Part shown: piece after piece, positions 1 to 34,721 of the stretch
Position numbering within the stretch: position 1 is the first letter of the stretch
How the letters are laid out: the number at the start of each line of letters is the position of its first letter
Source of the DNA: a virus
Strand: one strand, 5' to 3'
DNA: 34,721 bases
Virus record (IMG/VR): IMGVR_UViG_3300015360_000118
Span: 1 to 34,721 of that record
Made by a program: the position numbers and the translations under genes
Notes under the pieces: model-generated
Seen by the model: only the letters and a program-made list of their open reading frames with translations
Database searches by the model: none
Told to the model about the DNA's origin: nothing

Positions 1-1
1 G

Positions 2-115
2 CCATTACAAAAGCAGATAGTAGAAATGATTAACGCTTGTAAGAAATGGATTGAGTATAGAGTAGACGAATCGTACACATTAGTCGAAGAAGGAATTCTC
101 CCAATTAGCGCATGA
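2..115 (+). CDS. C-terminal end of an unknown protein (partial)
   Basis: An open frame enters from the left edge and stops with TGA at 113-115, leaving 37 residues with no start codon inside the window. The visible part is charged and ends in ILPISA; I recognise no motif. The next gene, the small terminase subunit, starts 68 bases downstream on the same strand, so this is probably the last part of a gene in or just before the packaging operon. An internal ATG at 26 could also give a very short product, but an open frame running off the edge fits a truncated gene better. Confidence 0.55.
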   Translation, partial: PLQKQIVEMINACKKWIEYRVDESYTLVEEGILPISA

Positions 116-183
116 AAATACTTGGAAATAGTGGATAAGAAAAACCAACCAACCGAGCAAGCGTATGATACAATGTACTTACA

Positions 184-816
184 ATGGCAAGTAAAGCACC
201 GGTTAAAGATAAAAAAGGCAGTAACACCGGTTATGGTAAAAGCGGGCGCAAAGCTATGCTTAAGAACGCCGCCAAAGACCTACTACCCGAGAAGAAAAAG
301 AAGAAATCCCCAAAAGAAAAGCCAACACTTGAGAAAGCAGCATTAAAAGCGCTCATGGACGCCAAACTATCTCCACAAGAGGAGTATTTTTGTGAGTTAT
401 ACGTATCAGACATAGAGTTTTATGGAAATGGTACACAGAGCTATATAGAAGCCTTTGATATTACCGTTGTACTAGGAAAGTCTCGAGGGGAGACGGACGA
501 CAACGAAATGACTCATGCAACCGTAAGGGCTAATGCAAGCAAGCTCTTGACAGACACCAACATATTGAACCGAATACACGAGCTATTAGAGGACGGCGGC
601 TTCAACGATCAACACGCAGACAAAACACTGCAGTTTTTAATGACACAAAAAGCAGACTTGAGAGTAGCGCTTGGAGCTATCGACGCATATAACAAACTTA
701 TGTCTCGTATACAAGACAGACAACACGTATTGCACTCTTTTGCTAATGAAGACGTCTCGGACGATGAACTACAGCGACGAATAGCCGAGAAGCAGAAGTT
801 CTTTAATAAAAAGTAA
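184..816 (+). CDS. terS: Terminase small subunit
   Basis: A 210-residue protein that should recognise phage DNA and load the large terminase subunit for packaging. A lysine-rich N-terminus (about 1-50) precedes a stretch around 62-140 that follows the Terminase_2 family pattern: LSPQEEYFCELYV, then GNGTQSYIEAF, then ATVRANASKLL and a short NILNRIHELL helix. In known members this forms the DNA-binding helix-turn-helix. The insert between TQSYIEAFDI and TVRANA is longer than usual. The ATG at 184 has no Shine-Dalgarno sequence. TerL lies about 1.5 kb downstream rather than adjacent, with four genes between. Family assignment rests on pattern recognition. Confidence 0.85.
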   Translation: MASKAPVKDKKGSNTGYGKSGRKAMLKNAAKDLLPEKKKKKSPKEKPTLEKAALKALMDAKLSPQEEYFCELYVSDIEFYGNGTQSYIEAFDITVVLGKSRGETDDNEMTHATVRANASKLLTDTNILNRIHELLEDGGFNDQHADKTLQFLMTQKADLRVALGAIDAYNKLMSRIQDRQHVLHSFANEDVSDDELQRRIAEKQKFFNKK

Positions 817-830
817 TAATTTAGTCGCCT

Positions 831-1091
831 ATGAAAGACTCAACAGCAAAATACATTGTCCGGACATGGTGGTTGGTGCTTGCCGTAGTTTTACTTGCCC
901 TTGCCGCTGGCTTTTTACGCATAGAAAAGCCGCCGGAGTCCAAGAATTCCCCTTTTTCGGAAGAATGTAAGTTTTACCAGAAGACTCAAGGTGGAGATAT
1001 GGTTATTAGTGAACCAAGCTCTGGAACGTTTCGCTACGAGTTGATTGCTACGAGCGACGGTATCGAGGTTTGGAAGTGTAATGCTTTTTAA
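831..1091 (+). CDS. Small single-pass membrane protein
   Basis: An 86-residue protein with one hydrophobic segment at about 12-30 (WWLVLAVVLLALAAGFL) after a short basic N-terminus, which looks like a signal anchor with the rest outside the cytoplasm. The exposed part holds two cysteines (in EECKFY and WKCNAF) that could pair. No family is recognised. It lies 14 bases after the small terminase gene, and the next start follows directly after its stop in a TAATATG junction, so it is part of the packaging operon. Confidence 0.6.
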   Translation: MKDSTAKYIVRTWWLVLAVVLLALAAGFLRIEKPPESKNSPFSEECKFYQKTQGGDMVISEPSSGTFRYELIATSDGIEVWKCNAF

Positions 1092-1092
1092 T

Positions 1093-1464
1093 ATGAATAA
1101 AGAAACAAGCCCAGACGGTAAGAATATAGAGAAAATCGACCACGGAGACGGGCGCCAGAGTGTCATAGTGCACGTAAATGCCCTTTCTCTTGATAACCCA
1201 GACGCCGAGGACTTGGAAGTAAAGAAGATTATTGAGGAGCAAATCCTTCCAAAGCTTAACGATCGAGTCGTACTTGTTACGGTAGTACACAAAGAAAGCT
1301 TACTTAAGGCTACTGTAAAGACTAAATTTATTAAGGTAAGGCAAGTAGCCGAGGTTCTCATTGCCGGTTTTCCGCAGACTACGCAGGAAAAAAAAGAACC
1401 TAATACCCAAGATTTTATTATTATAGCGGTCGAAGGTGACGACGTCTGTGTAACACAGCTATAG
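1093..1464 (+). CDS. Hypothetical protein
   Basis: A 123-residue soluble protein of unknown function. I chose the ATG at 1093 because it forms the TAATATG stop-start junction used repeatedly in this window; an in-frame ATG at 1081 would overlap the preceding gene. The middle part has regular alternating hydrophobic strands (RVVLVTVVHKES, KTKFIKVRQVAEVLIAG, DFIIIAVEGDDVCVTQL), suggesting a small alpha/beta domain. No motif is recognised. It sits between the small membrane protein and another unknown gene in the terminase operon. Confidence 0.6.
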   Translation: MNKETSPDGKNIEKIDHGDGRQSVIVHVNALSLDNPDAEDLEVKKIIEEQILPKLNDRVVLVTVVHKESLLKATVKTKFIKVRQVAEVLIAGFPQTTQEKKEPNTQDFIIIAVEGDDVCVTQL

Positions 1465-1465
1465 C

Positions 1466-1729
1466 ATGGCAAAACTACTACAGCTCAACATAGAAGCAAT
1501 ACACCGGCTCGTAATCATTGACGATGTACCGGTTATGGTATTTACGAGGGACGAGCTATCAGAGGAGACGCTCCTTCCTTCTGGTAAGTTTGAAATCTTT
1601 TGGTATGTGAACTTTAAAGGTAAGTTTTACGGTGGTATGGAGGTGCTCGCCGATCTAAAAGACATTGAACGCGACGTGGAGATTATGCTTGGTCACGCCA
1701 AGGAGACTTTAAAAAACCTTAATAAGTAG
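1466..1729 (+). CDS. Hypothetical protein
   Basis: An 87-residue protein with no recognisable family. It starts one base after the stop of the preceding gene and ends two bases before the peptide-deformylase-like gene, so it is very probably co-transcribed and coupled with both. Predicted features are N-terminal beta strands (LQLNIEAIHRLVIIDDVPVMVF) and a helical acidic C-terminus (DLKDIERDVEIMLGHAKETLKNL). No Shine-Dalgarno sequence precedes the ATG. Confidence 0.6.
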   Translation: MAKLLQLNIEAIHRLVIIDDVPVMVFTRDELSEETLLPSGKFEIFWYVNFKGKFYGGMEVLADLKDIERDVEIMLGHAKETLKNLNK

Positions 1730-1731
1730 GT

Positions 1732-2370
1732 ATGAAACTCGAAATAAAAAACCACCCCGAAGATAAAGTTGGTATTTACGCCGTCTCCAAGAAGGCAAAG
1801 AGAGCTCATATACCACTGGCTTTTTTAATTACTCAAGTGTGTGACGACGCAGAAAAGGAGTGGGCAGACAAATACGGTATGAAGGCTTGGGCGATTTCTC
1901 ACGCACAACTCACAACGTCCCCAGAGCCCTTACGTATCTTTGTAGTACACCCGACATTGGCAGAAAAGTCACTCAATCCTTTAAACGCTGGCTTTCCTTC
2001 ACGGGCTATCTTTAATGCTCAAATCCTAGAAGCCGAGAAGGAACTTGTAATGTATAAAAAAGTTCGAAAGACGGTATTTAATGGCACAACAGGAAAGCGA
2101 GAGATACACGACAAGGTACCGGAGAAGTGCGCCACGCCCAATATCTTTGAACCCAAGGAAGGTTGTATGAGTTTTGTACACCGGAAACCAAAGAAGGTGC
2201 AGCGAGTCTTCCGTATTACCGTTCGATACTGGTATCCGCGTCGTATACTTGGCTTGTGGGTATTATGGCGCCGGACTGAAAAAGTAGAAGGCTTAAAGTC
2301 GCAGATATTCCAGCACGAAATACAGCACTTCGAAGGGGATAACATATACTTTAAGCACAATGAACGCTAA
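1732..2370 (+). CDS. Peptide-deformylase-like protein
   Basis: A 212-residue protein carrying the hallmarks of peptide deformylase, the metal enzyme that removes the formyl group from new proteins. Motif 2 is EGCMS at 143-147 (family EGCLS, metal ligand Cys145) and motif 3 is HEIQH at 195-199 (family HExDH, ligands His195 and His199, catalytic Glu196). Motif 1 (family GxGLAAxQ) is degenerate: around 52-59 only Gln59 is convincing, followed by LRIFVVHP as in true deformylases. The usual Asp of HExDH is Gln198. All metal ligands and the catalytic Glu remain, so activity is possible, but the degenerate first motif could mean altered specificity. It lies inside the terminase operon and overlaps the TerL start by 11 bases. 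Confidence 0.72.
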   Translation: MKLEIKNHPEDKVGIYAVSKKAKRAHIPLAFLITQVCDDAEKEWADKYGMKAWAISHAQLTTSPEPLRIFVVHPTLAEKSLNPLNAGFPSRAIFNAQILEAEKELVMYKKVRKTVFNGTTGKREIHDKVPEKCATPNIFEPKEGCMSFVHRKPKKVQRVFRITVRYWYPRRILGLWVLWRRTEKVEGLKSQIFQHEIQHFEGDNIYFKHNER

Positions 2371-3847
2371 AAAGCCCGACAACTACGACTTGCAGCTCCT
2401 AGACTACCGCCTAGAGAATGAAAAGTACCGATACTACGAACCTTCTGGAGTAGGAGAGGACTTTCTCAATGCGTTTGGAAGCAATGACTACTTTATACTC
2501 TTTCTTTCGGCGGCTAATGGAGTGGGCAAAACAGCACTGGCTACCAACATAATCGCAAATATATGCTTTTCTGGTAATAATCCTTGGTTCCGTGGTGGAT
2601 TGTTCGAGAAATGGCAGTATCTAAAGAAGGGACGTATTGTTACAGAATCAGACTTGGTAGAAAAGAACGTGGTAAACGAGCTTAAACAATGGCTCCCCCG
2701 CGGTCGCTACCAGACTAAAAAAGCTGGTAAGCACTTCGAATCCCGTTGGTTTACTGATACCGGCTTCGATTGGGACATTATGACCTATGACCAAGACCCT
2801 ATGCAGTTTGAAGGAATAACGCTCGGTTGGGCTTGGTTTGACGAGCCACCACCAGACCTATTGTTGAAAGCTACAATCTCTCGTATGCGTAAAGGTGGTA
2901 TCATTATTATCACAGCTACACCTATTTCCGGTTCAGCTCACTTGTACGATATGTTCGCCAATGGAGAAATGGAAGTGCAAGTACAGCTTCGAGAAGGAGA
3001 AGACCCTGTAACTGTAAAGCGCCGTGTTTACCACCTTACAGCGGACGTTGAAAGCGTTTGTAAGGAGCATGGTATCCGTGGACACTTGGAGCACCAACAT
3101 ATTGCTCAAATGGTCGCGGAGTATCCGGAAGACGAACGACAAGCTCGTGTATACGGTAAGTTTCAACACCTTGTAGGACTTGTGTTTAAAAAATGGAATA
3201 AACAAGTACACGTAATAGAACCGTTTGCGCTCGACCCGCGCGAGTGGTGCGTTTATCATTCCCTTGACCCGCACCCACGTAACCCAGACGCAGGTATTTG
3301 GCTGGCAGTAAATAGGCAAGGAACCAAGATAGTAGTTGATGAGTATTACAAAAACCCAGACACGGTGCAGGACTTGGGATATGATTTAAAGAAGAAGCAC
3401 TCTCTCTACCGTATGGAAACGCCGTATACCATTGACCCTAGTGCAACGATCGTCGACCAACATACAGAACGTTGTTTGGCTACTATGCTGGAGGACGAAG
3501 GACTTAATTACATTTCAGCGTCAAAGTCTCGAGCGGTAGCAGATAAGCGTATTGAGAACGCCTTGGACTACCGAGAAGTAAACGGACAAATGATAAAGCC
3601 GCCTGAATTGTACGTATTTTCTACTTGTCAGCGTTTCATTTACGAAGTGGAGCACTGGCGCTGGCAAGAGTGGAAGGGCAAAACCAGCTTTGATAAAAAC
3701 CGTAAGGAACAAAAGGTTGATAAAGACGACCACACTATTGAGTGTCTTGGACGTATTTTGTTTCAAGAGCCACAGTTTAGAGAAATGGTTACGCGACAAG
3801 TGCAAAGTGGAGTACAAAAAATGTCTAGCGATGACCCTTACTTTTAA
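2360..3847 (+). CDS. terL: Terminase large subunit (packaging ATPase and nuclease)
   Basis: A 495-residue protein that should drive DNA into the prohead and cut it. The N-terminal ATPase shows a Walker A loop SAANGVGKT at 50-58, a Walker B strand GWAWFDE ending at 162 and a TATPIS coupling motif at 185-190. The C-terminal RNase-H-like nuclease shows SLDPHPRNPDAG (Asp303), VVDEYY around 326-330 and a late KDDHTIECLGRIL that probably supplies the last acidic residue. The length is normal for the family. Its start overlaps the end of the deformylase-like gene. It is followed by a zinc-ribbon gene and then the 1 kb structured non-coding region. Confidence 0.95.
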   Translation: MNAKKPDNYDLQLLDYRLENEKYRYYEPSGVGEDFLNAFGSNDYFILFLSAANGVGKTALATNIIANICFSGNNPWFRGGLFEKWQYLKKGRIVTESDLVEKNVVNELKQWLPRGRYQTKKAGKHFESRWFTDTGFDWDIMTYDQDPMQFEGITLGWAWFDEPPPDLLLKATISRMRKGGIIIITATPISGSAHLYDMFANGEMEVQVQLREGEDPVTVKRRVYHLTADVESVCKEHGIRGHLEHQHIAQMVAEYPEDERQARVYGKFQHLVGLVFKKWNKQVHVIEPFALDPREWCVYHSLDPHPRNPDAGIWLAVNRQGTKIVVDEYYKNPDTVQDLGYDLKKKHSLYRMETPYTIDPSATIVDQHTERCLATMLEDEGLNYISASKSRAVADKRIENALDYREVNGQMIKPPELYVFSTCQRFIYEVEHWRWQEWKGKTSFDKNRKEQKVDKDDHTIECLGRILFQEPQFREMVTRQVQSGVQKMSSDDPYF

Positions 3848-3848
3848 T

Positions 3849-3989
3849 ATGGAACCGGACTTAATCATTTGTGAAGGTTGTGGTCGGAGTATTGAATTAC
3901 ACGAAGACTTCCAAGAATCAGATATGGGGATAAGCTTGTGTATAGAGTGTTGCCCAGACGGTATACCGAAAGACGACTGGCTGTTATAA
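3849..3989 (+). CDS. Small zinc-ribbon protein
   Basis: A 46-residue protein starting in a TAATATG junction right after TerL. It has CEGC at 8-11 and CIECC at 31-35, a two-knuckle pattern typical of a treble-clef or zinc-ribbon fold, joined by an acidic linker. The partner is unknown; such small zinc proteins in phages can bind nucleic acid or a host protein. Its last codons overlap an extended -10 promoter (TGTTATAAT at 3982-3990), so the 3' end of the gene serves as promoter for the structured region downstream. Confidence 0.65.
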   Translation: MEPDLIICEGCGRSIELHEDFQESDMGISLCIECCPDGIPKDDWLL

Positions 3990-3990
3990 T
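3982..3990 (+). promoter_or_regulatory. Extended -10 promoter candidate
   Basis: TGT followed by TATAAT at 3985-3990, overlapping the end of the zinc-ribbon gene. No convincing -35 hexamer is seen at the right distance, as is usual for extended -10 promoters. Initiation near 3997 would place the hairpin GTCGG/CCGAC (3997-4015) at the very 5' end of the RNA. The same 9-mer occurs at 4898 and 27630. Confidence 0.45.
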
Positions 3991-4059
3991 ATCCACGTCG
4001 GACTAGAGCACCGACAATTGCTAGGCAAAAGGGAATTGACCCCCTTTTCTTTCTTACTT

Positions 4060-4091
4060 GTAAACCCCCCAAGCGACCGCGGGGGGTTTAC
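4060..4091 (+). terminator. Perfect 11-bp GC-rich hairpin after the terminase operon
   Basis: GTAAACCCCCC at 4060-4070 pairs perfectly with 4081-4091 around a 10-base loop. A T-rich run lies upstream but no clear T-tract follows, so it may be a terminator of unusual form, an RNA-stabilising 3' end or a processing site. It lies about 70 bases after the last gene of the terminase operon. Confidence 0.5.
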
Positions 4092-4127
4092 TATATAAGC
4101 CGCTGGACTCCATAAAAGGTGACAATG

Positions 4128-4136
4128 TGGTATTAT
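4128..4136 (+). promoter_or_regulatory. Extended -10 promoter candidate for a small RNA
   Basis: TGG followed by TATTAT at 4131-4136, with a purine start region at about 4141-4143. No clear -35 is seen. A short structured stretch ending in an intrinsic terminator follows within 75 bases, which fits a free-standing small RNA gene. Confidence 0.4.
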
Positions 4137-4139
4137 AGA

Positions 4140-4210
4140 CATGGAGCCATTCTTGCCTTAAGCGGTAAGGAAACCATGGAAAGAGCACCACCAGCCGGGG
4201 TGCTCTTTTT
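4140..4210 (+). ncRNA. Candidate small RNA (about 70 nt) with its own terminator
   Basis: CATGG (4140-4144) pairs with CCATG (4174-4178) and encloses a hairpin CCTTA (4156-4160)/TAAGG (4166-4170). The terminator hairpin follows at once. An extended -10 lies just upstream. There is no open frame of note inside. The promoter-structure-terminator layout supports a small non-coding RNA gene; no known family is recognised and the function is unknown. Confidence 0.5.
4180..4210 (+). terminator. Rho-independent terminator
   Basis: AAAGAGCACC (4180-4189) pairs with GGTGCTCTTT (4199-4208) around a 9-base loop and runs into a T tract ending at 4210. This is a textbook intrinsic terminator, placed 40 bases downstream of the small-RNA start region. 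Confidence 0.8.
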
Positions 4211-4240
4211 GTTCTTAACCTTATCTTCATACGCTTTGTT

Positions 4241-4246
4241 TATAAT
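4241..4246 (+). promoter_or_regulatory. -10 hexamer TATAAT ahead of the second structured RNA
   Basis: A perfect TATAAT follows the preceding terminator by 30 bases. I see no good -35 hexamer and the extended TG is one base out of place, so the call rests on the perfect -10 and on the structured RNA with a terminator that follows. Confidence 0.35.
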
Positions 4247-4251
4247 GGGCG

Positions 4252-4458
4252 CTAGGACTGTAACAAATATCCACAGTCTACGGCTATACAGATAGAGCCT
4301 TAAACATGCTATTATGTTCGGGTATGGTTTTGAAACATCAACAATTGAATACTTGCGCAGCTAACCCAACCTCGGAAGACCATACAATTTTCCTTGGGTT
4401 GGCGTCGCTAGTATTGAACAAAAACGTTGTAAGGGCACTCTTTTTGAGTGTCTTTTTT
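4252..4458 (+). ncRNA. Candidate structured RNA (about 205 nt) ending in a terminator
   Basis: A chain of helices: GACTGT/ACAGTC (4256-4278), GGCTAT with ATAGAGCC (4282-4299, one bulge), AACAT/ATGTT (4303-4318), then a long imperfect hairpin in which AATACT (4348-4353) pairs with AGTATT (4410-4415), GCG with CGC, and GCTAACCCAA (4360-4369) with TTGGGTTGGC (4394-4403). An intrinsic terminator closes it at 4434-4458. A 72-codon open frame crosses it but has no start context and shows no family, so RNA is the better reading. The sequence TGCTATTAT at 4307-4315 also resembles an extended -10. Family unknown. Confidence 0.55.
4434..4458 (+). terminator. Rho-independent terminator
   Basis: GGCACTC (4434-4440) pairs with GAGTGTC (4446-4452, one G-U pair) around a TTTTT loop and is followed by six T residues at 4453-4458. 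It ends the second structured RNA. Confidence 0.8.
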
Positions 4459-4466
4459 CGTGTCAC

Positions 4467-4853
4467 ATTGCAACTCGGGCTTCTTGCAATTAAAAAACCT
4501 AGTCCGTTTCCAAATAGTAATTAGTTTTGTGTAGGAACCATAACGACTCGGGAGATCGTTGCTCTCAATACCGGTCATTATTGAGTCCTACGCAAAGCTC
4601 ATTACACAAGCTCTTGTTCAGATACATATGCGAAAGCAGGGAAAACGAGTGTCCGACTTCTCGCCCTGCCGTTGAATATGTACCGGAACAAGGGAACTCT
4701 AAAGATAAATAAAAAGTAAGTTTCGCGTCGTTTTGTTTCTAAGACAATAGCATTAAAGAAACTGGAAGGGGTTTATCTTTGTAGAGTACTGACACCAACT
4801 AAATAACCGCGCAGCAATAGCCCTTCAAGGGTAGAAGTCGGGCTGTACCTTAT
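4467..4853 (+). ncRNA. Candidate large ornate RNA with a three-way junction
   Basis: Nearly continuous helices. ATTGCAA/TTGCAAT forms 4467-4490. A three-way junction is closed by 11 bp (4526-4536 with 4586-4596) and holds arms AACGA/TCGTT (4542-4560) and CTCAATA/TATTGAG (4564-4585). A rod stacks CTCTTGTTC/GAACAAGGG (4611-4619 with 4686-4694), ACATAT/ATATGT, GCAGGG/CCCTGC and CGAG/CTCG. A second rod pairs CTCT-AAAGATAAA (4697-4709) with TTTATCTTT (4772-4780) plus AGAG, and encloses AGTTTC/GAAACT. A last part has CAGC/GCTG (4812-4845) around CCCT/AGGG. Short open frames here show no protein family. The style resembles large phage RNAs such as GOLLD and ROOL, but membership is not shown. Confidence 0.6.
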
Positions 4854-4897
4854 TAACAGAAAAAGGGTTTACAGTTTGTATTAAGAGTGCTGCCTTG

Positions 4898-4906
4898 TGT
4901 TATAAT
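4898..4906 (+). promoter_or_regulatory. Extended -10 promoter for the morphogenesis operon
   Basis: TGT followed by TATAAT at 4901-4906. A TTGTAT at 4876-4881 would be a -35 with a 19-bp spacer, longer than ideal. It lies 85 bases before the portal start and after the structured RNA block, so it probably drives portal and the virion genes. Confidence 0.5.
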
Positions 4907-4990
4907 TTTAGATGAAGAAACCAAAAGTAAGAAAGAGTCGCCAACAATTCCTTCGCTCAAAGGAAACATTACTGGCGATATTTTTTATAA

Positions 4991-6934
4991 ATGGCTACTG
5001 CTACAACTAAAAAGAAGTCCGACAAGTACGAAGTTCCAGAAGAAATTATGGAGCTTGAAGACGACTCTGTAGAAGAAAAGACAGAACGTCCGGACTTTAC
5101 TTCTCTTATAAAGCAATCTGCTTCCGAGTGGGAGCAAGGTTGGTGGTTTATGAAGCCAAAGTGGGACGAGTGGGCACTCCGACTCAAACTATACAACAAC
5201 CAAAAGCGCGACAAAGAAAGTGTAGGTGATACTACGCTATTTTCTGTATTTCAAACGATACTTGCGGCGCTTTACGACGACCGACTCGCTGCTACTTTTT
5301 CTCCTCGAGAGATTGGAGACGACGAAATTGCCGAAAACCTCGACTTGGTAGCTGATTATGACTACGATTTAATGGAAAAGGACATTATCGACTACGAGTG
5401 GGACTTTGAAGCTGCCTTTTTTGGTCGTGGCTTACTTTGTGTCATGGACTTTGACGAAAGTACCCTTACGCCTTCTCCGTATGTATGGAACAGAATGGTG
5501 ACAGTACGTGACCCAGAAGCCGCAAGTGTAAACGGCGATCGTGCTGGACGGGGAGCTTCGCGCTTTCTTTACCGTGAAATCCGAATGACCAAAGAACAGC
5601 TTGCAAACAATGACCAATATTTCGAATACGAAAGCCTAAAAGGTGCTGGAAACAAGAATGATACCAAGAGCCCACTTGACCAATACATGCGGGACACTGC
5701 CGACGCCGCGGGACTAGGAGACGTGCAAAAGTTCGCTAATATCGACGGTGATAACGCAAGTCTTCGACTACGAGAAGGTTTTACCCGCTGGAACGGCAAG
5801 CTTTGCTTCGTTACTATTGGAGACAATGGGAAAAAAGTTATCCGGTACCAAGAACTGGAGCGAAACACCATACCAATTGTAGACCGTGTACTATTTCCGA
5901 TTCCAAACTCTTTTGACTCTGTTTCTGTTCCGGACTTGGTGGAAGACAAGCAACGAGCTAGAGCGGTAGCGCTTAATCTTTCTCTTAAGGGAGTAAAAGC
6001 CAACCTACACCCAATGTACTTATTTGATAAGAACAAAATTGACGAGCGACAAGACTTTAATTTTGCTTTTAACAAGTTCATTCCAGTGCAAGGAAATCCA
6101 GCCGGTGCCGTAGTTCCAATGACTAAAGACTATATTAAACAAGACGTAAGCTTTATTATGGAGACGCTATCAGCAAGCGCAGAACGAGCTACAGGTACAC
6201 CAGACATTAAACAAGGCGCTAACCCAGACGGAAAGACCACAGCTACTCGAGACACACTTGTAGCACAAGGCTCGGACAGTCGTTATGGACTCGCTGCCCG
6301 TATTTTTGGTTGGAGCGAGCGACGATTCTGGCAAGAGTACTATAACCACCTTAAAGAGAACATGGACGATGGTATACACGAGAAAATGGTACGTGTCGTA
6401 GGCGCCCTTGGTGCTGCTTGGCGACCGTTTAAGAAATCCGACCTTATAGTACCAGCCGAACACGCAGACCCTAATATTAAAATTGAAAGTAAAGCAGTTT
6501 CAGATACAAGGCGCTTTAACGAAGCTAAACTGTTTCGAGACTACCTTACCCTTGCAGCAACCGACCCAACTGCTCAAATACGTTCTGGTATGCGGTATTA
6601 CGGCAAGCTTATTGGTATGAAGCAAGACTTGGTAGAGCAAATCTACCCACCTACAATAGACGAACTTCGTGCCGAGGAGGAAAATATGCTCATTTATGAA
6701 GGAACCAAGGCTATTGTACTTCCAGACGACGATCATTATTTACACCTTCAAATCCACAACAAGCTTCCGGACTCTCCAACAAAGACCGCTCACCTAAACG
6801 CACACAAACGGGCGCTTATTCTCCAAAAAACAAATCCCGAAATGGTACCGCTTCCTACTGCTCAAGGTGCGGTGCCGGTTGATAACCTAACAGCGCCAGC
6901 GCAAGAAGGAGGACGTAAGCTGCCAGTCTTGTAA
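4991..6934 (+). CDS. Portal protein (P22/T7-like)
   Basis: A 647-residue protein that should form the dodecameric ring at the capsid vertex through which DNA enters and leaves. After an acidic N-terminus (1-45) come portal-like helices around 83-105 (FSVFQTILAALYDDR) and 135-150 (YEWDFEAAFFGRGLL), a beta-rich wing, and from about residue 399 RATGTPDIKQG leading into long stem and crown helices (FGWSERRFWQEYYNHL). Length and position after TerL and before the scaffold fit the short-tailed-phage portal family. The ATG has no Shine-Dalgarno sequence, and a TTTTTT run lies just upstream. The family is inferred from pattern and gene order. Confidence 0.88.
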   Translation: MATATTKKKSDKYEVPEEIMELEDDSVEEKTERPDFTSLIKQSASEWEQGWWFMKPKWDEWALRLKLYNNQKRDKESVGDTTLFSVFQTILAALYDDRLAATFSPREIGDDEIAENLDLVADYDYDLMEKDIIDYEWDFEAAFFGRGLLCVMDFDESTLTPSPYVWNRMVTVRDPEAASVNGDRAGRGASRFLYREIRMTKEQLANNDQYFEYESLKGAGNKNDTKSPLDQYMRDTADAAGLGDVQKFANIDGDNASLRLREGFTRWNGKLCFVTIGDNGKKVIRYQELERNTIPIVDRVLFPIPNSFDSVSVPDLVEDKQRARAVALNLSLKGVKANLHPMYLFDKNKIDERQDFNFAFNKFIPVQGNPAGAVVPMTKDYIKQDVSFIMETLSASAERATGTPDIKQGANPDGKTTATRDTLVAQGSDSRYGLAARIFGWSERRFWQEYYNHLKENMDDGIHEKMVRVVGALGAAWRPFKKSDLIVPAEHADPNIKIESKAVSDTRRFNEAKLFRDYLTLAATDPTAQIRSGMRYYGKLIGMKQDLVEQIYPPTIDELRAEEENMLIYEGTKAIVLPDDDHYLHLQIHNKLPDSPTKTAHLNAHKRALILQKTNPEMVPLPTAQGAVPVDNLTAPAQEGGRKLPVL

Positions 6935-6942
6935 TACACGAT

Positions 6943-7392
6943 ATGACAAAGAAAACTCTCAAAACAACCGGAAAAATCAAGAAAGCAGAAATGCCGGTAA
7001 AAACTACAGCCGTTCAGCAAATGGACTTACACCAAGCCTTTAACCTTACTGACGTTTCACACGAAACACTTGCCAGCTACGCTTTTTACTTAAAAGAAAT
7101 GGTAAATAGCGCCGGTTGGAAGCTCATGGTGCAAGTTCTCGAGGGCAACTTGGCTTTGCTAGAGAAGCAAATTGTCCGGAAAAAGGAAGTTTTGACCGAT
7201 AGACCGCTTACCGAAAGCGAAGCAGACAGTCTACGCGATCAACACGAGATACTCACAGAGCTTATAAATAAGCCACATCAGCTAATTAAGAAGTACGGCG
7301 CACCGGAACAAGCACGTCCGGTCGTAGAATATGACCCGTATGGTGGTAATAGGAAAACAATTAACGCCAGTACCATGAGTGATATGACATAG
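6943..7392 (+). CDS. Hypothetical protein between portal and scaffold
   Basis: A 149-residue protein with a basic N-terminus and a helical core from about 40 to 115 (SYAFYLKEMVNSAGWKLMVQ, then NLALLEKQIVRKKEVL and SLRDQHEILTELINKPHQLI) that looks like paired helices or a coiled coil. Similar short helical genes with a 'GWK' helix often sit beside portal or scaffold genes in tailed phages, so a head-assembly role is plausible but not shown. It starts 8 bases after the portal stop. It is followed by a 165-base structured leader. Confidence 0.6.
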   Translation: MTKKTLKTTGKIKKAEMPVKTTAVQQMDLHQAFNLTDVSHETLASYAFYLKEMVNSAGWKLMVQVLEGNLALLEKQIVRKKEVLTDRPLTESEADSLRDQHEILTELINKPHQLIKKYGAPEQARPVVEYDPYGGNRKTINASTMSDMT

Positions 7393-7491
7393 ACTCGCAA
7401 AGGGAAGTTTGAATTGGGGTTGGCGACGCTCCTTACTCAAGCTTCCCCCTGCGAGTCCGTGTCGGACTCAATCCTCACTTAACCAAGTGAG
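7393..7491 (+). promoter_or_regulatory. Structured leader with competing hairpins before scaffold/capsid genes
   Basis: ACTCGCA (7393-7399) pairs with TGCGAGT (7450-7456). Inside, after a 2x2 loop, 7402-7412 pairs with 7437-7447 over 11 bp including one G-U. The 3' arm shares GAGT (7453-7456) with a second perfect hairpin GAGTCCG/CGGACTC (7453-7469), so the outer stem and this hairpin exclude each other. A third hairpin CTCACTT/AAGTGAG lies at 7474-7491. No T tract follows. The rest of the gap to 7558 holds no gene. A regulatory leader or an RNA-processing site is likely. Confidence 0.5.
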
Positions 7492-7557
7492 AGCGCAATT
7501 CCTACAGATAGTTTTAACCCGTTTTCTGTCTTGTAGTGTGCTTAATCTAAAAAACAT

Positions 7558-8256
7558 ATGACGGAGACAATAGAAACCGCCGACGAAACCGCAGAAGGTG
7601 TCGACGAGACGGCAGACGAAAGTACTGCCGAAGAAGCCGAAGCTGCAGAGGGCAACTCGAAAGAGTCCGACGCTGCAGAAGAAGGCGCTGCGGAGGACGA
7701 AGAACCCCAAGCGGACGAAGACGCGGAACCGCCAACACGGAAGCCGCGTACCAATGCCGATTGGGTAGCTCTACGCCGCCAGCAAAAGCTTAATAAGCAA
7801 AAAGCTGGAAAAGGAGAGCAGGGGGAAGCCGAAGCCGAAGACGTCGACGAGGATGACGACGTCGACGAGGAGGACGCCAAACTTATTGACAAGCGTATCG
7901 AGCGACACCTTGCTCCATTAAAGGAGAAAGAGTACTTGCAAGAACTACGAACTGAAATCAACGAGTTTGTTGCTACAAACCCCGACTTCAAACCGTTTGC
8001 AGAGAAAGCCCTAAAGTGGGCACAACACCCTTCTTGGAAGGACGTGCCAACCAAACAGCTTATGTACGCAGCGGCGGGCGATAAACTACTGAAAATGGGC
8101 GCTATACGCGCTAAACAGGTAGCCATTAAGACCCAAAAGACCAAGACTGGTACAAATTCTGGCGGAAATTCTGGCGGAACCAAACCGGTCGCGGAAATGA
8201 CAGACGCAGAGTTCGAACAAGAAGTCCTGCGAGTCAAAACACAATCACGAGAATAA
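7558..8256 (+). CDS. Scaffolding protein
   Basis: A 232-residue protein placed directly before the major capsid gene. The first 60 residues are almost all Glu, Asp, Ala and Thr, a second acidic patch lies near 95-108, and the C-terminal half holds helices (RIERHLAPLKEKEYLQELRTEI, NPDFKPFAEKALKWAQHPSWKD) plus a GTNSGGNSGG linker. Acidic low-complexity followed by a short charged helical C-terminus is typical of scaffolds that template prohead assembly and bind capsid subunits. Position and composition drive the call. A long open frame on the opposite strand is an artefact of its biased codons. Confidence 0.75.
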   Translation: MTETIETADETAEGVDETADESTAEEAEAAEGNSKESDAAEEGAAEDEEPQADEDAEPPTRKPRTNADWVALRRQQKLNKQKAGKGEQGEAEAEDVDEDDDVDEEDAKLIDKRIERHLAPLKEKEYLQELRTEINEFVATNPDFKPFAEKALKWAQHPSWKDVPTKQLMYAAAGDKLLKMGAIRAKQVAIKTQKTKTGTNSGGNSGGTKPVAEMTDAEFEQEVLRVKTQSRE

Positions 8257-8287
8257 ATTACTAAATTATTAGAAAAAAAACGAATTT

Positions 8288-9253
8288 ATGTCAACAACTA
8301 CACGAACGCAAATCCCAGCAGAAGTAAATAACTTCTACTCACGGACATTGCTTATGCGAGCTGTTCCACTTTTCCTTCACACACGATATGGACAAGTGCG
8401 CGACATTCCAATGAAGGCTGGTAGCTCAATAATTAAGTTCCGTCGATACGGAAACCTTACTTCAGCTACAACACCATTAACAGAAGGCGTAACTCCAGCT
8501 GGCTCACAAATGAGCGTTTCTGATATTTCCGCCACCGTTGCACAGTACGGAGACTTTGTTACCTACAGTGATGTAGTAGACTACGAGTCACAAGACGCGA
8601 TTCTTACCGAGTTTGCGGAAGTACTTGGCGACCAAGCTGGAGACACTCTCGACAAATTGGCTCGAGACGTGCTTGCAGCCGGTACAACAGTTACCTACGT
8701 TGGACAAGTAGCCCGAAACGCCATAGCTGCAGCAAACCTTATTACTGCTACAGAAGTGCGTAAAATGGTGCGAACCTTGAAAAATAACAAGGCAAAGCGA
8801 GTAACCCGCATGATCGCGGCTTCTACAGGTATTGCAACCGAACCAGTCTCACAAGCATACATTGGTATTGTTTCACCAGACACTACCTTTGACTTACAAG
8901 ACGAAGTCGGTTGGGTTCCAGTAGAGAAGTATTCTGCAGCCATGAGTATCATGGACGGAGAAGTAGGAAAGATAAATGACGTACGCTTTGTTGAAACACC
9001 AAATGCAAAGGTTTTTGCAGCAGCCGGTGCTTCAAGTATCGACGTACACGGTACCTTGATTATGGGTATGGAAGCGTATGGAGTTTCACGAATTAGTGGT
9101 GCTGCACTGCAAAACATTGTAAAGCCACTTGGTTCTGGAGGTACAGAAGACGCTTTGAACCAACGAGGAACTACCGGCTGGAAGGCAACTTTCGTCGCTA
9201 AAATCCTTAACGACGACTTCCTTGGTCGTATTGAACACGCTGTAACAAGCTAG
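8288..9253 (+). CDS. Major capsid protein, N4-gp56 family
   Basis: A 321-residue protein with the pattern of the N4-gp56 capsid family (HK97-like fold): LLMRAVPLFLHTRYGQVRDI near 21-40, KAGSSIIKFRRYGNL near 43-57, ATTPLTEGVTPAG near 60-72 and VAQYGDFVTYSDV near 84-96. The C-terminal half holds GTLIMGMEAYGVSRI and ends with GRIEHAVTS. It should form the icosahedral shell. It follows the scaffold by 31 bases, with an A-rich leader and no Shine-Dalgarno sequence. The family is recognised from conserved sequence blocks. Confidence 0.93.
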   Translation: MSTTTRTQIPAEVNNFYSRTLLMRAVPLFLHTRYGQVRDIPMKAGSSIIKFRRYGNLTSATTPLTEGVTPAGSQMSVSDISATVAQYGDFVTYSDVVDYESQDAILTEFAEVLGDQAGDTLDKLARDVLAAGTTVTYVGQVARNAIAAANLITATEVRKMVRTLKNNKAKRVTRMIAASTGIATEPVSQAYIGIVSPDTTFDLQDEVGWVPVEKYSAAMSIMDGEVGKINDVRFVETPNAKVFAAAGASSIDVHGTLIMGMEAYGVSRISGAALQNIVKPLGSGGTEDALNQRGTTGWKATFVAKILNDDFLGRIEHAVTS

Positions 9254-9319
9254 TTTGTTAATATAAGTGGTGGAGACACACGCCAACCCCAAGTTTACTA
9301 GGAGCAATAATCAAAAACT

Positions 9320-9850
9320 ATGTCGAAATATAGCGAAATGCCTTACGCAGAACTGCAAAAGGCAGCAAAGGAGCTAGACCTACCGGCTAACGGTACCAAG
9401 GAGGAGCTTATCTCTCGTCTTGAAGGTGCTACCCCAGCGGAAACGCCGGAGGAGCCGGAGGTTGATACTCCAGAAGAAGCCGAAGAAGCCGAGAAAATGG
9501 AGAAACCGGAGGAGCCAGAAGCTTCAGCAAACCCAAAAGCCAAAGCAACCGACAAAGAAGTCGAGAAGCAATGGCGCGGGGACGCATTGAAAATGAAAGA
9601 ACACCTAGCTGGACAAAAGAAAGTAATCATTATGATACCTCTTGAGGTAGGAGTAGCGCCCGAAGTAGCCGAGAAAATACCGTTTGTGTGTAATCCTAAT
9701 GGCTATCGTTTCTCAATCAAGCGCGGAGTCTTCGAAGAAGTGCCGGAACAAGTTGCGAACATGATAAAGGAACGACTAGAATCCGAAGGGAAAATAGGAC
9801 GAGACTTAAGAATTGATCGTAACCCAAATACTTTAGAAGCGCTCGGTTAA
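9320..9850 (+). CDS. SAP-motif protein next to the capsid gene
   Basis: A 176-residue protein. Residues 6-35 (MPYAELQKAAKELDLPANGTKEELISRL) match a SAP-like helix-extended loop-helix motif, a DNA-binding element. A Pro/Glu-rich linker (about 37-85) leads to a C-terminal domain (VIIMIPLEVGVAPEVAEKIP, then NGYRFSIKRGVFEEVPEQVA). That last pattern is common in phage genes lying beside capsid genes, so a minor head or head-completion role is likely. The leader ends CAAAAACT before the ATG, with AGGAG too far upstream (about 15 bases) for a normal Shine-Dalgarno. Confidence 0.65.
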   Translation: MSKYSEMPYAELQKAAKELDLPANGTKEELISRLEGATPAETPEEPEVDTPEEAEEAEKMEKPEEPEASANPKAKATDKEVEKQWRGDALKMKEHLAGQKKVIIMIPLEVGVAPEVAEKIPFVCNPNGYRFSIKRGVFEEVPEQVANMIKERLESEGKIGRDLRIDRNPNTLEALG

Positions 9851-9880
9851 ACCATTATTCATCACTTAATTCAAAAACTT

Positions 9881-10183
9881 ATGGCAGTAAAAGCAACAAT
9901 GAACGCTCAAGGTGCAGATATTGAGTTCGGAACCGTTACTTCTGATAACCCAGCTTCAATCGCTTCCGGTGCAGAAGGAACAGCCGTACTTACTGTAACT
10001 GGCGCTGATACCGGAGACATTGTCTTCGTCACAGCCCGAGCCCTGATTGCAGGACTCGCAATTGCCGAAGCTACGGTAACTGCAGCTGACACAGTGTCAG
10101 TAAAACTGGTAAACACTACGGCTGGAGCACTCGACGACGCAGCAGCAAGCTACGACTACATTCTAGTCAAAGTGGCAGCGTAA
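9881..10183 (+). CDS. Probable capsid decoration protein
   Basis: A 100-residue all-beta protein rich in Ala, Thr, Val and Asp. The order of blocks (IASGAEGTAVLTVTGADTGD, IVFVTARALIAGLAI, VTAADTVSVKLVNTTAGALD, YILVKV) is that of a small beta-sandwich seen in many phages directly after the capsid gene, where it decorates the head surface. A signal peptide is absent. The leader is A-rich (CAAAAACTT before ATG). Function is inferred from fold pattern and position; a fibre-associated domain is the alternative. Confidence 0.6.
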   Translation: MAVKATMNAQGADIEFGTVTSDNPASIASGAEGTAVLTVTGADTGDIVFVTARALIAGLAIAEATVTAADTVSVKLVNTTAGALDDAAASYDYILVKVAA

Positions 10184-10189
10184 CCAATC

Positions 10190-10244
10190 GCTCCAAACCC
10201 TGCTCTGTTTCTCTTAAAAGGGAAACAGGGACAGGGTACGGAGC
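10190..10244 (+). other. Strong intercistronic RNA hairpin
   Basis: Nested perfect arms GCTCC/GGAGC, CCCTG/CAGGG, CTGTTTC/GAAACAG and CTT/AAG give 20 paired positions around a 2-base tip with small internal loops. It fills the gap between the decoration-like gene and the connector gene. No T tract follows, so it is not a plain terminator; mRNA processing or segmental stabilisation is plausible. Confidence 0.6.
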
Positions 10245-10260
10245 TCCACAAAAAATTATT

Positions 10261-10989
10261 ATGACAGGTACCACTTTCGCAGCATATATACGCTACTTAA
10301 CAAAGACTAATTCCGCGACACTTACGGACGTTAACCTTCTTATGCTTGCAAACGTCGAACAGGCGTCACTAGCAGAAGATATAGCCAGTAATGTCGACGA
10401 GGGATACTTCCTTATGGAAGACGTCCGGAATTTGGAAGCAACCACTCGTAAGTACGTATACCCACAAGACTTGTTAAAGAGTCTTAAGTACATTGCCGCT
10501 AAACTGGACGGGACTAATTGGACATACCTACGAGAAATCGACTTTGGCTACATTGAAGGGCGAAACCTTCCGCTTATGGAGGAGTCACAAATTCAAAACG
10601 AATTTTCCGACAAAGAAGCCAAGTTTTTATTTCACGGAACCGAGCTCATGTTGCTTAATGGAGCAGCTATAACAGCCGTAACCGGAGGATTAAAGATTGT
10701 TTCAGAAGTATACCCAGAAGCCCTAGTTAGTGGAGACTTGAGTGGTAATGCACTCTTGTCTACTCCAAGCGCCACAACAGCGGTACGACTACCACTGGCA
10801 GCGTACAAAGCGCTGGCGAAAATGGTATCTATCGCTTACAAAACGTCAAAAGACAAACCCCTTCTACTTACAGAAGACGAAAAGCTACTGCCAGTGGATA
10901 AAATGAACCTCTACAATAAGTTGCGCGGACGTAACGCCGTACGAGTTATCCAAGGTTCCGTCCCGTATTTAGACGGGCAAAATTATTAA
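10261..10989 (+). CDS. Head-tail connector (adaptor) protein
   Basis: A 242-residue protein expected to sit under the portal and join head to tail. The N-terminal part (FAAYIRYLTKTNSATLTDVNLLMLANVEQASLAEDI) and the following TTRKYVYPQDLLKSLKYIAAKLDGTNW match a helical adaptor pattern I know from short-tailed phages, in which a YxxPxD loop precedes a line on the bound target. The C-terminal half is more beta-rich. Position after the decoration gene and before small structural genes fits. The assignment is by pattern and context. Confidence 0.6.
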   Translation: MTGTTFAAYIRYLTKTNSATLTDVNLLMLANVEQASLAEDIASNVDEGYFLMEDVRNLEATTRKYVYPQDLLKSLKYIAAKLDGTNWTYLREIDFGYIEGRNLPLMEESQIQNEFSDKEAKFLFHGTELMLLNGAAITAVTGGLKIVSEVYPEALVSGDLSGNALLSTPSATTAVRLPLAAYKALAKMVSIAYKTSKDKPLLLTEDEKLLPVDKMNLYNKLRGRNAVRVIQGSVPYLDGQNY

Positions 10990-11005
10990 CCTTATTCAGC
11001 AATAT

Positions 11006-11392
11006 ATGACAGAAGAAATAAACTCATTTGTCGCAGCGGTTCTTGGAGCAGAAACTCCAGAAAAAGCGGTTGAAATCTACCTTGCAGCACCAAAAGACGT
11101 GCGAAAAGCTGGCTACAACCTCATACGCGAGAAAAATGGCGACATTGGTAAGAAACTACGTGCAGCAGTAGAAGAACGTCGTGGTATAGCGTTTCGGACG
11201 CTTGACGGCGATCTAGTGCTTGCCCGAGACAATGTAAAAGAAGAAGTACTCCGATTAGTAGGAAAAATTGGAGAAATGGACAAGCGAAAAGCTACCCTTG
11301 AAGAACGAGTGGTCGAATTAAAAAAACAAGCACAAAAGTTCTATGGGGACGACTTCCTTGCAGAACTTGAAGCAGTAATCGAGCAATCATAG
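11006..11392 (+). CDS. Hypothetical coiled-coil structural protein
   Basis: A 128-residue helical protein. After a compact N-terminal helical domain (about 1-55) comes a long charged helix from about 75 to 125 (VKEEVLRLVGKIGEMDKRKATLEERVVELKKQAQKF) likely to form a coiled coil. It lies one base before the next gene, inside the connector-to-tail section, so it may be a connector or tail-completion part. No family is recognised. Confidence 0.55.
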   Translation: MTEEINSFVAAVLGAETPEKAVEIYLAAPKDVRKAGYNLIREKNGDIGKKLRAAVEERRGIAFRTLDGDLVLARDNVKEEVLRLVGKIGEMDKRKATLEERVVELKKQAQKFYGDDFLAELEAVIEQS

Positions 11393-11393
11393 T

Positions 11394-11816
11394 ATGGCAG
11401 ACTTAATTTACAACGGTTTTAAGTTCTACATTATGAACGGCGGTATTGACCTTGATACCGACACTATAAAAGTAATGTTGGTGACGAGTACCTACACTCC
11501 AAACCAAGATACACACGTTTTTCGTTCTAGTGTGACAAACGAAGTCACTGGTAGCGGATATTCAGCCGGTGGTGCCACACTTGCTTCAAAGACAGTTACG
11601 CAAGACGATACCGACAACGAAGGAGTCTTTGACGCAGCAGACGTTACGTGGAGCACCGCTACAATAACCGCACGCGGAGCCGTGATTTACAAATCAACGG
11701 GAGTTGCAGGAACCGATACTCTCATTTGTTATCTCGACTTTGTATCAGACCAGACAGCGACCGGAGCAGACTTTACGATTGCTTGGAACGCAGAAGGAAT
11801 TGTAAACCTCAATTAA
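11394..11816 (+). CDS. Conserved phage structural protein (beta-rich)
   Basis: A 140-residue protein that follows a pattern widespread in tailed phages: IDLDTDTIKVMLVTSTYTPNQ, then EVTGSGYSAGGATLASKTVT, then DAADVTWSTATITARGAVIY, then ADFTIAWNAEGIVNL. Members are usually annotated as minor virion or tail proteins of unknown exact place. It is rich in beta strands and Thr/Ala/Gly and has no signal peptide or membrane segment. The family resemblance is from memory of the pattern; the exact role is unknown. Confidence 0.65.
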   Translation: MADLIYNGFKFYIMNGGIDLDTDTIKVMLVTSTYTPNQDTHVFRSSVTNEVTGSGYSAGGATLASKTVTQDDTDNEGVFDAADVTWSTATITARGAVIYKSTGVAGTDTLICYLDFVSDQTATGADFTIAWNAEGIVNLN

Positions 11817-11824
11817 AAACTTGT

Positions 11825-11865
11825 GTCTTCGCCCTACCTCTTATGGGGGGGGTAGAGACGAGGAC
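11825..11865 (+). other. Intercistronic RNA hairpin
   Basis: GTCTTCG (11825-11831) pairs with CGAGGAC (11859-11865, one G-U), and CTACC (11834-11838) pairs inside with GGTAG (11851-11855). The loop contains a run of G. No T tract follows. It occupies the gap before the next structural gene, as at 10190-10244. Confidence 0.5.
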
Positions 11866-11879
11866 GTAACATAAAAATT

Positions 11880-12317
11880 ATGACAAAAGAACAACTACTT
11901 GCAGAAATAACACAAAAAGTACTTAAGGTTGTTTCGACAACCGAACAAGCCGACCTAGAAAAAAATGCAGCCGGAATAAAATCGTACATTACAAATGTGC
12001 TGGAGCAAGACGGCAATAGTGTAACTGGTAGAAATATTGGTTGGTACACTCTGAACGAGGGGGTAGCTAACGAGGAAGCATATTACCGCGACCTAGTTTC
12101 GCCGAAAAAAGACTTCTTTACAAAGTTTGAAAATTACCTTAACTCACTAACTCCAATTACTTATTTGCGGTATAAACTAGAATCCGTTGATGAAGTTGAT
12201 CGTTCTGGATATGCTCGAGCTGTAAAAAAGAACCAAGACGGCACTGGAAAAGAAGTACGGTTGTTTATTTACCGAGACACAGTTGCCAACGCTGTAGCGC
12301 ATGTAGAACTAACATAA
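11880..12317 (+). CDS. Hypothetical structural protein
   Basis: A 145-residue protein of unknown family. The N-terminal half is helical (LLAEITQKVLKVVSTTEQADL), while the C-terminal half suggests strands (KEVRLFIYRDTVANAVAHVEL). It begins 14 bases after a strong hairpin with an A-rich leader (AAAAATT before ATG) and ends 7 bases before the fibre-like gene, so it is part of the virion operon. A tail-completion or fibre-attachment role is possible from position only. Confidence 0.5.
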   Translation: MTKEQLLAEITQKVLKVVSTTEQADLEKNAAGIKSYITNVLEQDGNSVTGRNIGWYTLNEGVANEEAYYRDLVSPKKDFFTKFENYLNSLTPITYLRYKLESVDEVDRSGYARAVKKNQDGTGKEVRLFIYRDTVANAVAHVELT

Positions 12318-12324
12318 ATACAAC

Positions 12325-13848
12325 ATGGCTTTCCCAACCGGCTATACAAAATATCAAGAAATCACAATAGACTACACAAAAGTAGCTGCCGACCTTACGG
12401 ACTATGTAATTTCAGTAAATCTTGCCGACTTGGTTAAAGCCGGTGCAGATATTTTTGACACTTGCCGGTCCGACGGGGGAGACATACGAGCTACAAAAAC
12501 GGACGGCACAACAGAACTGGCGACGGAGCTTGTAATAATTAACACTACTACAAAAACAGGAGAGTTGTACATTAAATTCACAGGTACACTTTCAAGTTCT
12601 TCAAATACAATAATCCGTATTTACTACAATGGAACCGACACGGCTCTAGCGGCAAGCGCTACTTTCGGAAGAAACAATACGTGGTCCAGTACTCACGATA
12701 TGGTGCACCACTTTCAAGACTCGACCATAAATGCGGTAGCTGGAAATAGCCCAGCTTCTAACACATTCAGTTACGACTCCGCTGGAAAAATAGGAAAGGG
12801 GGTAACACAAACAGCCGGTTCGTCAAGGGGTATGGATTGGGCTTCTTCCATAACTGCAAATACAAGTACCCTTTCGTTTAGTTCATGGTTTAAAACTTCT
12901 GCCAACACTTCCATAGGAGACGGTTCGATGATTTTGTTTATGTACTGCCGCCCGGGTTCACCGTACGAACGATTTTACTTATCTTTGCTTATGGGAGCAA
13001 CATCTGGCGACCGAGGAAAAGTACAGCTGTTTTTAAGAAATAGCTCGGGCGTTTCTCATTTAGTCAATGGTTCTTTGCAGTACAATGATAATACTTGGTA
13101 CAGAGTATCGGGTATTTATGATGGAACAAACTTAAAGACATATATAAACGGAGTTCAGGTTGCTACTCTAGCTGCAACCGGAACAGTCGGTGCTTCTTTC
13201 AAAACCACTCTTGGGACGAGTTGGGACGAATCTACTGCTGGTGTTTGGGTAGGGGAATATGACGAAATGAGATTTTCTGACGCATACGCTTTTTCTGCTA
13301 ATTGGTTGTTAACCGAATATAGAAACCAAAACAGCACAAGTACTTTTTATTCTAGTGGAGCAGAGCTAGGCGGTTCAACAATAGTATCGCCAGCCGTCCA
13401 AGTTATAACAAGTTCTCTACCGGCTCGTTCAGTAAAGGTTGGAGTAGTAGTTCCGATCGCTGCAAAATCTCTTACCTTTTCAATTCCAGCATATGCAGTA
13501 AGTGGTAAGGCTAGGGTTAGCGTAAACGCGCAAACGGCACAATTTACAATTCCTGCTTACGCACTTATTGCCGCCGGAGTCAGTATTGCAGCAAAGGTTC
13601 AAGCCCTTACATTTTCGGTTCCTACTGCCGCTATTCTTTCCGGAGCAACTTTGTACCCCAACACACAGTCGATAACAATTACACTTCCTGCTAGTGCAAC
13701 GACCGGAGCAGCTCGTGTGGGGGTAAATCCAGTCGTGCTTACCCTTACAATACCGACATTAGAGTATGTCGGTGCAATTTGGGGACGTACGGCTCGAGAA
13801 ACTACCGGAGCTGACTGGACGCGATCAATTATTAACAATGACGCATAA
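12325..13848 (+). CDS. Tail fibre/adhesin with DUF2341- and LamG-like domains
   Basis: A 507-residue protein likely to contact the host surface. Residues about 8-115 resemble DUF2341 (YQEITIDYTKVAADLTDYVI, then IIRIYYNGTDT). Residues about 130-345 look like a LamG/concanavalin-type lectin fold, ending with VWVGEYDEMRFSDAYAFSANW and LLTEYRNQNS. From about 355 to 475 come five to six repeats of about 23 residues with the core 'LTFSIPA', alternating with Val/Ala-rich turns. The last 25 residues form a separate tail. LamG domains bind glycans, so receptor binding is the favoured role; which domain attaches to the virion is unknown. Confidence 0.7.
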   Translation: MAFPTGYTKYQEITIDYTKVAADLTDYVISVNLADLVKAGADIFDTCRSDGGDIRATKTDGTTELATELVIINTTTKTGELYIKFTGTLSSSSNTIIRIYYNGTDTALAASATFGRNNTWSSTHDMVHHFQDSTINAVAGNSPASNTFSYDSAGKIGKGVTQTAGSSRGMDWASSITANTSTLSFSSWFKTSANTSIGDGSMILFMYCRPGSPYERFYLSLLMGATSGDRGKVQLFLRNSSGVSHLVNGSLQYNDNTWYRVSGIYDGTNLKTYINGVQVATLAATGTVGASFKTTLGTSWDESTAGVWVGEYDEMRFSDAYAFSANWLLTEYRNQNSTSTFYSSGAELGGSTIVSPAVQVITSSLPARSVKVGVVVPIAAKSLTFSIPAYAVSGKARVSVNAQTAQFTIPAYALIAAGVSIAAKVQALTFSVPTAAILSGATLYPNTQSITITLPASATTGAARVGVNPVVLTLTIPTLEYVGAIWGRTARETTGADWTRSIINNDA

Positions 13849-13851
13849 AAT

Positions 13852-14130
13852 ATGTTTAGCCAATTATTACTCCCCTTAATAACCTTCCTTGTCGGAGCCT
13901 TTTGCGGCTTTTTGATTGGTTGGTTTGGTCATAAATACGTTTCAAAAAAAGAGGTCGCAAATTGGGAAAGAGCAATAATTACCGTCGTTGTCACTTTTGC
14001 ATGGGTAGTATCAGTTATTCTGGATATTATTTTAAACTCTTACGAGACACCAGTCGCGCTTCACGGAGTTATGGGTATGGTCGTTGGGTACTTCTTCGAG
14101 GGCAGTATTCTTAAGCGCAATAAACAATAA
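13852..14130 (+). CDS. Small three-helix membrane protein (holin-like)
   Basis: A 92-residue protein with hydrophobic segments at about 4-25, 41-61 and 68-83 and a basic C-terminus (LKRNKQ). Size and topology would fit a class I holin, but it sits among tail genes, 13 kb before the lysozyme and amidase, and a second holin-like gene lies next to those enzymes. It could instead be a membrane anchor for the exported neighbour that begins one base after its stop. The TAATATG junction marks coupling. Confidence 0.6.
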   Translation: MFSQLLLPLITFLVGAFCGFLIGWFGHKYVSKKEVANWERAIITVVVTFAWVVSVILDIILNSYETPVALHGVMGMVVGYFFEGSILKRNKQ

Positions 14131-14131
14131 T

Positions 14132-14638
14132 ATGAATTTCTTACTAAAAAACGAAACGAAGTGGTACCGAGTTATTTTCTTCGGTATGCTTTTTATGGCA
14201 ATTCCAGCCTTAATTGAAGCGTCTTGGACGGCGTATTGGCATAACTACTACGAAACAGCACCAATTTCCGAGTTTTACAAAGACGTTTCTTTTGAAGCAG
14301 AAAATCTTTGTTTTGGGAACGTTACCCAGAGCGTCGAGAATGTTCGATATGTTAAAGGAACTGATAGTGGTTGGGCAGCCTATATTATCCGCGAACTTTT
14401 TGTAATCGACGTAAAAAACGAAAAGACACAGGTATTCACGGATAGTTCCGCCATATTCTTTGAAGTAATACCGGACGGAATAAATCGACGTGAAGCAGCG
14501 ATACCAAAAGATTTACCAATAGGAAGCTACAAGTGGGAAATTACTATTATTAAACTCTATCTTCCGTACGGAGTAGTCCGAGTCACGACACCAAGTCTCG
14601 TGAGTAATCTGTTCGCGGTTAAAGATTGTAATACATAA
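14132..14638 (+). CDS. Membrane-anchored exported protein of unknown function
   Basis: A 168-residue protein. I chose the ATG at 14132, in a TAATATG junction with the preceding gene, over an upstream in-frame start that overlaps it. A single hydrophobic segment at about 14-31 (VIFFGMLFMAIPALIEA) follows a basic N-terminus, so the remaining 135 residues should lie outside the cytoplasm. That part is beta-rich with two cysteines (NLCFG, KDCNT). It pairs with the preceding three-helix protein. A role at the cell envelope, such as superinfection exclusion or lysis, is possible but unproven. Confidence 0.55.
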   Translation: MNFLLKNETKWYRVIFFGMLFMAIPALIEASWTAYWHNYYETAPISEFYKDVSFEAENLCFGNVTQSVENVRYVKGTDSGWAAYIIRELFVIDVKNEKTQVFTDSSAIFFEVIPDGINRREAAIPKDLPIGSYKWEITIIKLYLPYGVVRVTTPSLVSNLFAVKDCNT

Positions 14639-14642
14639 AAAT

Positions 14643-16061
14643 ATGGCAATAGCACAACACATTCAAATAAAGAATATTAACCAAGGCGGTATTGCAGACT
14701 CGGACTACCTTGGAGGCCTTGGTAGTGTGTCGGAGATTGTTGGTATTAACATCCACGACGAGTCGGGAATTATGAAGCTCAACCAAAAGCTTACAAAAGT
14801 GAACGACGCAGTAAGTGCCGTTGACGCTCTTATAAATGCTATTGTGCCGTCTTCTAACGGACACAAGTACTTCTTTGGTGCAAACGGTAAGACATGGAAG
14901 GAAACCAGTGCTGGCGTATGGGCTTTGCTTGGTACACGTTCTCCGGCGGCTGGAGCAGCAGGGGTACTTTCAGCTATGGAGTATCAAGGCTATATTTATT
15001 ATGCAATGCAATCCCGCTTGGGACGTATGGCAATTGGTACTGACGTTTTCTCGGACAATTTTGCCACTTTCACAAACACAGACGCGACTTATCACCCTAT
15101 GAAGGAAGTCAACCAAGTGCTTTATATTGGCGACGCTCAATTTGTGGCTCAAGTTGACGCCGGTGTATTTTCCGCAAACGCCTTTGATATAAAAACACCG
15201 CTTCGTATTTCAGCACTTGGAAAAGTCGGTACCGACCTACTCATTGGAACGTACGTTTCTAGTAATATTGTTGGTACGGAAATCTTCCGTTGGAATACAT
15301 GGAGTGATAGTTATTCCGTCTCCGACGAGATACCAGAAGTGGGAGTAAACGCTTTTCTCGCAACTGATAACAGCATCATTGTTTCTTGCGGGACTAAAGG
15401 CAATCTTTATATCTTTAACGGTACACAGTTAGACGAATACAAGCAAATAAAAGGAACATGGGGAGCTTCTACAAACAAAGCAATTGTAAAAAACAACGCA
15501 GTCTTAAACTTCCACGGGCTTCCACTGTTTGGACTTTCCCAGCAGTCCGGTACCGCAGTCAAGCTAGGACTTTACAGTTTCGGACGAACAAATGCTAATT
15601 ATCCCTTTGTTTTAAGCCTAGAATACCCACTGTCAACTGGAAACTTTACCGGTATTGAAATTGGTGCGATCGCTGGAAACGGCGACTCATTCTATGTTTC
15701 TTGGTACGACTCTGCTGGTGCCGGAACTTATGGAGTGGACTATCTCGACCTTACAGCAAAACAAGCGCTTGGCTGGATAACAACCCGCGTCTCTCTTTTC
15801 GACCGTGTCGTTACTTCAACATATGGAATTATGGCAGCAGCGTACCGCCTACTTCCAACTGGTACTTCAATTAAAATATACGCCAACCGGAATCACGCCG
15901 GTATGGTCGAAAAGACAGACATAATAGTTGATACTGAACGTCTATTGGTACACACAGAAAGCGACGCTGGCGCCGCCAACACCTTCCAAGCAAAATTTGA
16001 GTTAGTTGGTACAGCAAACTTAAGTCCAGAAGTAGAGTTGTTTGATATACCCGTAATGTAA
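14643..16061 (+). CDS. Tail protein, beta-propeller-like
   Basis: A 472-residue, strand-rich protein with repeated blade-like stretches (EYQGYIYYAMQSRLGRM, VNQVLYIGDAQFVAQVD, VGTDLLIGTYVSSNIVGTEI, TDNSIIVSCGTKGNLYIFNG, AGNGDSFYVSWYDSAG). This is the look of beta-propeller tail-hub proteins in short-tailed phages, such as the T7 gp12/P22 gp10 kind, which extend the DNA channel. No signal or membrane segment. Sequence identity to a named family is not claimed; the role is inferred from repeat pattern, length and place between connector and fibre genes. Confidence 0.6.
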   Translation: MAIAQHIQIKNINQGGIADSDYLGGLGSVSEIVGINIHDESGIMKLNQKLTKVNDAVSAVDALINAIVPSSNGHKYFFGANGKTWKETSAGVWALLGTRSPAAGAAGVLSAMEYQGYIYYAMQSRLGRMAIGTDVFSDNFATFTNTDATYHPMKEVNQVLYIGDAQFVAQVDAGVFSANAFDIKTPLRISALGKVGTDLLIGTYVSSNIVGTEIFRWNTWSDSYSVSDEIPEVGVNAFLATDNSIIVSCGTKGNLYIFNGTQLDEYKQIKGTWGASTNKAIVKNNAVLNFHGLPLFGLSQQSGTAVKLGLYSFGRTNANYPFVLSLEYPLSTGNFTGIEIGAIAGNGDSFYVSWYDSAGAGTYGVDYLDLTAKQALGWITTRVSLFDRVVTSTYGIMAAAYRLLPTGTSIKIYANRNHAGMVEKTDIIVDTERLLVHTESDAGAANTFQAKFELVGTANLSPEVELFDIPVM

Positions 16062-16066
16062 TTCAT

Positions 16067-16921
16067 ATGGCAACTGATAGATTTAAAGTAATAGACCCAT
16101 ACCAGAACTACGACATACTTCCGCAATCAGACGCGGAGGGTATTAAAGGTAACGACTTTTTGAACTCTGTTAAATCACTCCAAGTAGGTTTTGGTTCAAA
16201 AGTAATGCGAGTCGACCGGCAAGGAATATGGCTAGGAGCTGCAGACTTTGCAAGCGCACCGTTTTCGGTAGATATGTTGGGCAATATGACTGCTACTTCC
16301 GCAACTTTCAGCGGCTATATACCAACCGGAGGAGCGTTAAGTGACGTAGGTGTAGGAAATATTACCGGGACGTACATTGCCAGCGGCACGATCAGCACAG
16401 CCCAGCTTAACGCCAACGCTATCAACGGTATGACTATTACCGGCGCACTGATAAGGACTTCAAGTTCTGGCGGACGGGTAGAAATTGACGGAGCTACAGA
16501 CAATCTCGAAGTATACGACTCTGGCGGAACAAAACGAGTTGAACTTGATAATGACGAGCTTATTTTTTACAACTCAAGTGGCGCAGAAAGAGGAGGTATT
16601 ACGTCGGGAACTACAAATATTACAATAAGTGCGCTAGACGGAGGATACTTGATTTTAGACGCATTGGGCTCTAGTTACGGAACCATTATACGTTCGGTAA
16701 GTGCCGACGTAGCTTTCTTTTCTACGGCAGGACTTACAATGTACAACCAAATAAATATGAACGGGTACGATATTATTGGTGTCGACGAAATTGTTTTTAA
16801 TAAACGCACCAGCACACCAAACCGCGACGGAGAAATGCTCCACTACGATGACGGTTCAGCACAAAGTATGCGTGTACAAATGAACGGCACGGATTATACG
16901 TTTGACTTAACCTTCTTATAA
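16067..16921 (+). CDS. Tail fibre protein
   Basis: A 284-residue protein with the typical order of a phage fibre: a short N-terminal domain, then QGIWLGAADFASAPFSVDMLGNMTATSATFSG (about 50-82), the 'new-feature' stretch many fibre and baseplate proteins share, then ASGTISTAQLNANAINGMTI and repeated short beta turns (SGGRVEIDGATDNLEVYDSG, then GTKRVELDNDELIFYNSSG) that suggest a trimeric beta-rod. It ends with a compact C-terminal part. It probably works with the LamG protein in host recognition. Confidence 0.7.
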   Translation: MATDRFKVIDPYQNYDILPQSDAEGIKGNDFLNSVKSLQVGFGSKVMRVDRQGIWLGAADFASAPFSVDMLGNMTATSATFSGYIPTGGALSDVGVGNITGTYIASGTISTAQLNANAINGMTITGALIRTSSSGGRVEIDGATDNLEVYDSGGTKRVELDNDELIFYNSSGAERGGITSGTTNITISALDGGYLILDALGSSYGTIIRSVSADVAFFSTAGLTMYNQINMNGYDIIGVDEIVFNKRTSTPNRDGEMLHYDDGSAQSMRVQMNGTDYTFDLTFL

Positions 16922-16922
16922 T

Positions 16923-17282
16923 ATGTCAAAAAAAACTCTTACAATGGAAGAACTAAAAGATATTGCTATTGATACGTCACTTCCATTGACGGAAAGGGTA
17001 GCAGCAGCATTTGAAGTAAAAAACAAACTACTTAATCCTTTAAATGAAAAAGACTTTGACCCAAAAACCTACGATCCAGAATCGGGAAACATCATGGTGC
17101 AACTAATTCCACGAGTTCGGGAAAAACCCCCGCGAAGACTTCCGACGAGTGGACTAAAGCCAAAGCAAATAATGCAGGGACAGCGAGTAGGAAACTTCGA
17201 AAGTAAACAAGAACTTTACTTACATATTGCGGAACTTTCCGAACGCATATCAGACCTAGAAGACATAATTAACAAAAAATAA
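16923..17282 (+). CDS. Hypothetical protein with C-terminal coiled coil
   Basis: A 119-residue protein starting one base after the fibre gene. Helical N-terminus (MEELKDIAIDTSLPLTERVAAAFEVKNKLL), a proline/arginine-rich middle (REKPPRRLPTSGLKPKQ) and a C-terminal heptad-like helix (LYLHIAELSERISDLEDII). Small coiled-coil proteins next to fibres can be chaperones or adaptors, but nothing in the sequence proves that here. Confidence 0.55.
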   Translation: MSKKTLTMEELKDIAIDTSLPLTERVAAAFEVKNKLLNPLNEKDFDPKTYDPESGNIMVQLIPRVREKPPRRLPTSGLKPKQIMQGQRVGNFESKQELYLHIAELSERISDLEDIINKK

Positions 17283-17283
17283 T

Positions 17284-17544
17284 ATGGCAAAAAATACACC
17301 ACAAGAAAAAGTACGAGTAGTCACACCTCAAGACCTTGTAAAAGCTCACGAATCCAACGTGGGTAAGTCACTTTCTGCGTTTGGGTTACAGCAAAGACTT
17401 TTTGTTCACTTTCCAGACAAGAAAAAAGTGCCACTTCTCGGACAACTTGGAGTGTGGCTTGTCAACAAGAAGGGAGGTATTATCGCTACGAAATATGAGT
17501 ACGTAGGTGGTACAATTAACAGTAAGAGTCGCCAGAAAAAATAA
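17284..17544 (+). CDS. Hypothetical basic protein
   Basis: An 86-residue protein with a lysine-rich C-terminus (NSKSRQKK) and a central stretch RLFVHFPDKKKVPLLGQLGVWLVNKKGGIIATKYEYVGG that suggests strands. No family is recognised. It is joined one base from each neighbour, and the next gene starts in a TAATATG junction, so it belongs to the tail/internal-protein operon. Function unknown. Confidence 0.55.
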   Translation: MAKNTPQEKVRVVTPQDLVKAHESNVGKSLSAFGLQQRLFVHFPDKKKVPLLGQLGVWLVNKKGGIIATKYEYVGGTINSKSRQKK

Positions 17545-17545
17545 T

Positions 17546-18841
17546 ATGGCAGCAGCAACATATACAGGAAATTCAGTAGTCGACTACGTCAAATCAACCG
17601 GCGGAGACGCTAGTTTCACTTCTCGCGCAAATCTTGCGGTAAAGCAAGGTATTGTAAAGACAGCAGCAGAATATGTAGGAAACAGTCAACAAAACAACTC
17701 TCTTTTGACAAAGCTCCGTGGCGCACCAGCACCCACAGGAAAGCCCAACGCTACTTCAATAATTAACCAGAACCAAGACGCCGACATTGCAGATACGCCA
17801 GCGGCGGACGACGCACCAACCAAAGAAACTCGAAGTACACGGTATAGTACCGCTTTTTCTGATATTAAAGACATTATTGCACCAGCCGGAAGCTCACCTA
17901 AAGCACCTAATTTTACCGACCTTTACAACAAAACTCGCAAGGACTTAAATGTTGACGATCTGGAAGGGTACGTAAATGAACTACAAACCGAAGAAGAAAA
18001 CATATATGCAGATTTAAGAGAACGGCGTACTGCCGAGCGAGACAAAACAGTAGCTACAAACGTTATAGAAGGGCGTATAGGGCAAGCCGAGCGACAAGAA
18101 ATGGAACGTGTCGACTATATTCAACGTCAAAAAGCAACAGCAGTCCGACAACTCCAAAGTGCTAACGCTACAATCGAAAACATTATCAATTTTGGAAAGC
18201 TAGACTATGATACAGCCCGAAACTCTTACAATGACCAGTTCGCACAGCAAATGTCTATTTTTAGTACCGTAAAAGGAATTGTCGATAGTGAAATTTCAGA
18301 CGAAGAACAGGCTGCAAATACGTCCCGCGCAAACCTTAATATTATTTACAGTTCTATCCGAGAGGGAGAGGTTGACAAAGGCTCACTTACTCCGGAAATG
18401 AAGTACACCATTAACAAAATGGAGCTTTCAGCAGGACTACCAACCGGCTTTTACGAGAATATTAAAAATCAAAACCCAGACGGCAAAATTCTCTCTACTA
18501 CTACTCGAACAAACGGAACACAAAAATATGCAGACGTGCTTATGCGAAATGATGACGGTTCTATTAGTGTAAAATCTGTTTTTCTTGGAACCGAAGTTGC
18601 ACCAAAGTCTGCTTCCGGAGTCAGTGGAGACAATGAGAGTATTGAAGCTTTCCGTTCCGACGCTTCAAAATATATTCTCCAATTAGAAGGAAAAGAAATT
18701 GGTTGGGGAGGAGCGTTTAATGCGCTTAAAGCCAAATACCCACAAGCGAGCGACAATACAATTGACGCAATATTAAAAAAGGACACTTACTATAACACTA
18801 CCCCGTCCACTGAAAAAAAGACCTACAATATAACAGTGTAG
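17546..18841 (+). CDS. Probable internal virion or tail protein
   Basis: A 431-residue protein. The ATG at 17546 follows the previous stop in a TAATATG junction; an upstream in-frame start would overlap the neighbour. The N-terminal 50 residues (SVVDYVKSTGGDASFTSRANLAVKQGI, then YVGNSQQNNSLLTKLRG) match a short module I associate with phage structural proteins and wall-associated proteins. A Pro/Ala/Thr linker is followed by a long coiled coil (about 135-275) and a C-terminal domain with a GWGGAFNALKAKYPQ helix. Placement directly before the giant protein suggests an ejected internal protein, by analogy with other short-tailed phages. Confidence 0.5.
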   Translation: MAAATYTGNSVVDYVKSTGGDASFTSRANLAVKQGIVKTAAEYVGNSQQNNSLLTKLRGAPAPTGKPNATSIINQNQDADIADTPAADDAPTKETRSTRYSTAFSDIKDIIAPAGSSPKAPNFTDLYNKTRKDLNVDDLEGYVNELQTEEENIYADLRERRTAERDKTVATNVIEGRIGQAERQEMERVDYIQRQKATAVRQLQSANATIENIINFGKLDYDTARNSYNDQFAQQMSIFSTVKGIVDSEISDEEQAANTSRANLNIIYSSIREGEVDKGSLTPEMKYTINKMELSAGLPTGFYENIKNQNPDGKILSTTTRTNGTQKYADVLMRNDDGSISVKSVFLGTEVAPKSASGVSGDNESIEAFRSDASKYILQLEGKEIGWGGAFNALKAKYPQASDNTIDAILKKDTYYNTTPSTEKKTYNITV

Positions 18842-18858
18842 AATAATTAAAAAACACT

Positions 18859-21800
18859 ATGGCAACTTGGGACGAGTTAAACAAAACTTACAGTTCAGCA
18901 AAACCAGAGGACGAAAAAAAGAAAGACGAAAAAATCAGCGTCAGTTCTTCTTCTTGGGACGAGCTAAATAAGTGGGGAGACACACAACCCAAAGCCGAAG
19001 TTCAAACTCAAACTCCAGTTGCTACTACACCAACACAGCCAAAGAAACAAAACGACGGCAATATACTTAAGTCTTACTCCAAGGGAGTCCAAGAGGTTGT
19101 AGGGACAAGTGCTGCGTTTGGCGCTTCCGGAGTCATGCGACTTTTTGGAGGATTGCAAGAAGTCGCATTAAAAGCAATCGAACCAGCCAACATTGCAGCG
19201 GCACGTATTGGACAAGGGCTTTATAAAGGACTTGGACTTATTACTCCGGACAACGGCAAATTGTCTAAAGTTGGAGACGACTTTTATACACAAATGCGAA
19301 GCGGGTACAACCAACTACAGGAAGCTTCTTTTGAAGTAAACCGTTCTGCGACAAACATTGGTAATAGAAGTCGAGATACCTTATTAGACAAGACTGGCTT
19401 TGACGAATATAAAAAGGACAACAGTGGAAAAGACTTTTCTTTCAGCGATCTAAAAGACCCTAAATTCTGGCTTTACGACGTATACGGCACAACGGTAGAG
19501 AACGCACCAATAATGGCGGCTACCTTTGTAGTAGGTAAAGGAGCGGGAATGGCGACACAGGGCGCTGGAGTGCTTGCATGGCTGGCAGGAACCGGAGGAG
19601 CGACTACCTTTTCTTTGGGTATGAACGCTTCTATTGAGTCCCAAGCCGCTTATGACACCGCAATGAAGTCCGGAAAGTCGGAGACGCAAGCATTAGTCGA
19701 AGCCGAGCGCGTATTTAACCGTAACTTTACTGCAAACACTTTGTCTGAAACGCTCCAAATGGCGCTACTATTTATGCCACAAGGAGATAAAGTTAAAGCA
19801 ACTTTACCACTTTGGAAGTCTTTAATTAAAAATGCTAGCAAAATTATAGCCGCTGGTGGTATTGAAGTACTCCAAGAGCGCGGAGAAAATGCAATTCAAG
19901 AAGGTGCTAGTAAAGAAGACTTTGATTGGGCAGGTTTTGGTTCAGCTCTAGCAGAAAAAAATGTAACAAAGTCTGATTTTATTTCCTTTGTACTTGGTGC
20001 TGGTATGCAAGGAGTTGGTAACGTTTTTGTTGATAACAAACAAATTTCAGAAGAAGCTTACGACCAAGCAAATGAAATGGCAGCGAAACTTTGGGACGGC
20101 GGGGACACTCCACCACCAACCGGAGAGGCAGCTATTGCTTACCTTGAACAACAGCGCATAGACAACCCAGAAGGGCTTATTGCCGTGTACAAAAATACCG
20201 TGCAAAGCCGGAAAAAGTTTGTGGAAGACGCCAAAGCCTTAACCGCCACAAATCAAGACGGAGCTATCCAATCATTGCCAACGATCACCGCAGAAGACGG
20301 CACCGACCTTGGACGAATTGAAATAAAGAAAAGCGGGGACGGCTTTGTTTCTCGTTTTGTTGGTAATGCTGGAGAAGCAGGAGCACAAACCGACTTTGAC
20401 TACTCAAATGTATTTAATACTCAAGAGGACGCAGCGCAACGAGCTACAGACGCACTTATTATATGGGCAGAACAGGAACGAACTAATGCAAACAATAGTC
20501 CGGTGACACAAAGCCGTCTTGAGGAGCTTATTGCTAATGCCCGTGTAAATAAAAAAGAAGCGCCAATAGAACTGCCAAAAAAAGAACCCGAGTTACCTAG
20601 TGGCTTATTACAAGCTCAACAGATTTTACAACTACTTCAAGAGCAAGGAGTGTCCGGAGCCGACGTTAGTGCCGCTATAAGTAATACTCGCGGGCAAGAA
20701 AGTCTTGGAGTAACTCAATACGAAGGAGCCAATGTATTGCATGAACTCAAAAAAATACAGGAGTCCGGAGGTAAACAAAAGCCAGCGCCACGAACAGAGA
20801 AAGAAACTAAAACCGAAGTTAGTAAGCCTACAGAAACGAAAGCGAACCAGAAAAAGAAAGTCCTACCGAGTACCAAGAAAAAAGCCCGTGCGGACTTCGA
20901 GAAGTCAGCCGACGACGTCAAACCAGAAGAATTAGTAACTATTCAAAAAAGTGTTAATAACGGCAAAGCTAAACTTAATAAACCAAAAACCCAAAAAGAT
21001 CAAGTGAAAGAAGTTATTGACCAAAAAGGTACCGCTTCAATTAAAGATATTAAAGAAACTGAAAAACAAAAAGCCAAAGAAGCAAAGATAATAACAAAAG
21101 AAAATTCTACAAAACCAAAAACGCCCAAAATCCTTACCATAACAGCCAAACCAGAAGACATAGACTTTGAACTTGCAAAACGTGCTCACGAAGGCACCAG
21201 CTTTTACCCAGAAAAACGTGCCGCGTCTCACCAGCAAAGCTACGTGGAAATGGTAAACGACTTTGCACTCGAGCTCGAGCCACTAGCAACCAGTGAAGCT
21301 CAACAGAAAATTGCACAAAACGCAGTTGACCAGTACGCAGGGAAGTTACTTAATGGCTATAAAGCTTACCTAGAAGCCAAAAGTCGCACTATTTCTCCAA
21401 TGATAAGTGGTGCCGGTAATTTCCCCGTAGAACGCAATCGTAAGCGCCTACAAACCCAAATGAAACGGTGGGACGAGGTTGTAGAAATACAAGAAAAGGC
21501 AATAAAGTATACAAAGAAAGCGCTTAAAGAGCAGTCAGTTGTAGACCGTGGAGGAGCCAAAATAGTAGCTCAAGACGAACTTGCCCAAGCAAAAGCAAGT
21601 CTCGAAATGATGAAGTCAGCCAATAAAATCATTAAAAACATTAAGCTTAATGACGAACAAAAGGTAGTGGAGCTTGTAAAACTTCCAGCGATCAGCACAG
21701 ACAGCGCCCGAGAATTACTAAAGCCAGACTATGCCGGACGGCAGGGCTTTGCTTCTTTTAGTCTTACAAGTGTACGTGGAAAGATTAAGCGTATGGAAGG

Positions 21801-24800
21801 AGCCGTGGTAAGTAAAGAGAAAAACGCTCAAGAGGAAGACCGTGTGCTTTTAGAGACTGCCGGTATGCGTATTGAAGAACACCCCCAAGACGAACGTATC
21901 CGCATTTACTTCGAAGGCAAGCCAGACGCAGAAATGAGAAACAAACTCAAGAGTAACGGTTGGAAATACTCACCACTTAATAGTACTTGGCAACGCAAAA
22001 ATACACCGAACGGACGATACAACGTCAAGCAGCTTTTTGGAGAATTACAAACTATGGAGAAGGCAGTGGAGGTAGAAATTGAGAATGTTGCGCCAGTTAA
22101 TCAGAGTGCCAAGCTTAAAATTGTTACTGTAAAAGGTGAAGATATTGAACAATCCTTTTTAGAAGAAAGCGACCGTGATGTAGAAAGAATGAACACATTA
22201 CTAGACAATGCTGGCGTTACTGATGTAACAGTAAAAAGTGCAGTAGTAAGAAAAGACGGTTCTTTTTCCGCTAATATGTCAGACGGTAAAGTGTGGGAAG
22301 ATACACGTTTTGCCGATATTGTTGCAAGCAAAAAACCAGAACTTGATAAAGTTAAACTGATTGAAGACAACCGCAAAGCCTTTAAAAGAAACTACGCAAA
22401 ACTTTCAAAAGCAGGTACTAAATTTAAGAGCACCACAAAGGGAGACTTCTTAAGACCAAAAACCAAGGTTGGAAAAAAAGACCTTAAGGACTTTGTCGAA
22501 GTTGAAGGCGAAATGATATTTACAGTTATTGTTGCCGATTCCATACTTGAAGGGAAGTTAAATGCAGGAAGTGGCAAGTACCACATATACCCATTACACG
22601 CACCAGAGGGGACTAAATACTTATATCGTAAAACTGATACCGGAGAGACAAGACTATTTCCAAGCGCACTCGGACTCGTAGAAGAAAACCTTGAAGAAGG
22701 GCAACTAATTGAGTTTAATATTGAGGACATAAAGCAAGCTGGCACCTATTACAACGCTATAAACCAAGCTGGTGACACTGTTGCTTTTCAGGGTATTCCA
22801 ACCGGAGAGTCTCTCAAAAAAACAAATGGAAAACTACCACTAAAAAACCCACAGACCGGAAAACTGTTTGGTTCCCTTTCACCCGACGAGTGGTTCACTG
22901 TTAATGTTGATCGTGTAATCCCAGACTCAAACTCAATGTCAGACGCAATTGCAGACTTACGAAACGGGCAAAAGTCATTTACAGGACTTCCAATTCTTGT
23001 TCGAGATAACGGCGAAGGGCAATATGAAATAATTGACGGGCACCACCGTTTTGCACAAGCACTATTTGTCGACGAGCAGCAGCAAGTGGTGGTAATGACA
23101 GACGAAGTTAAATACAAAAACCTTAACCGAACAGAATTAGACCAGACCGAGCAAGGGAATTACTCAAGTGGCGGACTTAATGCTTCTGTAGCCTTTGACG
23201 TGCCCATAATTGACGACAAAGGTACTGCAGACCCACGTTTTGACCAAGGTTCTGCGCCACTACCGGCTACAATGGCTCATTTGGACGAAATAAACACCGT
23301 GGAGATACCAGAATTAGTTGATATTGTACGCGAATTATCCGGCAAAGTTCCAGAAATTAAAAAGGCTTTCCGTAAAGTAGGAAAGGGAGGAGACTACAAC
23401 GCTACTTACAACCGTATCCGCGTCCGTGCTGATATGTTTCGCAAGAATAACCTACATAACGGAGCAAAAGTACTGGCTCACGAGCTCGGACACATGATTG
23501 ACGCAGTACCAGACGGAACACTTAACCGCGGAAATCTTATTGGAAGGCTTTTATCTTTGCGTGACTTTATGGGCAGCACTGGTAACCCTACCAGTGGGGA
23601 GCGAGTGACGATAGAACAACGACGAGAAGTAAAGACCAACACTATTAAGGAAGTACAAAAAGAGTTTGGCTATAAAACTCAAAAAGAAGTGCTTGCCGAC
23701 GCTAAAGCAAAAATAGTAATTAAGGAGCGTTTCAAGAAGACCATGGAAATGGTGCTAGAAAAGGACGGCTTTATTCGAGACGAAGTTATCCGGCAAGAAT
23801 TACTCGCAGCAACTCGTTTCTGGACACCTTACAATCCCGCAATGGTACCGGAGTCATACCGAGCGTATCGTGAAAGTGCGGTCGAGCTTTATGCCGAAGC
23901 ATTATCAATGCTTTATATTTCACCACGAAACCTTGCCCGTATTGCACCAACCTTCTACAAGCAATTTTTTGCAAACCTAGATAGTAAACCAACCGTGCGA
24001 GACGCTTACTTTGAAGTGCAAAGTCTACTAGCTGGCGACCGTGACGCAGTAACAGCCCGACGACGTGCCGGAGTTCAGCAAATGTTTAAAGAAGGCGAAC
24101 TGAAAGCAATGGAGCTACACAAAAAAAAGCTCGAAGAAAACAAGTCACAGAAACGAGAAATATGGAAACACCTTAAGCATAAGGTTATTGATAAAAACTT
24201 TCAGATTATCGACCGTGTAAAAGAGCTTGAAAAGAAGGGCACCAGACTAAACCCAGACGAAAACCCTGTATTCTTCCTTGAAGAACGAAATTATGTAGGT
24301 GGAAAAATTAAGGCTATTTTTGAAAAAGAAATTAACCCAATTTATCAAACCCTTACCGACAATGAAATATCTTGGGAGGACTTTGGAGAAGTCCTATTTT
24401 ACGAGCGTGTAGCTTCTGGCGATCGTTCTAATTTTGCAAACCCACGGGGTATTACACCGGACGCAGCAGTAGAACTAATTGCAGAAATGCGCGTCCAGCT
24501 TGGAGTAAAGCGCTGGCTGTTACTACGAGAGCAACTGGCTAACTTCCGTGCAGTGTCTAAACGTATAACTAAAATGGCTTATGAAGCCGGACTTTACAAA
24601 AAGGAAATGTACATAAAAATGAAGAAAAACCCAGCGTACGCAACTTTCCAAGTGCTCGACTTCCTAGAAGAAGGTATGACGTCTCGCATTTATAAGTCAG
24701 TCGGTACCTTCCGAGACATTGCCAATCCTGCAGACTCGACCTTGCTTAAAATGATAACTACTATTAAAGCAGCCGAGCGAAACGTAGTTACGCAAAAAAC

Positions 24801-26757
24801 TGTAGAGTTTTTGAAAGAAAACTACCCCGAAGATATTGAAGAAGCCCAATATACCGGTAGTAAAAAAGGACGATTCCCATTACCACCAAAGGGCAGTAAA
24901 AAGGAGCTCAAGCTTATTACTGTATTTGAAAAAGGAAACCTTAAGGGCTACTACGTAGACCCGTACATTGCCGAGACTATTAACAATCAGTCTTACGGAC
25001 AAAATGCGCCATTGGTACCGACTCTACGCTTCTTTAACGGTACTTTCTTTCGACCGCTTTTTATTCAGTTTAACCTCGGCTTTCAGTCGTTTAACTTACT
25101 ACGTGACTTCTGGCGTTTCTGGAAAACAATGCCAGACGCAACAATCTTAAGTTCAATGAAGGCGTATCACAAAGCCGGAAAAGTGGCTCGTTTCCGTGCC
25201 TTTGGTATACCTAAAAACCCAAGCCCAGCCGACCGAGAAGCCATTGCTCTTTACCAGAGAGCAGAAGAAGCCGGTATTCTTTCCCTCACCTTTAATGACA
25301 TTATTTCCGGACGCAACGCCGAAGATAAACAAATTGAAAAGATACTTGCAGATAGTGGTATTAAAGAATTTCAACCAGAACCAAAGTATGAGGACGTGCC
25401 GCGCTTTGCAAAGCCGGTTGTAGAAGTACTTAACAAAGTTGGTATTCTAAAAGTTGCCAGTAAAACGCTAGGCTTTATTGAAAACCTTGGTAACTACATT
25501 GAAACACTACCTAAAGCTGCCGCCGTGTACGAACTTAAAGGTACCGAAGCCGAGTTTCTTACTCGAGAACAAACAAGCTTTATCCGACGTAAAGTAGGTT
25601 CGCCGGACTTTCTTGCCGGAGGAACATACAAGCCAGCCACAAATGAAATATTCCTATTTTCTAACGCGATTATTCAGGGCATTAGATCAGACATAGAAGT
25701 AGCGACCGACCCAACAACCCGCTCCGGATACTGGTGGAAGACAGCAAAACTGAACTTTCTACCTAAAATTATGATGTATGCGGCACTCATGGGACTTTTT
25801 GGGGACGAAGTAAAAGAAATTATGGAAAGTGCAAGCGAGTACGACCGAACCAACTATACTATTATTCCGCTTGGAAAAGACGAGTTTGGAAAAGCTGTAT
25901 ACTTTCGCCTTCCTTCCGACGAAACAGGACGCTTCCTTGGCGCTACTTTCTGGAAAGTATTATCAGCTCCAACTAATGAGCAGCCAATTGGCTCGGATAT
26001 TATGCAAATAATTTCATACACTGGTGGACAAATTCCGTCGGTTACTCCAGTGGTGGAGATAATTAGTGCCACAGCTCAATACATGAGTGGTAAAAACCCT
26101 TACGACTCGTTCCGAGGACGCAATGTACTATCAGATACGTTATTCCAAGCCGGAGGTATGGAAGCCCATAAAGCTTTTCTTGGCTGGCAGTTCCAGCAAC
26201 TCGGAGGTGGTATTTTTTACAAGTTCTACCACGAAGGAACACCGCCAGAGAAAAAGAGTCTTGTCGAAAAAACCTTTAATTTACCGCTTCTTGGTAATGT
26301 TATAGGACGCTTTGTGCGAGTTAGTGACTATGGAAAGCTAGAAGCATTGCGAGAAATTGAAAACAAAGTAAAGACCGAAGAAGCCCAAGCTTCACTTGAA
26401 AAACGCTCAATAGTAAACACTTACACAAAACAAGCGCAAGAAAACGGAGAACTTACAGAAAACCTAGCAAATCAAATGGTACAAGAATATTTTGGAGGAG
26501 AACCAAATGCTTCACAGTATCAAGAAGCAGACCGCTTGAAAGACCGGCTCCGACTCGAAGTAATACGCGGTTCATCAGAAGCCGAGGTGGTAGCCGTTAT
26601 TGACGCAAATACTAATAATCAAAAGGCGGCAATCTTACTGGAGATCGGTAAGACGTCCACTCAAGAGGAGTTTGACAAGCTAATTTCAGACCTACTAAAC
26701 GCCGGTATTATTACCGACGGAACACTTGAAAAGCTCCAAGAGCGTTCACAGCAATAA
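18859..26757 (+). CDS. Giant polyvalent virion protein (ParB-like, metallopeptidase and LPD-type domains)
   Basis: A 2632-residue protein, probably carried in the head and ejected with DNA. It opens with two WDELNK motifs (4-9, 33-38). A glycine/alanine-rich hydrophobic stretch lies near 214-260. About 775-860 (AHEGTSFYPEKRAASHQ, later GAGNFPVERNRKR) and 1020-1050 (MRNKLKSNGWKYSPLNSTWQ) resemble paired modules of conjugative-element proteins. A ParB/sulfiredoxin-like domain around 1345-1410 has DGHHR at 1393-1397. A zinc-peptidase motif HELGH at 1541-1545 is followed by ELYAEA at 1676-1681, a likely third ligand. From 2065, RPLFIQFNLGF and NLLRDFWRFWK recall an LPD38-type domain. Together this is the 'large polyvalent protein' style; enzymatic activity is inferred only. 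Confidence 0.75.
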   Translation: MATWDELNKTYSSAKPEDEKKKDEKISVSSSSWDELNKWGDTQPKAEVQTQTPVATTPTQPKKQNDGNILKSYSKGVQEVVGTSAAFGASGVMRLFGGLQEVALKAIEPANIAAARIGQGLYKGLGLITPDNGKLSKVGDDFYTQMRSGYNQLQEASFEVNRSATNIGNRSRDTLLDKTGFDEYKKDNSGKDFSFSDLKDPKFWLYDVYGTTVENAPIMAATFVVGKGAGMATQGAGVLAWLAGTGGATTFSLGMNASIESQAAYDTAMKSGKSETQALVEAERVFNRNFTANTLSETLQMALLFMPQGDKVKATLPLWKSLIKNASKIIAAGGIEVLQERGENAIQEGASKEDFDWAGFGSALAEKNVTKSDFISFVLGAGMQGVGNVFVDNKQISEEAYDQANEMAAKLWDGGDTPPPTGEAAIAYLEQQRIDNPEGLIAVYKNTVQSRKKFVEDAKALTATNQDGAIQSLPTITAEDGTDLGRIEIKKSGDGFVSRFVGNAGEAGAQTDFDYSNVFNTQEDAAQRATDALIIWAEQERTNANNSPVTQSRLEELIANARVNKKEAPIELPKKEPELPSGLLQAQQILQLLQEQGVSGADVSAAISNTRGQESLGVTQYEGANVLHELKKIQESGGKQKPAPRTEKETKTEVSKPTETKANQKKKVLPSTKKKARADFEKSADDVKPEELVTIQKSVNNGKAKLNKPKTQKDQVKEVIDQKGTASIKDIKETEKQKAKEAKIITKENSTKPKTPKILTITAKPEDIDFELAKRAHEGTSFYPEKRAASHQQSYVEMVNDFALELEPLATSEAQQKIAQNAVDQYAGKLLNGYKAYLEAKSRTISPMISGAGNFPVERNRKRLQTQMKRWDEVVEIQEKAIKYTKKALKEQSVVDRGGAKIVAQDELAQAKASLEMMKSANKIIKNIKLNDEQKVVELVKLPAISTDSARELLKPDYAGRQGFASFSLTSVRGKIKRMEGAVVSKEKNAQEEDRVLLETAGMRIEEHPQDERIRIYFEGKPDAEMRNKLKSNGWKYSPLNSTWQRKNTPNGRYNVKQLFGELQTMEKAVEVEIENVAPVNQSAKLKIVTVKGEDIEQSFLEESDRDVERMNTLLDNAGVTDVTVKSAVVRKDGSFSANMSDGKVWEDTRFADIVASKKPELDKVKLIEDNRKAFKRNYAKLSKAGTKFKSTTKGDFLRPKTKVGKKDLKDFVEVEGEMIFTVIVADSILEGKLNAGSGKYHIYPLHAPEGTKYLYRKTDTGETRLFPSALGLVEENLEEGQLIEFNIEDIKQAGTYYNAINQAGDTVAFQGIPTGESLKKTNGKLPLKNPQTGKLFGSLSPDEWFTVNVDRVIPDSNSMSDAIADLRNGQKSFTGLPILVRDNGEGQYEIIDGHHRFAQALFVDEQQQVVVMTDEVKYKNLNRTELDQTEQGNYSSGGLNASVAFDVPIIDDKGTADPRFDQGSAPLPATMAHLDEINTVEIPELVDIVRELSGKVPEIKKAFRKVGKGGDYNATYNRIRVRADMFRKNNLHNGAKVLAHELGHMIDAVPDGTLNRGNLIGRLLSLRDFMGSTGNPTSGERVTIEQRREVKTNTIKEVQKEFGYKTQKEVLADAKAKIVIKERFKKTMEMVLEKDGFIRDEVIRQELLAATRFWTPYNPAMVPESYRAYRESAVELYAEALSMLYISPRNLARIAPTFYKQFFANLDSKPTVRDAYFEVQSLLAGDRDAVTARRRAGVQQMFKEGELKAMELHKKKLEENKSQKREIWKHLKHKVIDKNFQIIDRVKELEKKGTRLNPDENPVFFLEERNYVGGKIKAIFEKEINPIYQTLTDNEISWEDFGEVLFYERVASGDRSNFANPRGITPDAAVELIAEMRVQLGVKRWLLLREQLANFRAVSKRITKMAYEAGLYKKEMYIKMKKNPAYATFQVLDFLEEGMTSRIYKSVGTFRDIANPADSTLLKMITTIKAAERNVVTQKTVEFLKENYPEDIEEAQYTGSKKGRFPLPPKGSKKELKLITVFEKGNLKGYYVDPYIAETINNQSYGQNAPLVPTLRFFNGTFFRPLFIQFNLGFQSFNLLRDFWRFWKTMPDATILSSMKAYHKAGKVARFRAFGIPKNPSPADREAIALYQRAEEAGILSLTFNDIISGRNAEDKQIEKILADSGIKEFQPEPKYEDVPRFAKPVVEVLNKVGILKVASKTLGFIENLGNYIETLPKAAAVYELKGTEAEFLTREQTSFIRRKVGSPDFLAGGTYKPATNEIFLFSNAIIQGIRSDIEVATDPTTRSGYWWKTAKLNFLPKIMMYAALMGLFGDEVKEIMESASEYDRTNYTIIPLGKDEFGKAVYFRLPSDETGRFLGATFWKVLSAPTNEQPIGSDIMQIISYTGGQIPSVTPVVEIISATAQYMSGKNPYDSFRGRNVLSDTLFQAGGMEAHKAFLGWQFQQLGGGIFYKFYHEGTPPEKKSLVEKTFNLPLLGNVIGRFVRVSDYGKLEALREIENKVKTEEAQASLEKRSIVNTYTKQAQENGELTENLANQMVQEYFGGEPNASQYQEADRLKDRLRLEVIRGSSEAEVVAVIDANTNNQKAAILLEIGKTSTQEEFDKLISDLLNAGIITDGTLEKLQERSQQ

Positions 26758-26885
26758 TGGAAAAACTAAAATACGCACTTAAAGATATATGGAGCGAGTT
26801 TGTTAAAACCGTACGTATGCTTTATTGGGTACTAATTTTTCTGGCTATTTTTCTTCCTTTCAGCACTACTTTCTGGACGTCTTAA
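26757..26885 (+). CDS. Small single-pass membrane protein
   Basis: A 42-residue protein whose ATG overlaps the giant gene's stop (TAATG), so translation is probably coupled. A basic amphipathic N-terminus (MEKLKYALKDIWSEFVKTVR) precedes a hydrophobic segment at about 22-38 (LYWVLIFLAIFLPFS). Its place at the entrance to the lysis block suggests a lysis helper or a membrane component acting with the giant protein; neither is shown. Confidence 0.5.
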   Translation: MEKLKYALKDIWSEFVKTVRMLYWVLIFLAIFLPFSTTFWTS

Positions 26886-26898
26886 AATGTGGATAACT

Positions 26899-26949
26899 AG
26901 GCAAGCGGGCAAGCGGTACGGTATACTTAAAGAGTGACCCCAAGTCACT
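26899..26949 (+). promoter_or_regulatory. Tandem GGCAAGCG repeat, possible promoter of the lysis genes
   Basis: AGGCAAGCGGGCAAGCG at 26899-26915 is identical to the repeat in the promoters at 29003 and 33797. Here the flanking hexamers are altered: AACTAG replaces TTGTAG and the nearest -10-like TATACT (26922-26927) is four bases further away. Initiation near 26934 would put the hairpin AGTGAC/GTCACT (26933-26949, 5-base loop) at the 5' end of the RNA. Confidence 0.5.
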
Positions 26950-26969
26950 TAAAAGTAATTAAAAATAAA

Positions 26970-27326
26970 ATGAAGAAACTTATTATTGTCGCCGTCGCCG
27001 TAGCAATTCTAGGTGGGTTTGGACTTTATGGAGGTAAAGTTACGGAGTTCTTAAAAAATGAAACCGTGGTTGTGAACAATAACGTACCCAAAACAGTCAC
27101 AAAGACTGAACGGGTAGATAACTTGGAAGTTCTTATTGAGGAAGCCCAAGACGAAGCGAGAACAAAAATTGAAGCAGACGCAGAAGTAGCCTACGAAAAA
27201 GAGGTTGCGGAAGCCAAAGCAACGCAGGATAAATACATTGCCGACGAGTTGGTAAAAGTCTCCGATAAGGTAAAGGAAGACTATATTGCCGAGATCGAAG
27301 CAACCATTAGTACTGCCAGTTATTGA
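26970..27326 (+). CDS. Spanin-like membrane-anchored coiled-coil protein
   Basis: A 118-residue protein with an N-terminal hydrophobic anchor (about 3-20, after MKK) and an outside part that is almost wholly charged helix from about 45 to 112 (LEVLIEEAQDEARTKIEADAEVAYEKEVAEAKATQ). This matches the layout of inner-membrane spanins such as Rz, and it lies in the lysis block. No matching outer-membrane lipoprotein partner is seen, and if the host has no outer membrane another role is needed. The ATG at 26970 follows an A-rich leader; a GTG at 26934 in the same frame would sit inside the 5' hairpin. Confidence 0.5.
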   Translation: MKKLIIVAVAVAILGGFGLYGGKVTEFLKNETVVVNNNVPKTVTKTERVDNLEVLIEEAQDEARTKIEADAEVAYEKEVAEAKATQDKYIADELVKVSDKVKEDYIAEIEATISTASY

Positions 27327-27350
27327 ACTGTAAGCCGGTTACAACGACTC

Positions 27351-27659
27351 ATGCGGCAGAAAGCGGAAGAATACGGAACAAACTACTACACCATGAAGTC
27401 AATTGTAAACTGCGAAAGTGGCTATGCCGTAGACGTGCAATCAAAGCATGTTTACACTGCCACGAACGCACCGCGCGGCTACAAACAAGGAGACAGGGAG
27501 CAATCATATGGACTTGTACAAATTCACGTACCAGTCCATGACGTGACCATAGAACAAGCAATTCAACCAGTTTTTGCAGTAGAATTTCTCGCTAAACACA
27601 TGGCACAAGGGCAAGCGAGTATGTGGAGCTGTTATAATGAACTTGCAATTAACAGTTAA
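27351..27659 (+). CDS. Lysozyme-like/lytic transglycosylase protein
   Basis: A 102-residue protein with the core of the lysozyme-like SLT family: catalytic Glu in the NCESG motif (Glu22) and SYGLVQIH at 52-59, then a helix ending ASMWSCYNE. It should cut the glycan strands of peptidoglycan. It is short compared with the usual 130-180 residues and has no signal peptide, so it could be a minimal endolysin that needs the holin. Cys21 and the CY near the end could form a disulphide. Similar short forms are familiar to me from Patescibacteria. Its last codons contain an extended -10 candidate for the holin gene. Confidence 0.7.
   Translation: MRQKAEEYGTNYYTMKSIVNCESGYAVDVQSKHVYTATNAPRGYKQGDREQSYGLVQIHVPVHDVTIEQAIQPVFAVEFLAKHMAQGQASMWSCYNELAINS
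27630..27638 (+). promoter_or_regulatory. Extended -10 promoter candidate inside the lysozyme gene
   Basis: TGT followed by TATAAT (27633-27638), the same 9-mer as at 3982 and 4898. It lies 31 bases before the holin-like start. A single GGCAAGCG (27610-27617) lies just upstream. The bases also encode Cys-Tyr-Asn of the lysozyme-like protein, so chance is possible. Confidence 0.35.
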
Positions 27660-27669
27660 AAACAAATTT

Positions 27670-27942
27670 ATGGAAGGAGATTTAGTTACACAATTCTTGA
27701 GTATTGGTATCGTGGGAGCGGCGCTCTCATACTTCACACAATGGCTTCAAGAAAAGTATGGAGTAGGTGGAAACGAAACCAGAGTAATTGCGATAGCTGG
27801 CTCCGTCTTGCTTGGTGCATTAGTATGGTTTTTACAAGGAACCGAAGTGTGGGCTTCTATTATTGGAGTTCTTGCGTCTGCTTCAACCGTATACGCCATG
27901 ATTTTTAGTGGCAAACGGACTAAAGATCGTGAGGACGCATGA
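27670..27942 (+). CDS. Holin-like membrane protein
   Basis: A 90-residue protein with hydrophobic segments at about 8-24, 38-56 and 61-79 and a strongly charged C-terminus (GKRTKDREDA), the topology of a class I holin. I chose the ATG at 27670; an in-frame upstream ATG would overlap the lysozyme gene. It lies between the lysozyme-like gene and the amidase, whose start overlaps its stop (ATGA). It should open or disable the membrane to release or activate the two wall enzymes. Confidence 0.75.
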   Translation: MEGDLVTQFLSIGIVGAALSYFTQWLQEKYGVGGNETRVIAIAGSVLLGALVWFLQGTEVWASIIGVLASASTVYAMIFSGKRTKDREDA

Positions 27943-28487
27943 GTAAGATAAACGTACCAAAGTGGCTTATTGTCCACCATACCGGCGGAACCGACGCAAG
28001 TCCGCGGGCTGACACGTCACACCATACATTTGAAATTGTCGATAATTACCATAGGGGACTATGGAATTTTCGCAGTTCTCTTGGTCACTATATTGGCTAC
28101 CACTACTTTATTGATAAAAATGGTAAAGTAACGCAGGGACGCGCAGATACAGAAGAAGGCGCCCACACTAAAGGAATGAACCTTAAAAGTATTGGCGTTG
28201 CTCTCGCTGGCAACTTTGACGCAACGCTACCCACAGCAGAGCAGACAGAAGCGCTTACAGAACTACTTAAAGAACTTTCTATTAAGTACACAATACCGGT
28301 TACGAATATCGTGCCACACCGAATGTTTGCAAACAAAACTTGCTACGGCAACAAACTTGGCAATAAATGGGCAGCAGATTTAGTGAAGGTGGACAATAAG
28401 GGCTCACTTTCTCAATTTACTCTAACGGAATTGTTTGTTGAAATTCAAAAGCGAATTGAAGCTATGAAAAAGGGATTGGTTACGTAA
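27939..28487 (+). CDS. N-acetylmuramoyl-L-alanine amidase (endolysin, Amidase_2 type)
   Basis: A 182-residue zinc amidase that should cut between muramic acid and the stem peptide. The T7-lysozyme pattern is complete: VHHTGG with zinc ligand His13, catalytic Tyr54 in GYHYFID, GAHTKGMN at 75-81, GVALAGNFD at 86-94, His127 in PHR, and Lys133 with zinc ligand Cys135 in NKTCYG. It has no signal peptide, so it depends on the holin. Its start overlaps the holin stop. The stop codon sits inside the hairpin GGTTAC/GTAACC (28478-28493). About 30 extra helical C-terminal residues might bind the wall. Confidence 0.93.
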   Translation: MSKINVPKWLIVHHTGGTDASPRADTSHHTFEIVDNYHRGLWNFRSSLGHYIGYHYFIDKNGKVTQGRADTEEGAHTKGMNLKSIGVALAGNFDATLPTAEQTEALTELLKELSIKYTIPVTNIVPHRMFANKTCYGNKLGNKWAADLVKVDNKGSLSQFTLTELFVEIQKRIEAMKKGLVT

Positions 28488-28496
28488 GTAACCCTT

Positions 28497-28590
28497 CCTA
28501 CAGGGCACACAAGAGTTCTTTCAACAACATAAATGCTAAAAAGTGTAACCTCGAAATCAAAAATTCATAAAAACTTGTGTGCCGTGTAGG
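28497..28590 (+). ncRNA. Long inverted repeat, possible structured RNA
   Basis: GGCACACAAG (28504-28513) pairs perfectly with CTTGTGTGCC (28574-28583). After a 2x2 loop, CCTAC (28497-28501) pairs with GTAGG (28586-28590), giving 15 bp around a 60-base A-rich loop. A small hairpin GGTTAC/GTAACC lies directly before it at the end of the amidase gene. The loop has no open frame of note. It could end or stabilise the late lysis transcript or be a small RNA; no reverse transcriptase is present, so a retron is not supported. Confidence 0.5.
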
Positions 28591-28602
28591 GAGCAATAAC
28601 AA

Positions 28603-28611
28603 TGCTATTAT
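28603..28611 (+). promoter_or_regulatory. Extended -10 promoter candidate
   Basis: TGC followed by TATTAT (28606-28611), with initiation expected near 28618, shortly before a strong Shine-Dalgarno sequence and a 57-codon gene. The same TGCTATTAT string occurs at 4307. Confidence 0.35.
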
Positions 28612-28634
28612 AAGAGAAGGTCGCCAACTAACCC

Positions 28635-28643
28635 AAAGGAGGA
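28635..28643 (+). promoter_or_regulatory. Strong Shine-Dalgarno sequence
   Basis: AAAGGAGGA with five bases between GGAGG and the ATG at 28648. It is notable because almost no virion gene in this window has a Shine-Dalgarno sequence, and it supports the short gene that follows. Confidence 0.75.
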
Positions 28644-28647
28644 GAAA

Positions 28648-28821
28648 ATGGACAATGACCAGCCAGCCCTTCCACTCGACGAACGCTTCCGCCAAGCCGA
28701 GCAGCTTGCGCTTGAACTTCCCGAACCGAAAGGGAAACAACCGCCGCCACCGGACTTCAAAAAAGAAGAATCGTGCGGCAGAGTTGGGTTCTGCTACTGC
28801 CCGAAGTGTAACCCGCGATGA
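28648..28821 (+). CDS. Small cysteine-motif protein
   Basis: A 57-residue protein with a perfect ribosome-binding site. The first half is acidic and helical (LDERFRQAEQLALELPEP), followed by a QPPPPDF stretch and a C-terminal cysteine cluster: Cys43, Cys49, Cys51 and Cys54 (GFCYCPKCNPR), probably binding one zinc ion. It looks richer in G+C than its neighbours, which may mark a different origin. Its TGA overlaps the ATG of the next small gene (ATGA). Function unknown; adaptor or inhibitor roles are typical for such small phage zinc proteins. Confidence 0.65.
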   Translation: MDNDQPALPLDERFRQAEQLALELPEPKGKQPPPPDFKKEESCGRVGFCYCPKCNPR

Positions 28822-28937
28822 AAAGGTGTAAACGAGGATTGGCTCTTATAGCCATAATCGTTTGCATACCAATATATATATGGTTTGCACTTATAATCTA
28901 CATAGAAGTCGAGAAAGGAGGTGATCTAGTATCTTGA
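28818..28937 (+). CDS. Tiny membrane protein
   Basis: A 39-residue protein coupled to the preceding gene by an ATGA overlap. Basic start (MKRCKRG), then a hydrophobic segment at about 8-28 (LALIAIIVCIPIYIWFALIIY), then an acidic tail with EKGGDLVS. The codons for the tail contain the 15-base complement of the 16S rRNA 3' end, so this short gene doubles as carrier of that element. No family is recognised. Coupling and membrane character support it being real. Confidence 0.5.
   Translation: MKRCKRGLALIAIIVCIPIYIWFALIIYIEVEKGGDLVS
28912..28926 (+). promoter_or_regulatory. Full-length complement of the 16S rRNA 3' tail
   Basis: AGAAAGGAGGTGATC is the perfect complement of a 16S 3' end reading GATCACCTCCTTTCT, far longer than a normal Shine-Dalgarno match. 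The only start in range is a TTG at 28934 that opens a 24-codon frame running through the terminator. Nine of its bases (28912-28920) can also pair with CTCCTTTCT at 28977-28985, the descending arm of that terminator, giving a competing structure. Confidence 0.6.
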
Positions 28938-28938
28938 C

Positions 28939-28986
28939 TGCTAGGAACAGACTAGCAAGGAGCCTACTAACACGGGCTCCTTTCTT
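28939..28986 (+). terminator. Tandem hairpins ending in a probable terminator
   Basis: TGCTAG/CTAGCA forms 28939-28957. Next to it AAGGAGCC (28957-28964) pairs with GGCTCCTT (28975-28982) around a 10-base loop, followed by TCTTATT. The T tract is imperfect but the 8-bp GC-rich stem supports termination. It separates the lysis side from the promoter at 29003. Confidence 0.65.
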
Positions 28987-29002
28987 ATTATCCACATTTT
29001 AC

Positions 29003-29031
29003 TTGTAGGCAAGCGGGCAAGCGTGTATAAT
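29003..29031 (+). promoter_or_regulatory. Promoter of the recombination operon with tandem repeat spacer
   Basis: TTGTAG (29003-29008) and TATAAT (29026-29031) lie 17 bp apart. The spacer holds two direct copies of GGCAAGCG (29008-29015 and 29016-29023). Spacing and -10 are ideal, and the -35 keeps TTG. The same arrangement recurs at 33797. Repeats lying between the two hexamers are well placed for a repressor to block RNA polymerase. Confidence 0.8.
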
Positions 29032-29076
29032 AACCGAGGTCGATAACAAATTATTGGAGGTATAAAAATTGAAATT

Positions 29077-29235
29077 GTGAGCAAAACAAAAAAAAGCAAA
29101 AAAGAAATGTCTGAGTATATGAGCAATCTAGGTCGCAAAGGCGGCAAGAAAACAGCAGAGCGTGGAAAGGAATATTTCTCAAAGATTGGCAAGAAAGGGT
29201 ACGATTCCCTAGCAAAAAAGAAAAGCTCTCAATAA
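29077..29235 (+). CDS. KGG-motif protein
   Basis: A 52-residue basic protein (from GTG) with two KGG-type repeats: LGRKGGKKTAERGKEYFSKIG and KKGYDSL. These occur in small stress-type and phage proteins thought to bind nucleic acid. GGAGG at 29056-29060 is 16 bases before the GTG but 7 bases before an in-frame ATT at 29068, so a rare ATT start giving three more residues is possible. It is the first gene after the promoter at 29003, so it should be made early. Confidence 0.65.
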   Translation: MSKTKKSKKEMSEYMSNLGRKGGKKTAERGKEYFSKIGKKGYDSLAKKKSSQ

Positions 29236-29242
29236 TACGCAT

Positions 29243-29419
29243 ATGAACCTAGCAAATAGTCCAATTACGTTTTTGTCACTGTTCCGAAAATACGGTGGCA
29301 ATATTAAAAACGCACACGTGCTGGAGCTACGTGCAGCAGCACAAGCACTTCCACCGCACCAGAACGCTTTACAAGCTTTCTCCGCAGCGGGTAAGCAGTA
29401 CAGACGTGAGCAAAAATAA
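29243..29419 (+). CDS. Hypothetical small basic protein
   Basis: A 58-residue protein, largely helical (VLELRAAAQALPPHQNALQAF) with a basic end (GKQYRREQK). It starts 7 bases after the KGG gene and is followed within 10 bases by the next gene, so it is in the early operon. No family is recognised. Intact frame and tight spacing support it. Confidence 0.5.
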   Translation: MNLANSPITFLSLFRKYGGNIKNAHVLELRAAAQALPPHQNALQAFSAAGKQYRREQK

Positions 29420-29429
29420 TCTAGCAATT

Positions 29430-29684
29430 ATGAAAAACGAAGCAATATTATGTGGGTTCGCTCTTGCTCTACTAGCAACCGGACTTGTTTTGGCACAACT
29501 CAAAACAACCGAACTAACAAATACTAACGACTTAAACATAGACGGGGTAGTAAATTTTACTGATTTTTCTATTGCTCTCGACCGAGTAAATCAAGTGAAA
29601 ATGGAAATTAGTAACCAACAAGAGAAAGCCAATGTTATAGAAGAAGTCTACCCAGACGTACCACCTTATTCACCTAGTAACTAA
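29430..29684 (+). CDS. Membrane-anchored protein with a dockerin-like calcium loop
   Basis: An 84-residue protein. I chose the ATG at 29430 because upstream in-frame starts overlap the neighbour. A hydrophobic segment at about 5-22 acts as signal peptide or anchor. Residues 34-45 (DLNIDGVVNFTD) match the calcium-binding loop of type I dockerins (DxNxDGxVNxxD), present once where true dockerins have two. The tail (EVYPDVPPYSPSN) is proline-rich. Such loops are frequent in exported proteins of Patescibacteria. A display or adhesion role is possible; why it sits in the recombination operon is unclear. Confidence 0.55.
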   Translation: MKNEAILCGFALALLATGLVLAQLKTTELTNTNDLNIDGVVNFTDFSIALDRVNQVKMEISNQQEKANVIEEVYPDVPPYSPSN

Positions 29685-29687
29685 CCC

Positions 29688-30539
29688 ATGAACAACGTCG
29701 CCAAAGAATTAGAGACAACCGCCGAAATCATAGAAGTAACGGAACCAAGAACAATCCAGACGCACTACCAAGATAATTCAATCGAAAGTTTTATTAGTGC
29801 TGCAATCGCACAACAACTACCAATTGAAACCATTAAAGAGTTCTTGGTAATGAGAAAAGAACTAAAGGCAGACCAAGCAAAAGAATCCTTTACAATCGCA
29901 ATGGCACAGTTTCAAAAAGACTGTCCCGTGATCGCAAAGACCAAAGAAGTGAAGAACAAGGAAGGGAAAGTTACGTACCGGTATGCGCTGCTTGACTCTA
30001 TTATTATTCAAGTGAAAGACGTACTTGGAGAAAATAAGCTTTCGTATGATTTTAGTGAAGCTAGGAACAAAGAAGACGGGACAATGACGGTAACGTGTAC
30101 TATCACGCACTCGCTCGGTCACACTAAAAGCAGTTCTTTCACTGTAGAAATCGGAACCGAAGCGTACATGACTGATGTACAAAAACACGGCGCTCGCAAC
30201 ACTTTTGCCAAGCGATACGCTTTTATTAACGTTCTCGGTATTGTTACTGGAGACGAAGACACTGACGCAAAAGAAATTTTGAGTCCGGAGGACAAGAAGC
30301 AAGCCGCCAAAGAAGAACTGCAAAACAGGGACGTATCAATGGAGCTTTCTGTAATCAGTAGTTGCAAAGACTTGGAGTCACTCAAGCGTATTTGGATTGG
30401 ATTGTCTCCAGCACAACGCGAGAATGAAAAGCTTATCGAAGTAAAAGAGACAATGAAAATTAAACTCGAACAGGACGCAGCCGAAGAAGGCGAGCAAAAA
30501 GAAGAAGCGGGCAACGAGGTAAGCGATAAGAAATCTTAA
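29688..30539 (+). CDS. erf: ERF-family single-strand annealing protein
   Basis: A 283-residue protein that should anneal complementary single strands during phage recombination. The ERF core spans about 35-195: SFISAAIAQQLPIETIKEFL, KESFTIAMAQFQKDCPVI, then YALLDSIIIQVKDVLGENKLSY, and the signature QKHGARNTFAKRYAFINVLGI at 166-186, followed by GDEDTDA. The last 80 residues are an acidic helical tail typical of annealing proteins. The YqaJ nuclease starts one base after its stop, making a two-component recombination pair like Red or RecET. Confidence 0.92.
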   Translation: MNNVAKELETTAEIIEVTEPRTIQTHYQDNSIESFISAAIAQQLPIETIKEFLVMRKELKADQAKESFTIAMAQFQKDCPVIAKTKEVKNKEGKVTYRYALLDSIIIQVKDVLGENKLSYDFSEARNKEDGTMTVTCTITHSLGHTKSSSFTVEIGTEAYMTDVQKHGARNTFAKRYAFINVLGIVTGDEDTDAKEILSPEDKKQAAKEELQNRDVSMELSVISSCKDLESLKRIWIGLSPAQRENEKLIEVKETMKIKLEQDAAEEGEQKEEAGNEVSDKKS

Positions 30540-30540
30540 T

Positions 30541-31281
30541 ATGAGAATACTAGAATTAGAGCAGGGCTCCGAGGAGTGGCTAAAAGCCAGAGAGGGTAAA
30601 ATTACCGGCACAAAGCTTAAGGAGGTAGCCAGCGCAAGTACCCCGTTAAAAGCTGACATCATAAACGAGCTCGACAAAAGCAGTCTTCTTTATAAGAAGA
30701 CTGCCACAATCCCCCAACTTATGGCGTTATTACCACCGGCAGCGCAGCAAATGTTGAAGTCTCGAATTCCAAAAAAACTTGGTTTTTATGAAATTCTTGC
30801 CGAAAAAATTGCTTACGAAAAAGGGGACGCAAATCCTATGGACAGAGGAACCGAACTTGAGCCAGAAGCTCGAGCAGCCGTAGCAGCAAAGCTTAATAAA
30901 GAAATTGTAGAAGTAGGTATTTGTGTGCATGATAAACACGATGATATATCTGTTTCTCCCGACGGACTCATTTACGAAAAAGACAAGCCCGTGTATGCAG
31001 TAGAGATTAAGTGTCTATCAACCGCTCGCCACCTACAAGCCCTTGTTGAGCAAAAAATTCCTGATGATTATAAGTTTCAAGTGTTGCAATACTTCATTGT
31101 AATTGACGAACTGGAGGTGCTTTTCTTCTCGTTTTACGACCCCCGTATTGTAGGACACGAACTTGTAATTATTGAAGTTCACCGAGACGAAGTACAAAAA
31201 GAAGTGGAGCAGTGGTTCAACTACCAAGTGGAAACTCTTGCCGAAATCAATGATTTAGCAACTTTATACAGCAATTATTAA
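30541..31281 (+). CDS. YqaJ-like exonuclease
   Basis: A 246-residue PD-(D/E)XK nuclease expected to resect DNA ends for the ERF protein. Visible family blocks: GSEEWLKAREGKITGTKL at 9-26, DRGTELEPEAR at 101-111, SPDGLI with Asp141, VEIK at 154-157 (Glu155, Lys157) and FQVLQYF at 179-185. These supply the metal-binding and catalytic residues, so it looks active. It is coupled with the ERF gene and followed by a coiled-coil gene at one base distance. Confidence 0.9.
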   Translation: MRILELEQGSEEWLKAREGKITGTKLKEVASASTPLKADIINELDKSSLLYKKTATIPQLMALLPPAAQQMLKSRIPKKLGFYEILAEKIAYEKGDANPMDRGTELEPEARAAVAAKLNKEIVEVGICVHDKHDDISVSPDGLIYEKDKPVYAVEIKCLSTARHLQALVEQKIPDDYKFQVLQYFIVIDELEVLFFSFYDPRIVGHELVIIEVHRDEVQKEVEQWFNYQVETLAEINDLATLYSNY

Positions 31282-31282
31282 C

Positions 31283-31741
31283 ATGGAACTTTCAGTGAGG
31301 AGCGTTTTAGAGGTTTTTGTCCCAATTGTGGCAGAACTTAAAGCCCTAGCAAAACAAGCTCAAGAGGTGGACGTGACAAATGAAAGAGAGGTAAACAATT
31401 GCAGACTAGAACTTAAAAATAAACGAGTCGAAATAACAAAAAAGTGCAAAGAGTATCGAGACGGCGCCAACGCTTTCTCCTTGGCAATTACTGCCTTTGA
31501 GAAAGAACTTATAGAAATTATTGAACCACAGAAGGAGATCGAAGCCGAAGCTGCCGTACAAGAAGTAGAAAAAATCAAGAAGCGAGAGCGAGCAGAAAAG
31601 TACAAGTCTTTTCGAGCAGAGTTTGGTTGGACAGAGGAAAGAGCTGTCCACTTCTACGAGAAGGTAGAAGTGGACAGAAGTGGAGAACGTGTCATTTTAT
31701 TCAAAAGGGTTGGTGAGTTTAACCTTTATTTGTTGGAATAA
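31283..31741 (+). CDS. Coiled-coil protein, DUF1351-like
   Basis: A 152-residue protein dominated by a long helix from about 14 to 115 (VAELKALAKQAQEVDVTNER, LELKNKRVEITKKCKEYRDG, EKELIEIIEPQKEIEAEAA). Its layout resembles DUF1351 proteins, which often lie beside annealing protein and nuclease genes in phages. A role as partner in recombination is inferred from that context. The C-terminal 35 residues form a small strand-rich end (VILFKRVGEFNLYLLE). Confidence 0.55.
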   Translation: MELSVRSVLEVFVPIVAELKALAKQAQEVDVTNEREVNNCRLELKNKRVEITKKCKEYRDGANAFSLAITAFEKELIEIIEPQKEIEAEAAVQEVEKIKKRERAEKYKSFRAEFGWTEERAVHFYEKVEVDRSGERVILFKRVGEFNLYLLE

Positions 31742-31744
31742 TTT

Positions 31745-32221
31745 ATGGCAAAAGAAGGCGCAAAAAGAACCGAATTGTTCACTATCCTTGGAGAATTTAA
31801 GGAGGTTCATAATAAAGAAACCGGCTATAACGAAGCTCGCTTTGTGCCTAAAAGTACAAAACACTTCCGGACTATGTCTTACGGTGCGCCGAAGAACAAA
31901 TTGATCGCGGCAACTTTCTACAACACTGTTTCCAGCCGCTCACGTAACCAAGTCGCGTATCACTTTGTTTTATTGGGGTATATAGCTAAATATACTGGCT
32001 ATACGGTCGATGAGCTCCACGACGCTACAATGCGCATAGTGTTTGGAACAAAAGTAATCAAGCTAAACGGTGAAGAAATAACAGTTCGAAAAAGCTTAAG
32101 CACCACTGCAAATCTTCCAAAATATGAAGCAGTAGAGCTTATTGAGTACGACTTGGAGCTTTGCAAGCAATTAGAAATAAAGGTACCGACCAAGGAGGAG
32201 CTTGGCTACGTGTCCGATTAA
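31745..32221 (+). CDS. NinB/Orf-like recombination protein (tentative)
   Basis: A 158-residue protein. Residues about 66-95 (SRNQVAYHFVLLGYIAKYTGYTVDELHD) followed by KSLSTTANLPKYEAVELIEY and LEIKVPTKEEL match a phage pattern I associate with NinB/Orf-type recombination mediators: Q-x-x-Y, a helix, 'TGYT.DELH', then 'ST..L....'. Such proteins load annealing proteins on single strands, which fits a place between ERF/YqaJ and replication genes. The exact family is uncertain. Confidence 0.5.
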   Translation: MAKEGAKRTELFTILGEFKEVHNKETGYNEARFVPKSTKHFRTMSYGAPKNKLIAATFYNTVSSRSRNQVAYHFVLLGYIAKYTGYTVDELHDATMRIVFGTKVIKLNGEEITVRKSLSTTANLPKYEAVELIEYDLELCKQLEIKVPTKEELGYVSD

Positions 32222-32230
32222 CAGTTCCCT

Positions 32231-32689
32231 ATGAGTGAGAAGAAATCTAGCGAAGAAATAAAGCACCAGCTCTCTCTACTCCGTTGGCTTATGTCACAGC
32301 CTAGTCCAAGGGCAGCAATAGAAAAAGCGCATAAATTGCTCATGGAATTACAAGTAGTCAAAATTGAAAAGGACGAAGACTATACTGCCGAGTTTTTGGA
32401 GTATTGGGCAGTCTACCCAAAGAAGGTAGGAAAAGGAGACGCATACCGAAAGTGGCAAACACTCGTAAAAAGCGAGAAGAAAAAAGAACAGATTATTGCC
32501 AGTGTTCAGCAGCACAAAGGTACGACACGTTGGAAAGAAGAAGACGGTAAATATATTCCTAACCCCGCGACGTTTTTGCACCAGAAACGTTTTGACGACG
32601 AAATAACGACGCCAGAACAAAAAATAGAGCCAAAATTCCGTTATGAGTACGACGCCGCCAGTAATAGTGTTAAAGAAATTCCTATATGA
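32231..32689 (+). CDS. Replication-organiser-like protein
   Basis: A 152-residue protein. Residues 55-76 (FLEYWAVYPKKVGKGDAYRKW) and 108-123 (YIPNPATFLHQKRFDD) are the paired signatures of the C-terminal domain found in many phage replisome organisers and DnaT-like helicase loaders. The usual N-terminal winged-helix origin-binding domain is missing or reduced to about 45 helical residues, so it may recruit the host helicase without binding an origin alone. Its TGA overlaps the ATG of the nuclease gene. Confidence 0.65.
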   Translation: MSEKKSSEEIKHQLSLLRWLMSQPSPRAAIEKAHKLLMELQVVKIEKDEDYTAEFLEYWAVYPKKVGKGDAYRKWQTLVKSEKKKEQIIASVQQHKGTTRWKEEDGKYIPNPATFLHQKRFDDEITTPEQKIEPKFRYEYDAASNSVKEIPI

Positions 32690-33105
32690 CAAATGCAAAA
32701 AAGAAGGGCAATGTATGGGAAAACAAGCTTGCTAATTGGCTTCGTAGCCACGGTTTCAAGGCTACAAAAGACCCTTCCAGTGGCTCTCACTCGGAACGAG
32801 GGGACATTGTGAACAACATGAACCTCACTATTGAAAGTAAATCATGCAAAAAAGTAAGTCTCATGGAGTGGTGGAAACAGGTGGACTACGCCGCCAGCCA
32901 GCAAAGGAACGAGCCGTGCTTATTTATTCACATTGACGGTATGTCGGACAACGAGTGGCTTGTAGTAATGCACTCCGAAGATTGGATTGAACACATGAAA
33001 GCAGACGATAATGTAGAGCAAACTTATCAAGACCCCAAAGCGAAGTACGCTCTTAATAATGCACGAGAAGCGTTACGAGTCGCTCTTAAGTACCTAGAAT
33101 TATGA
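32686..33105 (+). CDS. PD-(D/E)XK nuclease, Holliday-junction-resolvase-like
   Basis: A 139-residue protein with the layout of small archaeal-type Hjc resolvases: Glu12 in KGNVWENKLANWLRSHGF, Asp40 in SERGDIV, and Glu50-x-Lys52 in LTIESKS, followed by a helix MEWWKQVDYAA. All active-site residues are present. It should cut branched DNA formed by recombination before packaging. Coupled by ATGA overlaps to both neighbours. A restriction-like nicking function is the alternative. Confidence 0.75.
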   Translation: MTNAKKKGNVWENKLANWLRSHGFKATKDPSSGSHSERGDIVNNMNLTIESKSCKKVSLMEWWKQVDYAASQQRNEPCLFIHIDGMSDNEWLVVMHSEDWIEHMKADDNVEQTYQDPKAKYALNNAREALRVALKYLEL

Positions 33106-33476
33106 ATGAAGAAGATTATAAAATTGTTGAAGCAATGGAAAGAACTAGCAAAATGAACAACATAAACGCCATAAATGCCGAGACGCGGCTTAAAGCACAG
33201 TCTCAACAGACTGACGACCACTTGGCAGCAATACTTATCGCAGTCTATTCTATGCCACCAGAAGCCCGTACGCCGGTGCTGGAGAAGTATTATCACAATC
33301 TACAGACAATGATGGAAGCACGAGTAAAGAAAGCGCTTATAGCGAGCATAAACCCTTGCCAAGTGTGCCAAGGAGACGGTTATATCGACATTGACGGCGA
33401 CGCTGGCGAGCATGGTTGGGATAAAATAGGAGAAAAGCCTTGTCCGTTGTGTTACCCAGAATTTAAAAAGGAATAA
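33102..33476 (+). CDS. Zinc-finger protein of unknown function
   Basis: A 124-residue protein. The first 80 residues are helical. The C-terminus has a DnaJ-like zinc site: CQVCQGDGYIDIDGD (Cys86, Cys89) and CPLC (Cys114, Cys117). The CxxCxGxG spacing is that of a single DnaJ cysteine-rich knuckle. It is coupled to the nuclease gene. It may bind DNA or a replication partner; no enzyme motif is seen. Confidence 0.6.
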   Translation: MNEEDYKIVEAMERTSKMNNINAINAETRLKAQSQQTDDHLAAILIAVYSMPPEARTPVLEKYYHNLQTMMEARVKKALIASINPCQVCQGDGYIDIDGDAGEHGWDKIGEKPCPLCYPEFKKE

Positions 33477-33478
33477 AT

Positions 33479-33625
33479 ATGAGTTGGAAAGAATATTACG
33501 CCGGAGTGCGGTTTATAAAAAACACTTCCGGCACAGGAGGAGAAGCCGTACACCGACTTAAAGAGTGGAAAAAACATGCTCTACCGTTAGTAAATCAGAA
33601 GCTTAATCAAGAGCAATATGTTTGA
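33479..33625 (+). CDS. Hypothetical small basic protein
   Basis: A 48-residue protein starting two bases after the zinc-finger gene (TAAATATG). Basic and helical in its second half (AVHRLKEWKKHALPLVNQKL). Its last codons overlap the start of the next gene by eight bases. No family is recognised. Tight packing on both sides supports it. Confidence 0.5.
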   Translation: MSWKEYYAGVRFIKNTSGTGGEAVHRLKEWKKHALPLVNQKLNQEQYV

Positions 33626-33794
33626 GTTTCTCATGCCTATTTTTACGACATTTCTCGTAACAACAACCGGCTTTACTGTAGACCTAGAAGAAGGGCACAA
33701 GTATGAATTTATACGTACCTCGACCAGTACAGCAGCCGTCTACGTCGACCAGAAGCTCCAGTATACGCTCACAGAAGGAGTTATAAACAGGTAG
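33618..33794 (+). CDS. Hypothetical small exported or structural protein
   Basis: A 58-residue protein. The first 20 residues are moderately hydrophobic (FEFLMPIFTTFLVTTTGF) and could be a weak signal sequence. The rest is strand-rich (YEFIRTSTSTAAVYVDQKLQYTL). It ends three bases before the promoter at 33797, closing the recombination operon. No family is recognised. Confidence 0.45.
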   Translation: MFEFLMPIFTTFLVTTTGFTVDLEEGHKYEFIRTSTSTAAVYVDQKLQYTLTEGVINR

Positions 33795-33796
33795 TC

Positions 33797-33825
33797 TTGT
33801 AGGCAAGCGGGCAAGCGTGTATAAT
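33797..33825 (+). promoter_or_regulatory. Promoter of the regulator operon with tandem repeat spacer
   Basis: TTGTAG (33797-33802) and TATAAT (33820-33825), 17 bp apart, with GGCAAGCG twice between them. From the -35 through the -10 it is identical to the promoter at 29003. The surrounding sequence differs, so the element itself is conserved. Initiation near 33832 would place a hairpin at the 5' end. Confidence 0.8.
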
Positions 33826-33830
33826 GTAAC

Positions 33831-33849
33831 TAGTTTCAGTAAGAAACTA
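33831..33849 (+). other. 5'-terminal RNA hairpin
   Basis: TAGTTTC (33831-33837) pairs with GAAACTA (33843-33849) around AGTAA. It starts about six bases after the -10 hexamer, at the expected transcript start, where it would protect the RNA 5' end. A comparable hairpin with a 5-base loop follows the repeat at 26899. Confidence 0.5.
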
Positions 33850-33908
33850 TCGGAAGCTTTGTAAGTGACGAAGGTAAAAAAATTAACGGGGTATGTAAAT
33901 GTGTAGAC

Positions 33909-33980
33909 ATGAACGAACTACTCGTTGTACTTCACACACTAGACGCAGAATATTTAGTAGAACTTAAAAAAATTACATAA
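33909..33980 (+). CDS. Possible 23-residue peptide
   Basis: A very short frame (MNELLVVLHTLDAEYLVELKKIT) after the promoter and hairpin, with its stop in a TAATATG junction to the next small gene. GGGG at 33889-33892 is too far for a ribosome site. It is supported only by the junction and by filling the gap; it could be a leader peptide. Confidence 0.3.
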   Translation: MNELLVVLHTLDAEYLVELKKIT

Positions 33981-33981
33981 T

Positions 33982-34077
33982 ATGACCATTTCAGACAAAG
34001 TCACCATTGCAATAATTGCTCTTTTCCCACTTTATTTGATCGCTCGTACCCTTACCACGACGTTTACTTTGTCTTAA
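33982..34077 (+). CDS. Tiny membrane peptide
   Basis: A 31-residue peptide with one hydrophobic segment (TIAIIALFPLYLIARTL at about 8-24) and short polar ends. It starts in a TAATATG junction and ends 11 bases before the next gene. Tiny membrane peptides are common in phage early regions, but no family is recognised. Confidence 0.4.
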   Translation: MTISDKVTIAIIALFPLYLIARTLTTTFTLS

Positions 34078-34088
34078 CTACAACACCG

Positions 34089-34484
34089 ATGAGTAAAAAA
34101 ATTAGTTTAAACTTTGAACCAAAAGTGACTAAGATACCAAGCGTGGAGGAGAGGGTGGATAAAGTATTTCAAGAAGTAATGGCTGACATAGGAAAACACT
34201 ACAAAGTAAGTGACAGGCTATCCGACATTTTAAGCGACAGTCTTAGTGAAAGACTTGCCCAAACCCTCACCGCAGACCGCACCGCCCTACTGACCGAGCT
34301 GAGGGATAGTGGACTGTTGGAAGAAAAGCCAGTAAATATCTGTGGTTTTAATTTTAAAGGAGTCACTGTGGAAACAGAGGATGCTGTTGAGATTATTTTT
34401 GCGTATGAAAAGATAGGTCACAACACCCTAGCCAGAGCAATCAAAGCCCGCCTCGATGAACTTATTAAAATAAATAATGTATGA
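34089..34484 (+). CDS. Hypothetical helical protein
   Basis: A 131-residue protein. A repetitive serine/aspartate helix (VSDRLSDILSDSLSERLAQTL, about 41-60) may form a coiled coil, and a C-terminal domain contains a strand pair (NICGFNFKGVTVET) and a helix (GHNTLARAIKARLDELI). It is coupled by ATGA to the XRE/HigA-like gene. That arrangement could be a regulator pair or a toxin-antitoxin-like pair, but the protein shows no HigB/RelE motif, so this stays open. Confidence 0.5.
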   Translation: MSKKISLNFEPKVTKIPSVEERVDKVFQEVMADIGKHYKVSDRLSDILSDSLSERLAQTLTADRTALLTELRDSGLLEEKPVNICGFNFKGVTVETEDAVEIIFAYEKIGHNTLARAIKARLDELIKINNV

Positions 34485-34720
34485 CAAAACAAGTTACACC
34501 ATTGGAGTATATTGAGTACGTTATGGAACAAATGGGCTGGAACCAGAGGGATTTATTAAAAATGGGATGCAATAATCAGCAAAGCCACATCTCCGAAATG
34601 CTCAGCGGAAAAAGACGGTTAAATATAAAATTTATTAGAGTCTTCTTAGAGCAAAGTCATAGAATGAGTATGGCCTACATGCTCTTGGCAGATTATAAAC
34701 TTATTAAATCCACTAAATAA
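34481..34720 (+). CDS. XRE/HigA-like helix-turn-helix regulator
   Basis: A 79-residue protein with an XRE-type DNA-binding domain: PLEYIEYVMEQMGWNQRDLL, the recognition part QQSHISEMLSGKRRLN at about 33-48 and a closing helix (KFIRVFLEQ). The N-terminal LEYI and the ISEMLSGKRRLN string are those of HigA-type antitoxins and related phage regulators. It could bind the GGCAAGCG repeat promoters, one of which drives its own operon. That link is an inference. The stop codon ends one base before the window edge. Confidence 0.8.
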   Translation: MTKQVTPLEYIEYVMEQMGWNQRDLLKMGCNNQQSHISEMLSGKRRLNIKFIRVFLEQSHRMSMAYMLLADYKLIKSTK

Positions 34721-34721
34721 C

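Follow-up and report, generated by a model that had tools for sequence, protein, structure and literature searches.

A conserved, structured non-coding locus between the TerL and portal genes of a virus genome, and the recurrence of one of its domains in two unrelated phages

The interval between TerL and portal

The virus record IMGVR_UViG_3300015360_000118 is 34.7 kb long and was analysed in full (34,721 nt; hereafter the window). Its TerL and portal genes are separated by a short ORF and a block of 1 kb (3990-4990) in which no convincing gene was found, the largest ORFs being of 58-72 aa and without support. The genes around this block, and the features in it that lie outside the two conserved RNAs described below, are the following:

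184-816: TerS, an ordinary small terminase (phrog_51)
2360-3847: TerL
3849-3989, + strand: 46-aa ORF with two CxxC motifs, zinc-ribbon-like as read from its sequence, forming the left edge of the non-coding block
3982-3990, + strand: extended -10 promoter candidate TGTTATAAT, supported by sequence only
4027-4051, + strand: weak terminator-like hairpin, with related sequence in L009 and L010
4060-4091, strand unassigned: perfect 11-bp palindromic hairpin GTAAACCCCCC/GGGGGGTTTAC
4128-4213, + strand: small hairpin RNA candidate, with an extended -10 TGGTATTAT at 4128 and two stable hairpins, the second being a terminator (4180-4213)
4898-4990, + strand: extended -10 TGTTATAAT and leader of the downstream operon, from sequence (hairpin z = -3.55)
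4991-6934: portal
8288-9253: major head protein

The 46-aa ORF has no PHROG match, and CxxC..CxxC ORFs are found at the matching place in relatives L006-L008. The GC content of the non-coding block (42%) is similar to that of the remainder of the window, and no tRNA was found in the window.

On the + strand, 3990-4990 had a minimum free energy of -326.1 kcal/mol (z = -9.3 relative to dinucleotide shuffles at -252.2 ± 8.0 kcal/mol), and z was -5.7 on the opposite strand. Ranked by z, the ten most stable 200-nt segments of the whole window include those at 4501, 4901, 4601, 4301 and 4101. The + strand of the window has 15 TGnTAnnWT sites, and four of these are in the 1 kb block, as extended -10 sites at 3982, 4128, 4307 and 4898; canonical two-hexamer (sigma-70) promoters were neither enriched there nor above chance. 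The terminator scanner found two terminators (4027-4048 and 4431-4455) where 1.1 were expected, so that their number is not above chance by itself; the one at 4431-4458, however, is conserved in nine of nine relatives. A third terminator, AAAGAGCACC..GGTGCTCTTT at 4180-4213, is clear from its sequence and was not among the scanner's two. Together with the hairpin upstream of it, it folds with z = -5.0, and conservation in relatives of the small hairpin RNA candidate that it would end (4128-4213) is not clear. The palindromic hairpin at 4060-4091 has altered yet complementary arms in L009 (GTAAAACCGCC/GGCGGTTTTAC). A terminator-like hairpin (GUCGCCA 4937-4943 / UGGCGAU 4973-4979) with U6 behind it lies immediately ahead of the portal start, and relatives retain it with changes. 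An 8-nt complementarity of ~3999 with ~4498 was dropped, as it is not kept in L009.

An earlier note, made without database searches, had described the block as a non-coding gap of dense RNA structure, and both parts of that claim held, the second in view of z = -9.3 and of the compensatory changes presented below. Its three extended -10 candidates (3982, 4128 and 4898) also held, and it had missed the conserved one at 4307, before RNA A. It had also counted two intrinsic terminators, and the scanner gave two as well, a number that alone does not exceed chance.

Searches of IMG/VR with TerL and portal gave about 100 loci, and in the closest relatives the TerL-portal interval spans 1.0-2.3 kb. 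Alignment of these intervals revealed two conserved blocks on the + strand, which will be named RNA A and RNA B. The family is small: it counts about nine TerL-portal relatives, from a few lineages, and two further phages. The best identity of TerL to any INPHARED sequence was 33%, and a TerL profile search of GTDB genomes returned a single relative at 31%; the host is therefore not identified.

Elsewhere in the window, 1732-2370 encodes a peptide deformylase-like protein (phrog_2890), and a 2632-aa ORF (18859-26757) gave no match in Pfam. Two other long stretches lack a convincing forward gene (33477-34088 and 28832-29294), and two 200-nt segments, at 28401 and 28801, are likewise more stable than their shuffles.

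RNA A, a small pseudoknotted RNA with promoter and terminator sequences

RNA A comprises the following elements, all on the + strand:

4307-4315: extended -10 promoter TGCTATTAT, with an extended -10-like element in all nine relatives
4320-4458: RNA A, ~139 nt, with its 5′ end within a pseudoknot and a terminator at its end; present in nine relatives
4322-4385: pseudoknot helix GUAUGG 4322-4327 / CCAUAC 4380-4385
4348-4415: main 20-bp helix (arms 4348-4369 and 4394-4415), with 10 pairs changed on both sides
4431-4458: intrinsic terminator, with hairpin and U6 conserved

Across the nine relatives, 95.5% of the 243 pair cells hold standard pairs, and 12 of the 27 pairs show changes on both sides. 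None of 500 shuffles equalled the real pairing or covariation scores, and pairing fell to 35-41% when the partners were slid. The pseudoknot itself is part of this pattern, its last pair occurring as G-C, A-U, U-G or C-G and another of its pairs as U-A or A-U. The covariance model built for RNA A (R1) scored 91-100 bits in all nine relatives. A search for the RNA A pattern in other contexts gave one new contig, which failed the covariance model.

In nine of nine relatives, a reading frame beginning with a conserved AUG near the 5′ end continues for 33 codons or more without a stop, the other two frames being mostly interrupted. In three pairwise comparisons, however, the changed codons were 42 non-synonymous and 2 synonymous, the frame shifts downstream between lineages and the stop positions scatter. 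RNA A is thus not conserved as a protein, and the coding interpretation was rejected. What is conserved is the structure of a small RNA, together with its promoter and terminator sequences; its transcription is inferred.

RNA B, a larger multi-helix RNA

RNA B lies directly behind the U-run of RNA A. Its elements, again on the + strand, are:

4460-4860: RNA B, a large multi-helix RNA
4460-4795: P1, long-range closing helix GUGUC 4460-4464 / GACAC 4791-4795, spanning ~330 nt
4476-4506: P2 hairpin (arms 4476-4481 and 4501-4506)
4517-4605: P3, a long hairpin with 13 pairs changed on both sides
4613-4692: P4 domain, a two-part helix with the (nearly) invariant internal-loop strand CAUAUGCGAAAGC.., common to two other phage lineages
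4696-4787: P5 helix enclosing P6 (P6 arms 4719-4724 and 4758-4763)

The core closed by P1 (4460-4795) is followed by a conserved 3′ tail to ~4860, for a total length of ~340-400 nt. RNAalifold and single-sequence folds from five lineages converge on P1, P2, P3, P4 and P5/P6, with some single folds missing helices; P5 is present in most of them. P1 occurs among relatives as GUGUC/GACAC, GUAAC/GUUAU and GUAGC/GCUAC, and one G-U pair of P2 is invariant. The P6 sequences AGUUUC, GGUUUC, ACUUCG, GUUCUC and AUUCUC keep their pairing in all five cases. It should be noted that support for P5/P6 rests on hand registration, the automatic alignment being poor there.

In the alignment of RNA B (A5), 59 pairs have 97.3% of their cells paired and 24 of them show changes on both sides. 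Not one of 500 shuffles was as good, slid partners were only 34-39% paired, and single-sequence folding gave z = -2.7 to -4.1 in five relatives. No coding signature was found in the RNA A and RNA B comparisons. RNA B lacks a separate promoter candidate, and its expression would therefore need read-through of the conserved terminator, or processing.

The P4 domain in two unrelated phages

P4 was searched for with a DNA pattern first and then with a covariance model (R2), whose best false match scored 17 bits. The domain was found in two further phages. L033, a record of 38.4 kb, scored 92.1 bits; it came up initially with the DNA pattern, and the sequences from which R2 was built include it. 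L147, a 42.8 kb record with terminal repeats, lies outside the training set of the model and scored 76.9 bits (E = 2e-19). In the P4 alignment that includes L147 and L033 (A9), 99% of the cells are paired and 8 pairs are changed on both sides, with pairing and covariation scores above all 500 shuffles and all slid controls. The P4 model scored 94.5 bits on the + strand and 38.7 bits on the - strand.

No TerL is detectable with the window's TerL in the L033 and L147 records. One weak match is the only protein in common between the window and L033, and L033 and L147 share three; none of the proteins shared among the phages compared could be identified as an RNA partner. The setting of P4 also differs, being a non-coding stretch behind lysis genes in L033 and a 0.8 kb gap on the early-gene strand in L147. 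This suggests that the 80-nt P4, recurring almost unchanged at other genome positions in two unrelated phages, is a separate RNA working part that phages exchange. Possibly, the RNA around P4 in L033 is only short.

The invariance of CAUAUGCGAAAGC is partly a product of the search, since the first patterns required it; a third pattern without this requirement gave no further member. Looser patterns matched dozens of contigs, among which L147 was the sole new member to pass the covariance model.

Shine-Dalgarno-like motifs precede 1 of 28 gene starts in the window and 1 of 32 in G002, no more often than at random, and their enrichment is absent in all three P4 phages (window, G002 and G001). 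This fits a shared type of host, as yet unidentified. Patescibacteria were considered because of the genes without Shine-Dalgarno motifs, and this assignment was not established.

Two further features were observed around L147. Tandem short repeats (GGAGCGCA-type units) lie within a coding region at L147 327-633, and a 575-aa ORF at L160 14436-16163, beside the terminase genes of the L147 phage, appears GroEL chaperonin-like from its N-terminal sequence, an inference made from sequence alone.

Modularity and variation of the locus

In L004 and L011, RNA A is kept and P4 is absent, with a replacement module directly after RNA A instead of RNA B. By eye, L011 retains a P3-like hairpin enclosed by GUGUG/CACAC, and L004, L011 and L013 have another block in common, with a helix GUCAC/GUGAC or GCCAC/GUGGC. 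The gene downstream of the locus in L011 differs from portal. A conserved structured block GUACCGUCACA..GGGUGAC stands in for P4-P6 in L004 (with GCCAC/GUGGC), at ~5040-5150 in L011 and at ~9967-10080 in L013.

At either end of the L033 record lies a version of one and the same non-coding locus (L114 1-936 and L033 8829-9775): the flanks are 82% and 96% identical, the inserts of ~560 nt between them are unrelated, and P4 is in only one of the two. The two versions may represent strain variants or a tandem pair. The L114 version contains two interleaved long inverted repeats (304-317/375-388 and 339-354/394-409). Such interleaved repeats, which recall the RNA A pseudoknot, also occur upstream of the P4 RNA of L147, and the layout in L033 is similar. 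The loops in L033 and L147 seem too short for the two helices to form together, so these could be alternative states.

More distant TerL/portal relatives have small ORFs or tRNAs in the interval, and neither R1 nor R2 matched them. tRNA genes lie between TerL and portal in L012 (9125-9210), L020 (3502-3573 and 3647-3718) and L056 (1869-4060), in all of which RNA A and RNA B are absent; the interval is therefore a general site for RNA genes.

Two other insertions were seen among the relatives. An Endonuclease VII gene (PF02945) lies inside the TerL-portal interval of L013 (10241-10627), and TerL of L010 is interrupted in frame after residue 234 by ~970 bp (~2391-3358) with a LAGLIDADG match (PF14528), which is most likely an intein.

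Discussion

The comparisons demonstrate that structure, strand, and promoter and terminator sequences are conserved at this locus, and that the locus is modular and independent of TerL and portal. A transcript of the + strand is argued for by the better folding of that strand, by the P4 scores of 94.5 versus 38.7 bits and by the invariant G-U pair of P2; likewise, action at the RNA level is supported by the asymmetry between strands, by the promoter and terminator, and by the covariation. We lean, without great confidence, towards the interpretation that the block is a non-coding RNA locus representing a new modular family of trans-acting phage RNAs, similar in kind to GOLLD and ROOL and not a member of either. 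Both transcription and action in trans are inferred.

In such a model, transcription from the extended -10 at 4307 would give RNA A, of ~139 nt and pseudoknotted, ending at the 4458 terminator. RNA B, of ~340-400 nt, may arise by read-through beyond this terminator or by processing, and both would act as RNA, in trans. P4 would be a functional module in its own right, which unrelated phages hand on to one another and join to various RNA scaffolds; we would guess that its nearly invariant internal loop most likely binds some factor of host or phage origin in infected cells, whose identity is not known.

Among other explanations, the one deserving most attention is that RNA A and RNA B form the 5′ region of the portal operon, a cis-acting leader or attenuator controlling transcription or translation with the terminators as switches. 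Both RNAs are indeed on the portal strand directly upstream of portal, and the conserved terminator-like hairpin and U-run just before the portal start, along with the promoter candidate at 4898, would suit such a role. However, P4 is away from portal in L033 and L147, the next downstream gene in L011 is a different one, and a promoter candidate belonging to portal itself follows RNA B, so that we consider a leader unlikely. A packaging RNA or signal, be it similar to the phi29 pRNA or a structured cos/pac region, would account for the position between TerL and portal across the whole TerL-portal family. It is nevertheless very improbable given that no Rfam pRNA model matched, that the small terminase is an ordinary one (phrog_51), that the P4 RNA is beside neither TerL nor portal in L033 and L147, and that more distant TerL/portal relatives are unmatched by either model. 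With P4 present in three unrelated settings, neither packaging nor control of portal in cis is likely to be its main function.

We have very little confidence in the remaining alternatives. An element working as DNA (a cruciform, origin, recombination or attachment site) would explain the long palindromic arms, some of them perfect (4060-4091), and the recombinogenic appearance of the L033 locus, but not the strand asymmetry in folding and model scores, the invariant G-U pair of P2 or the conserved promoter and U-run. That RNA A encodes a leader peptide of at least 33 aa from the conserved AUG is favoured by the frame open in nine of nine relatives, the other two being mostly closed, and is contradicted by the 42 non-synonymous versus 2 synonymous changes, by the frame shifts and scattered stops, and by substitutions that follow base pairing. 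Finally, the modular exchange and the Endonuclease VII gene in the L013 interval could point to a degraded mobile element, for example an intron or an element using a guide RNA; against this very doubtful origin, no Rfam intron or other match was obtained in any carrying locus, and no nuclease or reverse transcriptase ORF lies beside RNA A/B in the window.

Returning to the trans-acting RNA family that we favour, a bolder version of it is conceivable. P4 could be a mobile binding module that phages of one host group carry on various scaffolds, capturing or misleading a conserved host factor, e.g. a ribosomal, transcription or defence component; the locus would then be a swappable RNA-based counter-host cassette. 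We consider this version, taken as a whole, rather unlikely.

Only a small number of large phage RNA classes have been described, and what they do is an open question. RNA A and RNA B have strong comparative support, are absent from Rfam and are small enough to study. Furthermore, an 80-nt P4 with a nearly invariant loop in three otherwise unrelated phages constitutes a specific bait for pull-down, which makes it testable what partners large phage RNAs have, and the locus shows phages exchanging and replacing RNA domains as modules.

Comparison with known RNA families

None of the 4227 families of Rfam 15 reached its gathering cut-off in the window or in eight relatives. GOLLD was not matched in the gap even at E ≤ 10, the ROOL and pRNA models did not match either, and permissive E-values gave chance matches only. 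Likewise, no Rfam match reached the cut-off in L147, the end of L033 or the start of L114, and no homologue of the RNAs was found in INPHARED phages or PLSDB plasmids, where the short matches were to a terminator or due to chance. Membership of the RNA A/RNA B family defined here rests on a match to R1 and R2 with compensatory pairs, and this condition is fulfilled.

The earlier note had seen in the block a group of structured RNAs, small and large, and had been unable to assign it to GOLLD, ROOL or pRNA. Both points are supported, by the small RNA A and the large multi-helix RNA B with their many compensatory changes, and by the lack of any Rfam family match. It had also stated that its reading would be refuted, among other things, by a lack of compensatory changes in homologous gaps or by conserved coding signatures; such changes are present there, and no protein-coding signature was found. 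Its precedent of a packaging RNA was not supported, P4 being away from TerL and portal in other phages. The locus does resemble phi29-type pRNA, a component of the packaging motor, as a phage RNA near packaging genes, and differs from it in having no Rfam match, in the ordinary small terminase and in the P4 copies away from packaging genes in L033 and L147.

GOLLD and ROOL, two large RNAs encoded by phages, assemble into RNA cages and are frequently located close to tRNA islands; their function is not known (PMC12286853). The cage of ROOL is an RNA-only octamer, that of GOLLD is multimeric, and GOLLD is expressed more strongly at phage lysis. As in GOLLD, a variable part is combined here with a more conserved module in a heavily structured, large phage RNA whose function is unknown; GOLLD is often near tRNA islands (PMC12286853), and tRNAs occur in the TerL-portal interval of distant relatives that lack RNA A and RNA B, the window itself having none. 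However, many GOLLD members exceed 800 nt, whereas RNA B is ~340-400 nt and even RNA A and RNA B together are ~540 nt; moreover, there is no Rfam match, and RNA A is a separate pseudoknotted RNA. With ROOL, an ornate RNA encoded by phages and prophages, the locus shares the unknown function (PMC12286853), and it differs in lacking an Rfam match, in being smaller than the 659-nt ROOL of PMC12286853 and in sitting between TerL and portal. ROOL has multiple pseudoknots in one large RNA; here, one pseudoknot is supported so far, in RNA A and not in RNA B. In view of the smaller size and the absence of a model match, RNA A and RNA B are not filed as members of GOLLD or ROOL. RNA A taken alone has the layout of phage small RNAs with their own promoter and intrinsic terminator, from which it is set apart by its conserved 5′-terminal pseudoknot and by the presence, directly behind it, of RNA B or of the replacement module of L004 and L011.

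Follow-up and report, generated by a model that had tools for sequence, protein, structure and literature searches.

In Bacillus, the antiterminator RNA EAR lies in cis, as a leader or within the operon, in exopolysaccharide operons, and contains a pseudoknot. The RNA described here shares with EAR an apparent cis position and a pseudoknot, but it is not matched by the EAR covariance model, and it is found in phages and mobile elements rather than in exopolysaccharide operons. The packaging RNA of phi29 is another phage RNA with a three-way junction, and the new RNA adjoins a terminase gene in the window; unlike the packaging RNA, it has no Rfam match, can dispense with its junction, and also precedes recombinase genes that are distant from any terminase seen. 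GOLLD and ROOL are large structured RNAs, many of them linked to phages or prophages (PMC12286853). They resemble the new RNA in these respects, but the latter is smaller, has no terminator found at its 3' side, and gives no match to either family's covariance model at the gathering score or, for the copies in the window and L042, at E up to 5. A further point of comparison is the put RNA of phage HK022, which spans about 70 nt and forms two stem-loops (PMC9378689). As a phage RNA leader that precedes operons and needs no protein partner, put provides our working analogy, although the new RNA, with at least about 200 nt and two pseudoknots, does not fit the description of put (PMC9378689).

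Structured phage RNAs are a known kind of molecule, but the family reported here appears to be undescribed and to be without a counterpart in Rfam. It is common to very different phage contigs and to integrative elements of Patescibacteria, and a covariance model that defines it is ready for use. Our starting point was a 34,721-nucleotide stretch of DNA (the window), which comprises positions 1 to 34,721 of IMGVR_UViG_3300015360_000118 and carries the RNA on its + strand.

Architecture of the conserved RNA

Comparison across loci shows a predicted architecture that consists of a pseudoknot (PkA), an optional insert, a P1/P2/P3 hairpin, a spacer and a second, long-range pseudoknot (PkB), transcribed from the + strand. 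The features of the window are as follows.

2360..3847, +, terminase large subunit gene, upstream (phrog_5653, E 1.8e-7)
4310..4315, +, promoter-like -10 TATTAT, assigned to the upstream pseudoknot RNA (alignment A1; TATTAT/TTATACT-like in relatives)
4322..4418, +, separate upstream RNA, H-type pseudoknot (GTATGGT/ACCATAC crossing TAACCCAA/TTGGGTTG)
4431..4455, +, intrinsic terminator-like hairpin and T-run, 12 nt before PkA
4468..4506, +, PkA, H-type pseudoknot (same geometry in 21 loci)
4517..4605, +, variable peripheral stem domain with the three-way junction at its tip (comparison and folds)
4526..4596, +, three-way junction (energy against shuffles; comparison and folding of relatives)
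4613..4692, +, conserved hairpin P1-P2-P3 (covariation; covariance model R1)
4651..4658, +, 5' strand of PkB, hairpin loop GTCCGACT (complementarity test)
4830..4843, +, GGTAGA motif and 3' strand of PkB (AGTCGGGC, 4836-4843; complementarity test)
4897..4906, +, second promoter-like -10 (TGTTATAAT) before the portal gene (sequence and alignment A1; unlisted by the promoter scan)
4991..6934, +, portal protein gene, downstream (phrog_1216, E 1.9e-14)

Within the hairpin, an internal loop GCGAAA (4630-4635) is followed by P2 (4636-4641/4664-4669), an AAAA bulge (4642-4645) and P3 (4646-4649/4660-4663). Relatives of the hairpin were collected from unrelated IMG/VR contigs and bacterial genomes with a pattern taken from the most conserved stretch just 3' of the junction, and the covariance model R1 was built from 14 sequences, the window among them. 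In the resulting alignment 94.5% of the cells are paired and two-sided changes are seen in 17 of the 26 pairs, a level reached by 0/500 shuffles and by no slid control. The window, itself one of the 14 model sequences, scores 91.8 bits (E 3e-24); its P1-P2-P3 hairpin is recognized by R1 and it possesses both PkA and PkB. Additional copies are found by R1 in phage contigs, at 62-91 bits. At loci for which both strands are listed, the transcribed strand scores 80-98 bits, versus 25-37 for the other.

In PkA, two TTGCAA strands form a hairpin; a second helix, in which CGGGC from the hairpin loop (4476-4480) is paired with GTCCG (4502-4506), spans an A-rich linker. Across 21 loci, with segments anchored by hand, 103 of 105 pseudoknot cells are paired, versus 74.4 +/- 3.3 when strands are dealt at random (0/5000). 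PkB is a long-range loop pseudoknot that joins 4651-4658 to 4836-4843; its 3' strand lies about 30-150 nt downstream, after a GGTARA-like motif. The mean best complementarity for PkB is 5.95 in 28 loci, compared with 4.51 +/- 0.18 for permuted loops (maximum of 200, 5.13); the automatic form of this test placed L041, L070, L071 and L074 off the true site or without the motif. The predicted hairpin, PkA and PkB each display strong covariation across about 28 loci, and the fold is more stable than 100 of 100 shuffles.

The three-way junction is an exchangeable domain

A sequence-only reading of the window had proposed a compact three-way junction, and the coordinates, pairs and loops given there are all exact in the sequence. 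The closing stem (4526-4536/4586-4596) has 11 bp with one G-U and encloses two arms, one of 5 bp with a 9-nt loop (4542-4546/4556-4560) and one of 7 bp with an 8-nt loop (4564-4570/4579-4585). With one mismatch, the stem extends to 4517-4536/4586-4605. The 71-nt junction is more stable than all of 200 dinucleotide shuffles (-25.2 versus -14.1 kcal/mol, z -3.84). The minimum-energy fold of the window retains the closing stem but pairs the interior otherwise (-25.2, versus -23.1 with the junction enforced), so the case for the junction rests on its relatives. The same reading had called the element tRNA-like but not a tRNA: the latter part holds, as ARAGORN was negative for the RNA and reported 0 tRNA or tmRNA genes in the window, whereas the former has the branched fold, shared with tRNA and tmRNA, as its sole support.

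The portal and terminase proteins on either side served as queries to find relatives of the junction, namely contigs with the same gap between the two genes. By blastn, this gap is conserved noncoding DNA in L002, L003, L005, L006, L007 and L008, and partly so in L004 and L014. The closing stem is fully paired in all 8 sequences compared, with many two-sided changes. The covariation check that had been suggested for relatives thus found the stem kept by compensatory change, with no one-sided breakage, and left the junction unrefuted. Unconstrained folds of the equivalent domain recovered the closing stem and both arms in L002, L003, L004, L005, L006 and L014; in those of L002, L003, L004, L005 and L014 the first junction strand is mostly 5 nt and the others 0-1 nt. 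For the six closing pairs nearest the junction, 48 of 48 cells hold a standard pair, with changes on both sides, versus 29.1 +/- 4.2 with 3' strands dealt at random (0/5000). This figure overstates the certainty, because the strands were hand-chosen from related sequences and base-by-base homology is uncertain for the L006-type and L074 stems. The count also includes the stem of L014, whose full pattern was unmatched by the script and was recovered by free folding. The independent folds of relatives are therefore the firmer argument. In L074, a more distant phage, a stem-closed domain occupies the same site, and its minimum-energy fold lacks the two arms. Taken as a prediction from comparative sequence analysis, the three-way junction is real and has been maintained by evolution in related phages.

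The proposal that the junction is a probable core of a large RNA held in one respect only: it is part of a larger structured RNA, but it is not the core, and its site is empty in many relatives. The domain is inserted between PkA and P1, at a site whose content varies. The gap from PkA to the hairpin measures 3-14 nt in most minimal members, 23-48 nt with a short hairpin in L085, L115 and apparently L041, and about 100-125 nt with a stem-closed domain in the window, L002, L003, L005, L006 and L074. As this gap varies and is often empty, the junction is best regarded as a peripheral, exchangeable domain. L004 and L014 keep the junction and the upstream pseudoknot RNA, with the R1 hairpin unmatched and extra genes in its place in the terminase-portal interval. 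Comparison thus shows the predicted junction to be a peripheral domain that varies between lineages, attached to a noncoding RNA that is conserved in phages and integrative elements, and it illustrates the gain and loss of a three-way junction by a phage RNA at one fixed site.

Phyletic distribution

Carriers of the RNA are diverse uncultured IMG/VR phage contigs and four bacterial contigs (L042, L045, L054 and L059). L042 is labelled Parcubacteria and L054 Wolfebacteria; L059 comes from a sample of the same phylum, Patescibacteria, and L045 is an uncultured bacterium with a small genome. Each bacterial copy is followed by a serine recombinase gene, either immediately or after one small ORF; the recombinase was identified by Pfam in three cases and by its sequence in L059. 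Among 379 sampled Patescibacteria genomes, R1 matched the centre genome and 1 of the 378 others, so the RNA is evidently a mobile rather than a housekeeping element. R1 had no match in 299 Pseudomonadota and 249 Bacillota genomes, an uninformative blank given that no positive control was among them. The first genome-wide pattern was narrow, which biases the host range towards its form of the motif, and L025 matches the pattern with no match to the covariance model. For the window region and for L116, blastn against isolated phages found no relatives; for L071 it gave only 26-nt chance matches. No relatives of the window's portal protein were found in 360 Patescibacteria genomes.

Searches of Rfam 15 at the gathering threshold yielded 0 matches in the window and, in full-length scans of 29 loci, none that covered the RNA. 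A permissive search of the RNA region returned weak matches only, far below threshold (best E 1.8), and the L042 copy behaved likewise. Phage pRNA, GOLLD, ROOL, LOOT, HEARO and the known ribozymes and riboswitches gave no covariance-model score over the RNA at the gathering threshold. Within its limits, the literature searched contained no description of the RNA. A LOOT RNA (RF03000) lies on the opposite strand 1.2-1.8 kb upstream of the new RNA in two bacterial contigs (L042:6628-6743 and L054:744-868).

Flanking elements and downstream genes

In 12 of 21 loci the 150 nt that precede PkA contain a terminator-like hairpin, mostly 11-46 nt away, and the other 9 show none by the same test; shuffles gave 4/210, which is a lenient null as real intergenic DNA holds more terminators, and the downstream side is the better comparison. 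There, in about 250 nt after PkB, no terminator was found in 23 loci (shuffles 8/138). The helix of the separate upstream RNA is kept in 7 of 7 relatives (42 of 42 cells, versus 35.5 +/- 1.8 shuffled, 6/5000), its variation being confined to pairs 2 and 6. We infer that TATTAT at 4310..4315 may be the -10 element of this upstream RNA; it has no matched -35 and is unlisted by the promoter scan.

The first convincing downstream gene is co-directional with the RNA wherever this could be read. Portal, capsid or terminase clusters lie downstream in the window, L038, L041, L066, L068 and L115, and other downstream genes encode ParB, a methylase, RusA or serine recombinases. Phage genes are mostly co-directional, so the direction of the next gene lends weak support to any functional link with it.

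Possible functions

We give nearly an even chance to the reading in which the RNA is a cis-acting structured 5' leader of the following transcription unit, because a terminator often precedes it, none follows it and the next gene is co-directional. RNA polymerase would pass the terminator, or start at a nearby promoter; the nascent RNA would fold into the double pseudoknot, and the folded leader would alter expression of the following operon. Positioned beyond the upstream terminator, the RNA can have no cis effect on it. The promoter-like site between the RNA and the portal gene counts against the leader reading. Our favoured guess for the last step is that the leader would modify the elongating polymerase so that it reads through terminators further on, in the way of HK022 put or Bacillus EAR. 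A polymerase-acting leader would fit the position of the RNA ahead of unrelated operons, which is also where put is found in HK022 (PMC9378689). Antitermination by itself is nonetheless doubtful, because the downstream units are short in some loci: L070, L093, L102 and L116 have one or two co-directional genes downstream, which would be odd for processive antitermination. If the RNA does act on RNA polymerase, it would represent a further case of RNA-only control of transcription elongation. It is unlikely, in our estimate, that the full generalization applies, namely a protein-free double-pseudoknot antiterminator with an exchangeable junction domain that reprograms the host polymerase at the heads of phage operons and is widespread, including in elements of Patescibacteria.

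The presence of an elaborate fold with a variable peripheral domain, restricted to phages and mobile elements and with no fixed downstream gene, would also suit a trans-acting RNA in the manner of GOLLD and ROOL, excised from a leader transcript or transcribed from a promoter of its own, and acting on host machinery. A TATAAT about 40 nt upstream of PkA in L038 and the near absence of the RNA from the other Patescibacteria genomes sampled point the same way. Against it, no terminator was found at the 3' side in 23 loci, the terminator and PkA are in many loci too close together to accommodate a promoter, and the next gene is co-directional wherever this could be read; we consider it a serious, if minority, possibility. 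The leader position and complex fold could also reflect a cis element that senses a ligand or protein and controls translation of the next gene, or one that stabilizes the message. The downstream genes are, however, unrelated and lie from about 10 to more than 200 nt from PkB, making this quite unlikely. Two pseudoknots, the conserved unpaired GCGAAA, AAAA and GGTARA, and an insertion tolerance and mobile-element distribution that recall nucleolytic ribozymes might hint at a ribozyme that would cleave itself and thereby part the operon message from the small RNA upstream, but no known ribozyme family matches and the RNA exceeds most nucleolytic ribozymes in size, so that we regard this as improbable. 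That the structure is due to chance, or is an element acting at the DNA level, could be argued from the missing junction arms in the window's minimum-energy fold; the covariation and the strand bias of the model scores render it very improbable indeed.

Additional observations on the gene neighborhood

The region between the terminase and portal genes holds further structured elements. At 4322-4455 a second structured RNA, a covarying H-type pseudoknot followed by a terminator, is kept in seven relatives including L004 and L014, and just upstream (4119-4212) there is another promoter-like, hairpin and terminator unit (TGTGGTATTAT ... AAAGAGCACC/GGTGCTCTTT and T-run). Directly before the portal start codon, 4936-4988 contains a hairpin, GTCGCCA/TGGCGAT, followed by ATTTTTT, and the ends of this hairpin co-vary in L005-L008 (CGTC/GACG). 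Between the terminase subunit genes of the window, the ORF at 1732-2370 has a C-terminal match to the peptide deformylase-like phrog_2890 (E 8e-8), and 18859-26757 is one ORF of 2632 codons, more than one fifth of the window. In L002 (1690-4140) an insertion of about 320 codons, in frame and containing a LAGLIDADG-like domain, splits the terminase large subunit and is probably an intein. In L004 (3560-4009) an ORF that overlaps and follows the terminase gene resembles, as judged by eye, an HNH-type homing endonuclease.

What the first reader, a model, noticed from the sequence alone, without database searches (positions are those of the whole stretch)
4611..4786. Two stacked rods of nested helices
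4611-4694 nests four helices (9, 6, 6 and 4 bp) with aligned internal loops, and 4697-4786 nests a 13-bp helix with a 2-base bulge around a 6-bp one. The two rods are separated by only two bases, which suggests coaxial stacking. Such continuity over 175 bases is not expected by chance.
Basis: seen in the sequence. Interest (0 to 1): 0.72.

Follow-up and report, generated by a model that had tools for sequence, protein, structure and literature searches.

The report
Undescribed structured RNA of Patescibacteria phages
The two nested hairpins are one part of a large, previously undescribed non-coding RNA, held together by pseudoknots, that recurs in many unrelated phages and in mobile elements of tiny Patescibacteria; its structure is well supported by compensating mutations, but what it does is not known.

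Summary
Window 4611-4786 folds far better than shuffled sequence (z -5.1); both rods are at the stated coordinates. They lie in a non-coding gap between terminase (2360-3847) and portal (4991-6934) of an uncultured phage. They belong to a larger RNA, about 4320-4845: a promoter-proximal leader whose 5' end pairs with a hairpin loop and which ends in an intrinsic terminator, then an H-type pseudoknot, a three-way junction, rod A, rod B, and a 3' strand that pairs with the apical loop of rod A. Rod A defines a family: 30 loci in unrelated phages and in four Patescibacteria genomes next to large serine recombinases. 19 of its 26 pairs show compensatory changes (score 0.690, shuffled 0.201). The loop/3'-strand pairing holds in 110 of 114 cells across 17 different hexamers (shuffled maximum 89). 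No Rfam 15 family matches and literature searches found no description. Rod B is a lineage-specific addition, so coaxial stacking of the rods is not a family feature. The most likely reading is a trans-acting RNA whose dose is set by the leader terminator (inferred); a cis-acting operon leader is the main rival.

The parts
4307..4315 (+). Extended -10 promoter TGCTATTAT of the RNA (P1), inferred
   Evidence: TGnTAnnnT-like site at the same place in L001-L007; the 5' pairing strand starts a few nt after it. The consensus scanner did not call it.
4319..4460 (+). Leader RNA (RNA1): hairpin 4348-4415 with a 5'-end/apical-loop pseudoknot, followed by an intrinsic terminator
   Evidence: z -4.3; covariation 9 of 23 pairs, 97.3% of cells paired; CM R1 finds it in 10 loci including the window
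4322..4331 (+). 5' strand GTATGGTTTT, pairs with 4376-4385 AAGACCATAC in the hairpin loop
   Evidence: 7-10 bp in every W-lineage member with different sequences; an analogous 5'-strand pairing of 7-14 bp lies upstream of rod A in 11 further, unrelated members, in most of them ahead of a T-run
4376..4385 (+). Partner of the 5' strand
4431..4460 (+). Intrinsic terminator (GGCACTC/GAGTGTC stem plus T6)
   Evidence: stem changes sequence but stem and T-run are kept in L001-L007
4460..4465 (+). Helix GTGTCA, pairs with 4790-4795 TGACAC, closing the second module
   Evidence: Becomes GTAAC/GTTAT in L004 and GTAGC/GCTAC in L005-L007 (read by eye)
4468..4505 (+). H-type pseudoknot PK2: TTGCAA 4468-4473/4484-4489 and GGGCT 4477-4481/AGTCC 4501-4505
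   Evidence: The second helix is seen in 14 loci with changed sequences, each keeping at least one G.U
4529..4593 (+). Three-way junction: GTGTAGG/CCTACGC with two hairpins
   Evidence: Closing helix 4529-4593 in the MFE; two-hairpin form read by eye, same shape with other sequences in L001-L004 and L028
4606..4699 (+). Rod A, family-defining element (helices 4611-4694)
   Evidence: Models R2/R3; 30 loci; 19/26 pairs with compensatory changes
4653..4659 (+). Rod A apical loop CCGACTT, pairs with 4835-4841
   Evidence: 110/114 cells paired in 19 loci, shuffled maximum 89 of 114; permutation test 0/20000
4697..4786 (+). Rod B, lineage-specific (helices 4697-4709/4772-4786 and 4719-4724/4758-4763)
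   Evidence: z -2.6; two nested helices with other sequences in L001, L002, L004, L005, L007
4790..4795 (+). Helix TGACAC closing the second module
   Evidence: see 4460-4465
4820..4841 (+). 3' element: small hairpin 4820-4832 followed by AAGTCGG 4835-4841 (family form GGKAAAAGnnGG)
   Evidence: Placed in the rod-A members 28-244 nt after rod A
4898..4906 (+). Second extended -10 promoter (P2) of the portal gene, inferred
   Evidence: 56-57 nt after the 3' element in W, L001, L002, L004 and L005
4937..4986 (+). Terminator-like hairpin GTCGCCA/TGGCGAT plus T run just before the portal ATG
   Evidence: GTCGTC/GACGAT in L004-L007

Best explanation
The two rods are part of a phage-encoded structured non-coding RNA. 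Transcription starts at P1 (inferred). The first ~140 nt fold so that the 5' end pairs with a hairpin loop, then meet an intrinsic terminator, giving a short leader RNA; read-through makes the full RNA of ~525 nt (inferred). The full RNA is closed on itself by a multibranch helix, pseudoknot PK2 and a pairing between the rod A loop and the 3' strand (shown by covariation). Conserved unpaired A-rich loops (GCGAAA/CRUCUR, the AAAA bulge, UAAAAC, GGUAAAAG) are probably the surface that binds a partner (inferred). I think it most likely acts in trans, as an RNA gene that phages and integrative elements of Patescibacteria exchange, with its dose set by the leader terminator, and used around the switch to packaging/late functions or to mobilisation (inferred from gene context). 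The partner is unknown.
For: Structure. Strand: the CM scores 97 bits on + and 37 on - for the window, and 57 of 742 paired cells are G.U on the + strand. Family spread: phages with different large terminases (phrog_2, phrog_38, phrog_979 and the W type) and four Patescibacteria genomes; absent from sister phages of the W lineage, so gained or lost as a unit. Trans: the downstream genes differ (portal, HTH protein, ParB-methylase, RNase H-like, HNH, recombinase), and in W and its lineage, L268, L232, L265 and L259 a -10-like site sits 39-57 nt after the 3' element, so the next gene need not carry the RNA. Packaging context: W (TerL/portal), L268, L232, L229 and L281 have it within about 0.2-2.5 kb of terminase.
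Against: No expression data. Promoters and terminators are consensus readings. A same-strand ORF follows in 27 loci, mostly within 300 nt; in about 11 it starts within 55 nt with no -10-like site between, as expected of a leader. A terminator ahead of the core is odd for an RNA gene. No partner protein or fixed neighbour was found.
Confidence: 0.47

Rival explanations
1. A cis-acting leader of the operon behind it: a pseudoknotted attenuator or antitermination/riboswitch-like element that decides whether polymerase (or the ribosome) reaches the portal, terminase or recombinase genes, comparable in layout to a lambda late promoter with its early terminator.
For: Promoter-like site, 5'-end/loop pairing and terminator come first; downstream genes are codirectional, often within 55 nt of the 3' element; conserved unpaired bases look like an aptamer; P2 of W also has a terminator-like hairpin before the portal ATG.
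Against: In five lineages a promoter-like site lies after the RNA and would bypass it; downstream genes have nothing in common; the conserved core lies after, not before, the leader terminator.
Confidence: 0.33
2. A packaging RNA, functionally like phi29 pRNA: the RNA binds the portal/terminase motor and is needed for DNA packaging.
For: In W it lies between TerL and portal; in L268, L232, L229 and L281 it lies upstream of TerL.
Against: L214 has TerL 4.8 kb away on the other strand; chromosomal copies sit by recombinases with no terminase recognised; no Rfam match, so no match to the pRNA family.
Confidence: 0.1
3. A DNA-level element (origin, packaging site or attachment site) whose inverted repeats only look like RNA structure.
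For: DnaA-box-like TTATCCACA is about 13-fold denser from 600 nt upstream to 300 nt downstream of rod A than elsewhere in the loci; chromosomal copies lie by serine recombinases.
Against: Pairing is strand-specific (G.U pairs kept, - strand scores much lower); the pseudoknot pairings between loops make no simple DNA cruciform; position relative to recombinase and terminase varies.
Confidence: 0.07
4. Chance or repeat artefact.
For: None found; the family was partly collected with a sequence pattern, so invariance of ATGCGAAAG and GGAAAA is in part by construction.
Against: z -5.1 and covariation 0/500 and 0/20000; members L212, L216 and L217 came from a covariance-model search of genomes, not from a pattern.
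Confidence: 0.01

Closest known systems
GOLLD and ROOL RNAs (ornate large phage/prophage RNAs)
   Same: Encoded by phages and integrated elements, hundreds of nt, multiple pseudoknots, function unknown (PMC12286853)
   Different: No Rfam match in any member tested; no tRNA island in the window; different helices; core of about 200 nt in the smallest members
phi29 pRNA
   Same: Small phage RNA; in W encoded beside the packaging genes
   Different: No Rfam match; different fold; not always near terminase
Lambda late leader (PR'/tR') and HK022 put RNA (from general knowledge)
   Same: Promoter followed by a short leader and terminator at an early/late gene boundary; structured RNA in cis
   Different: The large conserved core follows the terminator; extra promoter-like site after it in several lineages; no sequence relation tested
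TIGR arrays / Tas (phages and parasitic bacteria; abstract of PMC12045711)
   Same: Non-coding RNA of phages and CPR-type bacteria
   Different: No tandem array seen in the sequences read here; no Tas protein recognised among the neighbours scanned

Membership tests
GOLLD/ROOL/OLE (Rfam) | Match to the covariance model | tested here: not met
   No match in the window at gathering score nor relevant match at E<=10 in the gap; none to such a family at E<=0.1-1 in the other members tested
GOLLD/ROOL/OLE (Rfam) | Often near phage tRNA islands (GOLLD, ROOL) | tested here: not met
   No tRNA in the window nor in seven relatives and the L079/L074 loci
GOLLD/ROOL/OLE (Rfam) | RNA-only multimer | not testable with these tools
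   Needs cryo-EM or native gels
phi29 pRNA (Rfam) | Match to the covariance model | tested here: not met
phi29 pRNA (Rfam) | Binds prohead portal and drives packaging | not testable with these tools
   Gene position in W is suggestive only
Intrinsic-terminator attenuator leader | Promoter, alternative or conditional structure, terminator ahead of a gene | tested here: inconclusive
   Promoter-like site, loop pairing and terminator present; no mutually exclusive antiterminator identified
Group I / group II introns | Rfam core match, interrupted gene | tested here: not met
   No match; lies between intact genes
Type III toxin-antitoxin RNA (ToxI) | Tandem pseudoknot repeats before a toxin gene | not tested
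   No tandem repeat seen by eye in the alignment; the next gene is portal; no dedicated repeat or toxin search was run

The most novel reading that the evidence does not exclude
A new class of trans-acting RNA, exchanged between lytic phages and integrative elements of Patescibacteria, whose closed pseudoknotted core is a working part of genome packaging, late takeover or an RNA-only assembly, with its dose set by a leader that ties its own 5' end into the loop of its hairpin.
Probability: 0.3. Interest if true: 0.9.

Novelty: categorically new. Interest (0 to 1): 0.77.

Why it matters
Large structured RNAs with covariation this strong and no known family are uncommon, and the known phage examples (GOLLD, ROOL) still have no function. 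This one has a compact form of about 200 nt in the smallest members, about 30 diverse sequences in hand, and a link to Patescibacteria, whose phages are little studied. That makes structure and function directly testable.

Tried and rejected
A portal-protein query finds nothing in the annotated phage collection and the gap DNA finds nothing either; MCP and TerL give only distant hits. A genome scan with the portal alignment found no relative. A loose pattern for PK2 gave mostly chance hits. The genome scan with the rod-A pattern gave 7 hits, of which only L200 folds as rod A; the other six do not. The leader model R1 does not reach beyond the TerL lineage: the leader keeps its layout, not its sequence. 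MAFFT could not align rod B or the short hexamer strings, so rod B was compared by folding and the hexamers by a script on hand-anchored pairs; a second, unanchored permutation test agrees. An automatic search for the 5'-strand pairing recovers only some cases, so that feature is less certain outside the W lineage. L249 and L265 have long rod-A loops and the loop pairing there is unclear. Proteins of the integrative elements gave no family that explains the RNA. Literature searches found no description; most subscription papers are not held.

Full report
What was claimed and what is there. Both are present as described. The stretch folds at -55.7 kcal/mol against -36.06 +/- 3.82 for dinucleotide shuffles (z -5.14); rod A alone has z -5.4 and rod B z -2.6. 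The window is an uncultured phage record of 34.7 kb. The rods lie in a gap of about 1.1 kb without a recognisable gene between the large terminase (2360-3847; PHROG matches) and an SU10-type portal gene (4991-6934).

Relatives of the W lineage (W = the window). A portal scan of IMG/VR gave L001-L010. In L001, L002 and L004-L007 the region from about 4310 to the portal start is conserved although the DNA is only about 65-79% identical. Reading that alignment, the region is a chain of elements. First, an extended -10 promoter. Second, a leader RNA whose first bases (4322-4331) pair with the loop of its hairpin (4376-4385); the pair is GTATGACAGC/GCTGTCATAC in L002, GTATGCAAAC/GTTTGCATAC in L003 and GAATGAAAAC/GTTTTCATTC in L004. 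Third, an intrinsic terminator whose stem changes while the T-run stays. Fourth, a second module closed by 4460-4465/4790-4795, holding an H-type pseudoknot, a three-way junction, rod A and rod B. Fifth, a 3' element. The whole stretch 4311-4910 folds with z -5.3. Counting pairs on the leader alignment: 97.3% of cells paired, 9 of 23 pairs with changes on both sides, covariation score 0.410 against 0.179 shuffled, 0/500.

Rod A is the signature of a family. A pattern from rod A found it in two otherwise unrelated phage contigs, L079 and L074. A gapped pattern added L198 and, in genomes, a Parcubacteria contig, L200. A covariance model R2 from ten copies then found it in three more Patescibacteria genomes: L212, L216 and L217 (4 of 383 genomes of that class, L200's included). 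Two looser patterns filtered by R2 gave 17 further viral loci. On the 30 copies, 95.3% of cells pair (69.6% shuffled), 19 of 26 pairs have compensatory changes, and the covariation score is 0.690 against 0.201 shuffled and at most 0.115 for slid pairings. Because part of the set was collected with a pattern, the constancy of ATGCGAAAG and GG(A)AAAA in it is partly by construction; the covariation is not.

The rods are tied to a distant 3' strand. The apical loop of rod A is complementary to the strand after GGKAAAAG downstream: CCGACTT/AAGTCGG in W (4653-4659/4835-4841), ACCCCT/AGGGGT in L256, ACCGCT/AGCGGT in L259, GTGACT/AGTCAC in L216, CAACCT/AGGTTG in L079, and 14 bp in L074. In 19 loci with 17 different loop hexamers, 110 of 114 cells pair; shuffling the partners gives 71.7 on average and at most 89 in 20,000 trials. 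A test without hand-anchoring agrees (own loops 6.7 nt longest match, permuted mean 5.1, maximum 5.95, 0/20000). A second conserved pseudoknot, PK2, pairs GGGC-type loops with GTCC/GCTC-type strands, typically after a TAAAAC linker, in the 14 loci checked, each keeping at least one G.U. The analogous 5'-strand pairing upstream of rod A is seen in 11 further members with other sequences, usually ahead of a T-run, less certainly because it was found by eye.

Minimal and expanded forms. In L256, L200, L079 and L249 rod A and the 3' element are only 28-55 nt apart, so the core is PK2, rod A and the 3' element, about 200 nt (z -3.3). W and its lineage carry the three-way junction and rod B in addition.

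Where it sits. In W it lies between terminase and portal. In L268, L232, L229 and L281 it lies upstream of terminase genes. In four Patescibacteria chromosomes it lies ahead of a large serine recombinase, whose 3' end overlaps a tRNA gene in three of the four. It is absent from the sister phages of the W lineage that were searched, some of which are fragments. A same-strand ORF follows closely in nearly all loci; in about 11 it starts within 55 nt with no promoter-like site between, but in five lineages a -10-like site intervenes at 39-57 nt. The downstream genes have no common family. DnaA-box-like TTATCCACA is about 13 times denser near the RNA than elsewhere in the same loci; the background includes coding DNA, so this may reflect intergenic sequence in general.

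What is known. No RNA family of Rfam 15 matches W or the other members tested over this RNA, at gathering score or at E-values up to 0.1-1; the few E 1.7-4.4 entries in the gap are unrelated and far below their cut-offs. Searches of the held literature found GOLLD and ROOL as the nearest kind (PMC12286853) and no description of this RNA. I therefore call it a new RNA family. Whether its action is of a new kind cannot be told without experiment; the label 'categorically new' refers to the RNA family, not to a demonstrated mechanism.

Mechanism. Shown: a strand-specific RNA structure with three covarying long-range or pseudoknot pairings, spread among unrelated mobile elements. Inferred: transcription from P1, termination versus read-through in the leader, and action in trans. 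Main rival: a cis-acting leader of the following operon. The deciding experiments are listed under next steps.

Noticed in passing
L001 2392-3357: The large terminase of this relative of W carries an in-frame intein with a LAGLIDADG domain, inserted at Cys234 (one 832-aa reading frame).
   Followed up: yes
L003 4390-5110: In this relative the second module after the leader is largely replaced by other sequence that reads like an HNH-type gene; the rod-A model finds nothing there.
   Followed up: partly
loci; also window 26888 and 28988: DnaA-box-like TTATCCACA is strongly enriched near the RNA in relatives; two window copies lie in intergenic stretches, each beside GGCAAGCGGGCAAGCG and a promoter-like sequence.
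   Followed up: partly
window 4110-4212: Another small promoter-like site plus terminated RNA, with a CATGG/CCATG pairing before the terminator, sits upstream of the main RNA; possibly a second leader of the same type.
   Followed up: no
L218, L220, L221: Large serine recombinases of Patescibacteria elements end inside tRNA genes (Asn, Met, Trp), which suggests tRNA-targeted integration.
   Followed up: partly
L074, L256, L249, L244: A small protein with a C-terminus like SKxFSKxFWGxLKIK is encoded next to the RNA in four different contigs (read by eye).
   Followed up: no
window 1-4000: Several window genes start without a recognisable Shine-Dalgarno sequence.
   Followed up: no
L028 3978-4300: L028 has the leader and the three-way junction but no rod A, so the modules can be separated.
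   Followed up: partly
L214 9437-11164: The phage carrying the L074 copy encodes a GroEL-like chaperonin upstream of its terminase.
   Followed up: no

Follow-up and report, generated by a model that had tools for sequence, protein, structure and literature searches.

The giant gene and its genomic setting

The window considered here is a single IMG/VR virus record, taken over its whole length of 34,721 bases. At positions 18859-26757 of the plus strand, on which the parts of the protein and the gene just upstream also lie, a giant polyvalent protein gene is found. Its product, P0001, is encoded by one open frame of 2632 residues with an ATG start and no internal stop, exactly as described in an earlier note on this DNA. 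The gene belongs to a late block on one strand, in which the small terminase, large terminase, SU10-type portal (Pfam PF23899, E 1.8e-22), scaffold-like, major capsid and tail-like genes are followed by a 444-aa gene, the giant gene and then holin-like and amidase genes. The major capsid protein matches PHROG 1357 (E 3.7e-75) and shows 38% identity to the capsid protein of Bacillus phage Pascal, a Pagevirus with a portal annotated as podovirus-type. The 444-aa gene (17507-18841) encodes a candidate second virion or ejection protein, as judged from synteny and PHROG matches. In fact, a tightly linked ORF (about 260-1050 aa) lies 5' of the giant gene in every relative with the start covered. Residues 11-98 of the 444-aa protein match the front part of L-alanyl-D-glutamate peptidases from phages (PHROG 2307, E 3.5e-11) and a weak match to a virion structural protein is also found; a wall-related module is thus possibly present in this candidate virion protein. 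In another part of the window (29688-31281), recombination genes that look ERF-like and YqaJ-like by inspection of the sequence alone stand side by side.

Searches of Pfam, NCBIfam and PDB sequences with the whole protein gave almost no matches. Two of them, to a type III secretion stator (NCBIfam, E 0.027) and to YmgD (PDB, E 0.62), were rejected as chance. The giant protein, from a short-tailed phage, is a polyvalent protein of the phage type in the sense of Iyer et al. (2017; PMC5512222). Such proteins carry at least two biochemically unrelated domains per chain and are encoded with terminase-portal structural genes; P0001 joins a DUF3560-like module, a zincin and a helical carrier, together with a probable ParB/sulfiredoxin domain, and its gene has the terminases, portal and capsid upstream on the same strand and the lysis genes downstream. 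Proteins of this class are also packaged and injected, a property to which homology to a virion protein points in the case of P0001 (see below). The class has been known since 2017, when its zincin, ParB-type and LPD38 parts were already listed. What is new is P0001 as a member, the DUF3560-like cargo inside a phage-type chain, and the measured contrast between a constant C-terminal and a variable N-terminal part.

The N-terminal part and its cargo

No phage match was found for the N-terminal 754 residues of P0001. The first 40 residues (18859-18978) contain the motif WDELNK twice, at residues 4-9 and 33-38. The N termini of relatives L006, L012, L013 and L020 likewise bear a short motif in two or three copies, with a sequence that differs from one relative to another, and this repeated motif could be a packaging or partner-binding tag. 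A hydrophobic segment rich in Gly and Ala follows at residues 200-270 (19456-19668; top hydropathy window 218-248), and most complete relatives have a comparable segment in their own N-terminal part; from its composition, a role in membrane insertion is possible. Residues 600-767 (20656-21159) form a Lys-rich low-complexity linker (22% K+R, net charge +13).

The linker leads into the DUF3560-like module (residues 768-1060; 21160-22038), which is supported by PHROG 19458 (E 7.8e-30) and PHROG 6744 (E 1.3e-28), by tblastn against plasmids and by an alignment of 19 module sequences with an invariant LKSNG.K...W.R pattern. By tblastn, 399 plasmid records match P0001 and, among the matches listed, all fall in residues 768-1060; no plasmid match was found for residues 1060-1280. 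The idea of the earlier note that modules known from plasmids and integrative conjugative elements are built into the chain is thus confirmed for this region. The module aligns along the whole of stand-alone proteins of about 300 aa from phages and plasmids, one of which has its gene beside RadC/JAB and ParA/ParB genes on a conjugative plasmid of Rahnella. Pfam DUF3560 (PF12083) is matched by module relatives L041 and L046 (about 1e-36) and by L040 (0.002), and P0001 itself has no Pfam DUF3560 match. The name 'primase' borne by PHROG 19458 was set aside because the phage member inspected bears this name as a bare annotation and the relatives match DUF3560. Plasmid DUF3560-type proteins stand alone or are joined to LPD29, a polyvalent-protein domain (L041), whereas that of P0001 is fused inside a phage-type polyvalent protein. 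In one study, DUF3560 figures solely as a target of CRISPR spacers that is present on about 1,000 plasmids, and no described function for DUF3560-like modules was found in the literature consulted. A further phage protein of 1468 aa (L036, 2602-7005), without any Pfam match, has a portal-like start followed by a ParB-like GHHR motif and a DUF3560-like module.

Residues 1340-1430 (22876-23148) probably form a domain of the ParB/sulfiredoxin superfamily. The motif DGHHR, on which the earlier note had based this reading, is present at residues 1393-1397, and several weak profile matches agree with it: PHROG 26387 ('ParB-like partition nuclease', E 0.0012), Pfam ParB_N (E 0.0055, below the cut-off) and, among the best PDB sequence matches, the ParB/sulfiredoxin-fold proteins SerK, Spo0J and Noc, each individually insignificant. 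DdrB-ParB (PF18763) is absent from the Pfam matches of P0001 up to E 1. The AlphaFold2 model has a pLDDT under 50 over this part. Its nearest neighbour among PDB sequences being the free serine kinase SerK, the domain could carry out kinase or nucleotide chemistry just as well as DNA cutting.

The zincin-like metallopeptidase

Residues 1470-1760 (23266-24138) are, from motif conservation and predicted fold, a zincin-like metallopeptidase with a predicted metal site. The HELGH motif (residues 1541-1545; 23479-23493) is followed by ELYAEA (1676-1681), which begins with Glu1676 (23884-23886). In an alignment of 22 sequences, H1541, E1542, H1545 and E1676 are invariant (22/22), as are E1647 and A1679, and D1548 is found in 20. 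Both motifs had been pointed out earlier, with Glu1676 or Glu1680 as putative ligands. Position 1680 is Asp in 17 sequences, Glu in four and Gln in one, and the third metal ligand is therefore likely to be the invariant Glu1676 and not residue 1680.

In the AlphaFold2 model of residues 1225-1770, the peptidase is predicted with confidence, with blocks at about 77-95 around both motif helices. Foldseek against the PDB returned no significant match for this model or for that of residues 1462-2632. On re-alignment with VIA-align, zincins rank at the top, led by the protease domain of anthrax lethal factor, whose Z of 7.9 over 139 residues falls in the range where the tool warns of a common arrangement; further zincin matches include PprI (6.4), ArdC of R388 (4.0), abylysin (3.9), M32 carboxypeptidase and LTA4 hydrolase, and the second model again gives zincins. 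The match covers the HExxH helix and the region of the downstream Glu helix, in agreement with the peptidase proposed in the earlier note. Lethal factor (entry 4dv8) is also the structure with which the peptidase of the N4 virion RNA polymerase (vRNAP) has been unified (Iyer et al., 2017; PMC5512222). In the same work, a phage-type MPTase clade was characterized by an Asp three residues after HExxH and by a conserved His at the end of strand 2. The Asp is present in P0001 as D1548, but the family alignment has no conserved His column upstream of HExxH, and because of this absence the P0001 peptidase was not filed in that clade. Identity with the antirestriction protein ArdC was rejected, as no ArdC-N Pfam match was found up to E 1 and the zincin resembles that of ArdC only at Z 4.0.

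The helical carrier and its homologues

The remainder of the chain, residues 1760-2632 (24136-26754), is a helical carrier recognized by its homology in the relatives, in BFVD, in gp69 of Burkholderia phage JC1 and in gp19 of phage Pascal. The model of residues 1462-2632 has a mean pLDDT of 76 and a pTM of 0.63, and a BFVD search with it gave 57 matches at E <= 0.001 (best 2e-40), many of which are annotated as 'Large polyvalent protein associated domain'. Pfam LPD38 (PF18857) is not matched directly by P0001. Relative L026 matches it at E 9.2e-5, below the cut-off, and a gapless alignment to this match places an LPD38-equivalent at residues 2319-2425 of P0001 (25813-26133). Pfam matches obtained with slices of the C-terminal part were at chance level and were discarded.

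One homologue is JC1 gp69, to which the C-terminal family profile matches with E 1.4e-18 (best of 300 shuffled decoys, E 0.13). The match spans residues 3910-4190, directly before the LPD38 annotated at 4195-4401 (PMC9144972). This protein has been found in CsCl-purified virions by mass spectrometry, with 51 unique peptides, and gp68, encoded by the gene directly upstream, is likewise in virions (PMC9144972). By this homology, P0001 is itself likely packaged and injected, which lends support to the ejected polyvalent protein that the earlier note had envisaged; nothing was found that speaks against its presence in virions.

JC1 gp69 and Bcep22 gp75 (DarB-like, with LPD38) share the homologous C-terminal carrier with P0001. 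In addition, gp69 has an HExxH motif upstream of the carrier (residue 3465), and in JC1, as in the phage studied here, a virion protein gene (510 aa) lies upstream and a lysis module downstream. On the other hand, gp69 is much longer (4515 aa), its cargo consists of lytic transglycosylase, methylase, helicase and LPD3, and a DUF3560-like module has not been reported in it. Another example is Pascal gp19, matched by the C-terminal family profile with E 5.6e-29 and encoded at the same position before holin and endolysin. It has the homologous carrier but only 1672 aa, no HExxH motif and no detected similarity to the P0001 cargo. This isolated-phage protein is annotated as hypothetical (NC_027372.1, 18364-23382; L069). 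Since it lacks HExxH, the carrier can occur without the peptidase, which is thus not essential to it.

A constant C-terminal half behind variable fronts

Peptidase and carrier, in this order, form a conserved unit (residues 1470-2632) in 26 relatives. With the full-length query, the only isolated-phage protein found over the C-terminal half was gp20 of Pelagibacter phage EXVC032P Baldr. Single-sequence scans of viral contigs with the metallopeptidase and ParB parts found no relative, so alignment-based scans were needed; these gave 1 + 22 further relatives in viral contigs and three in genome contigs. For example, the viral-contig relative L006 is 44% identical over residues 1472-2612. Baldr gp20, encoded after the tail tubular genes, aligns over residues 1452-2575 with 23% identity and keeps HELGH and the E1676 motif, but shows no similarity to residues 1-1450. 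A search for the major capsid in the records of four relatives, run without a positive control, gave no match.

Residues 1416-2632 align with 24 relatives, whereas residues 1-1415 align with none of those 24. Among 19 complete proteins, the part after HExxH measures 1091 +/- 69 aa, whereas the part before it measures 1201 +/- 465 aa and spreads from 552 to 2543 aa. The fronts carry very different cargo, such as SLT and GGDEF in L026, an Eco57I-type methylase and an SNF2 helicase in L012, a DarB-like match in one relative and ART-PolyVal in one relative. The chain of L012 (2558-13186; 3543 aa) has DnaJ-like, ParB-like (DGSHR), methylase and helicase parts ahead of the shared peptidase and carrier.

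The resemblance to the virion RNA polymerase of phage N4

A similar architecture has been described in a 2025 preprint for the N4 virion RNA polymerase gp50, in which an N-terminal domain presumed to be a membrane part is followed by the polymerase, by C1, which is zincin-like, and by C2, which is large, helical and without known structural relatives (PMC12633501). P0001 shares with it the presumed membrane N-terminal part, the cargo, the HExxH zincin-like part and the large helical part. The cargo of gp50 is a T7-type RNA polymerase, unlike that of P0001, in which no Pfam or PHROG match to an RNA polymerase domain was found; P0001 is thus not an N4-type virion RNA polymerase. The C-terminal family profile has no match in the N4 gp50 sequence, and the zincin and most of C2 are without a sequence-level match. 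When the P0001 C-terminal family was compared, profile against profile, with 11 Schitoviridae-type proteins, a single match was obtained (score 46.2, about 136 columns), between residues 2132-2287 of P0001 and 3300-3443 of N4, both approximate; the maximum score with 100 column-shuffled profiles was 26.1. VIA-align with N4 gp50 (9pnr) gave a collinear span with a Z of 5.5, which for helical proteins is still within the noise. The end of the carrier and the C terminus of the N4 polymerase are probably distantly homologous, which does not amount to membership of one family.

A proposed course from packaging to the release of cargo

The best explanation for these observations, and one held with considerable confidence, is that P0001 is a packaged and ejected polyvalent protein. 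The giant protein would be made late, together with the capsid and tail proteins, and its C-terminal helical/LPD38 carrier would load the chain into the head and let it leave through the tail, ahead of the DNA or with it. The hydrophobic N-terminal segment may help the protein into or across the envelope, or may line it. The DUF3560-like and ParB/sulfiredoxin-fold cargo would reach the cytoplasm as infection begins and would there probably act on nucleotides or on the incoming DNA. The zincin adjoining the carrier would most likely free this cargo by self-cutting, either before or after ejection, although self-cleavage of the giant protein is proposed with slightly less than even confidence. 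Iyer et al. (2017; PMC5512222) had already put forward this scheme of packaging and processing by a zincin; in the same work, the N4 polymerase is reported as packaged uncut. An ordinary intracellular enzyme, early or late and never packaged, is highly improbable, considering that the gene lies among head, tail and lysis genes and that a homologous carrier is in JC1 virions.

The function of the delivered parts admits other readings. The earlier note saw in the protein a candidate counter-defence or take-over factor delivered with the genome. In this reading, the cargo of the ejected effector would disable defences or protect the entering DNA, and the peptidase would attack host proteins. This is a tentative possibility, one among several functions that the cargo could have. 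The plasmid-type module is common to conjugative elements (including L028 and L029), which also meet defences on entry, DarB-like antirestriction cargo is found in relatives (L012), and the Dar proteins of P1 are virion-borne antirestriction factors (PMC9144972). However, no defence or counter-defence model was matched in PADLOC, DUF3560 has no function described in the literature consulted, and conservation of the peptidase alongside cargoes so unlike one another is easier to reconcile with processing or delivery than with a single host target. Both peptidase and carrier are found with many different cargoes, which makes a task in packaging, processing and delivery more likely for them than one in attack.

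A purely structural role is unlikely, although several features point in its direction. P0001 would then be an ejectosome protein, like T7 gp16 or that of N4, with all of its parts serving DNA translocation and the ParB- and DUF3560-like parts only binding the entering DNA. The syntenic Pascal gp19 has the carrier without the peptidase, the upstream gene is linked as in ejection-protein operons, and both the hydrophobic segment and the similarity to the N4 C terminus are consistent with such a function. But a cargo that is wholly different among relatives, and that includes enzymatic SLT, GGDEF and methylase-helicase parts, is unexpected if translocation were the only task.

A possible delivery unit with interchangeable cargo

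Returning to the packaged and ejected polyvalent protein, a wider reading may be put forward as a speculative one. A shared ejection chassis, consisting of the helical/LPD38 carrier and usually a zincin, and distantly related to the N4 polymerase C terminus, would deliver interchangeable cargo, in this case a DUF3560-type protein of conjugative plasmids. By implication, DUF3560-type proteins would act at the very beginning of DNA entry, in phages as well as in plasmids. If true, the constant C-terminal part would be a recognizable delivery unit for injected cargo across unrelated short-tailed phages, and the variable fronts found from it would therefore provide a catalogue of the effectors of the first minute of infection. 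The DUF3560-type genes of plasmids, very common and without an assigned function, would gain a testable role at DNA entry. Finally, a mutant in Glu1542 would be a simple way to test whether polyvalent proteins are processed by their zincins, as proposed in 2017.

Follow-up and report, generated by a model that had tools for sequence, protein, structure and literature searches.

The met boxes of MetJ are 8 bp long, the sites of lambda CII have the form TTGCN6TTGC, with half-sites that flank the -35 element at a 10-bp period on one face of the helix, and the sites bound by the gamma domains of FtsK and SpoIIIE are KOPS (GGGNAGGG) and SRS (GAGAAGGG). A close counterpart of the locus described here is the Q binding element (QBE) of the phage 21 late promoter PR', in which 6-bp TGAGCA subsites are directly repeated between -35 and -10, the C:G pairs tested being those at -21 and -13 (PMC6606751). 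These subsites are contacted by two Q protomers on different faces of the helix (PMC6606751), and Q21 and lambda Q have no sequence similarity to each other (PMC11150451).

We analysed a 34,721-nucleotide stretch of viral DNA (IMG/VR record IMGVR_UViG_3300015360_000118, hereafter the window), which has no near match in the annotated phage collection, and found that, like the QBE, it carries direct repeats with an 8-bp period in promoter spacers. Operators of phages are already known, as are direct repeats of the QBE kind within promoters, and what we describe is a variant in which one operator stands at all main operons, compared with the single late promoter of phage 21. The boxes also lie several base pairs further upstream than those of phage 21, and the QBE position between -35 and -10 is occupied at the recombination and regulator promoters, but not at the lysis and terminase promoters. 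Lambda CII, too, uses direct TTGC repeats within promoters (in reverse complement the boxes here read TTGCN4TTGC), but unlike here its sites have a 10-bp period around -35, and no CII-like protein was found. Like the present boxes (GRGCRAGC), KOPS and SRS are 8-mers rich in G whose second base is a purine, and they differ from the boxes at 2-3 positions.

The promoters of the recombination operon (which includes ERF and YqaJ recombination proteins) and of the regulator operon are identical over 29 bp, with TTGTAGGCAAGCGGGCAAGCGTGTATAAT present without mismatch at 29003-29031 and 33797-33825, and so agree from -35 through -10 exactly as an initial sequence-only reading had claimed; no further copy was found in the window at up to three mismatches (0 expected from shuffles). 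In both, GGCAAGCG stands twice and is followed by TG and TATAAT. The same reading had described the 17-bp spacer as an 8-mer twice plus two bases; the tandem holds, but the exact spacer is GCAAGCG+GGCAAGCG+TG, because the final base of the proposed -35, TTGTAG, is already part of the repeat. It had likewise seen only these two repeat promoters, which both stand, and had missed the tandem before the lysis operon (genes at 26970-28487, with a weak spanin-like match and an amidase) and the single box at the small-terminase promoter (Table 1). The window holds eight copies of GGCAAGCG, every one on the + strand, versus 0.95 expected, and the three tandem operators are its only perfect tandem 8-mers of more than two different letters. 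Each of the four operators (three tandem, one single) lies directly 5' of a -10-like hexamer and an operon; all are on the + strand, and the operons concerned are those for packaging/structure, lysis, recombination and regulation. The co-regulation suggested for the recombination and regulator operons is supported, and it takes in the lysis and terminase/structural operons as well. Isolated copies of GGCAAGCG at 12651 and 27610 were rejected as operators; both are intragenic, and the latter, which has a TATAAT 15 bp further on, is absent from the relative G001 described below.

Table 1. Promoter elements, operators and DnaA-box-like sites in the window
Feature	Position	Strand	Remarks
One mismatch to DnaA-box-like site (AGTGGATAA), small-terminase promoter, -51	130..138	+	
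Single-box operator CCGAGCAAGCG, small-terminase promoter	153..163	+	CCGAGCRAGCG likewise in G001, G007 and G052
Extended -10 (TGA-TACAAT), small-terminase promoter	169..174	+	9 bp 5' of the ATG at 184
DnaA-box-like site TGTGGATAA, lysis promoter	26888..26896	+	Starts at about -46; G001, G052 and G008 have it 5' of their lysis promoters too
Tandem operator GGCAAGCG x2, lysis promoter	26900..26915	+	6 bp 5' of -10; equivalent in G001 at 29100-29115
Putative -10 TATACT, lysis promoter	26922..26927	+	No -35
DnaA-box-like site TTATCCACA, reversed orientation, recombination promoter, -50	28988..28996	+	Versions with 1-2 mismatches lie 5' of the orthologous promoters
Tandem operator GGCAAGCG x2, recombination promoter spacer	29008..29023	+	Same in G001; GCGAGCG-type in G052
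Putative -10 TATAAT, recombination promoter	29026..29031	+	Weak -35 TTGTAG at 29003-29008
Degenerate box TTATAAACA, regulator promoter	33781-33789		
Tandem operator GGCAAGCG x2, regulator promoter spacer	33802..33817	+	AGCAAGCGGGCAAGCG in G001; GGCGAGCG x2 in G052
Putative -10 TATAAT, regulator promoter	33820..33825	+	Weak -35 TTGTAG at 33797-33802

A search with the capsid protein retrieved 80 related contigs and one with the two short genes 3' of the recombination promoter retrieved one more; among these, three relatives include the regulatory regions, namely G001 (IMGVR_UViG_3300048592_000495), G052 (IMGVR_UViG_3300007538_006564) and G008 (IMGVR_UViG_3300025717_000004). At the orthologous promoters, on which the sequence-only reading had staked its proposal, G001 and G052 keep the repeat, and G008 has a substitute for it in the same position. 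In G001, GGCAAGCG stands twice before the lysis and the recombination genes, CCGAGCAAGCG stands before the terminase, and AGCAAGCG+GGCAAGCG precedes the regulator operon, which makes the tandem operator exact at two promoters and one base off at the third. G052 has the same four sites, mostly with GCGAGCG boxes of the GGCGAGCG type, the A-to-G change being present in both boxes of every tandem operator; its lysis operator can be read in either of two registers, because the boxes continue with a 4-bp period. In G008, a partly palindromic GAGC/GCTC operator occupies the same places at the lysis, recombination and terminase promoters, and in one example AGCGAGC-C-GCTCGCT fills the spacer of a TTGACA-17-TACACT promoter. 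A fourth relative, G007, contributed the terminase site only. When 50 capsid relatives were searched at up to three mismatches, the tandem repeat was found only in G001, the others giving no match or scattered three-mismatch matches, and many of these contigs being fragments that lack the regions concerned.

Across the nine tandem operators of the window, G001 and G052, positions 2, 3 and 5-8 of the box are invariant, position 1 is A or G, and position 4, A or G, is always the same in the two boxes of an operator (9/9). This concerted change is, to judge from the aligned boxes, the trace of selection by one binding specificity. As the repeat is conserved, or changed in step, at orthologous operons, the boxes are best read as the operator of a single trans-acting factor. 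The 29-bp identity of the two window promoters could also have arisen if a promoter cassette had recently been copied, its repeat having no regulatory role; we regard this as very improbable, since the flanks of the identical promoters are unrelated, three relatives show the same layout, and in G052 the A/G change affects the two boxes of every tandem operator alike.

The four promoters follow two layouts. At the recombination and regulator promoters, a -35-like hexamer ranging from TTGTAG to a perfect TTGACA is present and the operator fills the spacer, 1-2 bp from the -10 (2 bp in the window, versus 6 bp at the lysis promoter). The TTGTAG of the window is weak, with three mismatches to TTGACA, and a plain sigma-70 scan of 26500-34721 listed only the lysis promoter of the three tandem-repeat promoters; weak or missing -35 elements explain why it passed over the recombination and regulator promoters. 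A -35 is lacking at the lysis and terminase promoters, and the end of their operator lies 5-13 bp 5' of the -10, depending on the end chosen; the -10 is extended in 5/5 terminase and 2/4 lysis promoters. The layout segregates with operon function in 4/4 phages. Furthermore, the terminase ATG follows 8-9 bp 3' of the -10 in 5/5 phages, and thus the terminase mRNA is probably leaderless or almost so.

From the positions of the boxes, their conservation, their concerted change and the two layouts, we infer binding, the sign of its effect and the kind of factor involved: tentatively, the GGCAAGCGx2-type repeat would serve a single sequence-specific transcription factor as its operator and place all main operons of the phage under that factor, being most likely an operator of the repressor type at all of them. 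Two protomers or dimers would probably bind next to each other at an 8-bp interval, on a path that winds around the helix. A factor bound in the spacer of the recombination and regulator promoters would exclude RNA polymerase and so repress; two promoters of this type (the regulator promoter of G052 and the recombination promoter of G008) have a perfect TTGACA at 17-18 bp and should not require an activator, which agrees with repression by spacer binding. In the lysis and terminase promoters, the operator lies about where sigma region 4 would sit, and most likely it represses there too. One operator at several promoters, overlapping promoter elements, as in a repressor regulon, is indeed what we found in the window, G001 and G052.

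As to the sign of regulation at the lysis and terminase promoters, a serious rival to repression is a switch of dual role, in which the factor would repress recombination and regulator genes from the spacer and activate lysis and terminase genes from the -35 position. It is suggested by the division of the two layouts by operon function in the four phages, an operator in the spacer going with a -35 that is present or weak, and an upstream operator with a missing -35 and often an extended -10. Yet a distance from operator to -10 that varies between about 5 and 13 bp would be unusual for an activator working by contact, and extended -10 promoters can function without a -35, and we therefore rate the dual switch as rather unlikely.

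The likeness to phage 21 raises a further reading, that the repeat is the loading site of a Q-type antitermination factor whose protomers would join paused polymerase and cause read-through of long operons. The phage 21 precedent, a direct repeat between -35 and -10 with subsites 8 bp apart (PMC6606751), speaks for it, as does the resemblance of GAGCAA in that QBE to the GRGCAA of the boxes here. The same precedent alters one verdict of the sequence-only reading, which had called 8-bp direct repeats an odd operator: the sites would fall on different faces of the helix, but the arrangement has this precedent (PMC6606751). A pause signal might be seen in AGGTCGAWA (29037-29045 in the window), which follows the recombination -10 in 4/4 phages, among the first bases to be transcribed, and is conserved at that promoter only. 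Against Q loading stand the upstream displacement of the boxes noted above and the nearly leaderless terminase mRNA that it would have to accommodate, and no Q-family protein was matched in Pfam, PHROGs or NCBIfam among the proteins scanned, although such families can be as dissimilar as Q21 and lambda Q. The one candidate, a zinc-motif protein at 33102-33476, was unsupported as a Q by Pfam and NCBIfam, gave no Q match among solved structures, has no recognisable HTH and was not found in G008. Taken together, we consider a Q-type factor quite improbable.

Other sites recur further upstream of the same promoters. Perfect matches to TGTGGATAA or its complement occur only twice in the window, at 26888 and 28988, each at a promoter, and with up to one mismatch such DnaA-box-like sites lie upstream of 10/16 promoters, versus 1-2% of random windows (first base between -46 and -62; the random windows were equal in size and included coding DNA), DnaA action itself being putative. 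This, and the fact that the phages share the operator and not a phage regulator, would be accounted for if the boxes were read by a host protein, exploited by the phages or silencing them, and TGTGGATAA were a host DnaA site; TGTGGATAA and a GCAAGCG box also lie 5' of a promoter in the unrelated phage contig L167, which may be chance. The operator, however, changes in step inside each phage, and the exact class A promoter string was found in no genome of 84,980 species, a result that concerns one exact string and a set from which the host may be missing. A host reader of the boxes hence appears unlikely. A search for the host with the major capsid protein returned two contigs, possibly misbinned, from a Bacteroidia MAG and a Verrucomicrobiota MAG.

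We also looked for the factor that would bind the operator. The sequence-only reading had proposed the product of 34481-34720, a protein with weak HTH matches. It is an unlikely factor, because the relatives that have the operator have no homolog of it: none was found in G001, G052 or G008 even in a lax search, although G001 retains the tandem operator, and the shared operator could be reconciled with it only if another protein took its role in the relatives. No convincing DNA-binding protein common to the window, G001, G052 and G008 was found. Outside the structural and lysis proteins, only the products of 29077-29235 and 29243-29419 are clearly common to the four phages; both are small basic proteins, encoded by the first two genes after the recombination promoter, and their predicted structures revealed no convincing recognised DNA-binding fold. 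The former is predicted as a single helix and the latter as three helices (pLDDT 87), with weak structure matches (best Foldseek E about 4; VIA Z at most 3.6, homeodomain 3.2, DNA-binding domain of StbA 2.0).

The window proteins that were scanned included no recognisable classical phage repressor or integrase, and profile scans recognised no ribbon-helix-helix protein among those tested. Such proteins were of interest because operators of ribbon-helix-helix repressors, namely those of MetJ and of the type Ib centromere-binding proteins ParG and omega, are among the closest systems known; the half-site is inverted in G008 and direct in the window, G001 and G052. No partition genes were seen here. 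The small terminase of G001 (L137:1486-2376) begins with an FtsK gamma DNA-binding domain (Pfam E 1e-23), and was rejected as the binder, the domain being absent from the small terminase of the window despite the same operator.

Several further features were observed along these transcripts. The gene at 29077-29235 encodes a KGG-like protein with 88% identity in G001, and a similar-looking small gene follows the TGTGGATAA promoter of contig L167. Directly 5' of the recombination promoter, 28915-28982 holds AAAGGAGGTGATC, which we take to be a perfect complement of the 3' end of 16S rRNA, and then a hairpin and terminator; the hairpin has GCTAG/CTAGC in the window and GGTAG/CTACC in G001, a compensated change, and the stretch as a whole folds well, with a z of -3.5. 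Short, modest hairpins lie at the expected 5' ends of the regulator (33832-33848) and lysis (26934-26948) transcripts, the former kept in G001 with other bases, and an Rfam search returned nothing. Beside the terminase genes, 1732-2370 encodes a peptide deformylase-like protein (Pfam E 1e-6) that is kept in most relatives.

As far as comparison of these phages can tell, a conserved phage regulon with a well-defined operator is real, and it supplies a promoter map, four main operons with one operator, for an uncultured phage group to which nothing in the annotated phage collection is closely related. Through their concerted change, GGCAAGCG, GGCGAGCG and the palindromic GAGC/GCTC form a natural series of specificities with which the factor might be sought. 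Should it turn out to be Q-like or to regulate in both directions, direct repeats of 8 bp within promoters would be known to serve more widely than at present. It is also conceivable, though doubtful, that all main operons carry a composite control region, in which a host DnaA box at about -50 is joined to the phage-specific operator of 8-bp period; one factor would then flip the whole programme, with its timing tied to the replication state of the host.
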